A stretch of DNA of 64,000 bases from Carya illinoinensis (lineage: Eukaryota; Streptophyta; Magnoliopsida; Fagales; Juglandaceae). A program made the position numbers and the translations under genes. Positions 1-64,000 of the stretch are shown one piece after another (position 1 is the stretch's first letter; each line of letters starts with the position of its first letter). The stretch is taken from positions 32,324,254 to 32,388,253 of the forward strand of contig NC_056765.1 of NCBI RefSeq assembly GCF_018687715.1, given 5' to 3'. The notes under the pieces were generated by a model. The model saw nothing but the letters and a program-made list of their open reading frames with translations, made no database searches and had not been told where the DNA came from.

Positions 1-431
1 ATTAAAGGAAAAAAGGAAGGAAAGATGGGAAAAGTTGGAGGACTGACTCTTCTACATATCTGAACTACATCTGACTCTGATATTTGAGCACTGCCATGAA
101 CTTCTTGCCACCATTATTTAAAATCCAGTTATCTACCGACCAAAGTCTCAAAACATGAAGATCAATGGAGGAAACTTAAGCACATGCATACCTTGCTAAA
201 GTACCTCTTAAGCAATAACTCAATCACCACTCCACATATGCCATAAAAAGTAGAGTAAATTTGATATCACCTACAGATTATATTAAATCTCGTATAAGAA
301 TAAGATTCTCCAACCCAAATGATTAGCAAAAAGGTTCAGAAAAAGAACCTTATTATACAACCATTTTGTCCAAGAGGGTGCTTTGCATAGAGGAGAGATG
401 AGTATCAATCCAGGAACACGTTGTCTGTATT
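1..431. other. AT-rich flank without a recognisable gene
   Basis: No exon with recognisable protein similarity was seen on either strand. If the V-ATPase subunit C gene continued normally on the minus strand, its exons for the central domain would lie here or beyond the window edge. I could not find them. Confidence 0.4.
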
Positions 432-1026
432 TCATTTGTCATTCACTCCTTCCACAAAGTTGTTCGACTGCACATTTCCAAAGTTTAACTCCCAAATTCA
501 TTGTTTAGAATGAATAGAAATCTAAATATCATATCAATATCAACATTTGCAACCCAATTGCCACATATTACTCTGAAGAAGTTACAGATTCTATGAACAA
601 AAAAATATGTAATAAATTGATAACAAAAGAAAATTTAGAATTTGAATCTTAAATTAAAAAAAAAAAAAGGAGTATTTTGCACGAATCAAATAAATAGATA
701 TTGAAATCTAAATAACAAAGTTATGCGAGATTGTATCCAGATCTTGAATAAATTAACTTCACCAAATCGTCGCTGAGAGAGAGAAGAGAATCAAGGGTTC
801 CAACACGGAGATTAGGAATATTGAACTGCAAAAATGAAACCCAATATACATTAATTCAATAAAAAAGAAACATACTTTGCAATGAAATGGATGGGGGAAA
901 TGGAGTAAATACTCTGTAGCAAGGAGTGTCAAAGGAATGTTTGGAGATTTGTTCTTGCAATCGGTTTGAGATAGAAGAGGCAGAGTTCTGAACCGGAAGA
1001 GAGACGACCCAATATCTTGCCGCCAT
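432..1026 (-). pseudogene. VHA-C: V-type H+-ATPase subunit C, 5' exons (probable pseudogene)
   Basis: Exon 1 (1026 to 913) encodes 38 residues starting MAARYWVVSLPVQNSASS and containing LQEQISKHSFDTP, the very conserved N-terminus of plant V-ATPase subunit C. This subunit joins the V1 and V0 sectors of the vacuolar proton pump. It ends AGA|GTATTT. Exon 2 (825 to about 758) follows a TTTTGCAG acceptor and encodes FNIPNLRVGTLDSLLSLSDD and LVK. A third match (467 to 435) encodes [11 protein letters not shown] and then an in-frame TGA at 434-432. The exon 2 donor reads GTGAAGTTAAT: the only GT makes the phase disagree with exon 3, as if one G had been lost at the junction. No later exons are visible. 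The family assignment is secure. The pseudogene call rests on the phase clash, the stop and the missing remainder; a very long intron or an unusual splice is the alternative. Confidence 0.72.
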
Positions 1027-1384
1027 TGAAGCTTTGATTGCAAGCTCAGAGAGAGAGACGTGCGGCAATGGCAGAGACGAAAAGGCTGGCAAAATTTCTA
1101 AAGAGGTTGTATATCTGTATTCTACTGCAGATGCTAGTTGGCGTAGAACATAAATCCATTGACGAGGCACATCGGGAAGATAAAGTGAGAGTGATGAATA
1201 CTAAGAGGCGCTTAGTGCTGGAAGTGTTATTTTCTTTTTTCATAAATATTCTTTTATAGCAACCAATGAGACAAGTGAAGTTGGATGGCCAGACAGATTT
1301 AACAAAAAGTTAAAGGAAAATAATTAAAATTATTGTAGTTTCATTAAAACAAGAAATTTCCGTTTGATAAACTCTTTATATATA
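1027..1384. other. Upstream flank of the VHA-C fragment
   Basis: This is the presumed promoter/5' UTR side of the subunit C fragment, followed by AT-rich sequence up to the Helitron 5' terminus. Short ORFs on both strands here have no recognisable content. Confidence 0.4.
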
Positions 1385-1410
1385 TCTTCTATATATAAAA
1401 AGTGCCTATG

Positions 1411-1415
1411 AAACG
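1411..1415. repeat. Target-site duplication of the Copia element, left copy (AAACG)
   Basis: AAACG lies directly before the left LTR. The same five bases follow the right LTR at 10683-10687. A 5-bp duplication is the normal Ty1/copia integration footprint. Confidence 0.93.
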
Positions 1416-2808
1416 TGTTGCCCAGATGACTAACACAAGAGGGGGGGTGAATTGAGTTGTATTAAAAAAATAACAATTATAAATCAAATATATAAAATAT
1501 AAACAAAATATGAAATAGCAATAAATATAAAGAGTAAGGGTAAGAGAGAAGCAAACTCAGTATGTTAACGAGGTTCGGCCCCACTGCCTACGTCCTCGCC
1601 TCAAGCTACCCCTTGAGGATTCTCGAATTCACTATTCAATCTCCTTCAGGTGGAGATAGAAACCTATTACACCTTTGAACAACACCGCTACAAAGGATCC
1701 GTGTAGAACACCCTCTACACTTGCAATCACCTTACACGTGGTGATTCAACTATTCCCTGTGTAGAATACTTTCTACACGCACAAGGGTTATACACACCCT
1801 TTTTCTGATACAAGGGCTGATAGTGGGTAGGTTATCAGAAAACACTCCTCAATGAGTGAAATAAGAACAATACAGCGCAAACTATATCTCTCAAAATGAA
1901 CAAGAATTAAGGCTCAATGTTTAGAGAAGAGAGAATGAAAGTTTTGAATGAATGTTGAATGCTCTGGATGTTGTAAATGTGAAGCTCTCAAATGATCTAT
2001 TTATAGGCATATGAGACTTCATATTCAAATTTAAAAAATTCACATGTCAAAGACAACATCATTCACTTTTTCAAAAAATTCAAATAAAAGATTCTTCCTT
2101 TTCAATTGTCAAAGACAACATCATTCATTTTTCAAAAACTTCAAACCTAATCTTTTACTTTTGGCATATGACAAAAGGAGCACACTTTCCTTTTTCAAAA
2201 ATTCAAACCTAATCTTTTACTTTTTGCATATGACAAAAGGAGCACACTTTACTTTTCAAATTTTTTAAACCTAATCTTTTACTTTTTGCATATCACAAAA
2301 GGAACACACTTTACTTTTCAAATTTTTCAAACAAAATCATCTACCTTTTGTATAAGTCTAAAAAGGTATCAATCACTTTTGAAAATATTCAAATAAAACA
2401 TGCACATGTGAAAGATGACAATCGATCATTTTTAATATTTTCAAAGTTCAACCCTTTAATCAAGGTATGCACATGTGAAAGATGACAATCAATCATCTTT
2501 CAAAATTTTCAAATTTAATTTTCAAAATATTCATGCACATGTGGAAAATGTATTTTAATGCTTTATGATAAAATATTAATTTTTGAGCCTTAATCCTAAT
2601 TTCAAATTTTTAAGAGATTTACATATTACTCTATGACTTTAATGTAAACTTGTTCCCTTCTTGCTCATGCTTGGTTCCTTGATGTGTTTGACTCCATTGT
2701 GTGGACAACTTGAGCTTGAGACTCCTTCATTCTTTGAATTCATTTGTTATCATCAAAATCCATGTGTAGATATATAATTATACAAAACTTGAAACCTTAT
2801 GTTCAACA
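1416..2808 (-). repeat. 3' LTR of the Copia element
   Basis: This long terminal repeat is nearly identical to 9301-10682. It contains a TATA box for minus-strand transcription (TATAAATAG, 1997-2005). It also holds roughly 60-bp tandem repeats at about 2141-2340 built around the core CATATGACAAAAGGAGCACA, and two copies of a CATGCACATGTGAAAGATGA motif near 2399 and 2466. Confidence 0.95.
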
Positions 2809-2823
2809 ATCTTCCCCTTTTTG
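2809..2823 (-). promoter_or_regulatory. Polypurine tract of the Copia element
   Basis: The minus strand reads AAAAAGGGGAAGAT directly before the LTR start TGTTGAACATAAGG. This is the expected position and composition for the plus-strand DNA primer. Confidence 0.85.
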
Positions 2824-3201
2824 ATGATGACAAATACTTGATAGAACCTGAAGCCCGTATTAATACTTAAGCTCCCCCTGAGAATGTGCGTTAGTTTTTC
2901 AAGCAAAAATATATAAATATAATTCCAAGCATATATAACAAGTTTAGCAATTTAAACAATGTTAATGTTCTAGTCTAAAACTTCTCCCCCTTTTGGCATC
3001 ATTAAAAAGGATCGGCAGCAAATAAATGGACTGAAGAAAACAGTGCGTTAATAGACACTGTAGATAGTTGAAAAATGGAACCGTCCGTGACCCGACAAGT
3101 GCTGCAAAGCCTCGAGGCCTAACTCTATGAATTTAGTGCGGCTGAAAATTTAAACAATCGTCTGATGTTGTTGACAAACGTGATTGAAGGCTCTGAGTTT
3201 C

Positions 3202-3210
3202 TATAAAAAA
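3202..3210 (+). promoter_or_regulatory. Candidate TATA box of antisense ORF copy A
   Basis: TATAAAAAA lies 86 bp before the ATG of antisense ORF copy A. The second copy has a TATA-like motif at a matching distance (98 bp). The parallel placement suggests the promoter was duplicated with the ORF. Transcription is not shown. Confidence 0.45.
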
Positions 3211-3287
3211 ATGAGCATTTTCATCTATCGGATGCCAAAAAAATACATCGCTTCTTGACCTGAGTTCTGTTTTTCCACAACGATAGA

Positions 3288-3740
3288 ATGGCTGAGCAAT
3301 TCTCTTCTACTAATGTTCCAGACTTGAATCAGGAACCCTTGACGCATCAATCATCAATCTTCTCTCCTGAGGCCGTCAATACCATGATAGGAGCAGAGAA
3401 CCGTTTTTTCTAGTAAGGCTGATTCTGAGATTATTGCATAATCAAGAATGCTCAGTAGTCAATATGCTGCCTCTGTTACGATCATGTCTCGGAGGTTAAT
3501 GGCGAGGATGAGTGAGATTGATCATCTTAACATCCAAATATCTGAGTTACGACAGAAGCTTGCTAATAAGGATAGAGAGAATAAAAGGCTAAAGCAGGAA
3601 AACAAAGAGTTGAAAAATTTACAGATTGGTATGCTCATGATCTACAACCACGAATAGAGGAGCTGGAACGAGAAAGGGTTCAGATACAAGGTCAACATCG
3701 GCAGATAACAACAGAGGTTCATCGTTTACTAGAAAAATAG
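3288..3740 (+). pseudogene. Antisense coiled-coil ORF of the Copia element, copy A (broken)
   Basis: It starts MAEQFSSTNVPDLNQEP and stops at 3411 after a run of Ts. Shifting frame there gives SSKADSEIIA, a stop at 3439-3441, then an open stretch from 3448 rich in heptad-like residues (ISELRQKLANKDRENKRLKQ). Another frame change near 3640 continues with RIEELERERVQIQGQHRQ to a stop at 3738. It aligns along its length with copy B: MA start, serine-rich head, SK(A/S)DS(E/D), then a coiled coil. It runs opposite to gag-pol, between pol and the 3' LTR. Function is unknown. Additional antisense ORFs are known in some plant LTR elements as a class, but I cannot tie this one to a named family. Confidence 0.6.
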
Positions 3741-3872
3741 GGACAATCTACTGTTAATCTCGCTGGCTTAGTAAGAAAACTTTTGACAATGTGTATCCAG
3801 CATATCTTGTATTTCTTTTGACTAAATAAGATTTGAAGAGACAATTGTTTGTCTTGTTCTTTATGCTATCTC

Positions 3873-3879
3873 TATAAAA
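3873..3879 (+). promoter_or_regulatory. Candidate TATA box of antisense ORF copy B
   Basis: TATAAAA sits 98 bp before the ATG at 3971, mirroring the TATA/ATG spacing of copy A. Confidence 0.45.
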
Positions 3880-3970
3880 TCAGTCTTAAAATTCATCCGA
3901 TTTGTATCAAATCTTATTCTCATCTGCATTCCTTCAGCATTCTCGCTTTAAGTTTTCAATTCTTTTCTCA

Positions 3971-4408
3971 ATGGCTCATTCTTCTAACATTCCTTTAGAT
4001 TCATCTATGAGGTATTCAGCACCTCAACCTCCTGTCCTTTCTGCAGCTACCATTGGTGCCATGTTGCAGCAAGAGAATAATAGTTTGGCTAGTAAGTCAG
4101 ACTCCGATGCTATCTACGACTTGGTGAGTCTTGGGACTCGCTACTCATCCTCTATTGTTGCTTTTTCCCAGCGAGTACAAGCCAAAAACCATGAGGTTGA
4201 AAGGCTTAAAGAACAAATTGTTGTACTTCAACGAATTGTTCAAGAGTCTCACACAAGGGAAGGAATCATTCGGCAGAAGAATAAACAGTTGAAATCTCTA
4301 TTAGATTCTTCATTCCGCTTGCCAGTTCCCATGGATAGGGATGACATGATATTGTATGAAGAGAATGAGCGTCTCAAACATGAGGCTAAGAACCTCAAGT
4401 TTATGTAA
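3971..4408 (+). CDS. Antisense coiled-coil ORF of the Copia element, copy B (intact, 145 aa)
   Basis: This open frame of 145 residues begins MAHSSNIPLDSSMRYSAPQP. I chose this ATG over the upstream one at 3902 because it matches the MA start of copy A. Residues 1 to about 50 are low-complexity and Ser/Pro/Gln-rich. Residues about 65-110 and 125-145 look like coiled coil (VERLKEQIVVLQRIVQ; EENERLKHEAKNL). It is encoded on the strand opposite to gag-pol, between pol (ends 4459) and the 3' LTR. It stays open while gag, pol and copy A have all broken. No catalytic motif, signal peptide or membrane segment is seen. It could be an accessory Copia protein or a captured host fragment. Function is not assigned. 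Confidence 0.55.
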   Translation: MAHSSNIPLDSSMRYSAPQPPVLSAATIGAMLQQENNSLASKSDSDAIYDLVSLGTRYSSSIVAFSQRVQAKNHEVERLKEQIVVLQRIVQESHTREGIIRQKNKQLKSLLDSSFRLPVPMDRDDMILYEENERLKHEAKNLKFM

Positions 4409-4458
4409 AAGTATTTAAAAAAAATATCTCTCTATTTTTATGAACTCTGGTCTACCTT

Positions 4459-6225
4459 TTAAGAGATATTCATAACATGCATCATACCTATTTCTCTTCT
4501 AATCATACACAATCTATCTTCCGATAAAGGTTTTGTGAATATATCTGCTAACTGATTGTGTGTGTTTGTAAACTCTAGTACTATATCACCTTTCTGCACA
4601 TGATCTCGAAGAAAATGATATCTTATTTCAATATGCTTAGTTCTACAATGTTGTATTGGGTTCTTTGAAAGATTTATAGCACTTGTATTATCACATTTGA
4701 TTGGAATGTGATTATACATGAGTTTAAAATCTTCAAGTTATTGCTTCATATAAAGAACTTGAGCACAACAACTACCCGCAGCAACATATTCTGCCTCAGC
4801 AGTAGATAGTGCAATAGAATTTTGTTTTTTACTAAACCAGGAAACTAGTGCATGACCTAAGAAGTGACATGCTCCACTAGTGCTTTTTCGATCTATTTTA
4901 CAGCCAGCATAATCTGCATCTGTGTAGCTGATTAGATCGAAAGATGTGTGCTTAGGGTATCATAACCCTAAGTTAATTGTACCACTAAGATATCTAAGAA
5001 TGCGCTTAACTGCAATTAAATGTGATTCTTTTGGAGATGATTGAAAGCGTGCATATAAGCACACACTAAACATAATATCTGGTCTACTGGCTGTCAAATA
5101 TAATAAGCTACCAATCATACCTCGATATACCTTCGAGTCAACTGGTTTACCGGATTCATCTTTATTAAGTTTAGTGGATGGGCTCATTGGTGTTCCAGTT
5201 TCCTTAGCACCTTCCATCCCAAACTTTTTCAGCAATTCCTTAATATATTTCGATTGATTGATGAATGTCCCACTTTTTGCTTGCTTAATTTGCAATCCGA
5301 GAAAGAATGTAAGCTCTCCCGTCATGCTCATTTCAAATTCTTCCTGCATAGTCTTAGCAAAAACTTGGCACATATTTTCATTAGTAGCACCGAATATTAT
5401 ATCATCAACATAAATCTGAATCAAAAGAATATCATTATTTTCATATTTAATGAAAAGAGTTGTGTCGATTTTTCCTCTTGAAAAACCTTTTTCAATCAAG
5501 AAACCACTGAGTCTCTCGTACCAAGCTCTAGGAGCTTGTTTGAGTCCATACAGTGCTTTTGTGAGTTTGAAAACATGATTTGGAGAAATATGATTTTCAA
5601 AACCTGGAGATTGCTCAACATATACCTCTTCATTTATAAAACCATTTAAGAAAGTACTTTTAACATCCATTTGAAAAAGTTTGAAATCTTTATAACAAGC
5701 ATATGCAAGTAGCATTCGAATAGCTTCTAATCTTGCGACTGGTGCATATGTCTCATCATAATCGATTCCTTCTTCTTGATTAAAACATTGGGCAACAAGT
5801 CGAGCCTTATTTCTAGTAATGATTCCGGACTCATCTTTCTTGTTTCTAAAAACCCATTTTGTTCCAATAATGGTATGATTTTTGGGTCTAGGAACAAGTG
5901 TCCAAATATCATTTCTTTTAAATTGATTCAACTCTTCTTGCATAGCTAGAATCCAAGATTCATCAAGAAGTGCGTCATCAATATTTTTGGGTTCAATCTG
6001 AGATAGAAAAGCAGTATGATTGCAAATATTTCTAAGAGATGATCGAGTACTTACACCTCGTGAAGGTTCTCCCAAAATTTGTTCCACTGGATGATCTTTT
6101 ACAAATTTCCACTGTTTAGTTGCATCTTGTATTAAATTTTGATGATCTTCCCTGATGGCTCCATGTTGAACTTCCTCTATTGTGTTCTCTTTGTTGAGAT
6201 TGAGACTTTCCGTGTTATTTATACC
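4459..6225 (-). pseudogene. pol: Copia pol, reverse transcriptase and RNase H part (stops inside)
   Basis: This continues in the same frame as the protease-integrase ORF beyond the TGA at 6226-6228. The RT core (open 6087 to 4960) has the entry motif WTLVPRPKNHTIIGTKWVFR, the substrate motif LYGLKQAPRAWYERL and the catalytic YVDDIIFGAT. RNase H follows: DADYAGCKIDRKSTSG, ALSTAEAEYVAAGSCCAQ, then the HIEIRYHFLRDHV tail and LADIFTKPL at the C-terminus. In-frame stops lie at 4960-4962 (TGA, at the RT/RNase H boundary) and 4738-4740 (TAA, inside RNase H). No frameshift was found. The product cannot be a full-length polyprotein. Confidence 0.9.
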
Positions 6226-7548
6226 TCATGTTTCTTCATCAATAGATTTCTTGGAGAGTGGAGAATTAGATTCATCAAATACTACATGCATAGATTCTTG
6301 TACAATCAAAATCTTTTTATTGAATACTCTATAAGCTTTACTATTAGTAGAATACCAGAGAAAGATACCTTCATCAGATTTTGCATCAAACTTGCCTAAA
6401 TTATCCCTGTCATTCAAAATAAAACATTTGCATCCAAATACATGAAAGTAACCAATGTTGGGCTTTTTCTCATTCCAAATCTCATAGGGGGTTTTATCTA
6501 ACTTAGACCTTAGCATAACTCTATTTATAACATAACATGCAGTACTTACCACTTCGGCCCAAAAATAACTAGGCAAGTTGTTCTCATTGAGCATTGTTCT
6601 TGCCATCTCTTGAAGAGATCTATTTTTCCTCTCTACTACCTCATTTTGTTGAGGAGTTCGAGAAGCAGAAAAATTATGCACAAAACCATTTTCATCACAA
6701 AATGTTTCAATATTTTTATTAACAAACTCTTTTCCCCTATCACTTCGGATACTTGAAATAGTATAGCCCTTTTCATTTTGAATTCTCTTGCATAATTTGG
6801 TAAAGGCATCATGTGCCTCATCTTTATGAGCAAGAAAGATGACCCAAGTATATCTAGAGAAATCATCAACAATAACAAATGCATAATATTTTCCTCCTAG
6901 ACTTGCAACTCTATTTAGTCCAAAAAGATCCATGTGTATCAGTTGCAATGGTCTAGTAGTGGAAATATGTTTCTTGGTTTTAAAAGAAGTTTTTGTTTGT
7001 TTACCAAATTGGCATGCATCACAAATTTTGTCTTTAAGAAAAATTGTTTTTGGTAAACCTCTCACAAGATCATTTTTTAAAAGTTTGGAAATAAGTTCCA
7101 TGTTGGCATGACCTAATCTTCTATGCCATAACCAACTAGTTTCATTTTGAACTGAAAAGCAAATAGCATCTTGTGAGGTAATTTCTTCAAAATCGATTGT
7201 ATAAACATTATTGTTTCTAAAAGCAATAAAACAAATATTACAATCATGATCATTCAAAATAATGCACTTGTCCATTTTGAAAGTAACTGTAAATCTTTTA
7301 TCACATAATTGACTTATGCTCAAAAGATTATGTTTTAGACCTTCAACAAGTAGAACATCTTCAATTATGAAAGAAGATTCATTGCCAATTTTACCTATTC
7401 CCACGATCTTCCCTTTCGAGTTGTTTCCAAATGTCACGTGTCCTTTTTCTTTAGATCTAAGATCAAAGAACTTAGTCTTGTCTCCCGTCATGTGTCTTGA
7501 ACATCCACTATCTAAAAACCACTTGTTTTTACTTGTGGATGACTTCAT
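6226..7548 (-). CDS. pol: Copia pol, protease and integrase part
   Basis: A 440-residue open stretch. The aspartic protease site DSGCSRHMTG is near residues 13-22. The GAG pre-integrase zinc region (LWHRRLGHANMELISKL, plus CDACQFGK) follows. The integrase core has HMDLFG, the D of VDDFSRYTWV, SDRGKEF, and the E of QQNEVVERKNR, which together form the DD35E triad. It ends at a TGA (6226-6228), after which the same frame continues into RT. Its upstream join to gag needs a frame change at about 7550-7607. The domain order PR-INT-RT is diagnostic of Copia. Confidence 0.9.
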   Translation of the reverse strand: MKSSTSKNKWFLDSGCSRHMTGDKTKFFDLRSKEKGHVTFGNNSKGKIVGIGKIGNESSFIIEDVLLVEGLKHNLLSISQLCDKRFTVTFKMDKCIILNDHDCNICFIAFRNNNVYTIDFEEITSQDAICFSVQNETSWLWHRRLGHANMELISKLLKNDLVRGLPKTIFLKDKICDACQFGKQTKTSFKTKKHISTTRPLQLIHMDLFGLNRVASLGGKYYAFVIVDDFSRYTWVIFLAHKDEAHDAFTKLCKRIQNEKGYTISSIRSDRGKEFVNKNIETFCDENGFVHNFSASRTPQQNEVVERKNRSLQEMARTMLNENNLPSYFWAEVVSTACYVINRVMLRSKLDKTPYEIWNEKKPNIGYFHVFGCKCFILNDRDNLGKFDAKSDEGIFLWYSTNSKAYRVFNKKILIVQESMHVVFDESNSPLSKKSIDEET

Positions 7549-8362
7549 GCATACTTATAAAAACAATTAAAATGATTTTTCTTGGTACCCAAGTTCTTTG
7601 GGTCCTTTATTTATTAGTATTAGAAGAAACAAGATTTTTAGGTACCCATATGGCCCTAATAGTCATTGTATGATTTCTTCTAATAGGACAAGTATAATAA
7701 TTATGACCATTTCTATTACAGAAATTGCAAATAGCATGTGACATATATGAAGAACTTGAATGATTATAATAATATCTTTTTTTGACAAAATTATTTTTAT
7801 AAAAAGAATTTTGAATATTGGTTTTTGATGTAGAAGAATTATCAAAGAAATTTTTATAAGGTTTGTATTTTTGTTTTGGCATATAACCCAAACCTGCCTT
7901 GTCAAAAACACATCTTTGACTACCAAAAAGTTTTTCAAAATTTCTTTTTCCATTCGTAAAGTTTTCAACAATATTTTCTAAATCGGTTTTCTTCTTATTC
8001 AACTCAAGTTTTTCATCTTTCAAAATGATAATTTCTTTTCTTAAAATATCAATTTCGTTTGTTAAAGAAGAATTTTTCTTTTTCAAAGTAGTATATTTGA
8101 TACCCAATTTTTCAAATTCCTCATAAACCTCTTCTAAAACATTTTGTAATTCTTCATATGAAGGATCTTCAATATTATCAAGATTTGTTACCTCAATGTC
8201 ATCTTTAGCCATAAGACAAAGATTTGCTGATTCTCCATTGCTTGCTTCACTATCAGAACTACTTGAATCATCATCCCATGTAGCTTTCATTGCTTTCTTG
8301 CCCTTGTTTCGATCTTTCTTTAGCAGATGACAATCTGGCTTGATATGACCAGGCTTATTGCA
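7549..8362 (-). pseudogene. gag: Copia gag, C-terminal part with zinc knuckle (frame broken)
   Basis: It continues gag in frame after the TAA at 8363-8365. The first zinc knuckle (C-x2-C-x4-H-x4-C, ending CNKPGHIKPDC) is itself cut by that stop. The open part (8290 to 7607) has an acidic region, a Lys/Glu-rich coiled coil (about residues 40-115), and a second intact knuckle (CNFCNRNGHNYYTC). It stops at 7607. The spacer to the protease needs a shift of frame and holds further stops. Confidence 0.8.
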
Positions 8363-9241
8363 TTAATAACAAATTAAAGTGTCATTTTTACCAGAGTCTT
8401 TCTTAGAAAACTTTTTGAAAGATTTCCTCGGAGGAGTTTTATTTTTCTTTAAGAACATCTGAATTCTTCTTGTTATCATCGCAACTTTTTCATCTTTGTC
8501 TTCATTTTCTTCATCGTCATCGCTTTCACTTTCATGAGGAACAGCTTTAAGTGCCAAGCTCTTCTTTGGCTTTCCTTCTTCTTCTCCTCTTTTCAATGTG
8601 TACTCATGGGTGATAAGTGACCCGATGAGTTCATTCACTTCGAGCTTCTTGAGGTCTCTAGCTTCAAGAATCGCTGTCATTTTTGATTCCCAGCGTTTTG
8701 GTAGAGAGTTGAGAATTTTTCTTACTATCTCCACCTTGGAATAAACTTTGCCAAGAGCTGTCAAGCTGTTTATGATGTTAGTAAAACGAGTGTGCATACT
8801 AGAAATAGATTCATCATCATTCATCTTAAACATTTCATATTCATGAGTAAAAATATAAATTTTTGATTTTTTGACTTGCGAAGTTCCTTCATAAGTAATT
8901 TCCAAGTTATCCCAAATTTCTTTTGCCGTAGCACAAGTCATTATTCTATTAAACTCATTTCCATTGAGAGCATTAAATAATAAATTCATAGCAGTTAAAT
9001 TCAAAGTATAAAGTCTATTGTCTTCACGATCAAACTCTTCTTCTTCCTTTTTGACCTTTACTCCATCAACCACTTCTGTTGGAATATAATGTCCATTTAC
9101 AATGTATTTCCAGATTTCTCGACCTTGAGCCTGAAGGAATATTCTCATTTTAACTTTCCAGAATGAGTAATTATCTCCACAAAAGAGTGGAGGTCGACTG
9201 CTAGATTGACCTTCACCAAATGAAACTGAAATGTTAGCCAT
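8363..9241 (-). CDS. gag: Copia gag, N-terminal capsid part (292 aa, premature stop)
   Basis: It begins MANISVSFGEGQSSSRPPLF about 60 bp inside the primer-binding site. It shows the typical plant Copia Gag layout: the YSFWKVKMRIFLQAQGREIW N-terminal motif, the AKEIWDNLEITYEGTSQVK motif near residue 108, and the helical UBN2-type capsid domain with SLPKRWESKMTAILEA. A charged KPKK/DDEENEDKDEK tail leads to the first zinc knuckle. The stop at 8363 falls within that knuckle, so this ORF ends before nucleic-acid binding is complete. Confidence 0.9.
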   Translation of the reverse strand: MANISVSFGEGQSSSRPPLFCGDNYSFWKVKMRIFLQAQGREIWKYIVNGHYIPTEVVDGVKVKKEEEEFDREDNRLYTLNLTAMNLLFNALNGNEFNRIMTCATAKEIWDNLEITYEGTSQVKKSKIYIFTHEYEMFKMNDDESISSMHTRFTNIINSLTALGKVYSKVEIVRKILNSLPKRWESKMTAILEARDLKKLEVNELIGSLITHEYTLKRGEEEGKPKKSLALKAVPHESESDDDEENEDKDEKVAMITRRIQMFLKKNKTPPRKSFKKFSKKDSGKNDTLICY

Positions 9242-9287
9242 AAGATCTTAACTCAAAAAATAGTTAATCTTATAATAGAGCTCTTAG

Positions 9288-9299
9288 CTCTGATACCAA
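9288..9299 (-). promoter_or_regulatory. Primer-binding site of the Copia element
   Basis: The minus strand reads TGGTATCAGAGC one base downstream of the 5' LTR. This is the standard plant Copia primer-binding site, complementary to initiator methionine tRNA. Confidence 0.95.
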
Positions 9300-9871
9300 T
9301 TGTTGCCCAGATGACTAACACAAGAGGGGGGTAAATTGAGTTGTATTAAAAAAATAATAATTATAAATCAAATATATAAAATATAAACAAAATATGAAAT
9401 ATCAATAAATATAAAGAGTAAGGGTAAGAGAGAAGCAAACTCAGTATGTTAACGAGGTTCGACCCCACTGCCTACGTCCTCGCCTCAAGCTACCCCTTGA
9501 GAATTCCCGAATTCACTATTCAATCTCCTTTAGGTGGAGATAGAAACCTATTACACCTTTGAACAACACCGCTACAAAGGATCCGTGTAGAACACCCTCT
9601 ACACTTGCAATCACCTTACACGTGGTGATTCAACTATTCCCCGTGTAGAATACTTTCTACACGCACAAGGGTTATACACACCCTTTTTCTGATATAAGGG
9701 CTGATAGTGGGTAGGTTATCAGAAAACACTCCTCAATGAGTGAAATAAGAACAATACAGCGCAAACTATATCTCTCAAAATGAACAAGAATTAAGGCTCA
9801 ATGTTTAGAGAAGAGAGAATGAAAGCTTTGAATGAATGTTGAATGCTCTGGATGTTGTAAATGTGAAGCTT

Positions 9872-9880
9872 CTATTTATA
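9872..9880 (-). promoter_or_regulatory. TATA box of the Copia 5' LTR
   Basis: The minus strand reads TATAAATAG. It lies downstream of the U3 tandem repeats in the transcribed direction and is present in both LTRs. Confidence 0.6.
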
Positions 9881-10017
9881 GGCATATGAGACTTCATATT
9901 CAAATTTAAAAAGATTCACATGTCAAAGACAACATCATTCACTTTTTCAAAAAATTCAAATAAAAGGTTCTTCCTTTTTAATTGTCAAAGATAACATCAT
10001 TCATTTTTCAAAAATTT

Positions 10018-10210
10018 CAAACCTAATCTTTTACTTTTGGCATATGACAAAAGGAGCACACTTTCCTTTTTCAAAAATTCAAATCTAATCTTTTACTTTT
10101 TGCATATGACAAAAGGAGCACACTTTACTTTTCAAATTTTTCAAACCTAATCTTTTACTTTTTGCATATGACAAAAGGAGCACACTTTACTTTTCAAATT
10201 TTTCAAACAA
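10018..10210. repeat. Tandem repeats of about 60 bp in LTR U3
   Basis: About three units contain CATATGACAAAAGGAGCACA followed by TTTACTTTTCAAATTTTTC. The same array is in the other LTR at about 2141-2340, where one unit has CATATCACAAAAGGAACACA. Tandem U3 repeats in plant Copia LTRs often act as transcription enhancers; that role is inferred. Confidence 0.7.
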
Positions 10211-10682
10211 AATCATCTACCTTTTGTATAAGTCTAAAAAGCATCAATCACTTTTGAAAATATTCAAATAAAACATGCACATGTGAAATATGACAATCAA
10301 TCATTTTTAATATTTTCAAAGTTCAACCCTTTAATCAAGGTATGCACATGTGAAAGATGACAATCAATCATCTTTCAAAATTTTCAAATTTAATTTTCAA
10401 AATATTCATGCACATGTGGAAAATGTATTTTAATGTTTTATGATAAAATATTAATTTTTTAGCCTTAATCCTAGTTTCGAATTTTAAGAGATTTACATAT
10501 TACTCTATGACTTTAATGTAAACTTGTTCCCTTCTTGCTCATGCTTGGTTCCTTGATGTGTTTGACTCCATTGTGTGGATAACTTGAGCTTGAGATTCCT
10601 TCATTCTTTGAATTCATTTGTTATCATCAAAATCCATGTGTAGATATATAAGTATACAAAACTTGAAACCTTATGTTCAACA

Positions 10683-12591
10683 AAACGGAATTTGTTGTTT
10701 TAACAGAAAATCTTATTTCACCGTTAGTTTTATTATTTCCGTTAAATATCTATTAAGTCACCATTTGTGGCCATTTATGTTAGTTTTATTGTTTCCGTAA
10801 ATAGCTATTAAGCCACCGTTTGTTGCCATTTATGTTGACTGCTTGAATTCTATTATCTAATAATTTAGAATCTGGAAAAAAACAGTGCCAAATTACAAGT
10901 ATATCCGTTAGTGACCATTTGTGTCTATTTGAATTCCAATACATAATAACTAAAAATTTTGGAGAAAAACAGTGGCAAATTATATACGCCGACTCTAAGT
11001 AGGCATACTATTGTCTTTTCCTATACATTATAATGGCAAAACGTTATAATAAGTTAGAATTTGAAAAAACTAGAGTCCCATTTGCTTTTATTTTTCCCCT
11101 TTTGTACGTGTGCTAGCTATTGAATTTTTGAATATTGTTCATGCATTGGAATGGAAGTTGCAAAAAAAGAGAGAGTATAAATTATAAATATGTGAAGGCA
11201 GATTTTAATCACATGTAATAAAAATTTATAATAAGTTTTTATAATATACAGTATAAGTTATAATTTATAATAAGTTACTTTTTATGTTCGTACGTATAGG
11301 CAGGGAGAAATTAGTAATTTCAATCACTTGATGAGGTAGCCGAATGGCCGAGCAGTGTTATAGTCATGTTCAAAGTCTGAATACCAAGAGACATTTCGTA
11401 GGAACTCAAGAGGCATTGAATGGGGTTTAAGAAAACCGTTCTATTACTTTCAGTGTAATGGTGCAAACATTTGAAAAGTGACTGATACCTTTTATTAGTT
11501 TGGATGCATTGGTGCTACAGTTTCAAGGAAGATTGAAAAGTGAGTAACTTTCTTTTGTGTGTTTATAGTATAAGCCTATCTATGCATTACATATGTTTGT
11601 TCATGTTTATCCGTGCTCTCTCTCTCTCTCAAATCAGGTGTGAAGCAGTGCAGTGGTGCAAAGGTTTGAAGATACATTAAAAAGGTAAGTCTTACTACCT
11701 TTTGTGTGTTTATATTATATAAAGTCTATCTATGCATTTGATATGTTTGTTCATATTTCTAAGAAATTAAATAACTAATATCATAAAACTTAAGAGATTG
11801 TAGAACTAATATCAAGCTCAAAAATTGAGGTAATAAAAAGTCAGAAAGTACCTGGAGAAGTGGCTCATCCTATAGTAATAGATTGTAGAACCATGAAAAT
11901 AGCACTATTATCAACAATATTATTTGCAAATTAGAATTTGATGTTTGGAATCTGGCTCAAAAGTCAGCGACTTGAATACTTATTTATACATGCTCTCAAC
12001 AGATTATATTCTTACTCAGCAACATATATACTATTGAGTCTCTGCCCAGTCCATGTGCCGATCAAAATTTCAAGACTTATCAGATTATTACATTAGGATA
12101 GAAAGATAAAAAATCCAAACACAGAATTCACAACATGCAAATCCACAAAAACAAAAATTAAAAAATAAAAAAAAACCATCAAACAACCAAAAAAAAACAT
12201 ATATTTAAAAAAAATGACATGAGAACCAAAAAACATCCAGTCGATTGAACAAAAAATGTGAAAAAAAAAACCCAAAGACAAAACTCAAAACATGCAAACC
12301 CATGTTTAACATAAGAAGCTCTAGGATCTAAAAAATAAAATGAAAACTAAAAGATCTAAATGAACACATATAGATCTGATGTTGTTTGCAAAAAAAAAAA
12401 ACAGAGAGCTGCTAAGCGGGAAAGAAAGAAAGAGGTGTAAAATAAGTTAAGGTTTTTACCTTGCTTCTTAACTCCTTCTCAAGATGAAAAATGGAGGGCT
12501 GAAAATGGGTTTAGAGAAAGAAATACAGTCTGCCATCGAGATCATTGAAATATAGGGAGAAAGAAAGAGATTTGGACGGAAGATGAAGTTG

Positions 12592-12638
<47 letters not shown>

Positions 12639-13943
12639 GAAAGAGAGGTGGGGAGAGAGAGAGGAAGGGAAATCAGAATTAGACAAGGAGAGAAGTCTAC
12701 GTTACTGATTTGAGAAAAAATATCCCTGCCAAGATATCACCATCATGCAAGCTGTAAAGCAACTTGAAAACGACAAATTTATAACTTTACACCTATTTAG
12801 TTTTACTCAAAAGATATAGGATTAGTATTACATACAGAACTCGCCAAACTGACTTGCCACTTGCCACCATTTCACCCTCTCGCTGAGCTCATCCTCAACA
12901 CATGTCAATCAAGCTGGTGTTTCATAATTTTTTAAAATAATTTTTTAAGAATTAAATTATTTAATTATCTAATTAGAATAAAAATTTTATTATTGGGATT
13001 AAACTATATGTACCAAACAAATTGCTCTACCCTGCCAGCTTTTATTATTTAAAATATCATATATGCATATATATATACACAAAGATTTAAGTGTACATAC
13101 GATGCGAAAAAAAAAAAAGATTTAAGTGTACGTATGTATAGTTGTTTTCTAAAAGGGTAGGTGTATCTGATAAGTATGAATTAATGCATGAGGAAAAGTT
13201 ATTTCAATTAGCTATGTAGCAGCAATATGGTGCGTATGTACAGATCAGACCATCAATTTTAAGTTTATCCACCAATAGGTCTAAAATATTCAATGAGACT
13301 TATAACTGTTCCCTAACAAAGGTCAGAGAGTCCATTTTCAAGCGTGCCAGCCTACGTCAAGGTGGCCTTTGGATTCTTTATATTTGCGTCGGTTTGAAGG
13401 AGGGTATTTTAGTCTTTTGTAGGATTTGTGATCATGATGTTGTGGTAGAGATATTTTCCCCATATTAATTTCATTTCACACAAATCTCTCTCTCGTCTTC
13501 CCGAGCTTTCTCTATGAACTCAAGCCCCTTTCATTCGTCATGTAGCTCCTGGCAAAGAGAAAGGAACCACTTCTCTTGGTGAGCTTGAGATTCTTTTCTC
13601 CTTGCCGATAACCCCTACCCAGCCAACGTTAAACTGCAGTCCCACCCCTTTGCAGCCTGAAAAAGGCATACATGTAAAACTTACATGGGAGAAGACCCAT
13701 GATAATGCTTTAAACGCTTAACATTTGTGACCAAAATAGTGTCCACCGAGATATTGTTTGACTATGTCCAGCTGATGGATAGAGCAAACAAAGAAGCACA
13801 TAAAGCAGTAGCACTTTCCTTGCCTTTCGCTAGATGCGCCACAATCCTTAGTCCATTAAATTTATAAACCCCAAAGTCCACCGCCCCCCCCCCCCCCCCT
13901 CCCCAAAAAAAAAATCAGAAGCCACAAGGAGAAAGAATAATAC
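10683..13943. other. Helitron interior, no recognisable gene
   Basis: AT-rich DNA between the Copia and the PBA1 fragment. A diverged short duplication is visible: TTTTGTGTGTTTATA followed by CTATCTATGCATT occurs near 11552 and 11699. A (GA)n run is listed separately. A C-rich homopolymer lies at about 13882-13899. ORFs here are low-complexity translations with no family features. Confidence 0.5.
12594..12637. repeat. (GA)n microsatellite
   Basis: About 22 perfect GA units inside a purine-rich tract. The opposite-strand ORF across it is a poly-Ser/Leu translation of the repeat and is not a gene. Confidence 0.95.
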
Positions 13944-14409
13944 CGATCTGGAGCGACAAACATAGACATTATCGGTTAGCTACGTAATCTTGTCCGACGC
14001 GCGGTTAGCAACATATACTCCTACCAAAAGAACAGAGAAATTTAAATAAAAACATAAATCGCCAATGTTACCGGAACAGATAACTTCCAAACTTCTATTT
14101 GACGGTAAAAATTTACCCAAACTAATTGAATACTAACATATACTAATAATGAATTAATCGACAAACACAAGCAGCAAACCTAGGGTTAGCTTCTCGGAGA
14201 AAAACAACAAAAACTTATTTGTGTATCATAGCAACCAAATAGATAATGAAGAAAACATAAAATATTAAAAACAATTAGGCAGACAGAGTAAAAATACCAG
14301 TGCTGGTCCGAGAGTCGGCTCCGAGAACAACTCCTCCGTTGTAAGTGACGCCGATGATGGTTGTGCCCATGGAATGAGGGGCATTTAGATCGAGTTTGTT
14401 AAGATCCAT
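13944..14409 (-). pseudogene. PBA1: 20S proteasome subunit beta-1 (PBA1) 5' fragment
   Basis: Exon 1 (14409 to 14298) encodes [15 protein letters not shown] followed by [20 protein letters not shown], the start of plant proteasome beta-1. It includes the catalytic Thr (the first T after MG) that is freed by propeptide cleavage. It ends in phase 1 at ACTG|GTATTT. Exon 2 (14020 to 13944), after a GGTAG acceptor, encodes VYVANRASDKIT, a TAG stop at 13982-13980, then LTDNVYVCRS. The stop occupies a position that is Gln in the family. It ends at TCG|GTATTA. No third exon follows within the element. The fragment is antisense to the RPA-like gene and lies inside the putative Helitron, so capture of a host gene's 5' end is the likely origin. 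It cannot make a proteasome subunit. Confidence 0.85.
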
Positions 14410-14956
14410 ATCTCAGATATTAGCGAAATCCCTAAGCGATGAAACGATGAGCTCGCACCGATGCAGAGGAATCAAAGAGCTGGGAGACGGGAGAAAATAG
14501 TGGTTTTGGCTTCAGTGTTATATAAAACTAACTTCTTCCCCAAGTTAATTTCTTCTCTTTTTCCTCTCTCCTTATCTTTTTCTTTTAAAAAATTAATAAT
14601 GACAAGTGTTACGTCTGGCAAAAAGTCTTTTATTGCATAACTTCACGTCCGGCGCAATCGTTGGATCATATAACGGTATTTATAATAATAAAACAGCTTA
14701 GATATTTTTCCATATCGTATATACTAGCATTAATATTGATCTCAATTTCATCAAAGGATTGTCTCTATCATCACGTCCATCAAGTACATTTATAATCAAT
14801 CCTCTTCTTCATGAAGCAGCTGCAATGAAGCAATGATAATTCTTAAAAATTAACAATTACATATTAATGCATTTTTATTAGAGTTATTTATGTGATTTAT
14901 GTAATTTACATGTATATTTCATTTCCTTACATTATTATTCTTTTCTGAATTTTAAG
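14410..14956. other. PBA1 5' flank and spacer to the RPA-like gene
   Basis: This includes the 5' UTR/promoter side of the PBA1 fragment (to about 14540) and AT-rich DNA. If PBA1 was captured with its promoter, it could drive minus-strand transcription. No core motif was assigned. Confidence 0.35.
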
Positions 14957-15861
14957 GGCGAAGAATAACGATTTGATAATTAAAAGTATTATTGCAAGAT
15001 CCTTGACATACCCATCTGCACCACTGTCATCTGTTGGTATTCGGGAAATTGTAAAGAATTGTGATATTGCAGAGTTGATTAAGGGTTTACAACCCATGAC
15101 GGTAAATATTATTTTATTAGTAAATATTATTTTATTAGTAATAAATTAAAATATTTACACAAACTTTTATTCTAAAAATTGATTATAATTTAATGCAGAA
15201 AGCAAAATTTTGGATAAAGGCGAAGATAAATGTTATTGACTTCACCAAAGTATTTTATTACATGTCATGCATTGGCTATAATAAAAGAACTGGATATAAA
15301 TACAATGAAAGCTTCGTTTGTATGTATTGCAAAAACCAAGGGGTCTGCAAATCACGGTATGTATCTTACAATTTTAATTTAAAATTGATGTCTAATTTAA
15401 TTCATAATTTAACACTATTTAAATTGAAATTAATATATTCAACGCATTTAAAAGTGCTAGGGCATATGTTGAATTGGACGATAACACTGGAAAGCTAGCT
15501 GCTACTATGTTTGGTGAAGTAGCAGAACGGACACTTGGTTGTTCAGCAGTTGAATTGATGGAACATGCTGGAGAGGTATCTCTTTAATTTTTCTTCAAAA
15601 GTTAAGTTTTGTTATAATGAATTAATTACAAAAAAATTGGGTTTTTTTTTTTTTTTATCAATTATGTAAACCTATTCAAAATTTATTTTGTAGGAAAATC
15701 GACTGTATGTTAAATGCATTGCGGAGAAATTATCAAAAAAAATTTGGAAGATTCAAGTCTATGCAGATCTAGAGAAACTGAAGGAGAAAAAATATAGACA
15801 GTTTAATGTCCTCTCTATTGAAACAGTGCAAGATGAGGAAAATGCTGGATCGTCATCCTAA
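14957..15861 (+). CDS. RPA1-like protein, C-terminal DNA-binding part (four exons)
   Basis: Exons at about 14957-15101, 15199-15356, 15455-15575 and 15694-15861 join in one open frame of about 195 residues with GT-AG introns. Exon 2 has FWIKAKINVIDFTKVFYYM, the beginning of the replication protein A 70-kDa subunit C-terminal OB fold. Exon 3 reads ARAYVELDDNTGKLAATMFG and ELMEHAGE. Exon 4 reads KIWKIQVYADLEKL and ends VQDEENAGSSS. In RPA this domain binds ssDNA and contacts RPA32. One zinc-ribbon ligand is replaced (CIGY where the family has CxxC). The N-terminal OB folds are absent. Plant Helitrons often carry RPA1-like genes, so this is more likely element cargo than the host RPA1 gene. The first exon start is approximate. 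Confidence 0.75.
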
Positions 15862-16120
15862 AATCAAAATTATCTCAAACAACTTTCATAAAACATGAGC
15901 GATGTTTATTTATAGGACAATGTTATAAATTCTATTAATGGTCTTATTAATTATTTGATAATGTTATAAATTCTATCAATGGTCTTATTTTATAATATAT
16001 CACAATGTATAATTATTTATCAATTACATAAACATTATATTGATAGTTATTTAATTAACCAACTCTTTATTAATAAAAAATTATTTCTTAACCAAAAAAA
16101 TTAAATATAAACTAAGCAAA
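15862..16120. other. Helitron 3' spacer
   Basis: AT-rich 3' flank of the RPA-like gene, without ORFs of interest, leading to the terminal hairpin. Confidence 0.4.
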
Positions 16121-16147
16121 CGTGCATTGCACATTGCTTTTACCTAG
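16121..16147 (+). repeat. Helitron 3' terminus: hairpin plus CTAG
   Basis: ACGTGCATTGCAC can fold with a GTGC/GCAC stem. After 11 more bases (ATTGCTTTTAC) comes CTAG and a T outside. This is the standard Helitron 3' end arrangement (hairpin, about 10-12 nt, CTRR, host T). Confidence 0.65.
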
Positions 16148-16306
16148 TAAAGATATAAAGGTGTATGGTGTCATAAACTTCATATTATTGTGGTGAGAAA
16201 ATCGTATAAACATGAACATAGTGGAAATTCATACTTACATAAAGTATAGCACTGCTGCCCTGCCCCCACATTTTCTACGTACTGATCTTTCTTTTCCTTC
16301 TGAAGC

Positions 16307-16338
<32 letters not shown>
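16307..16338. repeat. Poly-T tract
   Basis: A run of about 30 T residues followed by ATTTTCGGG. It could be the oligo(A) remnant of an inserted retroelement on the minus strand or simple slippage. No LINE body adjoins it. Confidence 0.6.
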
Positions 16339-16343
<5 letters not shown>

Positions 16344-16459
16344 TCGGGTATGGAAGATTGAGGTACCAAATTGAGATTTCTGTGATGACAAAAAGAAATC
16401 CTCTGACACTGGGTGTATATATATATATATATTTTTTTTTTTTCTTTTGACATATTAAG

Positions 16460-16665
16460 GTCTAATTTGGACAACGAGTTGAGATGTGATGAGTTAAAAT
16501 AAAAGTTAAAAAAATATTATTAAAATATTAATTTTTAATAATATTATTATTTTATAATTTAAAAAATTTGAATTATTTATTATATTTTGTATAGAAATTT
16601 AGAAAAATTATAATGATGAGATGAAATAAAATGAGTTAAGATAATTTCTCAACACAAACGGGTAG
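16460..16665. mobile_element. MITE-like AT-rich repeat, copy 1
   Basis: The left end TTTGGACAACGAGTTGAGA resembles the reverse complement of the right end (TCTCAACACAAACGG). The interior has no coding capacity and matches copy 2 in style: TTAATAATATTATTATTTTA, then TTATTATATTTTGTATAGAA. Confidence 0.5.
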
Positions 16666-16668
16666 ACT

Positions 16669-16890
16669 CGTTTGAATTCAGAAATAAGATAAGATGGTTT
16701 TAGATTAAATTAAAAATTGAATAAAATATTTTTAGAATATTATTTTTTAATATTATTATTATTTTAAAATTTGAAATAATTAAATTGAGATTTGAAAAAG
16801 TTGAATTCTTTATTATATTTTATGTAAAAATTTAAAAAAATTACAATAAAATGAGATAAAATGAGATGAAATATTTTTTGAATCCAAATA
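16669..16890. mobile_element. MITE-like AT-rich repeat, copy 2
   Basis: The left end GTTTGAATTCAGAAATAA is an imperfect inverted repeat of the right end, whose reverse complement is ATTTGGATTCAAAAAATA. The interior is the same AT-rich body as copy 1, and a relative lies at about 59960-60168. It sits 3 bp from copy 1. Confidence 0.55.
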
Positions 16891-17618
16891 TTGCAAAATC
16901 TTTAAGAGTACACTTTTTTTAAAAATAACTATAGACATATAATATTATATCGTATCATATTGATATTAACTAACCATTAGTAGCAAAAAGAAAAAAAAAC
17001 TGACCATTAGTATTTATATAAATAATCTATTCAAATAATCCACTGTAATGATAAGAGAATAAGAAAATAATATGTGCATATATAATGTTATATATAGTTG
17101 TAAAATATGTAAATTTTTTATATATATTTTTTAAAAGCTGAGATTTGTGATTAAAAATTATTTTTTATATATAAATATCAGATTTAACTTTTTTGGTTTT
17201 TTTCAAAATACATACGCTCAACGTCTGAAAACTATAAATATTATTACTAAAAATTCACTCTAAAAATTGTTAAAAAAAACGATGACAAAAGCTGACGTGT
17301 CGTGCAGATACCTCGGAAGCCATTTCCCATTTGGTTCCAACACCATCCTTATGATCAACACGCTTCGAGTCGGCTTCTTCCCCATCAGTTTTCAAATCGA
17401 AAAAATCTATTTGCTATATTTTTACCCAAGCCTAGCCCTACTCCGCCCCAATATCCAACCCCGATTTTCTCCAATCCTACCCACTTCCACCGAATCCTCA
17501 ATCGGGTCCTCACCCTTTCCCATTTCCCCAAACCAGAATCGTCCATTTCGGCCATGTGAGCTGAGCGATATAATGATCGGATTTTTGGACTCTGGCTCCT
17601 ATTGTATGGGTCTGAGCA
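16891..17618. other. Promoter/5' UTR region of the kinase gene
   Basis: AT-rich to about 17270, then notably GC-richer (17280-17618), as usual for the 5' UTR and first exon of a housekeeping-like plant gene. Overlapping ORFs here on both strands are Pro/Ser-rich translations without family features. I could not place a convincing TATA box. Confidence 0.4.
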
Positions 17619-20600
17619 ATGCCGGAGCTTCGCAGAGGAGTCCGCCGAGGCCGTGCTAAGGTCGCGCACAAGCAACCCGAGCCCCCGGTTGGAAACTACG
17701 TGAAGACCCGTGCCGCGGTTGCCAGAGCGAAGAAGTTGAAGCTTGAGGAGGAGGAGGAGGAGGAGGAACAGAAACAGCAGGTGATCGTGATTTCCGAGAG
17801 GGATAGTGGTTCGGAGGGGAAGAAGGGAAAGAAGGTTGTTGGGAAGGAACAGAAGGGTGCGATGGCCGATGATAGTGGCGGCTTGAGTGCCAATAAGGCC
17901 GCTGGTCAAGAGGAAGAGGGTAACACCGCACCTTTTCCCGAGAAGGTATGCGGTCGTTGGATTGTTAACTTTTCTCGTTTTGGCTTGCTGCATACTTCCA
18001 AATTAAAAATAAGGCTTCTTAGGCGATTCGATGTTGTTTTACCACCATTTTTTTGGTGTCGTAGTTGTATGTAAATGGGTTTTTAATAGCTTAATTAGTG
18101 TTGTTTTGGTTTTTCTAAATTTAGTTGGGGGCATAATTGTGAAAAAAGTTGCTGTGGCCGTTTACTTCGAGGTGTTCTGGTATTCCTGGATGTGTTGTTA
18201 TAATTTCAGATATATGCAGTGGCGAAACCCGCAAATTTTTTTTTTTTTTTAATCTTTGGGAGGGCCAACTTTTCTATGTTGTGACATATTGATGTAAAAT
18301 AAAAAAGAGATTAAAAATTCAGAAAACATAACTATATATAAAACTAAATCTCGATAATTTGCTACATACTCATAAAAATATAATTCTAAAAACACAACTT
18401 AACATACGTTTCAGATTTATGATGATAATATATTAATATTTCATAGAATAATATTCATCAATTATTATTTTTGTAATGCAATATGTAGAATTCATTTTTT
18501 TCATAAAATCTATCAAGTGATCTTTTAGAACGCAATCTTACATTCTAGTGCGTAATCTAGTTTGTTAAGTTTTATATAAAATCTAGATATTTTCGTGTCA
18601 CATTAAATATATAATAATATAATTGAGACCTTAAATAAATTTTTCTTGCTCAATGAAGTCTAGAGGATAAAACCTCTCAACTACTTTTCATATAGATCAT
18701 TAACCTTAAATGATTTTTCTTGTATTTTAACTTTAGATTCCATATTAAGAAGCCTAATATTGTATAACAAAAAATTTTGGGATCCATATTAATAAGTTTA
18801 TTATTTTCCTTAAACTTAGTTTAAATTAATCTTAGTGAGGCTAAATCCTTGAAAATAGATAACATATAAAAATTATACAAAATTTTGGTACTATAGGAAA
18901 AAATTGGAGAGAGGCATTTCTAGGTATATTGAAATTTTAGAAAATTTTAGAGAGCATATGGGGATTATAACGTTTTTTTTTTTTTTGTTCGGGGGGGGGG
19001 TGCATTTTCTATATTTGTAGAATTATAAATTAAATGTAGGGGGGATTTTGAAATTTCAAAAAATTTTGGTTGGGCCATTGCCCCCATAACTGCCATTGGA
19101 TATATGGTTCTATTGCGAACAATTTATTGTGCAGTGCTGTCTTTCCAAATACTGGTTGTATGGTGGTTTTCACTATTGTTGAAGTAGGTAAGACAGTTAA
19201 TCATATCTTGCTACACTGTGAGACAACTAGAGCCCTGTGGAGTGAAGTGTTCAGCAGAATAAGGTTAAACTGGGTGATGCCTTCTATAGTGGTTGAGTTA
19301 TTGGCTAGTTGGGGGATGCCGAGTGGAGTTCCACAGATCAAAGCTGTGTGGAAGATCGTTCCTATTTGCATTATGTGGTGTTTATGGCGAGAGCATAATG
19401 AGCGGACTTTCGAAGATAAGGAGCGGGTACTAGAGGAGCTTCGCTCTTTATTTTTCACCACCTTATTTCTTTGGGCCATCGCTGTAGATTTTAATGGCCT
19501 AAATGTACATGATTTTCTTTTGTCCTCTATAGCGACCTAAATGGGTCTTGTCTCTTGTATACCTTTTTGTGTACTTGGGCTATGCCTATTCTTATTAATA
19601 CTACTGTTTACCTATCAAAAAAAAAAAATGGTGGTTTTCACTATTGTTATTTGAAGAATTTAATTTATTTTGTGATCATTATGATGAAGAATTTTGTTTC
19701 CTTTCAAGGGTTCAAGTTAAAGGGGCTGTTGGGCTATGATTCACTATTTATATATATATATATGCTTGTATCTCTAATTGACTTGGTTGTATTCTGCCAT
19801 CAGATATATGGTTGATTTAATTTTTTTTTCATTGTGATTATATTGAGCTTGAGTTCTCTAATGATGTATATTGTTTTAGTTTTTGTTTGGTTCATTGATG
19901 TGGGCTTTTATGATTTTTCGGTAGGTCACAGTAGGAGGGTCACCCATATATAAGATAGAGAGGAAACTAGGCAAAGGTGGGTTTGGTCAGGTATTTGTTG
20001 GTCGTCGGGTTTCAGGTGGAACTGAACGTGCCACAGGTTCTGCGGCTTTGGAGGTTAGCTCACTTCAGATTCTCTCCTTTAAACTTATATGTCAGTTGAA
20101 TATAATTTCTGATTGCTTTTGTTATATCAGGTAGCTCTGAAATTCGAGCATAGAAACAGTAAAGGCTGCAACTATGGTCCACCATATGAGTGGCAAGTGT
20201 ACAAGTAGGTCCTTTTATAAGGGTTCTTCTGGGTTAACTTTTTATAAGGATTGTGGATGATTCTACCATACATATATGTGTGTGTGTCTGTTTATATGCA
20301 TTTATTTATGATTTTTTCTTTCATTTTGTTTGAACAGCACTCTTGGTGGTAGTCATGGAGTGCCAAAAGTACACTATAAAGGGAGGCAAGGAGACTATTA
20401 TGTTATGGTATGATCCACACAAACTGCATCTTTATCATCTCTCCATTATAACTTCTTGGTTTAACTTTTATGCTTGCTTTTTTTTCTTTTTTTAAGTGTT
20501 TTTGATAAGTGTTTATTCTTGTTTATATGCAGGTTATGGACATGCTAGGTCCCAGCTTGTGGGATGTTTGGAATACTTCAGGGCAGGCGTGAGTATCCCA

Positions 20601-23600
20601 TGCTTGTATCTTTCTTTACCTCCTAGAGTGTCATAATTTTTATTGTTCTACTGTCCTGTGTTGTCTTGAAATCTTAAACTTGAGTTTGTTATAGATGGCT
20701 GTTGTGGGCTTGGTTGGAGGCAAAGCTTAGTTAAGTTATTTAAAGGAAAGACTTTTAGACCTCAGTAGACTAAGTATCACGCCTTCAAAGTCACAGGTTT
20801 ATAATATTTGAAAGTAGACGTAACTTTGGGTCTGACTTCAAAAGAAAATAAGGGGAAAAAAGGATGTAAATTATGCAGGAAAAAGTCTTTAAAAGTAGGA
20901 ATCGTTGGTATCCGCAACTCTGATCTACCAAAATGCCTGATTTTTTTTTTGATCGGTAATAAGAAATTTTATTCCAAGTAAATAGGCATAGCCCAAGTAC
21001 ATAGGAAGTATACAAGAGAATACACCTAAATACAAACTAAAGCAAAACAAAATTAAAGAACAGCATTACAAATATTCATATCCCTCACTAGATTGTTCAC
21101 CCAAAAATTTAAGGTGCTAAAAAAAAATCCCTAAATTCCCCCATAGTGCGTTCACAATCTTGGAAGCACCTCCCGTTTCTCTCAAGCCATAAACACCAAA
21201 ACGAACATGAAGGAATCATCCTCCACTCAGCTTTATTGCCTCCACAACCTGCAGCACCTTCCCAACTAGCCAAGAAATCCACCACATGAAGAGGCATCAC
21301 CCAAGCAATGCCTACCCTTGCGAATAACTCATTCCACAAAACAGTCACCATTTCGCAATGAAGAAACAGGTGGTTAACAGATTCACCATCTTTTTTACAC
21401 ATGAAGCACCAATCCATCACATATAAACCCCTTTTCCTCAAATTATCATTAGTTAAAACTTTCTCCAGCGACACCAGCCAGCAGAAAAATGCAACTTTAC
21501 TGGGCACTCTAGCTTTCCAAATGCATTTTCAGGGGTATGTTTTATTACCATGACTATTTAAAACCTTATAATAGGAATTCACAGAGAATCTGGACTTATT
21601 ATCATTAACCTACAGCATCCTATCCTCCCTGATCAGATCAATCTTTGAATTATAAAGTTTTACATAAAAATCAGCAGCTTCACTCACTTCCCAGTCCTGT
21701 AAATATCTAGAAAATTCCACATTCCAATTCAGCATATGGTTAGAAAACAAGTATGAATCAGCCACAGCAGCCCCTTTATTTTTAGCAATCCTGAAAAGGC
21801 TAGGGAATGCTAATTTAAGGGGTGAATTACCACACCAAACATCATGCCAAAAGAAAATATTAGTCCCGGTCCCCACTTTGAAATTAATATTTTTGACAAA
21901 ATCCCCCCCATCCCATCCGAATGGACTTCCATAATCCCACCCCAAAAACCGCTTTTATTTCATTAGTACACCAATTTTCCCACATCCTTCCATATTTAGC
22001 ATCTACAATCTGTCTCCACAATGCATCTCTCACTGTTGTACCTCCAAAGCCACTTCCCAAGGAGGACTTTATTAAAAAGCTTTAAATTCCGCACACCCAA
22101 ACCTCCAGTAGACACTGGAGTACAAACCTTATTCCAACTCACCAAGTGAAATTTACGTTCCTCCCCAATACCATCCCATAAGAAATTTCTAAAAATCCTC
22201 TCAATTTTTTTGACCACCCCTGCTGGAATAGGGAAAGAGAGAGTTAATAAGTGGGTAAATTAGACAAGGTGCTTTTAATCAAAGTAACTCTACCCCCTTT
22301 GGACAAATATAGTTTTTTTCCAGCCAGCTAGCCTCCTCTCGATCTTCTCAATCACCCCATCCCAAATAGACACAGATTTATGAGGAGCCCCCAAAGGGAA
22401 CCCAAGATATTTCATGGGTAAAGAAGAAACTTTACAGCCCAGAATGTTGGCCAGATCATAAATATTGCTGACTGAACCCACAGGAACAATTTCAGACTTA
22501 GATAAATTAATTCTAAGCCCGGAGACAGCTTCAAAACATAACAATAAAGCTCTTAAAGCACGAAGATGATCCTTGTTAGCATCACTGAAAATTAAAGTAT
22601 CATCCGCAAAGAGAAGGTGAGAAACTGTGATGCTGCCCCTAGAAACATCTCCCACCTTAAAGCCCGACACAAAACCTCCTTCAACTGCCACTTCAATCAT
22701 ATGACTCAAGGCGTCCATGACGACAAAAAGGAAAGGAGATAATGGGTCTCCTTGCCTTAATCCACGAGAGCTGCTGAAAAAGGCAGCCGAAGAACCATTC
22801 ACCAAAATAGAGAACTTGGCCGTCAAAATACAATGTCTTGTCCACGAGCACCATTTCTCCCCAAATCCAAATCTCCCAAGCAAGTAAAGGAGAAAATCCC
22901 AATTGACATGACCAAAAGCCTTTTCCATGTCCAATTTGACTAAAATTTCAGATTGTCCCATCCTTTTTCCACTTTCCAAACACTCATGAGCAACAAATAT
23001 TGAGTCAAGGATTTGTCTTCCCTTCACGAATGCATGTTGGGGCTTTGTTGTAATCTTATCCATAACCACACAAAGGAGGTTAGCTAATACCTTAGAGATG
23101 ATCTTATAAACCCCATTTACCAAGCTAATAGGGCGGAAATCCCTCATTTCTACAGCACCTGCCTTTTTAGGGATGAGAGCTATAAAAGTTTGTGTTAAAA
23201 CTTTTTCAAATTTCCTCAAGGAATGGAATTCATCAAAAACTTTCATAACGTCATCCTTCACAATATCCCGGCAAGCTTGGAAAAATGCCATGAAAAAACC
23301 ATTGGGACCTGGAGCCTTATCCTTAGACATGCCCCTAACTACATCAAGAACTTCATCTTCCTCAAAGGGCCTCTCTAACCAAACTGCTGTAAAATGATCA
23401 ATGGGGTAAAAAACCAGCCCATCTAACTTGGGCCTCCATGAATGTTCTTCACGAAAAATATTCTCATAGAAATTCACAATATTATCTTCAATCTCCCCCT
23501 TATCACAAATCACATTTTCACCAACATGAAGGACTTCGATGGTGTTATTTCTACGTTGTGAATTAGCCATTTTATGGAAGAATTTTGGTACATTTATCTC

Positions 23601-26600
23601 CTTAAGCCATAAAATTCTGGATTTTTGTCTCCATGAAATTCTTCCATAAGCATAAAATTTTCAATATCAGCTAACACCCTTCTCTTCACTAGAAATTGTA
23701 CCCCTCAACTCCTTATCCTCCAAACTGTTCAGCTGTTCCATAAGGAGTAATCTATTGTTTTTAACATTGCCAAAAGTCTCCATATTCCATTTCTTCAAAT
23801 CTTTTTTGAGCTCCTTAAATTTTCCTGCCAAAATAAAGCGGGGAGTGCCATTAAAGTGATAAGAGGCCCACCACCTCATCGAGAAACGGTTATACCTGTC
23901 CAAGGGTGGTAAATGGACTCTCATTAAGAGTACACTATCTAACCTCCCCACGTATTTTCTTTCCTTATTTCCGATATCCGCAAGTGTGGCTTCTCGCATT
24001 GAGAAAACTTTTTGCAATTTTCTTTGGGGAGGAATGGGGGATGAAGCTAAAATCCATCTTGTGGGTTGGGATAAAGTTTGTTCTCCAATTCAATGGGGAG
24101 GTTTGGGAGTGCGTAATGTAAGGGTCTTCAACAAAGCATTATTGGGGAAATGGTTATTGAGGTATCATAGTGAAGGAGAGGGCTTGTGGAGAGAAGTGAT
24201 AAGAGTCTAAGTATGGGAGTCTTCGGGGGGGTTGGTGCTCTAACGAAGTCAAGGGTGCACATGGAGTGGGTTTGTGGAAAAACATAAGAGCTGGTTGGGA
24301 CAGATTTTCTCATTTTTTCAGAGTTACAATTGGCAGCGGCAACAATGTTTTATTTTGGCATGATGTTTGGTGCGGGGACATGGCTCTTAAGCAGGCGTTT
24401 CCTATGCTTTACCAAATCGCATGTGATAAAGAGGTTGTTGTGGCTGATTTATTGATACGCTCTAATGGTGCTGTTCATTGGAATGTGAGATTTTCAAGAG
24501 CGGCTCAAGATTGGGAGCTGGACATGTTGTCTGGTTTTTTTGACTCTCTATATGCTATATCTTTTGGAAATGAGATGAGGGATAGGCTGTTGTGGAAACC
24601 AAGTGGAAATAAAAAATTCTCGGTGCGGTCATTTTATTCGGCTCTTTTGGGCCTATACCATGGTCATAGCTATCCTTGGAAAGCTATTTCCAAAATTGCA
24701 TTCTTTGTCTGGACAACATCTATTGGGTGGATTCTTACCTTGGATAATTTGAGAAAAAGTGGGTTCATTATTTCAGATTGGTGCTATATGTGTAAGTGTG
24801 ATGGGGAATCAGTTGATCATCTCTTATTACATTGTGAAGTGGCCCGGTGCTTATGGTATGAAGTTTTTAATAGGATAGGGGTGGCATGGGTCATGCCTAG
24901 AAGTGTTCGGGATCTTATGTGCTGTTGGAAAGGTATCTGGGGAAATGCTCAAATCGTTGCTGTGTGGAAAATGATACCTCACTACATTATGTGGTGTGTG
25001 TGGTTGGAGAGAAACAAGAGGTGCTTTGAAGATATGGAGCACTCTATGGCTGAACTGAAACGTTTTTTCTACTGTACACTGATTTCCTGGGCTTTGGCCA
25101 TTATTTGTAATACAGATGATCTCCATACTTTGCTTGTAACTCTCACTAGTACTTAGTTGTAACCTGGCATGATCTTTGTATATCTCTAGTGTACTCAGGC
25201 TATGCCTTTTTATGAATAAAATTTACTTTTACCTATCAAAAAAAAAAAAAAAAAAAAAAAGAGGCCCACTACCTTCTCACTCTTTCAACGAAGCCTTCCT
25301 CGTTCAACCACATATTTTCAAATTTAAAGTATCTTTTTCCACTAACAATGCCCCTACAGTCCAACAGAATAGGATAGTGGTCGGAAACTACACGCTGTAA
25401 CCTTTTCTGTTTTAACTCCGGAAAAAGAGCTTCCCAAGATGCAGAAACCAGAAATCTGTCAATACGGGGACCAAGCTCTCCCATTTGTCCAAGTGTAATC
25501 TCCTCCCGCTGTAGGCAAATCAATCAACTGCAGCTCAGAAGTAGCTTTAGAAAAAACCGAGTCTCCTACTCGCTCACAAGGAAACGAGTATTGTTAAAAT
25601 CCCCTCCAAAACACCATGGAAGATCCCACCAACTGCAAAGTCCCGCGATTTCTTCCCACAATAAACTCTTACTAGAATCTGAATCAGGTCCCTAAACACC
25701 AGCAAAAGCCCATTCAACACCATCAACAACATTCTTGAAATGACAAGCCACCAAGTATTCTCCCACATAGTGCTCTACTACCTCCACAACCCTCCTATCC
25801 CACATAACAATAACGCCTCCTAACGCTCCATTAGAGACTAACTCTACCCAGCCCACATGATTACAACTCCATAAATTATGAACCACCGAATGGCTAACAA
25901 CCTTCAATTTAGTTTCTTGGAAACAGTAAATATCAGCCTTCTACTGTCTTAACATATTTTTCACACGAAGATGCTTTCTATAGTCATTCAGCCCTCGAAC
26001 ATTTCATGAAATAATTTTAGGTCTCATGGGATACCATTGACATCTCTTTGCCTTTTTCCTTTAAAAAGCACTCCCACCCTTGGATTTATAATTACTTGAA
26101 CATTCCAATCTTTTAAGCTCCCTCTCCTTCTTAGCAGCAGATTTAGCCATAGCTGGATGCCCAGCCTCAATAGCAATAAGTAGAGCCCTAAATTGCGGTT
26201 TTAAGTAGAGCCTCAATACCAAAACTCCTGATTTTATATCTTAAAACTATTAAAGAGCATCTGTGCAATCAGCATGATTCAAATTATATTGCAAAACCCT
26301 GTGATTTAAATTCTACTGCCTATATACTCTGTTGGTGAAGAATGCTGCAACCAGCCACAAGGTGCTTCACGAAAATATATGACTTTGAACTTTTTTGATC
26401 AGTAAACAAAGAGTTTTATTGATGATATAGGTAGGCATAGCCCTAGTGCACAGGACATATACAAGAGTGGCATCCAAGCATGAGTGTCCAGTGATACAAC
26501 TAGGAACTAAAGATCACTTCCACGACCTTTGTAGGCTAACATTGTAATGAAGCAGCAAAGATCGATTTATACTCTCCTTTTGACTGTATTTTCTTCCTGG

Positions 26601-28933
26601 TTTCTGAAAGAAACAAAAATGTGGTTAATAGTGGTGATATTTTCAGTTTAAGATGATAGTTTGGAGTTTGTAAAGGCTTGTTTTATGGATTCTCTTTGAA
26701 AATTAAGAAATCTTGTATTCAGGTGGTTGTCATCTTAAATAATCGCAGCCAGACAATCAATATAAAAATGTCCTATGCCATTTTGGTTATGAAATATTTA
26801 GGTGGATGTAGCATCCTACTTTTGTTAATGTAATCTTTTTTGAGAAGTAATATAAATTTGATAAACAAATGCAAAAGACTCAATCCAAGTACACAGACAT
26901 ATACAAGAATGTAGGTAGTTGATCTTCAACTGTTAATCTTGAACTGTTATAAAATTGTAATTTTTTTCAATATATCTTAAAAAAGTGAAATGATGATCCA
27001 CCCTTCATTCCTGTCCTACACCCACCCATATAAAAAGGAAGGGGTGGAAGTAATGGAAATCTTGTCCAAGCTTTTTTAGGGGGTACCTGTGATAGGCAAA
27101 TATCTCAACATATTTTAGCTTGCTACAAATGAAGATAATTTGGTCAATTCGTTATGGGGAATATTTTATGTTTGGTTTTTCACCTTATTTACATTTGTTT
27201 TTCACCTTATTTTCATTTCACCTGATTTGTATTAGCCTTCTTTTTTCTGCTTTCTAGAGTGTAGTAGGTATTTCCTTTGTATATGTCCTGTGTAATTGGG
27301 CTTTTGCCTATTCTTGGTAATAAAATTTCTTATTAATTATCAAAAAAAAAAAAAAAAAATTACATTTGTTTGTGTTCACCTGCACACTGAGTTTGTGTTT
27401 TCTGGGTGTCTTATTTTAGTTTCTTTTGTTTTTCTGGCCACAACTACTACAGTAAACTACTTCAATTTTGATTGTCATTAAATGCATCTTTTGAACATGA
27501 ATTTTGTTTAGAGTCTAACATTGTTTTTCTTTATTTTAGAAGTATATGTTATTGGTCTAACAATGTTTCTTCTTCCTCTCTTCATTCCTTGTCTCCCAAA
27601 ATGTATGTCTTGTTTCTCAATCTTTTCACATAATGATATATACACACAGGATGTCCTCAGAAATGGTTGCTTGTATAGCAGTTGAGTCCTTATCAATTCT
27701 AGAGAAGATGCATGCAAGAGGGTATGTGATTGTAATAGTTTTCTCGACTTTGTAAGGTTCGGTAGCCGCTTTTGTTTTTTTTTTAAAAAAAAAAAAATTG
27801 TGTTGGCAATGCTACATCAAATAGCTTTATTTCATGGTCCTTTTATTGGGAAATATTAATCTCCATAATTAGTAATCAGTATCTGTTTGATACTAGTTAT
27901 GTCCATGGTGATGTCAAGCCAGAAAACTTTTTACTTGGGCAGCCGTCTTCACCACAAGAGAAGAAGTTGTTTCTTGTTGACCTTGGATTAGGCGAGTAAA
28001 TTTCATGTAATTTTTACACACTCAAATTAATTTATTCTACACTCATTTTCTTACGTTGTCATTATCAATACATGATTACAGCAACAAAGTGGAGAGATAG
28101 CTCTAATGGACAACATGTTGAATATGATCAACGTCCTGATATGTTTAGGTGAATGAATCTTTTAGTCATCAGGCCACTGGTTTGCAATACATCTATTTTA
28201 CAGCTGGTCTTGATACCTTCTCTTCTCTGTGCAAGAGGAACCGTTCGATATGCTAGTGTTCACGCTCACCTGGGAAGAACTGCTAGTAGAAGAGATGATC
28301 TTGAGTCTCTTGCATATACACTCATCTTTCTCCATCGAGGCAGGTTGCCTTGGCAAGGCTATCAGGTACTAACACATATACCATGGGTTTAGAGTATTTG
28401 TTATTGTCTTTGGAGTTGCTTTTGTGACTGTTTTGAATGCTTTATTTCTGTCCATTTTTCCCTGATAGGGAGATAACAAATCATTTCTAGTTTGCAAAAA
28501 AAAGATGGCAACGTCTCCTGAAATGCTATGCTGCTTCTGCCCGCCACCTCTTAAGCAATTTCTTGAGATTGTGGTGAACATGAAATTTGATGAGGAGCCT
28601 AACTATGCCAAGCTAATATCTTTGTTCGAGGGCTTAATAGGCCCTAATCCGGCTTTAAGGCCAATAAGCACTGATGGTGCTCAAAAGGTAATTTTGGTAA
28701 TATATGAACTTAGGGCTAAATTCTGATTATGTAGTTATTTTCGGAGGTGTTTTATGCAACTGCTGTTGACACGTTTGTCAGGTTGGTCAAAAACGGGGTA
28801 GGTTGAATATTGAGGATGATGATGATGGGCAGCCCAAGAAGAAGGTTCGTTTAGGAGTTCCTGCTACACAGTGGATTTCAGTTTACAATGCTAGGCTACC
28901 AATGAAACAGAGGTAGGTCTGCATTTTGCTTTT

Positions 28934-28991
<58 letters not shown>

Positions 28992-31900
28992 ACAACTAAA
29001 CGCCACCCCTCTGGCAGGAGTAATGCTACAGTCACTTTCGTGTACTCTCTGTGCACTCCACTGATGTGATTGGCTGCATCAATTTTTTTTTAATACACAA
29101 CCAATCACATCAATGGAGTACACAAAAGCGACTGCACATAGATTTTTTGATTGAATAATTATAAAAAAAATTATTAATTGAATAATCAGGTGAAAAGAGA
29201 GCATGGTTTTGGCTGGGTATTGGAATCACATCACTAGCCTAAGCTCGGTTGGTTCTCTTTTCGGAAGTTTTGCTATCTTACCAATAAGTCATTCGATATG
29301 AGCTACTAAATGTGACATCATCATACCTGTCATAACCAAAAAATTCTCTCTAAAATTTTCTCTCCAAAATTTTCTCTCCGTACGCATTGAGAGAAAATTC
29401 TTTTCTTGCGTAAATCACCATTATAGTAACTTCCATGGGGAGTTAAGGTGATGGTTTAAGATACTGGTATTCAATGGGATTTTTGAGAGAACTTGGGATC
29501 GAATCAAAATTGTTTATTCTTGCTAAGGTAGGCAGGCAACTACGTATTATTGAGCGAAAATGGAAGAATGAACAAGAGCTATGGGTAGAAGAAAACACTA
29601 TATAGTGGCTGCGTAAGACACTGGAAGTATGCCTAAGTGGTGAGCAAAAGGAAGTCTACAGCACCATCAGGGAGGGGCATTGACGTTTTCTTGCTCAGAG
29701 ATGTGTCAATGGTAGGGGAAGATTCATTGTGGTGTCAGTGTACCGGGAGGATGGAAAGAAAAGCTCCATTATCATTCCGGAAGGGGAAGGGGGAAGTGGA
29801 TGGAGGAGAATGAGAGATGTGTTGGAGGAGTCCCATGGCACAGGGAGATCGTGTAAAGTGGAGGTCTAATAATCAAAAGAAATTTACCGTAAAGGCATAT
29901 TACAAGATTTTAATCACACAAAATTTCGCACAGGATGATCCTCCGTTCCCTTGGAAGAATATTTGGCAGTCTCGCGTGCCCTCCAAAGTAGCCTTCTTTG
30001 TTTGGAACGCGGCTCTTGGGAAGATCTTGACCACTGATAATTTGAAGAAGAGGGGGTGTGTAATAATGGATTGGTGTTATATGTGCAAAAAGAATGGAGA
30101 GTCGGTGGACCACCTTCTATTACATTGTGAGGTCACAAGGGAGATATGGGACGAGATTTTCCAAAGGGTCGAGGTTGCATGGGTTATGCCTTTGAGGGTG
30201 GTGGATCTGTTGGGGTGCTGGAGAAAGTTACAAGGCAGCCAACAAGTAGCAGCGGTTTGGAAGATGATCCCATTATGTATCATGTGGTGTGTTTGGTCGG
30301 AAAGAAACGCGCGTTGCTTTGAAAATAAGGAACGCAACATGGAGGAGCTAAAGAACTTATGCTTTCAAACTTTAATGCTTTGGTTCTCGGCTATTGTACT
30401 AAATGGGGACAATGTTCATGAGTTTTTATCTTTAATTCCTAGAGCTTAGAATGTATCTAGGTATCTTATGTATACTTCCTGTGTACATGGGTCACGCCTA
30501 ATAATTTTTAAGCAATAAAATTTATCTTTTACTTATCAAAAAAAAAAAAAAAAGGAGTCTGTTATGGAAGGGCAAGGAAGGGCTGCCGGCATGCATGGAG
30601 GTGCTCAGCCATGGAAGAAGGTGGCAGCGTTGAGGTCGTACAAAGAGGCGCTGGTCCAAGACGCAATGGGGGGTGGTGTGGAAAGCTTTGACAGAAGATG
30701 GCCTCGAGCCACTCATGGTGTACATTTTTCAAAAGCTAACAGTGTGGGTGACATAGACATGGGGAGGAAAATAGAAGAGTTGCAGAGACAGGTATGGCTA
30801 TTGCAGTGGGAGATGACTGAAATGAGAAAGGTTGTCGGGCGAAATAAGGTAGGGGATAAAAGTGAGAGGGGCTGGACCAAGAACAGAGGTCCATGGGTAA
30901 AGGAAAGGGGAAGGAAAAAATGGATAATGGGTTTCAATGGAGACAAGTACCTGGGCCGAATATTGGGCCCTAGCCCAAGGCCCAAACATACTCTCAGGCC
31001 CCTTCCGAAAGGGGCTTAGGCCTTCAACGACCAGGCCCCAACCCAAGGCCCACAAGCCTGATTCAGGCTCAACCAACCGGGAGAAGGGATGGGCCACACC
31101 CTCAAGGCCCATCCGAAAGAAGCCTGGGCCCCCAGGCCACGGCCCTTGTGCCGGTACCCAGCCCCTGTGCCGGTACCCAGCCCTGAAAGGCTTATGGCTC
31201 GAGAGAGAACTGAACCTCGTGCTCCATCATCAGAGTAGGTGCGACGGTTGCCTACGCAGGGTATCTCGTCGGAGGTAAGTCAGAAACCGCCGATGAAGAT
31301 GGTGGAGCTCTCCGACGATGGAACGCCTGAGTGGGGTGGCCGGAAATCCTTGATAGAAGTCCTAACTCGGGTGATTCTCTTTTACCGGAAATGGGACAGA
31401 CCTCGTCGACGGGAGGATTGATGACCTTTCTGACAGTGGAGGTGCCGGATAACCACTCCAATACGTGTTTAGAGACTGTTGGGCTGTCGGCAAAAGAGGA
31501 TGGGTATTCGTTGGGCTCTAACAGTGAGGAGTTGGGGTTCACTGATGATGAAATGCTCTTAAGGCATTCTCAGGGTTGTTTAGATATCATTGGGGGTGGA
31601 AGAAGTCTCGTTGGTTGAAGACACTTTTCATAGAGAGGGAGTTCAAGAGACGGATGCAGACCTGAACAGCTTGGTTCCTATACAGATAGCTGAGGAAACG
31701 GGGACAGTGCAAGCTGAAGAGAGTGAGCCAGTCCCTTTAAATTTCTTGAGTCCAGAGCAGCCCAGGATTTCAGATTGGGTCTTTAATACGGTAAAGGATA
31801 TTGAGCATTTGGTGGGATTGAGGTGTGAAGGCTATGAATAGCAGTTTATGGCTCTACTTACAGTAATTGAAATAGGCCATCATCAACATAGGAAAGCAGA

Positions 31901-34900
31901 GTCAAAAAAGTAGAGAGAGCTGAGGAGGTTAAATTGGTCCATGAATTCGGAAGGAAGTGCAAGTAAGGAAATGACCAAAGGGAAGGGTTTGGCATATTCC
32001 AAATGAAACCAAAGGGAAGGCGGACATAGTGTGTTTACAGGAGACAAAGCTGAAACTTATTTGTAGAAAAATGGTGCGAAGTATATGGAGCTACATATAT
32101 GTAGATTGGGTATACTTGGCAGCCAAAGGGGCATCAGGTGGTATTCTAGTGATGTGGGATAGAAGAGTGGTGGAGAAAATAGAGGAGTTTGTAGGAGTAT
32201 ACTTGGTGGCTTGCTCTTTTACAAGCGTGGCAGATGATTTTATGTGGGTTTTTGCAGGCGTATATGGTCCTAACCTAGACCATGAGAGAAGATTGTTATG
32301 AGAAGAATTGGCTGGAGTACATAGCTGGTGGGACCTTCCATGGTGTATAGGTGGAGACTTCAATGTAACTAGATTCCCAACTGAGTGCTTTGGGAATAGA
32401 AGAATGAGGCCAGCTATGACAGAATTTTCAGAGTGCATCTTTGATTTGAATCTAGTGGATTTACCACTAGTGGGGGGTGCATGTACCTGGTCTAATAATC
32501 ATACATGGTCTAGACTAGGCATATTTCTAATCTCACCAGAGTGGGAATGTCATTTCCCAGATGTGTGGCAAAAGAGATTGCCTCGTTTGAGTTCGGATCA
32601 TTGGCCTATTTTGTTGGATTGTGGAGGGGTCTAAAGGAGGCGTAGGTCCTTCAAATTCGAAAATATGTGGTTGAAGGCGGATGGCTTTGAGGAAAAGGTC
32701 AGGCAATGGTGGACTTCATATCAGATACAAGGAACCCCTAGTTTCATTTTTGCGAGTAAATTGAAAGTTCTAAAAAAAGATCTAAAGCTGTGGAACAGAC
32801 AACCTTTTGGAGATATAGGGGAGCGTAAAAAAAGCAAGGAGTTGGAGATCCAAGGTTTGGAAAGAATACAAGAAAACCGGCCCTTAACACAAGAAGAAAT
32901 AGCTGTAAAAAAGGGGTTGGAAGCAGATCTGGAAAGAATAGTAGTTTTTGAAGAGACATCATGGCGTCAGAAGTCAAGAGTGTTATGGTTGAAGGAAGGA
33001 GACCGAAGCACCAAGTTCTTCTACAGAATAGCTAATTCACATAGAAGATACAAGAACAACATTGAGATGCTGAAAAGAGGAGTGGAGTGTCGGGATGAGT
33101 CAGTGATAAACCAGCATGTAGTTGACTTTTTTGAGCAATTACTTTCTGAACAGGTGGGTTGGCGGCCTAAACTGGAAGGGCTTGGTTTTGATTCCATTGA
33201 ACATAATGATGTAGACTGACTGGAGAGGCCTTTTGAGGAGTTGGAGGTTTTTGAAGTTGTGAGGAAAATGGTTAAAGAAAAGGCGCCGGGCCTTGACGGT
33301 TTCTCGATGGGTTTCTTTCAAACTTGTTGGGCTGTATTAAAAGATGACCTCATGAAGGTGTTCCAGGAGTTCTACTTAGCGGGAAAGTTTGAAAAAAGCC
33401 TTAATGCTACTTTTCTCGCACTAATTCCAAAGAAGGTGGGGGCCAAGGAGATTAAGGAGTTTCGGCCTATTAGCTTAGTAAATGGGGTTTACAAGATAGT
33501 TTCCAAGGTGCTAGCGAATCGTCTGAGTGAGGTAGTGGGGAAGCTTATTTCGAAACCTCATAATGCTTTTGTTAAGGATAGACAAATTTTAGATGCGGTT
33601 CTTATTGCGAATGAATGCCTAGATAGTCGGTTGAAAATTGGCGAGGCAGGGATTATATGCAAGCTAGATATGGAGAAGGTGTATGATCATGTCAACTAGG
33701 AGTTCCTTCTTGATCTTTTGGGGAAATGCGGGTTCGGAGAGAGATGGTGTTCATGGATTAGGTGGTGTATATCAATGGTGAAATTCTCCGTCTTGATAAA
33801 CGGAAGCCCAACTGGTTTCTTTCGTAGCACACGAGGCTTAAGACAAGGAGATCCATTATCCCCTTTACTCTTTGTTATTGTGATGGAGGCACTGAGCAGA
33901 ATGTCATCAGCCTTGGTTACGAATGGGTTTCTCACTGGTTTTAAGATTGGCTCTCCGAATAGGGGACTTGTTAATGTATCTCACTTGTTGTTCGCAGATA
34001 CTCTTTTCTTCTGCGAAGCAGATCCTAACCAGATTTGAATTTTGAAGGCCCTTCTCCTTTGTTTTGAAGTAACTTCTGGACTGAAGGTTAATTTGGAAAA
34101 ATCCGAGATGGTGCCTATTAGACGTGTTCGGCATATTAGACAGTTGGCTAGTATATTGGGATGCACGATTGCATCTTTACACATGACTTATCTGGGACTT
34201 CCACTGGGGGTGGCCTCGAGAGCGGCTTCATTATGGGACTCAGTCATTGAGAAAGTGGAAGATAAAAGCGGTGTGGAAGATGATCCCTATATGCATCATG
34301 TGGTGTTTATGGCGAGGGCGCAATGACAGGACGTTCGAGGACAAAGAGAGATCGATGAGGAATTGAAATTTTTTTTTCTTTAGAACTCTTTGTACTTGGA
34401 CCATAGCGGTTGATTTCAATGGTTTGGGGTTACATGAATTCCTTATATCCATTGATCATACTTAGATGTGGTCACTAAACATTGTATCAGGCTTTTGCCT
34501 TCTTTTGATAATATAATTTATTTTACTTATTAAAAAAAAAAATGTGACATCATATATTAGCATTAGTGAGTAAGGGTCAATCGGCTAGTGCTTTTGCCAA
34601 GTGGGCCAATTCATGTAGATGAAACAATTCTCTAGAATCCTTGAATGTGAATGGCATAATGATCACATAGTTCAATATTTCAAGAATTACTTATTGAACA
34701 ATTCAATGTTTTTAATTCTTTTGGGTTGATTTACTGATCAAAAAAATAATTTTTGGGTTGAGTTGGGTGATGCCTAGAAGGTGGTAGATATTTTGGCATA
34801 TTGGAAGGGGTGGTTTGAGAACAAACACACTGAGATATTGTGGAAAGAAATGAACAAGTTTTGAGGATACCCAACGCAACATCGAAGACCTCCAGGCTGT

Positions 34901-37900
34901 CCTTTTTAATGCAATCTACTATTGGATGGCAGCCAAACTTTGTCTTTGTAGCTTTACTTTCTATGTTCTTCTCTCTCTCACTGTATGTATTTGTTGGATG
35001 CCTCCATGTATGTCGATTATGCCGTCCGTTCTTTTCTTGATCATTAATAAAATAATCTTACAAAAAATAGTATTAGTGTGGCTGAAAAAAGGACTCAAGT
35101 CTAACAATTACAATAATTGAGGGACTTGGTTTCAACTTTTAGGGACACAAGTGGTGTTTGTGTGGAATTTTCTATTTATCAAGTCAACATCATTAATAAA
35201 ACCTTGTTTAATAAAAAAACACTATTTATTAAGTACTATGGGTTTTTTGAAATTAGTCTTTGTAAATCTTAGAACTTTACTTATAAAAGGATAAAATCGA
35301 AGAACTTCTTGTTTATGTTACCCAAAATCTTAGCCCTGTGCAATCTGCATGAATATTTTATATCTTTAATGTGTGCCTTGGTACTTGTGCCTCCTAACTT
35401 GGTTCGGAGATGAACTATTGAGCAGCTGATGAAAGAAAGTGTTGGATTTTCAGCTTTCAAGGTTTGGCAGGTTTATTTGAAAGGAAAGAGAGAACCTTTG
35501 GATCTGAAAGATCGTTGGCTTATATCTCCTTTTATTAACGTCACTTTATTTGTTCATAAAAGATCGTTGCTTGATGCCAGATTTAATGTAAAATGGCAGT
35601 GGGCCTCCTCTCGACAATAATTTCTAGTTACATCTCCCTATACTTCCATCCGAGAGTTATCAGTATTTATCAAATCTGTTCCTATCTAACGGAACGCTAT
35701 TGGATCATTATTCAGAGCGGGCTCAATGGACAACGGGGATGGAATAGCGGTTGGGTGCGGGTCTGTATTCTTCTGCAATTGATGCTCTAAAATGTTTCAT
35801 GTGGTGTATCAACTCAATCGCATAGAATGGGCCCACAAGAGCTTGAATTAGGCTAGCCTCTTCATATCCACCTATTGAAAAGATGAAGAAGAAGAAGAAG
35901 CTTGATTTAGATTTTTTTAGAGCCAAAAAATCCTATGTTATAGAATGAAGTTTGAGCAGCAACACTACCGATCAAAAAAAGTTTGAGCGGCAACACTACC
36001 GATCAAAATTTTTTCTCAGAAGATGGTTTGGTTCCTTATTACTTCTAGATTTTGCCTCCTGACTCTCTTTCATTCAATAAATTAAACAAAGCTTAGAGAA
36101 GGTTAGCTGGTAGCTGTCCAATTGAAGCAGTGTGGAAAATGGTTCCTACTTGCCCCATATCGTGAATTTGGAGGGAAAGAAAGCAAAAGAAGTTTTGATG
36201 GATTGTGGATGGATAATGGAGGAGCTAAAGACTTTATCTCTCAAAAGTATACTCCTTTTGGACAATTTCTGTAGACTTCAATAGGCTTAATTTACATGAT
36301 TTTTTTGTATATTTTTTTCTTTATAGATAGGTGAATGACTTGTATGTCACGTGTACTTACTACTTAGTTTGTGCCTTCGCTCTTTTATGATAGTTCTCTT
36401 ATTACTTGTCAAAAAAGAAAAAGTTAAGATAAGCCTGAATGGAATGAGTCTTAAATCTTTTATGCTACTATTCGTAGCACTTAGTTTGTAACTAAGCTCT
36501 TTTTGTATACTCCATGTGTACTCGGTTTTGCCTATTTACGTGGATCAATAAAATCTCTTTTACCTATCAAAAAAATGATAAGCCTGATTTTTAATGTTTA
36601 AGAGTAGTGTTATAGACAGCCTAAAAAAGGGGATAGTAGTGTACAAGAGGGTTACCCATACTAAGCTTAAGCCTGATAGGGTCCTTAAATTGATTAAGTG
36701 AGCACCATACTCTTTCAAATCACGAGGTTATTAATAAAGAAATTCTATTATCAAACAAGGCCAAGGTTATTAATAAAATCACCAGGTACCATCCTCTTTC
36801 AAAAAAAAAAAAGACGAAGTCATGGTTCAAAACTGACTGAAATTATGGTACTGAGAATGTAATTGGAACCATATCGAGGAGATGGACTTATAGGGTGCAA
36901 GACCTTTGCTGTTGGATTACCTTTGGGGTCACCTGGTCTTTTGGTTTCTGTGATCCCTGGTTTGGTTGAAAGGCTTAATCACGTCATTATTATTTCCTTG
37001 CTGGAAAAGGCTTTGGTGTTAGAAAAAATTAACATACCAGTTTTATGTATTTGCTTTGTTGTAAAGAACAGTCATAGGGGATCACAGATTTAGTTGGTTT
37101 ACGACCTCCTTACTTATCACTTATCTAAAAAAAATGACCACCTCACTTATTTAATGTTTAGGTACCATTATAATGTAGCTGATGCAAGGCTGGCGCAACA
37201 TGTGGAGAGAGGGATTGCAGATGGCCTGCTTATAAGTTGTGTGGCATCTTGTTCCAATCTCTGGGCACTTATTATGGATGCTGGAACTGGTTTTACAAGC
37301 CAAGTTTACGAGCTGTCACCTTTTTTCTTGCACAAGGTGAATTTCCGTGCCATACACACACATATTATAGTCTGTATTCATCTCCGGTGATATTATCATG
37401 AAATAACAATTAAATTTGATGTTTCAAATCCACAGGAATGGATCATGGAACAATGGGAAAAGAACTACTACATCAGTTCTATTGCTGGTGCCAACAATGG
37501 GAGCTCCCTTGTGGTTATGTCTAAAGGTTTGTTTACTTTATTAGATATATATATATATTTTGATAAGTAAGAAGAATTTGTTAATCCACATAATTAGGCA
37601 TAGCCCAGTTACACAGGAAGTATACAAGAGGTGAACCTAATTACAACCTAAGTTCTGTGAAAATCGGCATAAAAGTCATTAAAACTAGTCCCATTCAATA
37701 CAATGGCCGAAACCCAAAGTAACAATGGATGAAAGAAAAAGTCCCTAAACCCTCCCATTGAACATTCCCTATTATCAAAGCAGTGACCATTCCTCCTTTC
37801 GTTCCAAGTACACCACATTAAACATGGAGGCACCATCTTCCAAACAGCCGCGATTTGATGATTGCGCTGAATTCCTCTCCAACATGACAGTAAGTCAACC

Positions 37901-39720
37901 ACCCTCCTAGGCATGACCCAAGCAATACCAAGCCTTGAAAAGATCTCATCCCATAAAGCCTTAGATATATATATTTTTGATTCATAAATAAGATTTTATT
38001 GATAGTAGGAATAGGCAAAAGCCCAAGTACATGGGTCATAAACAAGAGTAATGTCTAGGAGTGATGTTTTAGTGATACAAGAAATTTATAAATGGTCATG
38101 CCATTAAAATTTATTACAATCGACCATTGGACCCATGTGTTAAAAAAAGTTTCTGACATCCAATGATTGCTCACGATCTTCCAAGCTACACGTTCCTCTC
38201 TCTCCAAAGACCCCACCATAGGCATATCGGTACCATCTTCCAAATTATGGCAATCGGAGAAGTGCCTTGGAGACCTCTCCATGAAGCTAAAAGGTTGATC
38301 ACCCTTCTTGGCATCATCCAAGCTACACCCAGATCAGCATAAAAGTCATTCCACAAAGTCGTGGCAATCTCACAATGTTTTTGTAGATGATCGACGAATT
38401 CTCCGCTCTTTTAACACAAGCAACACCAATCCAAGACTATAATTCACATTGTCTTGGGAAAAGTGGTGCATCTTATGTCATTTCTAATGAGAACTTTATG
38501 AGAGGCATACTGTTTGGTGGCTTTTTTTTGGTAAAAAGATTGTTTTCTTGTGCGTTAAAAAGTGTTGGGACATCTGGGGTATGCTGGTTTTACTTGATGG
38601 TATTCATCTTCAGCTACTAAGTTATGAATTTATGACCTTAACGTTTGCAGGCACCCAATACACTCAGCAGTCTTACAAAGTGAGCGATTCTTTCCCCTTC
38701 AAGTGGATAAACAAGAAGTGGAGGGAAGGGTTCCATGTGACCTCAATGGCAACTGCTGGGAGCCGCTGGGGTGTTGTCATGTCTCGTAATGCTGGCTTCA
38801 GTGATCAGGTTGAATTTTGCTTGTTCTATGTACAACATATTCTGTTCTCACTTCAATTTTTCTGTGTTCCTACAAAAATGTGGTGAAAGTGAAAGACAAG
38901 CTGCCCTTTTGTTTTCTTAGTGTTTTTTTGGTTTTTCTTTTTTTTTTTTTATTTTTTTTTATTTTGGGGGGGGGGGGGGGGGGTCGGGGGGAATATTTAT
39001 ATATTATTTAATTAGGAGACGTAACTTAATAATGGCTTTTAAATGTTAATTTGACTTGTTGGAATCCATGTTGGAATTTTTATGACGTAACTTTTCACTC
39101 TGCTTGACTTTGTGTAAATTTTGTTACCAAATAAATTTGAAACAACTTATGATGATTGACTTGACTGCTTATGTTGGATTCAGCAATGTGACCTAGGGTT
39201 GAAACTAGTTGGTCGACAAATCAATCAAAGCTTCAACATTGTTTCTTCATTTGAAGACAAATTGGCATGGTTGCTATTCTTCCCCCCTCTTCCCCTTCCT
39301 CTCCCGGGTTCTCTGACCTATGCTGTCACTGCTTTGTATAAGGTTGTGGAGCTTGATTTTCTTTATCCAAGTGAGGGCATCCATAGGCGTTGGGACAGTG
39401 GTTACCGAATTACATCGACTGCTGCCACATGGGATCAAGCTGCCCTGATTTTGAGTGTGCCTAGGCGCAAACCTGGTGACGAAACGCAAGAGACATTGCG
39501 GACATCCCAATTTCCGAGCACCCATGTTAAGGTAAATGTGTTGGGGAGTATGTTCTTCTGGGATGAGATTATTTCTATGAGGTGCAGATATGGGTTCATT
39601 GTACCTTTTTTGAGATGTGATACACTAAACTTTTCGTCTATGCTTCTGGTTTATGTGCAGGAAAAGTGGCAAAAGAATCTCTATCTTGCTTGTTTGTGTT
39701 ATGGGCGGACGGTATCTTGA
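17619..39720 (+). CDS. MUT9-like / casein kinase 1-type Ser/Thr protein kinase (16 exons, 680 aa)
   Basis: Coding exons: 17619-17945, 19925-20053, 20131-20204, 20338-20407, 20533-20588, 27650-27721, 27897-27991, 28082-28148, 28236-28365, 28469-28687, 28782-28912, 37162-37336, 37436-37526, 38651-38808, 39343-39531 and 39661-39720. They sum to 2043 nt, an unbroken frame of 680 codons plus stop. Residues 1-109 ([15 protein letters not shown], an acidic Glu run, basic patches) form a disordered, likely nuclear head. The kinase domain runs from about 118 to 395: Gly loop GKGGFG (125-130), Lys156 in [12 protein letters not shown] (246-253), and DLG at 271-273 where most kinases have DFG. The C-terminal third ([28 protein letters not shown]) is typical of plant MLK/PPK kinases. 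These phosphorylate histone H3 and photoreceptor-signalling proteins in the nucleus. Introns 1, 5, 11 and 13 are filled with LINEs. Which paralogue it is remains open. Confidence 0.93.
19181..19627 (+). mobile_element. 5'-truncated L1-type LINE in kinase intron 1
   Basis: This 447-bp insertion ends in an A tract and is flanked by a perfect 21-bp target-site duplication (19160-19180 and 19628-19648, beginning ATGGTGGTTTTCAC). It encodes the last part of LINE ORF2, the RT-associated zinc-binding domain: [17 protein letters not shown], then [14 protein letters not shown]. The tail ends TACCTATCAAAAAA like other LINEs in the window. Confidence 0.93.
21109..21507 (-). pseudogene. LINE ORF2 C-terminal zinc-binding domain
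   Basis: An open stretch with [20 protein letters not shown], the CxxC-type motif [20 protein letters not shown], and the [13 protein letters not shown] tail. It is the terminal zf-RVT domain of the minus-strand LINE and no longer in one frame with the RT. Confidence 0.85.
22290..23570 (-). CDS. LINE reverse transcriptase ORF (426 aa, partial)
   Basis: The longest intact LINE frame in the window. Non-LTR RT motifs in order: DKAPGPNGF (near residue 85), [66 protein letters not shown], the catalytic FADDTLIF (near 330), and LGFPLGA. Both catalytic Asp residues are kept. Flanking frames are broken, so it is a remnant of a larger ORF2. Confidence 0.9.
   Translation of the reverse strand: MANSQRRNNTIEVLHVGENVICDKGEIEDNIVNFYENIFREEHSWRPKLDGLVFYPIDHFTAVWLERPFEEDEVLDVVRGMSKDKAPGPNGFFMAFFQACRDIVKDDVMKVFDEFHSLRKFEKVLTQTFIALIPKKAGAVEMRDFRPISLVNGVYKIISKVLANLLCVVMDKITTKPQHAFVKGRQILDSIFVAHECLESGKRMGQSEILVKLDMEKAFGHVNWDFLLYLLGRFGFGEKWCSWTRHCILTAKFSILVNGSSAAFFSSSRGLRQGDPLSPFLFVVMDALSHMIEVAVEGGFVSGFKVGDVSRGSITVSHLLFADDTLIFSDANKDHLRALRALLLCFEAVSGLRINLSKSEIVPVGSVSNIYDLANILGCKVSSLPMKYLGFPLGAPHKSVSIWDGVIEKIERRLAGWKKTIFVQRG
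23877..25258 (+). mobile_element. Nested 5'-truncated LINE inside the minus-strand LINE
   Basis: Plus-strand LINE 3' half ending in about 22 A residues. A short target-site duplication flanks it (AAGAGGCCCACCACCT at about 23861, GAGGCCCACTACCT at 25261). On both sides the interrupted minus LINE continues exactly (FVERVR on one side, [10 protein letters not shown] on the other). It encodes the post-RT region and zinc-binding domain, with a frame break near 24210. Confidence 0.9.
24266..25156 (+). CDS. LINE ORF2 C-terminal region (296 aa)
   Basis: Open frame with [16 protein letters not shown], then the zinc-binding domain [20 protein letters not shown] and [15 protein letters not shown]. It belongs to the nested LINE. 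It has no catalytic part of its own. Confidence 0.85.
   Translation: MGLWKNIRAGWDRFSHFFRVTIGSGNNVLFWHDVWCGDMALKQAFPMLYQIACDKEVVVADLLIRSNGAVHWNVRFSRAAQDWELDMLSGFFDSLYAISFGNEMRDRLLWKPSGNKKFSVRSFYSALLGLYHGHSYPWKAISKIAFFVWTTSIGWILTLDNLRKSGFIISDWCYMCKCDGESVDHLLLHCEVARCLWYEVFNRIGVAWVMPRSVRDLMCCWKGIWGNAQIVAVWKMIPHYIMWCVWLERNKRCFEDMEHSMAELKRFFYCTLISWALAIICNTDDLHTLLVTLTST
26393..26560 (-). mobile_element. LINE 3'-end fragment
   Basis: TTTTTTGATCAGTAAACAAA, then TAGGCATAGCCCTAGTGCAC and ACATATACAAGAG: the shared 3' tail of this LINE family in minus orientation. A similar, weaker tail is at about 26826-26925. No coding content. Confidence 0.6.
27201..27359 (+). mobile_element. Very short LINE tail insertion with TSD
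   Basis: 159 bp ending in an A tract, flanked by TTACATTTGTTT at 27189-27200 and 27360-27371. It carries the family tail (TTGTATATGTCCTGTGTAAT, then GCCTATTCTTGGTAATAAAA). It is an extreme 5' truncation. Confidence 0.85.
27992..28081 (+). other. GC-AG intron in the kinase gene
   Basis: Exon 7 ends GGATTAG and the intron starts GCGAGT; exon 8 starts after TTACAG. Only this junction gives the invariant family sequence DLGLATKWRD. Using the nearby GT (27996) would shift the frame. GC donors are a known minor class and usually need strong surrounding matches, as seen here. Confidence 0.85.
28939..28995. repeat. (CT)n(CA)n compound microsatellite
   Basis: A CT run is followed directly by a CA run, 27 bp inside kinase intron 11. 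It is a likely length polymorphism. Confidence 0.95.
29832..30553 (+). mobile_element. Nested 5'-truncated LINE inside LINE ORF1
   Basis: About 720 bp ending in an A tract. The host ORF1 continues across it (DVLEES before, ES then MEGQGRAAG after), with a GGAGTC duplication. It encodes [20 protein letters not shown] and [20 protein letters not shown], the ORF2 zinc-binding domain, open to 30449. Confidence 0.87.
30556..31850 (+). pseudogene. LINE ORF1 (nucleic-acid-binding protein) remnant
   Basis: Broken frames over this span: a coiled-coil stretch ([20 protein letters not shown]), a Pro/Gly/Lys-rich basic stretch, and a Ser/Glu-rich tail. The 5' part upstream of the nested LINE reads [18 protein letters not shown], typical of plant L1 ORF1. 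At least three frames are needed, so it is not functional. Confidence 0.6.
32005..32634 (+). pseudogene. LINE endonuclease domain remnant
   Basis: APE-type endonuclease pieces: [14 protein letters not shown] (metal-binding Glu in QET), [25 protein letters not shown], the [10 protein letters not shown] motif (catalytic D and N), and [14 protein letters not shown] (the SDH motif). A TGA at 32299-32301 splits it. The first block (NVRGLN) is not in frame. Confidence 0.85.
32665..34250 (+). pseudogene. LINE reverse transcriptase remnant with a lost catalytic Asp
   Basis: RT motifs: [45 protein letters not shown], and [20 protein letters not shown]. The catalytic box reads LLFADTLFF, with one codon of the Asp-Asp pair missing (compare FADDTLIF in the other LINE). 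TGA at 33217 and TAG at 33697 also break the frame. Confidence 0.88.
34744..35066 (+). mobile_element. LINE 3'-end fragment
   Basis: A frame-shifted remnant of the zinc-domain tail ([18 protein letters not shown], preceded by a decayed [20 protein letters not shown] stretch) and a weak AATAAAAT tail. Limits are approximate. Confidence 0.45.
35067..36089. other. Intron 11 sequence without recognisable elements
   Basis: AT-rich intronic DNA. A short direct repeat (GAGCAGCAACACTACCGATC / GAGCGGCAACACTACCGATC) occurs at about 35951 and 35986. No gene. Confidence 0.4.
36090..36412 (+). mobile_element. LINE 3'-end fragment
   Basis: Remnant of [11 protein letters not shown] and the WRK/EELKTLS-type zinc-domain tail, ending with TTACTTGTCAAAAAAG. 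Frames are broken. The 5' limit is uncertain. Confidence 0.6.
36439..36576 (+). mobile_element. Very short LINE tail insertion with TSD
   Basis: 138 bp between GATAAGCCTGA copies at 36428-36438 and 36577-36587. It ends TTTTACCTATCAAAAAAAT, the family tail. Confidence 0.82.
37555..37960 (-). mobile_element. LINE 3'-end insertion in kinase intron 13, copy 1
   Basis: Flanked by TTAGATATATATAT at about 37541 and 37961. The minus strand encodes [20 protein letters not shown] and [14 protein letters not shown], the ORF2 zinc-domain tail. The TTTTGATAAGTAAGAA end is the oligo(A) side. Confidence 0.82.
37975..38436 (-). mobile_element. LINE 3'-end insertion in kinase intron 13, copy 2
   Basis: It starts TTTTTGATTCATAAATAAG and contains the tail TAGGCAAAAGCCCAAGTACA, then a broken zinc-domain tail on the minus strand up to about DWCCLC. 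Copy 1 landed next to the oligo(A) end of this copy, a common LINE target. Confidence 0.7.
38936..38991. repeat. T-rich / G-run tract
   Basis: T-rich homopolymers followed by about 18 consecutive G within kinase intron 14. G and C runs of this length are error-prone in assemblies. Confidence 0.8.
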
Positions 39721-41348
39721 TTCCTTTGTAATTGCAAGGAGTTTCTAGGTCAAAAGAAAGTGAGATTTTGGTGTTCTTCTTTTCCTATCATTTATGTAGG
39801 ATTTCATGTCAACTGTAAAAAACGATCGAGGAGCTTAGCTACGGCAGCAGCTGAGGCATGTGCTCCTATGTATGATAAATTGGTATTAAAGCTGCACGTT
39901 TGCCTTTCATTTTACCTCGTTCGAGTTTGTAAGAAAAAAATATTTAGTGGCGCACCATTTTTGCTTTTCTTGGTTCTTTTTGAAAGTAGGAAGACTTGAC
40001 TTTAGAGCAATGTCAAGTTACTCGTGGTGTTGACATAATATCATTATGTCCTTGATCAAATAATGAAACTATGGTTATGCTAACACAATTCTATCTTGAC
40101 AAAATGCTCATATCAAGTGTATGTATGTCTATTCGTGGATGTACCTACGGTACTATTAATGATGTTCTCTAGGGATGCTAGTAGTTATAACCTTTATTCC
40201 CCTATTACACACGATGGTGATGATTTTCTTCATCTTGCATGTCATCGATTGCATATTACATTAACTGACAGGGTTAGCAGTCAAGAACCTTCTTTTCATA
40301 TAACCAAGATCGGTAGTGGTAAAGGCTCAATTTGGAGTAAGGATACAATAATGCTAAGCCCAAATCAATTCAAAGTTTGGCATGCATTCATTTACTAGGG
40401 TGCAAGTGCATGTGAGTTAAAGTAGGTCCAATTGTGAAGCTTGTGTGAGTGGCAAAAGTGAAGTTTGCTTAGTGTTTTAAATACATCTTATAGTCAAGTG
40501 GGAGTGATTTCAAGTATTGGTTCAAACCTCTTAACAGTTTTTAATGATGTCATCGACAATTTTTAATAATAATTTTGGTTCAAACCTCTTAACAATTTGA
40601 TATCAAGGGCTTCCCCAATCCAACACATTGAGTCTAGATATGTTTGAAACTCATTCAGATATAAGACTTTTTAGAAAAATGTGCAGAATTGGAATTTGAT
40701 TAATAGGAGAATTAAACAGTTAATATACATGAGAAATTCTCAATCTCTCAAAGAAAACAATCTATTATATAATAATATTTTTTGGCTCCGCTAATTAACT
40801 GATTACTCTAGTGCTTAAATGTGATAAATTGCAACAAACCAATTGAAAATTCGACTCCTAACTTCTAAACAAAATGGTTAACATTTTCTATTCCCAAAGA
40901 AACAATGCCAAAGCCAACACTCTAAAGGATTCATGTTGAATCGAATTTTCATTTTTCGTTATGCAGCACTTTCATGTTAAGTATTTTCCCACGTTTTGGC
41001 AACTGAAGGTTCCCTGATGATCACTTCCAAGCACATAATATTTAATCATATTTTTCATATAAAAAACAAATAGATGCATAAATGACTAAAGTGCATGATT
41101 TATAGAGATCTCAGTCTGATATGAAAGACAGTGATAGCATTAACGTACCATAAACATGACAATGAAGGAAAGCTCGGGTGGTTGACTGCATTCCCTTAAT
41201 CAATATGAGATTTCATGATCACCTCGACATCGTCAATGGAATTAAGAGGTTTCAGGTACAAAATGGTGATAATATTCTATTCCCAAAATAAACAATGCCA
41301 AGCCATTACTCAAAAGGACTAAGCTTTAAAGGGGTACTCCGGATGAAT
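39721..41348. other. Intergenic region between kinase and TNL, with NLR 3'-end duplicates
   Basis: The first few hundred bases are the kinase 3' UTR. About 40610-40740 resembles 61285-61410 (GATTAATAGGAGAATTAAAC / GATTAATAGGAAAATGAAAT, plus neighbouring blocks). About 40885-41000 resembles the TNL terminus at 41278-41400 (CAATGCCAAAGCC..., ATTTTCATTTTTCGTTATGC). The functional TNL stop is at 41349. Confidence 0.55.
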
Positions 41349-44300
41349 CTAATCTTCATTTCTCGTCATACCGCATTTCCATGCTGAATAAAATTGACGA
41401 TAGAAATCTAAATCTGATCCCAAACCAAGACCAGTATCGTCCGGACATACTAAATGTAACCCCCATTCTTTCACTTCTACAGGAGTTTGAGAAGAAATCT
41501 CTTTAATTGAAATCTTAATGAAGCTCTGATTATCCGAACTATTCGATTTCAGAGGAGTACGTGCATATGCCCAGCATACACTTGGCTCAACGAGAGAGAG
41601 ACTGAATCCGGAATCAAAATGTTCTAAAGAACCATCATCTCTCTCACAACAAAAGCTACAAGTCACATGTGAAGTTTCCTTGAATAGCCGAGGAATTGAA
41701 GTAGCTTCAGGGGAATGGAATTGATGACAATCAAAAACTATAAAGATGGCACAATCTATCACCGACGTCGTATTACCATCCAACTCTATCTGTAAAGAGG
41801 AGCCAATACTTTTATTGTGGACCCACTCCGGGATTCTAGATCCCAACGACCACCCTTCTATAAACGGCTGTAAAACAATCCCCAAAAAGAGATGTTAATT
41901 GCTGCACAAATTAAGCTTGTTTTGTTTTCTATATTTACGTGTGTTCTTTTCTAAATTAAAGAAGAGAGAGAGATAGGGAGACTCACCGCAATGCCGAAAT
42001 AAATTTGCATTTCTTCCATGTCATATTCCACAGGTGATCCAATATCATGATTGGTGGGATATGAGCTTTGTTTCGGCAAAAAACAGTCATTAATGAACAT
42101 GGCTAAATGATCTCTTGATTTACGTGGCATCCTCTTTCGTCTTTGGATCTTTAAGGAACGGATGTTCTTGGGGATTAGATTGACAGGTGGCATTTGTGTT
42201 ATAGCAGTTCCGTATGCCTCAAATTCCTTTAAGCATTCCAACCTACTCAGGTCTGGAAATTTTTCTAGTCTTGACCAACCAACCAAATGGAGACTTTCAA
42301 GAGATGCCAAACTACAAATAACACTCGGAAAAATTGAAATGTTATTGCAACCTCCTAAATATAATTCGCGAAGGCCTGAGAAACTCATAAACGATGATGG
42401 TAAGCAGAACTTGTCTAGAATTAGTAGTCTTGTAAGACATTTGTTTAAACCCAAAATTTTTAGTCGTTCGGGCACTTTGATGGATGGGCAGAACTTACAC
42501 AAGCTTCTACAACCTAAAAAATTTATTTTCATGAGATTTGGGACTCCACTCAAATTTGGTATTTCAATCAAGTTCTCACAATAACTCAGATCTAATACCT
42601 TCAAATTGGGTAAAACCTGTTATAAACAAACAAGTTGTTATAAATTAGATAAAAGTATAAATATATTAAGTTATTTGGAAAATATATGAATGGAGATTAT
42701 TAAGAAGATCAATACGTATTTATACGAGTGAAAAGCTTACCATCGATCCCTTCCATAGTTGTTTGATTCGGGTGCCAGACATATTTAATTCTTCTAGTCG
42801 TTTGAGCTTTTTGATGGATGGGTGGACCTTACACAAGCTTCTACAATCTGAAAAGTTTATTATCTCAAGATTTGGGGCTCCACTCAAATATGGTATTTCA
42901 ATCAAGTTCTTACAGCCACTCAGATTTAAGTACTTCAAATTGTCTAAACCCTGTTATAAACAAACAAATAGTTATAAATTAGATAAAAATATGAATATAT
43001 TAACTTATTTAGAAAAGATATGAAGGGAATTATTAAGAAAAATACGTATTTATAAGAGTGAGATACTTACCACCAACCCCTTCCATAGTTGTTTGATTCG
43101 GGTGCCAGACATTCTTAATTCTTGTTGTCGTTGGAGCACTTTGATGGATGGGTAGAACTTACACAAGCTTCTACAACCTGAAAAATCTATTTTCTCGAGA
43201 TTTGGGGCTCCACTCAAATTTGGTATTTTAATCAAGTTCTTAGAAAACCTCAGATCTAATTCCTTCAAATTGGGTAAAACCTGTTATAAACAAACAAGTT
43301 GTTATAAATTAGATAAAAATATGAATATATTAACTTATTTGGAAAAGATATGAAGGGGATTATTAAGAAGAATGCGTATTTCTACAAATGAGAAACTTAC
43401 CACCAACCCCTTCCATAGTTGTTTGATTCGGGTGCCAGACATTCTTAATTTTTGTAGTTGTTTGAGCACTTTGATGGATGGGTGGACCTTACACAAGCTT
43501 CTACAATATGAAAAGTCTATTTCCTCAATATTTGGGGCTCCACTCAAATTTGGTATTTCAATCAAGTTCTTAGAAAACCTCAAATCTAATTTCTTCAAAT
43601 TGTCTAAACCCTGTTATAAACAAACAAGTAGTTATAAATTAGATAAAAATATGAATATATTAACTTATTTGAAAAAGATATGAAGGGGATTATTAAGAAG
43701 AATGCGTATTTCTACAAATGAGAAACTTACCACCAACCCCTTCCATAGTTGTTTGATTCGGGTGTGAGACATTATTAATTCTTGTAGTTGTTTGAGCACT
43801 TTGATGGATGGGTGGACCTTACACAAGTTTCTACAATATGAAAAGTCTATTATCTCGAGATTTGGAGCTTCACTCAAATCTGATATTTCAATCAAGTTCT
43901 CACAAGAATTCAGATCTAATTCCTTCAAATTGTCTAAACCCTGTTATAAACAAACAAGTAGTTATAAATTAGATAAAAATATGAATATATTAACTTATTT
44001 GAAAAAGATATGAAGGGGATTATTAAGAAGAATGCGTATTTCTACAAATGAGAAACCTTCCATAGTTGTTTACACAAGCTTCTACAATCTGAAAACTCTA
44101 TTTTCTCGAGATTTGGAGCTCCACTCAAATATGGTATTTCAATCAAGTTCTCACAAAAATTCAGATTTAATTCCTTCAAATTGGGTAAAACCTGTTATAA
44201 ACAAACAAGTTATAAATTAGATAAAAATATGAATATATTAACTTATTTGGAAAAGATATGACGGGGATTATTAAGAAGAATGCGTATTTCTACAAATGAG

Positions 44301-47300
44301 AAACTTACCACCAACCCCTTCCATAGTTGTTTACACAAGCTTATACAACCTGAAAAATTTATTTTCTCGAGATTTGGAGCTCCACTCAAATCTGGTATTT
44401 CAATCAAGTTCTCACAAGAATTCAGATCTAATTCCTTCAAATTGGGTAAAACCTGTTATAAACAAACAAGTTGTTATAAATTAGATAAAAATATGAATAT
44501 ATTAACTTATTTGGAAAAGATATGACGGAAATTATTAAGAAGAATGCGTATTTCTACAAATGAGAAACTTACCACCAACCCCTTCCATAGTTGTTTGATT
44601 TGGGTGTAAGACATTCTTAATTCTTGTAGTTGTTTGAGCACTTTGATGGATGGGTGGACCTTACACAAGCTTCTACAATATAAAAATTCTATTATCTCGA
44701 GATTTGGAGCTCCACTCAAATCTGGTATTTCAATCAAGTTCTCACAAAAATCCACATATAATTGTTTCAAATTGGGTAAAACCTGTTATAAACAAACAAG
44801 TTGTTATAAATTAGATAAAAATATGAATATATTAACTTATTTGGAAAAGATATGACGGAAATTATTAAGAAGAATGCGTATTTCTACAAATGAGAAACTT
44901 ACCACCAACCCCTTCCATAGTTGTTTGATTCGGGTGCAAGACATTTTTAATTTTTGTAGTTGTTTGAGCACTTTGATAGATGGGTGGACCTTACACAAGC
45001 TTCTACAATATGAAAAGTCTATTTCCTCAATATTTGGGGCTCCACTCAAATCTGGTATTTCAATCAAGTTCTCACAAAAATTCAGATATAATTGCTTCAA
45101 ATTGGGTAAAACCTGTTATAAACAAACAAGTTGTTATAAATTAGATAAAAATATGAATATATTAACTTATTTGGAAAATATATGAAGGGGATTATTAAGA
45201 AGAATGCGTATTTCTACAAATGAGAAACTTACCACCAACCCCTTCCATAGTTGTTTGATTCGGGTGTGAGACATTCTTAATTCTTGTAGTTGTTTGAGCA
45301 CTTTGATGGATGGGTGGACCTTACACAAGCTTCTACAACCTGAAAAATTTATTTTCTCGAGATTTGGGGCTTCACTCAAATCTGGTATTTCAATCAAGTT
45401 CTCACAAGAATTCAGATCTAATTCCTTCAAATTGGGTAAAACCTGTTATAAACAAACAAGTTGTTATAAATTAGATAAAAATATGAATATATTAACTTAT
45501 TTGGAAAAGATATGAAGGGGATTATTAAGAAGAATGCGTATTTCTACAAATGAGAAACTTACCACCAACCCCTTCCATAGTTGTTTACACAAGCTTCTAC
45601 AATATGAAAAATTTATTTTCTCGAGATTTGGAGCTCCACTCAAATCTGGTATTTCAATCAAGTTCTCACAAGAATTCAGATCTAATTCCTTCAAATTGGG
45701 TAAAACCTGTTATAAACAAACAAGTTGTTATAAATTAGATAAAAATATGAATATATTAACTTATTTGGAAAAGATATGACGGAAATTATTAAGAAGAATG
45801 CGTATTTCTACAAATGAGAAACTTACAACCAACCCCTTCCATAGTTGTTTGATTCGGGTGTGAGACATTCTTGATTCTTGTAGTTGTTTGAGCACTTTGA
45901 TGGATGGGTGGACCTTACACAAGCTTCTACAATATACAAATTTTATTATCTCGAGATTTGGAGCTCCACTCAAATCTGGTATTTCAATCAAGTTCACACA
46001 AGAACTCAGATCTAATTCCTTCAAATTGGGTAAAACCTGTTATAAATAAACAAGTTATAAATTAGATAAAAATATGAATATATTAACTTATTTGGAAAAG
46101 ATATGAAGGGGATTATTAAGAAGAATGCGTATTTCTACAAATGAAAAACTTACCACCAACCATTTTCATAGTTGTTTGATTCGGGTGCCAGACATTCTTA
46201 ATTCTTGTAGTTGTTTGAGCACTTTGATAGATGGGTGGATCTCAGACAATTTTTTACATTCTGAAAAGTCTATTTTCTCAAGTTTTGGGACTTTTGTCAA
46301 ATTTGACATTTCAATCAAGTTCTCACAATTTCTAAGATTTAATTCTTTCTAATTGGGTAAAACTTATTATAAACAAAACAAATAGTTATAAATTAGATTA
46401 AAATAAGAATATATTAACTTATTTAGAAAAAGACAGAAAGAGAGATTATTAAGATGAATGCGTATTTATATGAGCAAAAAACTTACCAACGACCCCGTCC
46501 ATAGTTGTTCGATGCAGCTATCAGACATATTTAATACAATAAGATTTTTTGGTTGGAAACTCCGCGGCCAGGATTTCAAAGGATATCCATACCATTTTAG
46601 GAACTGCAACTTATCGCTTGGCATGTATTCTAAAGGATTTCCAGACCCTTTTATATATCCAAAAGCACAGATATAAAGTAATCTCAAATTTATCATCTTT
46701 GAGAATGCTTCGGCATTAGTTATATCGGTACGATTTGTTCCAAGAATACTATCACAACTGAGGGCCATGCCTTCAATTGCATCAGTTCCCTAGTAACCAA
46801 GAAGAATGGATTAGCAAGAATTAGGATGAAAATATACCTTTTTATATTAATCTCTACACTAATCAACTTACAGTATCATTATTCAGTACGTGAACGACAT
46901 CTTCACGATGAAACAGCCTACTACGTCGTCCAGGTTCTTGACGACATTCGCGGCGAACTATTTGCCGACCCATTTCTTTTAGCAAATCATGCATGGTCAA
47001 CCTTTCTTTAAAGTATACGTCATCTTTGCTTACGAGTGACTTATCGATGAGAACCTGAATGACGTCGGCCGAATATATTTTCTTAAAATCTATCCATCGA
47101 TCAGAAAAACATGCCAGATCCAAAAACAATATTTTCTGCGGTTCCTCCAGCCCATCAAAACTTATTTTAAGAATATCAAAAATTTCAGGTTTAGGATTCG
47201 CTTTCAAGTTATCCCTAGCACCTTTCCAGAAATCTATTGTTCTCCCAAATAAGAAGCAACCCAAAACTTTAAGAGCTAAAGGAAGGCCTCCAGCATAATT

Positions 47301-48733
47301 CACAAAATCCATAGATAGATCCTTGTAATCCTCTGGAGGATGGGTTTCGTCGAAGGCTGACAAACTAAAGAGCTCCAAAGCATCGGTGGTATGAAGCGGC
47401 TCAACCTTATATCTATTCACTTTATTTCTTTCCAACAGATGACTATCTCTGCATGTCATAATTACCCTACTCCCTGGACCAAACCAATTATGATCCCCTG
47501 CTAATGCCGTCAGTTGCTTTTCACAATCCACATCATCAAGAATGATAAGAACCTTTTTATTCCGCAACCTGGTGCTCATCAACATGAGTCCATCGCGATG
47601 ATCCCATACATGTATTTCTTGTTGCATGATCTTAGAAAGAAGTTTTTTTTGTAAAGAAGCTAGATCAGGAGCAGTAGTAGATCTTTCTCTAGTACAAGAA
47701 ATAAAGCCGCTTCCTTTGAATTGACAATAAAATCTATAATAAATTATTTCCGCCAGCGTTGTTTTACCAACGCCACCCATCCCATGAATTCCTAAGAAGC
47801 GAACGTCATTCGATTCCATATGCAATAAGGTCAAAATTTCCCCTACACGGGAGTCTATTCCAACAATTTTCTGGTTTTCATGAATTAGAATATTTGGCAT
47901 TGTATAATTGTAGAGTATCATTTCACTGATTTGTTGTATAATTGTTGACTCGTACCTGTAATTTGATAAAACAATTAATATAGACGAAAGCTGAATAGGC
48001 ACGAACGGACAAACAAAAAAAAACTCTTTTAACTTATAATTAGAATATTTAGCATCGTTTTGTAGAAAAATTATAAATGTCATGAGTAGCTAGATAGATA
48101 GTCGTTAATAACAACACTAACACTAACAATAACCGCAAAAGTACTAGCTAGTCGTTACCTGTCCCCATTTATGTGCTCTCCCTTAATATAACCGACTTTT
48201 GTGAAAGCATTTCTCCAAGTATTACTCTCTTCGATGTCTACCATGGGATCTTTTTCATGTGCGGCGAAAGCTTCTGCAAAAGTCCCTCTTTGTTTTCTTA
48301 CATGGGAAGGATCCACATGGTAGAAAATAGGAATAATTGTGAGATTCTTCTTTTCCTCCCATTCAACGATCTCGGCAAGTTCCCTGAGGCACCATTTCGA
48401 AAAAGCATAATTTTTTGAAAAAATGACAATGGCGTATCGGGATTCTTGAATTGCTTGCATAAGCTCTTGAGAAATGTATGTTCCTCGCTCGAGTGATTCG
48501 TCATCCCTAAAGACGAGAATACCTTTCCCTTTTAAATAGGAATATAGATGATCCGTAAAACTTCTGCGAGTGTCTTCGCCACAGAAACTAAGGAAAACAT
48601 CATGTTTCCATCGAGCCGTCGAGGAAGAAGGTAAGGAAGAGGTTTCATTTTCTTCCGAACAAGATGAATTGTCTCTTTTTCTTTTCTTAGTATTCTCGGA
48701 ATTAGTAGATGAAGAGGGTCTTTGAGTGGCCAT
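41349..48733 (-). CDS. TIR-NBS-LRR (TNL) resistance protein with tandemly multiplied LRR exons
   Basis: Exons, 5' to 3': TIR 48733-48159; NB-ARC 47955-46872; LRR-a 46789-46487; eleven usable copies of one LRR exon between 46036 and 42741; LRR-z 42616-41987; C-JID 41867-41349. Skipping the dead copy at 46154-46363 gives 5214 nt, about 1737 residues, in one frame. KKRKR at 16-20 may be a nuclear signal. TIR starts near 42 (KHDVFLSF) with the likely NADase Glu118 in SKWCLREL. NB-ARC has P-loop GMGGVGKTT (250-258), kinase-2 KVLIILDDVD, GSRVIMTCRD, GGLPLALKVLG, LFLDLACF and MHDLL (513-517). C-JID shows GSRIPEWVHNKSIGSSLQIE. TNLs sense effectors, and their TIR enzyme activity drives immunity through EDS1. 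The first repeats give NLKELDLNSCENLIEIPDLS and LKQLQELRMSHTRIKQLW. Most introns in the array begin GTAAGT. Confidence 0.88.
44057..44191 (-). other. LRR exon copy with lost canonical donor
   Basis: This copy has the shared 66-nt deletion plus loss of the TTACCACCAACC segment that holds the normal donor. The next GT (AAG|GTTTCT) is weak but would still end in phase 0 (45 codons). Without splicing there, translation meets a TAG shortly after. Confidence 0.65.
46154..46363 (-). pseudogene. Dead LRR exon copy at the 5' end of the array
   Basis: The acceptor changed from AACAG|G to AATAAG. The exon contains an in-frame TAG near its start (PN*KELNL) and a TGA at the position of Trp in QLWKW. Because the exon is phase 0-0, skipping it keeps the TNL frame. 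Inclusion would truncate the protein before most LRRs. Confidence 0.75.
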
Positions 48734-48809
48734 GAATGCAGTGCGAGAGATTTAGAAGCTTAATTGTGGAAGGTGGGAATATTGGTAATTTGCGGGCTTA
48801 GACAATGAG

Positions 48810-50035
48810 AAGAACAATGAAGATATCCTGAGTTGATCTGTATCATCATGTATATATAGAAGCTAGGTCGACCTGAGCAGGAAAGTTCCAGGAAGATGCA
48901 GCGGTTGTGAAATGCATTATTGATTACAAGCGCGTATGTACGTAATTTCGGGCTTCCACCTACTTTTGAACTTTTTGACTAAAACACGAATAATCATGGA
49001 GAGGAAGATTAAAATCAAATGTAATTTCTTTGAATGATACGAGAAGGTTCGATAACTCTTCCTGCATTTGATTAAAATGCGTACTTTGGGCCTATGAATA
49101 CATACGAAGGTTTTTCGCAACTTCCCGCAATTCATTGAAAGCCCATATTGACTGACTCGGCTACATTTTTCAAAGGAAGAAGAAATTTAGCTACTTAATT
49201 TTTTTGATTGACTAACCAACTTTCTTACCAACTTGTCGACCTTCCTATGTGACTATGTCTTTTTACGGAGAGAAAACTTCCTGCCGACACTTTCTAAATC
49301 TATTTTATTTTCTTTCTCAAAAAAAAAAAAAAACTTGCGTTTTAAATAATGCAGTTGTTTTTAAAGTCTCTTGCCTATTTAAAATATGGACAATGCTAGG
49401 AAACTATTAAATGTACTCACAAATTTACATATTAGTACAAATGAGTTTTTTTTATTTACTTTTAATCATTTTTTAAGCATCCTTAATCATTAAAAAAAAT
49501 AAAAAAAATAAAAAATCACTAATAGTCATTTGCTTAAATATTAAGAAAAATAAAAAATAAAATAAAATAAAAATAAATGAGTGTGCACATTTAGTATACA
49601 TATTTAGTAATCATACTATTATTTTCTTAAAAATATTATCACATATCTTTGGAGTACATGAAAAACTCTACATAACAATTTTATAAATTAAATAAATATG
49701 AAATCTATATAAAAAAAAAATTAATTCTTTAAAAGTAGATCTTTTTTTTTTTTAAAATTATTCGACGTTTACATACTCTACAATTTTATGCATGCTCTGA
49801 GATTATGTAACAATATTCTATTAATTAACTAGTACTACTTATTTCAAGAGTACCACAAAATATATATTTTGTTTCAATTTTTGATTTTGGTATATTTTTG
49901 TTTTATGAATATAAGATTTATAATCTTGTGGAAAAACAATACCAATAGGAAAGAATAGATAAAAGTTTAGTTAGATTTAGCGCTCAATTACAAGAGTTCA
50001 TGTATTGAAATTGGATTTAGGTCATAATTGCGTTA
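48810..50035. repeat. TNL upstream region, tandem copy 1
   Basis: It shares ordered blocks with 50095-51475: GTCGACCTGAGCAGGAAAGT (48869/50170), GCGTATGTACGTAATTTC, CTTCCTGCCGACACTTTCTA (about 49278/50752), and AAAATATATATTTTGTTTCA (49857/51290). No gene is seen; it holds the TNL promoter at its left end. Confidence 0.8.
48851..48858 (-). promoter_or_regulatory. Candidate TATA box of the TNL
   Basis: TATATATA lies about 118 bp upstream of the TNL ATG. It is conserved in the duplicate upstream copy (about 50137-50147) next to the shared sequence GAAGCTAG. Confidence 0.45.
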
Positions 50036-50094
50036 GGATTAGGGTCTAAAGGAAAAACTTGACCAAATAAAATCCAAGAATATTATCCAATGCA

Positions 50095-51475
50095 ACCACA
50101 ATTAGAACAACACTGAAGATGTCCTGGGGTGATCTGTATGTATATATAGAAGCTAGCCAAGGAGTACTAGTACTACTGGTCGACCTGAGCAGGAAAGTTC
50201 CAGGAAGATGCAGCATCAACTTTCTGTTATGGAATGCATTGATTACAATTGCGTATGTACGTAATTTCCAGTTGGGCTTCCACCCACTTTGGAACTTTTT
50301 GACTATAACACAAATAAACATGGACATTGTTATAAAACCCAATTCAAGTATGGATTATATATGTTAGTAGTACAAGGATAATTATTAAAGTAGATTTTCA
50401 ACGTAAAAACAGTGTGATCAACGTCCATATTTATCAAGTCTAATCACAAGTCTCCGTTGATCGTTCCCCTTAATTTCTTAGTCATGATCCAGAGGAAGAT
50501 TAAAATCAAAAGTGTAAAAGAAGTAATTTCTTTGAATGACACCGTAAGGTTCTATCAACTCTTCCTGCAGTTTGTTAAAACGCATTCTATGGGCTATGAA
50601 TGCATACGAATGTTTTGTGCAACTTCCTGCAATTCATTAAAAGCTCCTGTTGACTGATTTGGCTGCATTTTCTAGAGGAAGAAGAAATTCATTGCACATA
50701 GTAGCTACTCACCGACCTTTTGGACCTGCCTATGTTTTTACGAATAGAAAACTTCCTGCCGACACTTTCTAAATCTACTTTTTTCTTTTTAAAAAAATAA
50801 ACCTGCATTTTTAATAATGCAGTTCCTTTTAAATTAAGTCGTCTCTTGCCTATTTCAAATATCGACAATACTATAGAGTGATTACTAAATATGTATGCTC
50901 ACTAAATATACAAATTAATATAAATAAGTTTTTTATTTTTTTAATTATTTTTTAAACATCTTTAACTATTAAGAAAAAAAAAAATAAGTGGACACATTTG
51001 GTTGGCATATTTGTTAATCATACTATAATTTTCTTAAAATATTATCACTTATCTTTTACGTATGTGAAAAATTATACATAACAATTTTTTAAATTAAGTA
51101 AATACGGAATTTATATAAAAAAAATTAATATTTTAAAAGTAGATCTTACTTAAAAAAAGAAAAAAAATTATCGACGCTTATATACTCCACAACTGCATCT
51201 ATCGTTACTTTTTAGGATAAGACCACGTTATGCATACCATGCGATTATGTAACAATATTCTATTAAACTACTTATTACAAGAGTACTACAAAATATATAT
51301 TTTGTTTCAATTTTTTATTTTGGTATATTTTTGTTTTATGCTATATTATAAGAGTTATAATTTTGTGGAAAAACAATACCAATAAGAAAGAATAGATCAA
51401 GTTTAGTTATAGATTTAGCGCTGAATTATAAGAGTTCATGCATTGAAATTAGGCTTAGGTCATAATTGCAACCAC
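50095..51475. repeat. TNL upstream region, tandem copy 2
   Basis: A second copy of the TNL promoter-containing region, slightly diverged and not followed by a TIR exon. Short ORFs here lack family features. Further decayed blocks (CCACCCACTTTAGAACTTTT; GATATTCTTATCTGTAAAGA twice) continue to about 51765. Confidence 0.8.
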
Positions 51476-52631
51476 AAATAAGTCTGGATATATTCATTCT
51501 ATTAACCTTATTAATAATGAAATCATTCGTACAAATTAGCAGGAGAGTCTTTTCTCTTGGTCAGCTTAGACAGCATATTTCCAGGGTTGCTTGGGTTCCA
51601 CCCACTTTAGAACTTTTTGACTAAAACAGGAATAATGAAGATATTCTTATCTGTAAAGAATATGCGACAGCATATTTGCCGGGTGGCTTCCACCCACTTT
51701 AAAACTTTTTGACTAAAAATACTAATAATGAAGATATTCTTATCTGTAAAGAATATGAGAAAGATAATCCTACCGATCGAGGATCTATATTTTTCGATAA
51801 TTTTTTTAAATAAAGTTATTTTTTAATTAATAATTAAAAAAATAATTTTTAATAATATTGTGAATTTTTTAAAAATATTTGAAGATATAAAAAATAATTA
51901 AAAAAATATAAAAAAAGATCAATTGATCTTGTCAGGATCACCATTCCGCCTTCAAGGGAATCAGGAATAATCATGCCATACAACTAATACTGTTAAATTA
52001 GATTTTCAACGTAAAAACTGAGTGCGAGTACCTTCAACGTCTATATTTATCCAAGTCTAATCACAAGTCGCTCATTCATGTTCTCCTTAATTTCCTAGTC
52101 ATGATCCAAAAAAAGATCAATGCGTAAAAGAAATAATTTCCTGAATGACACGATAAGAGGGTGTTTTCTATGCAATTCCAAATAATGATGGTACCAATAC
52201 GTGGGAAAAGGATCAAAACTATTCTATTTTCTATCCATTGTTTTGGACGTCATGTCCCACCACCATCAATGCAACCATTCATATGTACTATATAAAGAGA
52301 ATTCGGCGTAATTGACTTAGAAACATTCTAATACTTAATTCAGTATCACACAAGTAATTCAAAATTTAAAAATAGATCACTTTCAAGGAATACCCAGTTT
52401 ATATAGATTTCTAGTTTAAATCAGATTTGCACTGTATTGAATCACCCCCATGATGCTTATCTTGTACAGTGTTTACTGGGGGAAGGTTCAGCATGCGCAG
52501 CTCCGCTTTAGTAACTTGTTGACTACTGCATCTGAATTTAATGATCATTTTACTGCCCTACATCTTTAGTCCTACAAGAGCTGAGAAGAACAGAAATGAA
52601 GAGACCTGAGCTGGAAAGTTCCAAGTAGATC

Positions 52632-52892
52632 ATGCAACAATGTCATGATCTGTCCAGTCAAAATTGTCAGGCCATCAAAAGTCTGTATTATTGTAGTCAC
52701 CAAAAGTCTGAATTCCAATTTCCACATGCAACCACTCTGAAATTGACTCCCTCTGTGATTAGCGCTTGGAAGCCACCTGGTAATTACGTACGTACGTACG
52801 CGCTACGCGATTTTGGTGGTGATGGGGACGTGGACAAATATATTTTTATTGAAGCATACACCAAGGATGCGGACGAGGAAAAATATCTGTAA
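52632..52892 (+). CDS. Hypothetical 86-aa ORF, copy 1
   Basis: ATG-initiated ORF starting MQQCHDLSSQNCQAIKSLYY and ending YTKDADEEKYL. It recurs unchanged at 56132-56392. It falls in the identical tract of the duplication, so its sameness is not evidence of selection. No domain recognised. It may be non-coding. Confidence 0.2.
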   Translation: MQQCHDLSSQNCQAIKSLYYCSHQKSEFQFPHATTLKLTPSVISAWKPPGNYVRTYALRDFGGDGDVDKYIFIEAYTKDADEEKYL

Positions 52893-53833
52893 TTAACAAT
52901 CAATGACAAACGTACGCATGCTTTCCTAATTGACTCCCATATCCAATATAATGGGCTTGCTCACAACTAGGGCCAGTTGCCCTATTCATATTGGGCATTG
53001 GCCCACGGCCCAATCTGAAATTTAGATTGGCCCACTCCTGTTTAAAAATATTAATGTAAAAAAATAATGTAAAGTTAAAAAACTAAAATTTAAATACAAT
53101 GACTACATCAAACTACAAATCGCAAGTAATAAAATTAAATTTAAAACTATAAATCACAATAAATTTAAATTTACAGCATCAACATATTAATATGAAATAG
53201 CCACAATGACACAATCTACTGCATTAGTTTTAAGTCTTGACAGTCTATACTTCATGCATTTGAGTCGATGGCTCGATAGTGATTTCTAATTTTCCTACAT
53301 GAATTTTTATTGATCAGATGCATTATCTTTTTCTTTTTCTTATAATAGGTAGTATAATAATGCACTATAGAATTAGGTACTGTACTATCATGACAACAAA
53401 GTGAAAAAGAAAAAGAAATAAAATCTTAATATTACAAATAGTAATCATGACCTCACCTCCACATCTAACTGTGACGAGTTTTACATTATGGTAATCATGG
53501 TATTGAGTTTCTCACCAATAAAGGAGCCATCCCATGATGTGTCCGTCTAAGTAGTCAGTCACCCACAATTAGTCTAGGCAATTTTTTGTCCTCAGATCTT
53601 ATTACTATTCATAAAATTCACATCTCATCTCACTTCCCAAACATCTTCTAAACCGATATATGTGACTGCATTTTCCTCTACCCAAGTTCTAGAATTTGGG
53701 TAAAGGATAATTAATGATAAAAAAAAAAAGAATAAATAAGTGAATCTAAACAGAAACCATTTAAAACAATATTTCACAAGTAATAGCACTCATTAATTCC
53801 TTGTCTTCCACAATGTAAATGGTAAATTACTCA

Positions 53834-54060
53834 TTAAGTGGTTTCACTTGAGCACCATGGTTTGTTTTTACGGGAACAGAGATTCTCAGTTAGTTGCAAC
53901 TCTTCTTTCTTTGCAGCTCCTACGTTTTCCACTAATTTACCTTCATTGAGGATATAGAGGTTGGCAACTACTATGCATCCCATTCCTCTGCAATAACTTT
54001 TAGATTCATCAAATCTCAATTCAGCCACCTTAACCTACAGGTACATGTTGGAGGGCATTT
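53834..54060 (-). pseudogene. Exon-like fragment of unknown gene, copy 1
   Basis: The minus strand encodes MAELRFDESKSYCRGMGCIV and KEELQLTENLCSRKNKPWCS. Diverged copies lie at about 57370-57570 and 60830-60985. The composition looks protein-like, but I do not recognise it and frames differ among copies. Confidence 0.3.
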
Positions 54061-54480
54061 TCTTAATAAACTCTCTCAGATGTAAATAATAAAAAATAAC
54101 AGAGCATTGTACCTTGACTATAAGGTGTTGTTTGGTCTTCCTACTGTACTGATGTTGTGAATAAAAAATAACTCCCACAGCAGATATAATCGGCAAATGC
54201 AAATCACCACAGCCAACTTGCCTAGCTCACACGGCTATAAAGAGCTTCCAATACTTAGATTACAACCAATGCATAATCAGAGGGCAGCTCACAATATCTA
54301 TGTATTAAATGTACCTAGCAATCACCAGCTTCTAGCATGCACAACAAACTTCAAAATGGCTTGAGAAAATAAAATGAATCGACATTTCATTGAACATGGA
54401 ACTTGGCGTTTACCCTCTGCGGAGATTTTTTTTGAAGGAATGCAATAAAAAGGTTGTCTTGAAAATCTATTTAGAAACTA

Positions 54481-55422
54481 TTGGCTATAAGATCTGTCCC
54501 ATTTTGCTTCCTTCTCAATCACTGTCTTGCTATAGGAGATTTTGCTGAAAAAATTTGGCTTATTTGTTCTATTGTTCTTGGAATTCCTTGGATAGAAGGT
54601 AGTTCTTGGAATCAGAGGGTGGAGTGCTGGTATAGGCGGGCAAAAAATTCTAATCGCCCGGGTCAATTGCTGGGTCTTCTTCCGACTATCATTACTTGGC
54701 GTCTATGGAGACGTCGCTGTAAAGCCAGAATGGAAGGCTTGATGGAATCAGTCCAACAGGTTTGGTGTTCTATTAAATATTGGGTCTCTTGGATCGGGTT
54801 AAAGCTTAAGGATGTCAACTTGCTCTCTCGACGTGACGAAGGTGTTTTACATTGCTTTAATATGCCTTTAAATGTTACGCGAAAAGAGTTTATTATTCCA
54901 GTCAAGTTGAAGCTCCCTAAGCCAGGTTGGGTCAAATTGAATGTTGATGGCTCTTCTCTAGGCAATCCAGGCCCGTCGGGTGCAAGAGGCATCATTCGCG
55001 ATGATAACGGTAATTTTCTTTGCGGGTTTGCAGCTGCCACTGGGCATAACTCCAACAACTATGCTGAACTGATGGGTTTACTCCATGGGCTTCGTCATAT
55101 TGGCCTGTTGGGTGTTTCATCTGTGGAAATCGAACTTGACTCCATGCTTGTGCTTAACTGGTTGAGGACTCAGAGATGTGGCCTGTGGTACATGGAAGAT
55201 TATTGGGATGAGATTCAGAGTCGTCTCGCAGGGCTTAATGTTTCTCTTGTTCACTGCTATAGAGAATGTAATTCGGTTGCGGATGGGCTTGCTAAACTGG
55301 GTGCTAAGGGCCATACCCTCTCATGGTTTTCTTTATCTGATCTACCTGCTTACATAAGAGGCAATATTCGGCTGGACAAAGGGGGTCTTCCCTACATTCG
55401 GAAAATTCGAAGACGATGTTAA
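54481..55422 (+). CDS. LINE ORF2 C-terminus with RNase H domain
   Basis: Open frame; the LINE part begins about 54519, directly after duplication copy A1, so the first residues are host sequence. The RNase H fold (about residues 145-280) shows NVDGSSLGNPGPSGARGIIR (first catalytic Asp), NNYAELMGLLHGL (Glu), VEIELDSMLVLNWL (Asp) and CNSVADGLAKLG (final Asp). The N-terminal part matches the linker after the zinc-binding domain (PTIITWRLWRRRCKARMEG). It is the 3' end of an RNase H-bearing plant LINE (or an independent RVT_3-type gene); no clear A tail is seen. Confidence 0.72.
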   Translation: MAIRSVPFCFLLNHCLAIGDFAEKIWLICSIVLGIPWIEGSSWNQRVECWYRRAKNSNRPGQLLGLLPTIITWRLWRRRCKARMEGLMESVQQVWCSIKYWVSWIGLKLKDVNLLSRRDEGVLHCFNMPLNVTRKEFIIPVKLKLPKPGWVKLNVDGSSLGNPGPSGARGIIRDDNGNFLCGFAAATGHNSNNYAELMGLLHGLRHIGLLGVSSVEIELDSMLVLNWLRTQRCGLWYMEDYWDEIQSRLAGLNVSLVHCYRECNSVADGLAKLGAKGHTLSWFSLSDLPAYIRGNIRLDKGGLPYIRKIRRRC

Positions 55423-55557
55423 TATATCTCGGTTGATGGCTTTATCTTCAGGTATGTCCTTTTCTTTACACTCATTTTTTCCTATTCTTACTTTTTGTCT
55501 GTGCAGGTTGTTTCTTGCAGGTTGTGGTTCTGCGTCTTTTTTTTTTTTTTATGTTTT

Positions 55558-55653
55558 TTGTGCACTTATGATCACATTATTTTTAGTCAAAATCAATGAG
55601 TTGTAGCAACAAAATCTATGGGTATAAAAAATATAAATAAATAAACACAAGTA
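55558..55653. repeat. Duplication junction block, copy 1
   Basis: From GTGCACTTATGATCACATTA to AACACAAGTAAAA. The same block is at 59401-59496, again directly before a copy of the duplicated segment, so it belongs to the ancestral repeat unit. Confidence 0.8.
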
Positions 55654-55654
55654 A

Positions 55655-58044
55655 AAGAGGGTGTTTTCTATGCAATTCCAAATAATGATGGTACCAATAC
55701 GTGGGAAAAGGATCAAAACTATTGTATTTTCTATCCATTGTTTTGGACGTCATGTCCCACTACCATCAATGCAACCATTCATATGTACTATATAAAGAGA
55801 ATTCGGCGTAATTTACTTAGAAACATTCTAATACTTAATTCAGTATCACACAAGTAATTCAAAATTTAAAAATAGATCACTTTCAAGGAATACCCAGTTT
55901 ATATAGATTTCTAGTTTAAATCAGATTTGCACTGTATTGAATCACCCCCATGATGCTTATCTTGTACAGTGTTTACTGGGGGAAGGTTCAGCATGCGCAG
56001 CTCCGCTTTAGTAACTTGTTGACTACTGCATCTGAATTTAATGATCATTTTACTGCCCTACATCTTTAGTCCTACAAGAGCTGAGAAGAACAGAAATGAA
56101 GAGACCTGAGCTGGAAAGTTCCAAGTAGATCATGCAACAATGTCATGATCTGTCCAGTCAAAATTGTCAGGCCATCAAAAGTCTGTATTATTGTAGTCAC
56201 CAAAAGTCTGAATTCCAATTTCCACATGCAACCACTCTGAAATTGACTCCCTCTGTGATTAGCGCTTGGAAGCCACCTGGTAATTACGTACGTACGTACG
56301 CGCTACGCGATTTTGGTGGTGATGGGGACGTGGACAAATATATTTTTATTGAAGCATACACCAAGGATGCGGACGAGGAAAAATATCTGTAATTAACAAT
56401 CAATGACAAACGTACGCATGCTTTCCTAATTGACTCCCATATCCAATATAATGGGCTTGCTCACAACTAGGGCCAGTTGCCCTATTCATATTGGGCATTG
56501 GCCCACGGCCCAATCTGAAATTTAGATTGGCCCACTCCTGTTTAAAAATACTAATGTAAAAAAATAATTCAAAAAATCTAAAATAATGTAAAGTTAAAAA
56601 ACTAAAATTTAAATACAATGACTACATCAAACAACAAATCGCAAATAATAAAATTAAATTTAAAACTACAAATCACAATAAATTTAAATTTACAGCATCA
56701 AAATATTAATATGAAATAGCCACAATAGTACAATCCCCCGCATCAGTCTTAAGTCTTGACAGTCTATATTTCATGCATTTGAGTTAATGACTCGATAGTG
56801 ATTTCTAATATTCCTACATGAAGTTTTATTGATCAGATGCATTATCTTTTTCTTTTTCTTATAATAGGTAGTATAATAATGCACTAGAGCATTAGGTATT
56901 GTACTTTCATGACAACAAAGTGAAAAAGAAAAAGAAATAAAATCTTAATATTACAAATAGTAATCATGACCTCACATCCACATCAAACTGTGACGAGTTT
57001 TGCATTATGGTAATCATGGTATTGAGTTTCTCACCAATAAAGGAGCCCTCCCACGATGCGTCTAAGTAGTCAGTCACCCACAATTAGTCTAGGCAATTTT
57101 TTGTCCTCAGATCTTACTACTATTCACAAAATTCACATCTCATCTCAATTTCCAAACATCTTCTAAACCGATATATGTGATTGCAGCTTCCTCTACCCAA
57201 ATTCTAGAATTTGGGTAGAGAATAATTAATGATAAAAAAATAATAAGAATAAATAAGTGAATCTAAATAGAAACCATTTAAAACCATATTTCACAAGTAA
57301 TAGCACTCATTAATTCCTTGTCTTCCACAATGTAAATGGTAAATTACTCACTTACTCATTAAGTGGTGTCACTTGAGCACCATGGTTTGTTTTTACCGGA
57401 ATAGAGATTCTCAGTCAGCTGCAACTCCTCTTTCTCTGCAACCCCTACTTTTTCCACTAATTTGCCTTCATTGAGGATCATAGAGGTTGGCAACTACTAT
57501 GCATCCCATTCCTCTGCAATAACTTTTAGATTCATCGAATCTCAATTCAGCCACCTTAACCTACAGGGGCATGTTGGAGGGCATTTTCTTAGTGAACTCT
57601 CTCAGATGTAAATAATAAAAAAGAACAGAGCATTGTACCTTGACTATAAGGTGTTGTTTGGTCTTCCTACTATACTGATGTTGTGAATAAAAAATAACTC
57701 CCACAGCAGATATAATCGGCAAATGCAAATCACCACAGCCAACTTGCCTAGCTCACACGGTTATAAAGAGCTTCCAATACTTAGATTACAACCAATGCAT
57801 AATCAGAGGGCAGCTCACAATATCTATGTATTAAATGTACCTAGCAATCACCAGCTTCTAGCATGCACAACAAACTTCAAAATGGCTTGAGAAAATAAAA
57901 TGAATCGACATTTCATTGAACATGGAACTTGGCGTTTACCCTCTGCGGAGATTTTTTTTGAAGGAATGCAATAAAAGGGCTGTCCTGAAAATCTATTTAG
58001 AAACTATTGGCTATAAGATCTGTCCCATTTTGCTTCCTTCTCAA
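55655..58044. repeat. Segmental duplication, copy A2
   Basis: Second long copy (see 52155-54518). It ends at CCTTCTCAA and continues with unrelated sequence (CCCATCTAAG). It contains a 26-bp insertion relative to A1 near 56570. Confidence 0.92.
56132..56392 (+). CDS. Hypothetical 86-aa ORF, copy 2
   Basis: Identical translation to the ORF at 52632-52892, within the identical tract of the duplication. Coding status unknown. Confidence 0.2.
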   Translation: MQQCHDLSSQNCQAIKSLYYCSHQKSEFQFPHATTLKLTPSVISAWKPPGNYVRTYALRDFGGDGDVDKYIFIEAYTKDADEEKYL

Positions 58045-59400
58045 CCCATCTAAGTATTGATACCGTTACATTGATAAAGCATGAACATTTTTCACGAGAC
58101 TTATTTTACTCAGCAGCCCTACACTAGATCAATCTAACATCCATACATCCACCACACAAAATTTGGAATAATAGATATGATCTTACACAAACAGTTAGAA
58201 CATTAATATATACATACAAAAAAAGGATGATAACAATACAAATTTATATCTTCTCATCCTCACTTCAATGAATCCATTAAATTACTTTGATAAGGTTTAT
58301 CAATCTCCATTGTTCAAAAGCAAGAAAAAAAGTAAAAAAAGAAAAACAGATATACAAAAACTAGGAGGCAGAAAAATTCATTACTGATCTTTAAACCCAG
58401 ACTTAAGTTGTTTAAAAAATCGAAATAGATTCAAGGAAATAGCATTTTTTACGAAACATGTAGAGTTGATGCTTGCATCATCACATATAACGGATCAAAA
58501 ATAAATAAATAAATCAAGAAAATATCACTCAACAGGTTTTATCTGAAAGGAACAATATATACCTTCAAGATTGTGAATGTTTTTTAAAATTACAATTCAA
58601 GAAGATGGGAAATAAGGAAAAGGGCTCCTCATCATGAAGTAAAAAAAAAAGAAATCAATGCTAGACTTACAAAAGCCCTAACACGTAACTATTCATTCCC
58701 TTTATGTCCTGTTTTTTTCAGTTCTTATTCAAAAGAGAGACAAACGATGGTCATTCAAATAAGGCAAGTCAAACACACAAACACATGGGAATTGTGAATT
58801 ACCAAAAAAAAGTTATTATCAATTTACTATTTTTCTTTCTCTCCCTTCTCTTTATATAAACCTCATCTCTTAGTTTGTCACAAAATCAAAAGCACTTTCA
58901 TCAACCGTTACTCTTGCCTACCTTAAAGCATCATTAATTCAGTTTCTCTCCTATTGCTTTGTTCATAACTTTCATTTCCAATTCTAAAAATCCTTAACAA
59001 CATCGTTTTCATACCAACGGCAACATTTATTTTTTATTCAAATTTCTTGCCAAACATCCTTATTAAGATCAGGTTTAGCTTTGCAAGGAGAACGTGTTTT
59101 TTGAGAAATGGATCCACAAGACAGGAAAATAGAGCTGAAATGGATCCACAACGTATCACTCAATCAGAATTACCATCATAGTCATGATATTGTAGTGATG
59201 TGCATCCATTCAAAGAATTATTATGCACACGGGCTAAATAATGTGCTGTATTCATTTCCCATATCGCTTTAATTAACGAGATTGGATTATGCAAAGGTAG
59301 TATTAAATTTGAAGCATTCATTATAACGTGGATGATACTTGTTTTGTTGGTGCACGTAAAATGGTTCAGAACACTTTTAAATGGATGTACTGATGGATTG
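58045..59400. other. Intergenic, no recognisable gene
   Basis: AT-rich sequence with A tracts. No ORF with recognisable features on either strand. Confidence 0.4.
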
Positions 59401-59585
59401 AGTGCACTTATGATCACATTATCTTTAGTCAAAATCAATGAGTTGTAGCAACAAAATCCGTGGGTATAAAAAATATAAATAAATAAACCAAAGTAAAAGA
59501 GGGTGTTTTCTATGCAATTCCAAATAATGATGGTACCAATATGTGGGAAAAGGATCAAAACTATTCTATTTTCTACCCATTAGTA
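59401..59585. repeat. Duplication junction block copy 2 and start of copy A3
   Basis: The junction block is followed by the first about 85 bp of the duplicated segment (GAGGGTGTTTTCTATGCAAT to TTTTCTACCCAT), which then stops. It marks a third, truncated unit. Confidence 0.85.
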
Positions 59586-61480
59586 CCGACGGCAATAAGG
59601 GGTACGTATATTTAAATGCCTCTATGGCTGAAAGACAAGGCAGTGATTAAATGCCTCGGATGAATTCTTTTGTACTCTTGTAGAAAGAAAATGTAGCCAA
59701 GTCAATTAACAGGCATCAAATAATTGCATTATTATTATTATTATTATAATTTCAGATCACTATCTTCGATCCATGCCAAAATTGTAAATTAGTTTGGTAA
59801 AGGCTATTTACAAATCAATATAAAAATCAAAGCTCCCCCATCACAGGTTTGAAACCTGTTGACTGACTTGTGGAAATTCATATGCATTTAATGATTAATG
59901 CCTAGTCTTAATTCTGCCGATCGAAGAGGCAAGCATGTTGCCTAGAATAGTTCATTTCTGCTTGGAGAATTCTCATATGAGAATTTTGAGTTTTAATATT
60001 AAATATTAAAATATTATATTTTAATATTATTATTATTTTGGGATTTGAAAAAATTAAGAAAAAATTGAATTGTTTATTATATTTTGTATGAGGATTTGAG
60101 AAAGTTGTAATGATGATATGAAAATTTTATGTTTGAGATGAAAAATTTAAATGGCCAAACAAATGCCCTTAGGTGAAAGATATGCAGGGTGCCCAAATTG
60201 AATTCCATCTGTCCTTCAGAGTACGTAATGCCATCAAATGTTATGCCTTTTGAGTCTTGGCTAGGAGAAAAGTGGGAGAGAGAAAATTCACTTACACACT
60301 GAAGCATAAGCGAAATATAATACTAGATCAGCTTCCACGCTTCAGAAGAACTCTAAACATTTTTTTTCTTTTGTTATTTTTTATTTTTTTTAGTTTGATC
60401 TAAAGCTCGTTAATGCTGTTCCTGTTGAACATGTGACCTAAAATGAAACAAAATCAATCATTAATCAGTATTGTTGGAAAGGTTTTTCAAAAAAGAACAA
60501 AATGGAAGTAATTATAGATGAGTTTATCCTTCTTACTTCGTAATCATACTAACCTAGCTAGAACCTCTTTTTCCAATCATGATTACATCACCCACATCCC
60601 ATTATCCACATTTATATTTTTCATCTTGCAAGTATTTTGCAAAAGCCTACAAACAATAATAAACAGTAAACAAAAAGAATAAAAGACAAAAAAGAGAATC
60701 TAAACTAAGCCAATTAAAACCATAATTTACTAGTAATAGCACTCACTAATTCCATGCCTTCCACAATGTAAATAGTAAATTTCTCATTTTGTATGTTATG
60801 TAACTTGAGCACTGTAGTTTGCTTTCACTGAAATAGGCTCTCAGTCAGCTGCAGCTCCTCTTTCTTTGCACCCCAAACTTTTGAGGATCACAGAGGTTGG
60901 CAACTACTTTGCATCCCATTCCGACACAACAACTTTTAGATTCATTGACTCTTAATTCAGTCACATCAACCTATGGGGACATGTTGGAGGGCATCTTCTT
61001 AAGATCTATTTGGAAATACAATTGTTATCGGATGTTCTCGTTTTACTTCACTACGATTAACAAATTATTTATTATTATTTCACTAATATTCACAAATTCT
61101 TTTACTATTCTTCACAAATCATTTGAGATATTTTTAGTATCTAAACGGAGCCTTAGTGAACTCTATTACATGTGAATAATGAAACAGCCTGCCCACACCT
61201 AGAAGCCTTGAAATCCACCAAAATCTATCAAACTTGCTTTCTTCATTTGGTTCAGATCTGTGACAATTCAGTATTAATTAGAGCTTCTCCAAACCAATAC
61301 ATTATGCCTAGATTTGTTTGAAGCTCATTCAGGTCTAAGACTTTTTAGGACCATATGCAGAATTGGAGTGTGATTAATAGGAAAATGAAATAGTCAATGT
61401 AAATAAATTGGGTTCTTATAATATTCATTGAGCTAACTACTAGGCTTTTCATAAATTAAAATATTGGAAAAAATTGAATT
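59586..61480. other. Intergenic with decayed repeats
   Basis: Contains a MITE-like repeat at about 59960-60168 (TTTTAATATTATTATTATTT, TTATTATATTTTGTATGAGG), a third diverged copy of the exon-like fragment at about 60830-60985, and a block at 61285-61410 resembling TNL 3' flank at about 40610-40740. No gene. Confidence 0.5.
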
Positions 61481-62038
61481 TTTTTTTTAAGAGCTGAGAT
61501 CACATGTCCAACAGTGATCATTTCCCAGTTTATTAAAAAAACCCTCACTTATGGCGGAGGAATACCGTGGAAACAAATCAAACACACTTGAGTATTTACA
61601 ATAAAAACAAGAAACCCAAAAACTAACTCAAATGCCAAAAACCCCAAAACAACCAATAAAAAATTAAATCCATCAACGTCTAAGATAAGGAATACCGAGC
61701 TTGTCAATACGAATCAATCCCTGAATAGGTCTTTGTATGGGATTCATGCCACAAAATTCAAAATTCATCCCTTAAGTCCCCTGTTTTGCTAAAAAATTTG
61801 CAACCATATTAGCGGTTAGCCTCTCTATAAATATGACGAAAACAAATGTGGAGCTCATACACCAGATCTCTAACTTCCTCCCAAAAATCTCATAAAAACC
61901 AATATTTACAAACCCCGATGCCAACCATCCAACTATAACAGTTGAATCCGAATCCACCAAAATATCACGCAAACCCAATTGTTTGCATAACCGTAAACCA
62001 TCAAGGAGAGCACGACATTCAACAATTGTATTAGTAGC

Positions 62039-62440
62039 CTACCCATATGAGTGTGCAAAGCTAGCCTCAACCAATCCTTTAGGGTTCCGAATAACACCAA
62101 CCCCACCGGACTTCCCCGGGTTACCACACGAGCCTCCATCCACATTTAATTTAAATCTCCCTCTCTCCGGTGATTTCCAAGCAATTAATTTAATTGACTT
62201 TGAAACAACAGGAATAACCAGGCAAGATAAACACTCCATTACCGCCCTATCACTCTTGCCCAGAGCTCGAAATTTTTTTATCTTACCTGAGATATCTCTA
62301 ATTAATATTTTAATAGTTTGGATAATATCATTAGGATTGAATTTAGTACCTTCCATTCTTGCCGCACATTTGGCTCTCCATATCACCCAAGAAATGACAA
62401 TAGGAAGAACTCCTCGAATCCACCCAACCTGAGAAGACAT
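62039..62440 (-). pseudogene. LINE linker and start of RNase H domain
   Basis: 133-residue open piece with VISWVIWRAKCAARMEG and FKLNVDGGSCGNPGKSGGVG, which carries the first catalytic Asp. The rest of RNase H continues in another frame (61978 to 61772). Confidence 0.8.
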
Positions 62441-63405
62441 GGAAGCTCTTTGCCACTAGAAGTTCATCATCCCCTCCCAATTCCAAATCTGAAAAATCCT
62501 CATACGGCATGCGTCAGCAAAGAATTTTCAAACTTTTTGAGCTCCTACACCCTCATATAAAATATGCTTAAATGATTCCATATAGAATTGAATACAACAT
62601 TCACATTTAGAGGCTAAAGGAATTCCTAAATTTTGAATAATACCATCCACCGAAATCGCCTTTCTTTTTACTTTCCACACAAAGAAAGACATCTTCTTAG
62701 GGATCCAATTCTGCCAAAACCATTTCTTCCATATGCAAATGTCACCTTGTTGTCGAATCAATTGCCATGCGGATTTGGTTGTAAAATTACCATCAATAGA
62801 TGGCTACCAGACACACAAATCCTCCCCCTGCCGTAGCCTGATTCCAGCAGCACAAATTTTGCAAAGTATTCCGCTTGGTACCAACTCCTGCAAAATAGAA
62901 ATATTGGAACCCAAATTATTAAACACTTGAGCCACACACAAGTTCATATTACCTGCTACAGGTACCGAATCAATCAAAGGCCGCCTGTCCAATTATCCAG
63001 CCAAAAGTTTGATTGACCACCCCATATCAAACATTAGACCGTTCCAAAATCGTGTACCTGTCTTGAGCTGCATCACTGATTGTATGTGAGAATTACCAAC
63101 ATATTTCTAGTTAAAAAAATTTGACCACATCGATCCCGCTTTAATAAGCTTCCAAGCAAATTTCATAAGCAAGGACTCTTGAACCTCTTGAAGATCCCAA
63201 ATTTCGAGTCCTCCCTCTTCCACCAGTAAGCAAATTTTTTTTCTAAGAAATCCACTTTCTTTTTTTATTCTCCCTCAAAGAGCCCCATAAAAAATCCGAA
63301 AATTTTTTCTTGATATCTGAATGCACACCTTTTGGAAGATTTAAAACAGAGAGCATGTGAATAGGCATACTATTCAAGATATGCTTAATCAAAACAATTT
63401 TCCCC

Positions 63406-63825
63406 CTAAAGATAGTAGCTTACGCTTCCACCCAGCAGTCTTCTTCTGAACTTTTGCCAAAAAGAATCAAACATTTGACGTTTCAATCGGTCCACAAATA
63501 AAGGGACACCCAAATACGTACATGGCCATCGACCTTCCTCAAATCCCGAAATCATTCTCAGCCCATTTTTACGATTAATCAAAATAGATGAAGAGAAAAA
63601 CATTGAAGACTGACTTGGATTAATCAACTGCCCAGACAATGGTTCATACCTTCGCACTACCTCCATAAGATTCCGAATAGATGACTTCCCCCCATTGGTG
63701 AAAACCAGGACATCATCCGCATAAAGCAAATGAGAGACAAGAGTTCCTCCACCCAAGTGATAAGGCTTAATTTGCCCCAAATTAAACTCACGATTGAGCA
63801 TTCGAGAGAGAATCTCCTCCAACAA
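63406..63825 (-). pseudogene. LINE reverse transcriptase, C-terminal half
   Basis: 139-residue piece with LVSHLLYADDVLVFTNGGKS (catalytic YADD), EPLSGQLINPSQSS and TYLGVPLFVDRLKRQMFDS. Further RT motifs lie in other frames towards the window edge (GLRQCDPLFPYLF-like). Confidence 0.85.
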
Positions 63826-64000
63826 AATAAATAAATAAGGGAAAAGAGGGTCACATTGCCGTAAACCTCAAGACGCTTTGAAAAAACTTTTAGTACACCC
63901 ATTCAACATCACCGAGAAGAAAGGGGAACAAACAACATTAAAAACAATACTTCGCCAATTTTTTGAGAAGCCCAATTACTGTAGAATTTCTAGCAAAAAC

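Follow-up and report, generated by a model that had tools for sequence, protein, structure and literature searches.

Known LRR exon arrays and related receptors

Arrays of LRR exons are already known from brown algae and Tetrahymena. Brown-algal LRR-ROCO genes contain tandem 72-bp phase-2 exons, each encoding one LRR, within a GTPase; positively selected concave-face sites and alternative transcripts are described as well (PMC11378527). The Tetrahymena arrays consist of 90-bp LRR exons of phase 2, with 1–51 copies in T. thermophila, and unequal crossing-over was proposed (PMC6564038). For the Prunus Ma and RMja TNLs, five duplicated post-LRR exons are reported (PMC4851768, PMC6141779).

The gene described here occupies positions 48733..41349 on the minus strand of the window (the whole 64,000-nucleotide stretch of DNA analysed) from pecan (Carya illinoinensis), and its gene model is that of a complete TIR-NBS-LRR (TNL) gene. 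It resembles the brown-algal genes in having tandem single-phase LRR exons, selected concave sites and possibly alternative transcripts (in pecan, database isoforms), and differs in its mostly 210-nt phase 0-0 exons, each encoding three LRRs, in being a TNL and in the intron-centred chimeric nature of the exon. No ROC-COR GTPase core is found in the pecan gene, which has an NB-ARC domain instead; it is not a member of the LRR-ROCO family and only shares a similar way of working. With the Tetrahymena arrays, the pecan array shares LRR exons of one size, a single intron phase and a variable number, whereas the former are phase 2, belong to a ciliate and are apparently not part of a TNL. As in Prunus Ma and RMja, exon duplication lengthens a woody-plant TNL; it is, however, the C-terminal PL exon that is duplicated there, in five copies, and not an LRR exon.

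Set beside these descriptions, the pecan array is a variant of a known arrangement. The first-pass annotation had called such an array unusual, a description that may be right for plant NLRs within the reach of the search, but not more widely, given the published arrays of brown algae and Tetrahymena. New here are the chimeric array exon, introns that are more alike than the exons, the clustering of amino-acid change at predicted concave-face positions, and a series of 0–21 units together with block skipping in the isoforms.

Gene structure and domains

The predicted product, searched as an array-free model, has the domain order TIR, NB-ARC, LRR expected of the TNL class. The C-JID assignment is marginal, with 24.3 bits against a Pfam cut-off of 24.1 when exon 6 is searched alone and no match at E 0.001 when the whole array-free model is searched. 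The closest solved structures are ROQ1, RPP1 and 9qlv, the ROQ1 alignment covering residues 35–791 of the array-free model. As in TNLs of the ROQ1, RPP1 and WRR4A type, the TIR, NB-ARC, winged-helix, LRR and C-JID regions follow in order; unlike them, the pecan TNL adds about 30 LRRs after the first LRRs, as copies of one exon. A tblastn search with five TNL queries found no further TNL copies in the 64-kb window (none of 93 matches lay outside 41300–48800), and neither Rfam, at gathering thresholds, nor ARAGORN gave a match in it.

Table 1. Exons of the pecan TNL gene, in transcript order (positions in the window)
Feature	Position	Strand	Evidence or remark
Exon 1, TIR domain, ATG at 48733	48159..48733	-	gene model; Pfam TIR 1.3e-49
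Exon 2, NB-ARC and winged helix	46872..47955	-	NB-ARC 3.9e-25; WHD_ROQ1 1.3e-8
Exon 3, linker and first LRRs	46487..46789	-	last ~51 nt match 3' part of array exons
Array exon U1, broken: two in-frame stops, altered acceptor	46154..46363	-	in 0/9 database isoforms listed
Array exon U2, 210 nt, open	45827..46036	-	
Array exon U3, 144 nt, open, 66-nt deletion	45563..45706	-	
Array exon U4, 210 nt, open	45233..45442	-	
Array exon U5, 210 nt, open	44903..45112	-	
Array exon U6, 210 nt, open	44573..44782	-	
Array exon U7, 144 nt, open, 66-nt deletion identical to that of U3	44309..44452	-	
Array exon U8, 135 nt, open, GTAAGT donor lost	44057..44191	-	in 4/9 listed isoforms
Array exon U9, 210 nt, open	43731..43940	-	
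Array exon U10, 210 nt, open	43401..43610	-	
Array exon U11, 210 nt, open	43071..43280	-	
Array exon U12, 210 nt, open	42741..42950	-	
Last LRR exon	41987..42616	-	first ~159 nt match 5' part of array exons
Last coding exon, C-JID (post-LRR) domain and stop codon	41349..41867	-	gene model; Pfam C-JID

The exon array

Twelve tandem units of ~330 bp, each composed of an exon and a 116–124-bp intron, lie at 46363..42741 on the minus strand, where Tandem Repeats Finder reports overlapping arrays with periods of 330, 261, 330, 264 and 327. Exon length is 210 nt in nine units (U1, U2, U4–U6, U9–U12), 144 nt in two (U3, U7) and 135 nt in one (U8); all lengths are divisible by 3, and the phase is 0-0 in 12/12. 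The twelve-copy array of one repeated phase 0-0 exon within a TNL, claimed by the first-pass annotation, is confirmed by exon coordinates and domain search, as is its estimate of eleven open copies adding more than 700 residues and about 30 LRRs, the count being 701 aa.

Decay in the array is under way. The acceptor of U1 reads TAATAA|G in place of the expected TAACAG|G, and in U8 a 13-nt deletion has removed the GTAAGT donor, leaving an in-phase GT (AAG|GTTTCT) as a weak donor. The stops and shifted acceptor of U1, the lost donor of U8 and the short annotated models of several pecan relatives would suit a TNL turning into a pseudogene, with the array as a by-product of unequal exchange; this is nevertheless unlikely, as 11 of the 12 units and all exons outside the array are open, TIR, NB-ARC and C-JID are present, and the changes concentrate at exposed LRR positions, the scaffold being conserved. 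The probable reading is that of a complete and functional immune receptor, whose LRR solenoid was lengthened by a repeated intron-centred module through unequal exchange.

Arrays of nearly identical 330-bp repeats are prone to assembly errors, and collapse or expansion of repeats could in principle have produced such an array. The unit exons, however, differ pairwise by 2–22%, and proteins with arrays of the same module are annotated on contigs of four different lengths (33.9, 30.8, 30.2 and 31.7 Mb), consistent with separate assemblies, which makes an artefact extremely improbable.

Origin of the array exon

Each full-length array exon is chimeric. Over its opening ~159 nt it matches the beginning of the last LRR exon, and over its closing ~51 nt the final part of the first LRR exon. 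The best junction falls at nt 159 or 160 in 9/9 full-length units, which are copies of each other, so that the common junction represents one event and not nine. The introns within and flanking the array are, by sequence, all copies of one intron. The array was apparently founded by a single tandem duplication of the segment surrounding one intron, and phase symmetry would thus come for free: because a fused exon and one copied intron are repeated, every unit has phase 0-0 and the frame is kept whatever the number of copies. Of the serial duplication of one exon proposed earlier, the repeated exon stands, but the process was more than plain exon duplication.

In the ancestral TNL, a single short intron would have separated the first LRR exon from the last, and the founding 330-bp unit may have arisen by tandem duplication of a segment that reached ~51 nt upstream and ~159 nt downstream of this intron. 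Gene conversion and unequal crossing-over through the near-identical introns would then have altered the number of units and relocated whole blocks of them, with selection maintaining exon differences on the concave side of the LRRs. The putative product, with U1 skipped as a dead copy, would be a TNL of about 40 LRRs (30 from the array and, by eye, about ten outside it), its enlarged LRR surface possibly sensing effectors and its TIR domain signalling as in ROQ1 and RPP1. Such duplication of an intron-centred segment, with all later copies in phase, offers a base-pair-level route to a length-adjustable plant NLR sensor.

Divergence of exons and introns

The introns had been described as conserved equally with the exons; they are in fact more conserved, with 97.9% identity for introns i2–i10 against 91.7% for exons U2–U11, and 93.2% against 89.1% for the whole set of 13 introns and 12 exons. 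Exon divergence exceeds that of the downstream intron in 40/45 unit pairs (U2–U11), with P<0.05 in 16/45. The comparison of variable columns gives P 0.00025 for U2–U10 and a weaker P 0.029 for U2–U11; intron K is 0.021, rising to 0.037 with i11 counted, and the exon–intron contrast is then weaker. Exon dS is also higher than intron divergence (P 0.027), and amino-acid selection alone is therefore insufficient to account for the contrast.

When all codons are pooled, dN does not significantly exceed dS (bootstrap P 0.21). The per-codon check suggested by the first-pass annotation for the xxLxLxx positions gives a dN of 0.316 at 15 exposed codons and of 0.057 at the remaining 55. The choice of exposed positions obeys the xxLxLxx rule but was made after the per-codon counts were known, and the tests are counting tests only. 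Amino-acid change is concentrated at these predicted concave-face positions, with dN/dS of about 2.8, and they are also more variable in 84 distinct units of 22 other proteins. By these counting tests (permutation P 5e-5 for exposed against other codons, P 1.7e-5 for the other proteins and P 0.028 for dN_exposed<=dS_exposed), the predicted concave LRR face is under diversifying selection. An AlphaFold2 model of a pecan relative (P0018; 42 sequences, mean pLDDT 70.6, pTM 0.53), of which the LRR part alone was used, the NB-ARC part being of low confidence, shows three strands in each unit, spanning positions 7–9, 30–32 and 54–56 of the unit.

Database isoforms and splicing

Nine database isoforms are letter-identical to the gene model over residues 1–650 and in the units that they hold, and they suggest that the gene is expressed. 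All nine listed isoforms lack U1 and a contiguous block of 1–5 further units, in frame, and splice sites are nearly alike in at least ten of the twelve units. Two further proteins, P0003 and P0005, share the locus tag I3842_14G132900 and are identical over residues 1–665; their arrays differ as if three consecutive units were missing from P0005. More than one choice of the missing three is possible, since units 2 and 6 of P0003 do not differ. P0003 ends early, without the last exon.

These observations would fit a combinatorial receptor, in which different subsets of array exons are joined through near-identical splice sites and one gene yields many LRR surfaces. The isoforms, however, seem to be predictions; junctions between exons so alike cannot be placed with short reads, and ambiguous reads of this kind could be the source of the skipped-block isoforms. 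One isoform carries an extra Q for which no fitting GT-AG join was seen, hinting at alignment trouble. A combinatorial receptor thus seems unlikely. Slightly less likely still is its extension to a somatic repertoire, in which about eleven interchangeable LRR exons, diverse at the binding face and with introns kept alike by recombination, would be joined differently by cell or on infection at one TNL locus, a plant counterpart of the proposal made for brown-algal ROCO genes. The exon skipping proposed by the first-pass annotation is suggested only by these prediction-like isoforms.

Pecan relatives and copy number

Lengthening by unequal exchange, the probable reading, agrees with a size series of 0 to 21 units among annotated pecan proteins. 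In P0001, units 1–4 equal units 11–14, that is, they are block copies. Of the length-changing sensor proposed earlier, variation in unit number among annotated related genes is upheld, but no copy-number change was observed at the window's own locus among the matches examined; nor was any relative with at least 90% N-terminal identity found there on another pecan contig. With such a series, the relation of sensor length and concave-surface variation to recognition becomes testable, as does the idea that introns serve as tracks for recombination, maintaining the mobility of the array while the exons are held distinct by selection.

At least three LW motifs occur in 24 of 211 proteins examined. 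At least two spacings of 68–72 aa are present in 21 of the 24, all from Carya illinoinensis and nine of them isoforms of the window's gene, and the remaining three have no such spacing; a chimeric module common to other plants was not found in this sample of 211. Internal repeats that share at least 80% identity across 120 aa and recur at about 70 aa or a multiple of that distance occur in 37/92 non-Carya matches, and repeats of other periods in 19 more, in a sample compared at protein level and biased by a query that is itself 70-periodic. A four-unit higher-order period was rejected as a general rule: lag 4 stands out in two of five proteins, P0002 (P 0.001) and P0016 (P 0.024), with no signal in P0001, P0003 and P0011 (P 0.29–0.38).

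Internal LRR duplications are a feature of the Arabidopsis RPP5/RPP4 family. A. thaliana protein P0051, which shares 64% identity with a protein named RPP5 like, is self-identical over a 120-aa stretch and, compared at protein level, shares internal LRR repeats with the pecan TNL, but with a spacing of 157 aa against 70 in pecan.

Gene architecture

A single TNL gene is present in the window, on the minus strand, according to the gene model and Pfam matches. Without the first, broken array exon (U1) the model is stop-free and has 1737 aa; its array-free version has 1036 aa. A protein search points to pecan as the species: among its listed matches are nine isoforms named Carya illinoinensis (X8 and X16-X23; P0004, P0006-P0010, P0012, P0013 and P0015), which agree with the model at every one of residues 1-650 and whose array units are identical to those of the model.

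Features of the TNL gene and other features of the window
Feature	Position	Strand	Basis or details
Exon 1, TIR	48733..48159	-	gene model, Pfam
Exon 2, NB-ARC	47955..46872	-	gene model, Pfam
Exon 3, linker and first LRRs	46789..46487	-	gene model
Twelve-unit array	46363..42741	-	unit exons mapped
Last LRR exon	42616..41987	-	gene model
C-JID exon	ends 41349 (stop)	-	gene model, Pfam
Probable Copia-type LTR retrotransposon	1463-10230	-	ORFs: RVT_2, integrase core, GAG-pre-integrase
62-bp tandem repeats	2129-2354, 10005-10230		near-identical; within the 1463-10230 element
Reverse-transcriptase-related ORF	22293-23660	-	
Reverse-transcriptase-related ORF	29814-30446	+	
Reverse-transcriptase-related ORF	54475-55419	+	
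Reverse-transcriptase-related ORF	63409-63867	-	
Two ORFs, parts of DUF7477 (PF24289)	38491-39717	+	opposite strand to TNL
Low-complexity sequence	38923-38983		T-rich stretch, then 18-G run

Exon array and isoforms

The first-pass annotation had proposed a twelve-copy array of a phase 0-0 exon in the TNL, and the mapped units bear this out: 12/12 exons (U1-U12) are phase 0-0, with lengths that are all multiples of three. Nine exons are 210 nt long, U3 and U7 are 144 nt and U8 is 135 nt; since these three short exons have an identical 66-nt deletion, their sequences suggest that it spread by copying. The array introns are 116-124 bp long. The acceptor is TAACAG/G in 11 of the 12 units and TAATAA/G in U1. 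The donor is exactly GTAAGT in ten units (U1-U7, U9-U11), GTAAGC in U12 and only GTTTCT, after a 13-nt deletion, in U8.

U1 contains two in-frame stops and is missing from all nine listed isoforms, each of which additionally lacks one contiguous block of units: U4, U2-U4, U3-U5, U4-U7, U6-U10, U7-U10 and U8-U10 are missing in one isoform each, and U7-U9 in two, one carrying an extra Q. U8 is retained in four of the nine, U11 and U12 in all; the P0004 cluster of 15 sequences entered the comparison through its one listed sequence. The extra Q in P0008 (isoform X16) is located at the U6-U10 join, where no visible GT-AG join fits; it is possibly an alignment artefact in the database isoform.

Origin of the array exon

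The first 159-160 nt of the full-length units are 78-90% identical to the last LRR exon in a 5′-anchored comparison, and the remainder is 71-80% identical to the 3′ end of exon 3; reverse comparisons give 25-33%. This chimeric pattern was initially detected with four units and then with all nine full-length units, U1 included, in each of which the best junction is at nt 159 or 160 (P ≤ 0.0005 per unit, exon-3 tail shuffled). The sum 51 + 120 + 159 = 330 matches the observed period. The array exon is thus a fusion, and the simplest founding event would be a duplication with a single intron at its centre. The thirteen introns, those on either side of the array among them, are alike: the first is 81-83% identical to the others, which have at least 88% mutual identity. 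With an intron-centred duplication and such introns, phase symmetry would need no selection for symmetric exons. The edge units U1 and U12 have diverged most (78-88% identity to other units), as expected if growth and homogenisation occur inside the array.

Divergence and selection

Mean identity is 91.7% for exons U2-U11 versus 97.9% for introns i2-i10 (89.1% and 93.2% over all 12 exons and 13 introns). Jukes-Cantor estimates are dN 0.095 and dS 0.068 for U2-U11, with an intron K of 0.021 for i2-i10 and 0.037 for i2-i11; bootstrapping with i2-i10 gives P(dN≤K) 0.0005 and P(dS≤K) 0.027, and for codons overall P(dN≤dS) is 0.21. Exon divergence exceeds that of the downstream intron in 40 of 45 unit pairs, significantly in 16. 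Variable columns number 45/210 in exons versus 15/120 in introns for U2-U11 (P 0.029), and 39/210 versus 6/120 for U2-U10 (P 0.00025).

The dN/dS check at xxLxLxx positions proposed in the first-pass annotation was run on 15 predicted solvent-exposed codons per unit (three LxxLxLxx motifs), assigned by the motif rule named in that annotation but after the per-codon counts were known. For U2-U12, dN is 0.316 and dS 0.112 at the exposed codons and 0.057 and 0.070 at the remaining 55 (permutation P 5e-5); variable columns are 12/15 versus 22/55 (Fisher P 0.006) and the exposed codons have a bootstrap P(dN≤dS) of 0.028, all selection P values being rough because the tests are simple counts and the copies they compare may exchange sequence. 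A separate check used 22 proteins (21 pecan, one walnut), window-gene isoforms excluded: their 84 distinct units, compared over the first 66 residues, have a mean entropy of 2.06 bits at the same exposed positions versus 0.82 at the others (P 1.7e-5). P0018 is a pecan relative that has four full units and part of a fifth; its AlphaFold2 model shows the LRR solenoid with confidence and places strands at unit positions 7-9, 30-32 and 54-56. From these positions, a full array exon is predicted to encode three LRRs, with variable sites in and beside the strands.

Relatives and unit number

Eight units of the window served to build a unit HMM, which was run on 211 proteins from two overlapping protein searches (the best 120 of many more in each). 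Full units, counted as annotated in gene models that may be cut or fused, form a size series: 21 in P0001, 20 in P0002, 12 in P0003 and P0011, seven in P0016, four in P0017, P0018 and P0019, three in P0024, two in P0031 and one in several proteins, walnut P0057 among them. Because a walnut protein has a single unit, the founding event may, at the protein level, be older than the pecan-walnut split. Among the 36 proteins P0121-P0156, 24, from Carya or Juglans, have a single partial match whose end lies at model position 53-59, as expected for a protein with the last exon and no unit; five have full units, four have no match and three proteins of other plants match weakly and in part. Block copying is visible in the protein sequence of P0001, where units 11-14 equal units 1-4. 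No protein with at least 90% N-terminal identity on another pecan contig was found among those examined, the best being P0016 (84.9%).

Internal repeats with a period of about 70 aa (three LRRs) or multiples occur in 37 of the 92 non-Carya matches listed, a sample biased by the query's own period; these are named Quercus, Malus, Prunus, Gossypium, Ipomoea, Rosa and others. Their internal likeness is 82-98%, yet they are 26-34% alike to the query, and they are perhaps independent three-LRR amplifications. Gossypium P0048 and P0103 have 70-aa internal repeats and PF18052, an Rx-type N-terminal domain, with no TIR domain listed.

Related systems and proposed role of the array

Internal LRR duplication is known from RPP5. 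A literature search over titles and abstract starts, which took in few subscription journals, found no plant NLR with an array of LRR exons of this size. Brown-algal ROCO genes are described as carrying LRR exons in tandem, 72 bp long and in phase 2, that show diversifying selection, and as having alternative transcripts (PMC11378527). In Tetrahymena the arrayed LRR exons are 90 bp long, also in phase 2, and a gene of T. thermophila has 1-51 of them (PMC6564038); in Prunus Ma five duplicated post-LRR exons are reported (PMC4851768, PMC6141779). The portion of the pecan genome paper covered here describes presence-absence variation and, on chromosome 16, a phylloxera QTL that contains LRR genes, with no mention of the window locus (PMC8257795).

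Because the array directly follows the first LRRs, where ROQ1 'LWNG' aligns, it would move the C-terminal LRRs and C-JID about 30 LRRs away from the NB-ARC, at three LRRs per full exon and two per short exon. The sequences directly show the gene's anatomy, the chimeric exon, the variability pattern and the size series among annotated relatives. The long form is presumably translated, the array may make the effector contact, and unequal exchange would be the motor of array change.

Other features

The four reverse-transcriptase-related ORF regions, with RVT_1 (one slightly below cut-off), zf-RVT and RVT_3/RNase H matches, are probably LINE pieces. The DUF7477 ORFs are located about 1.6 kb past the 3′ end of the TNL gene.
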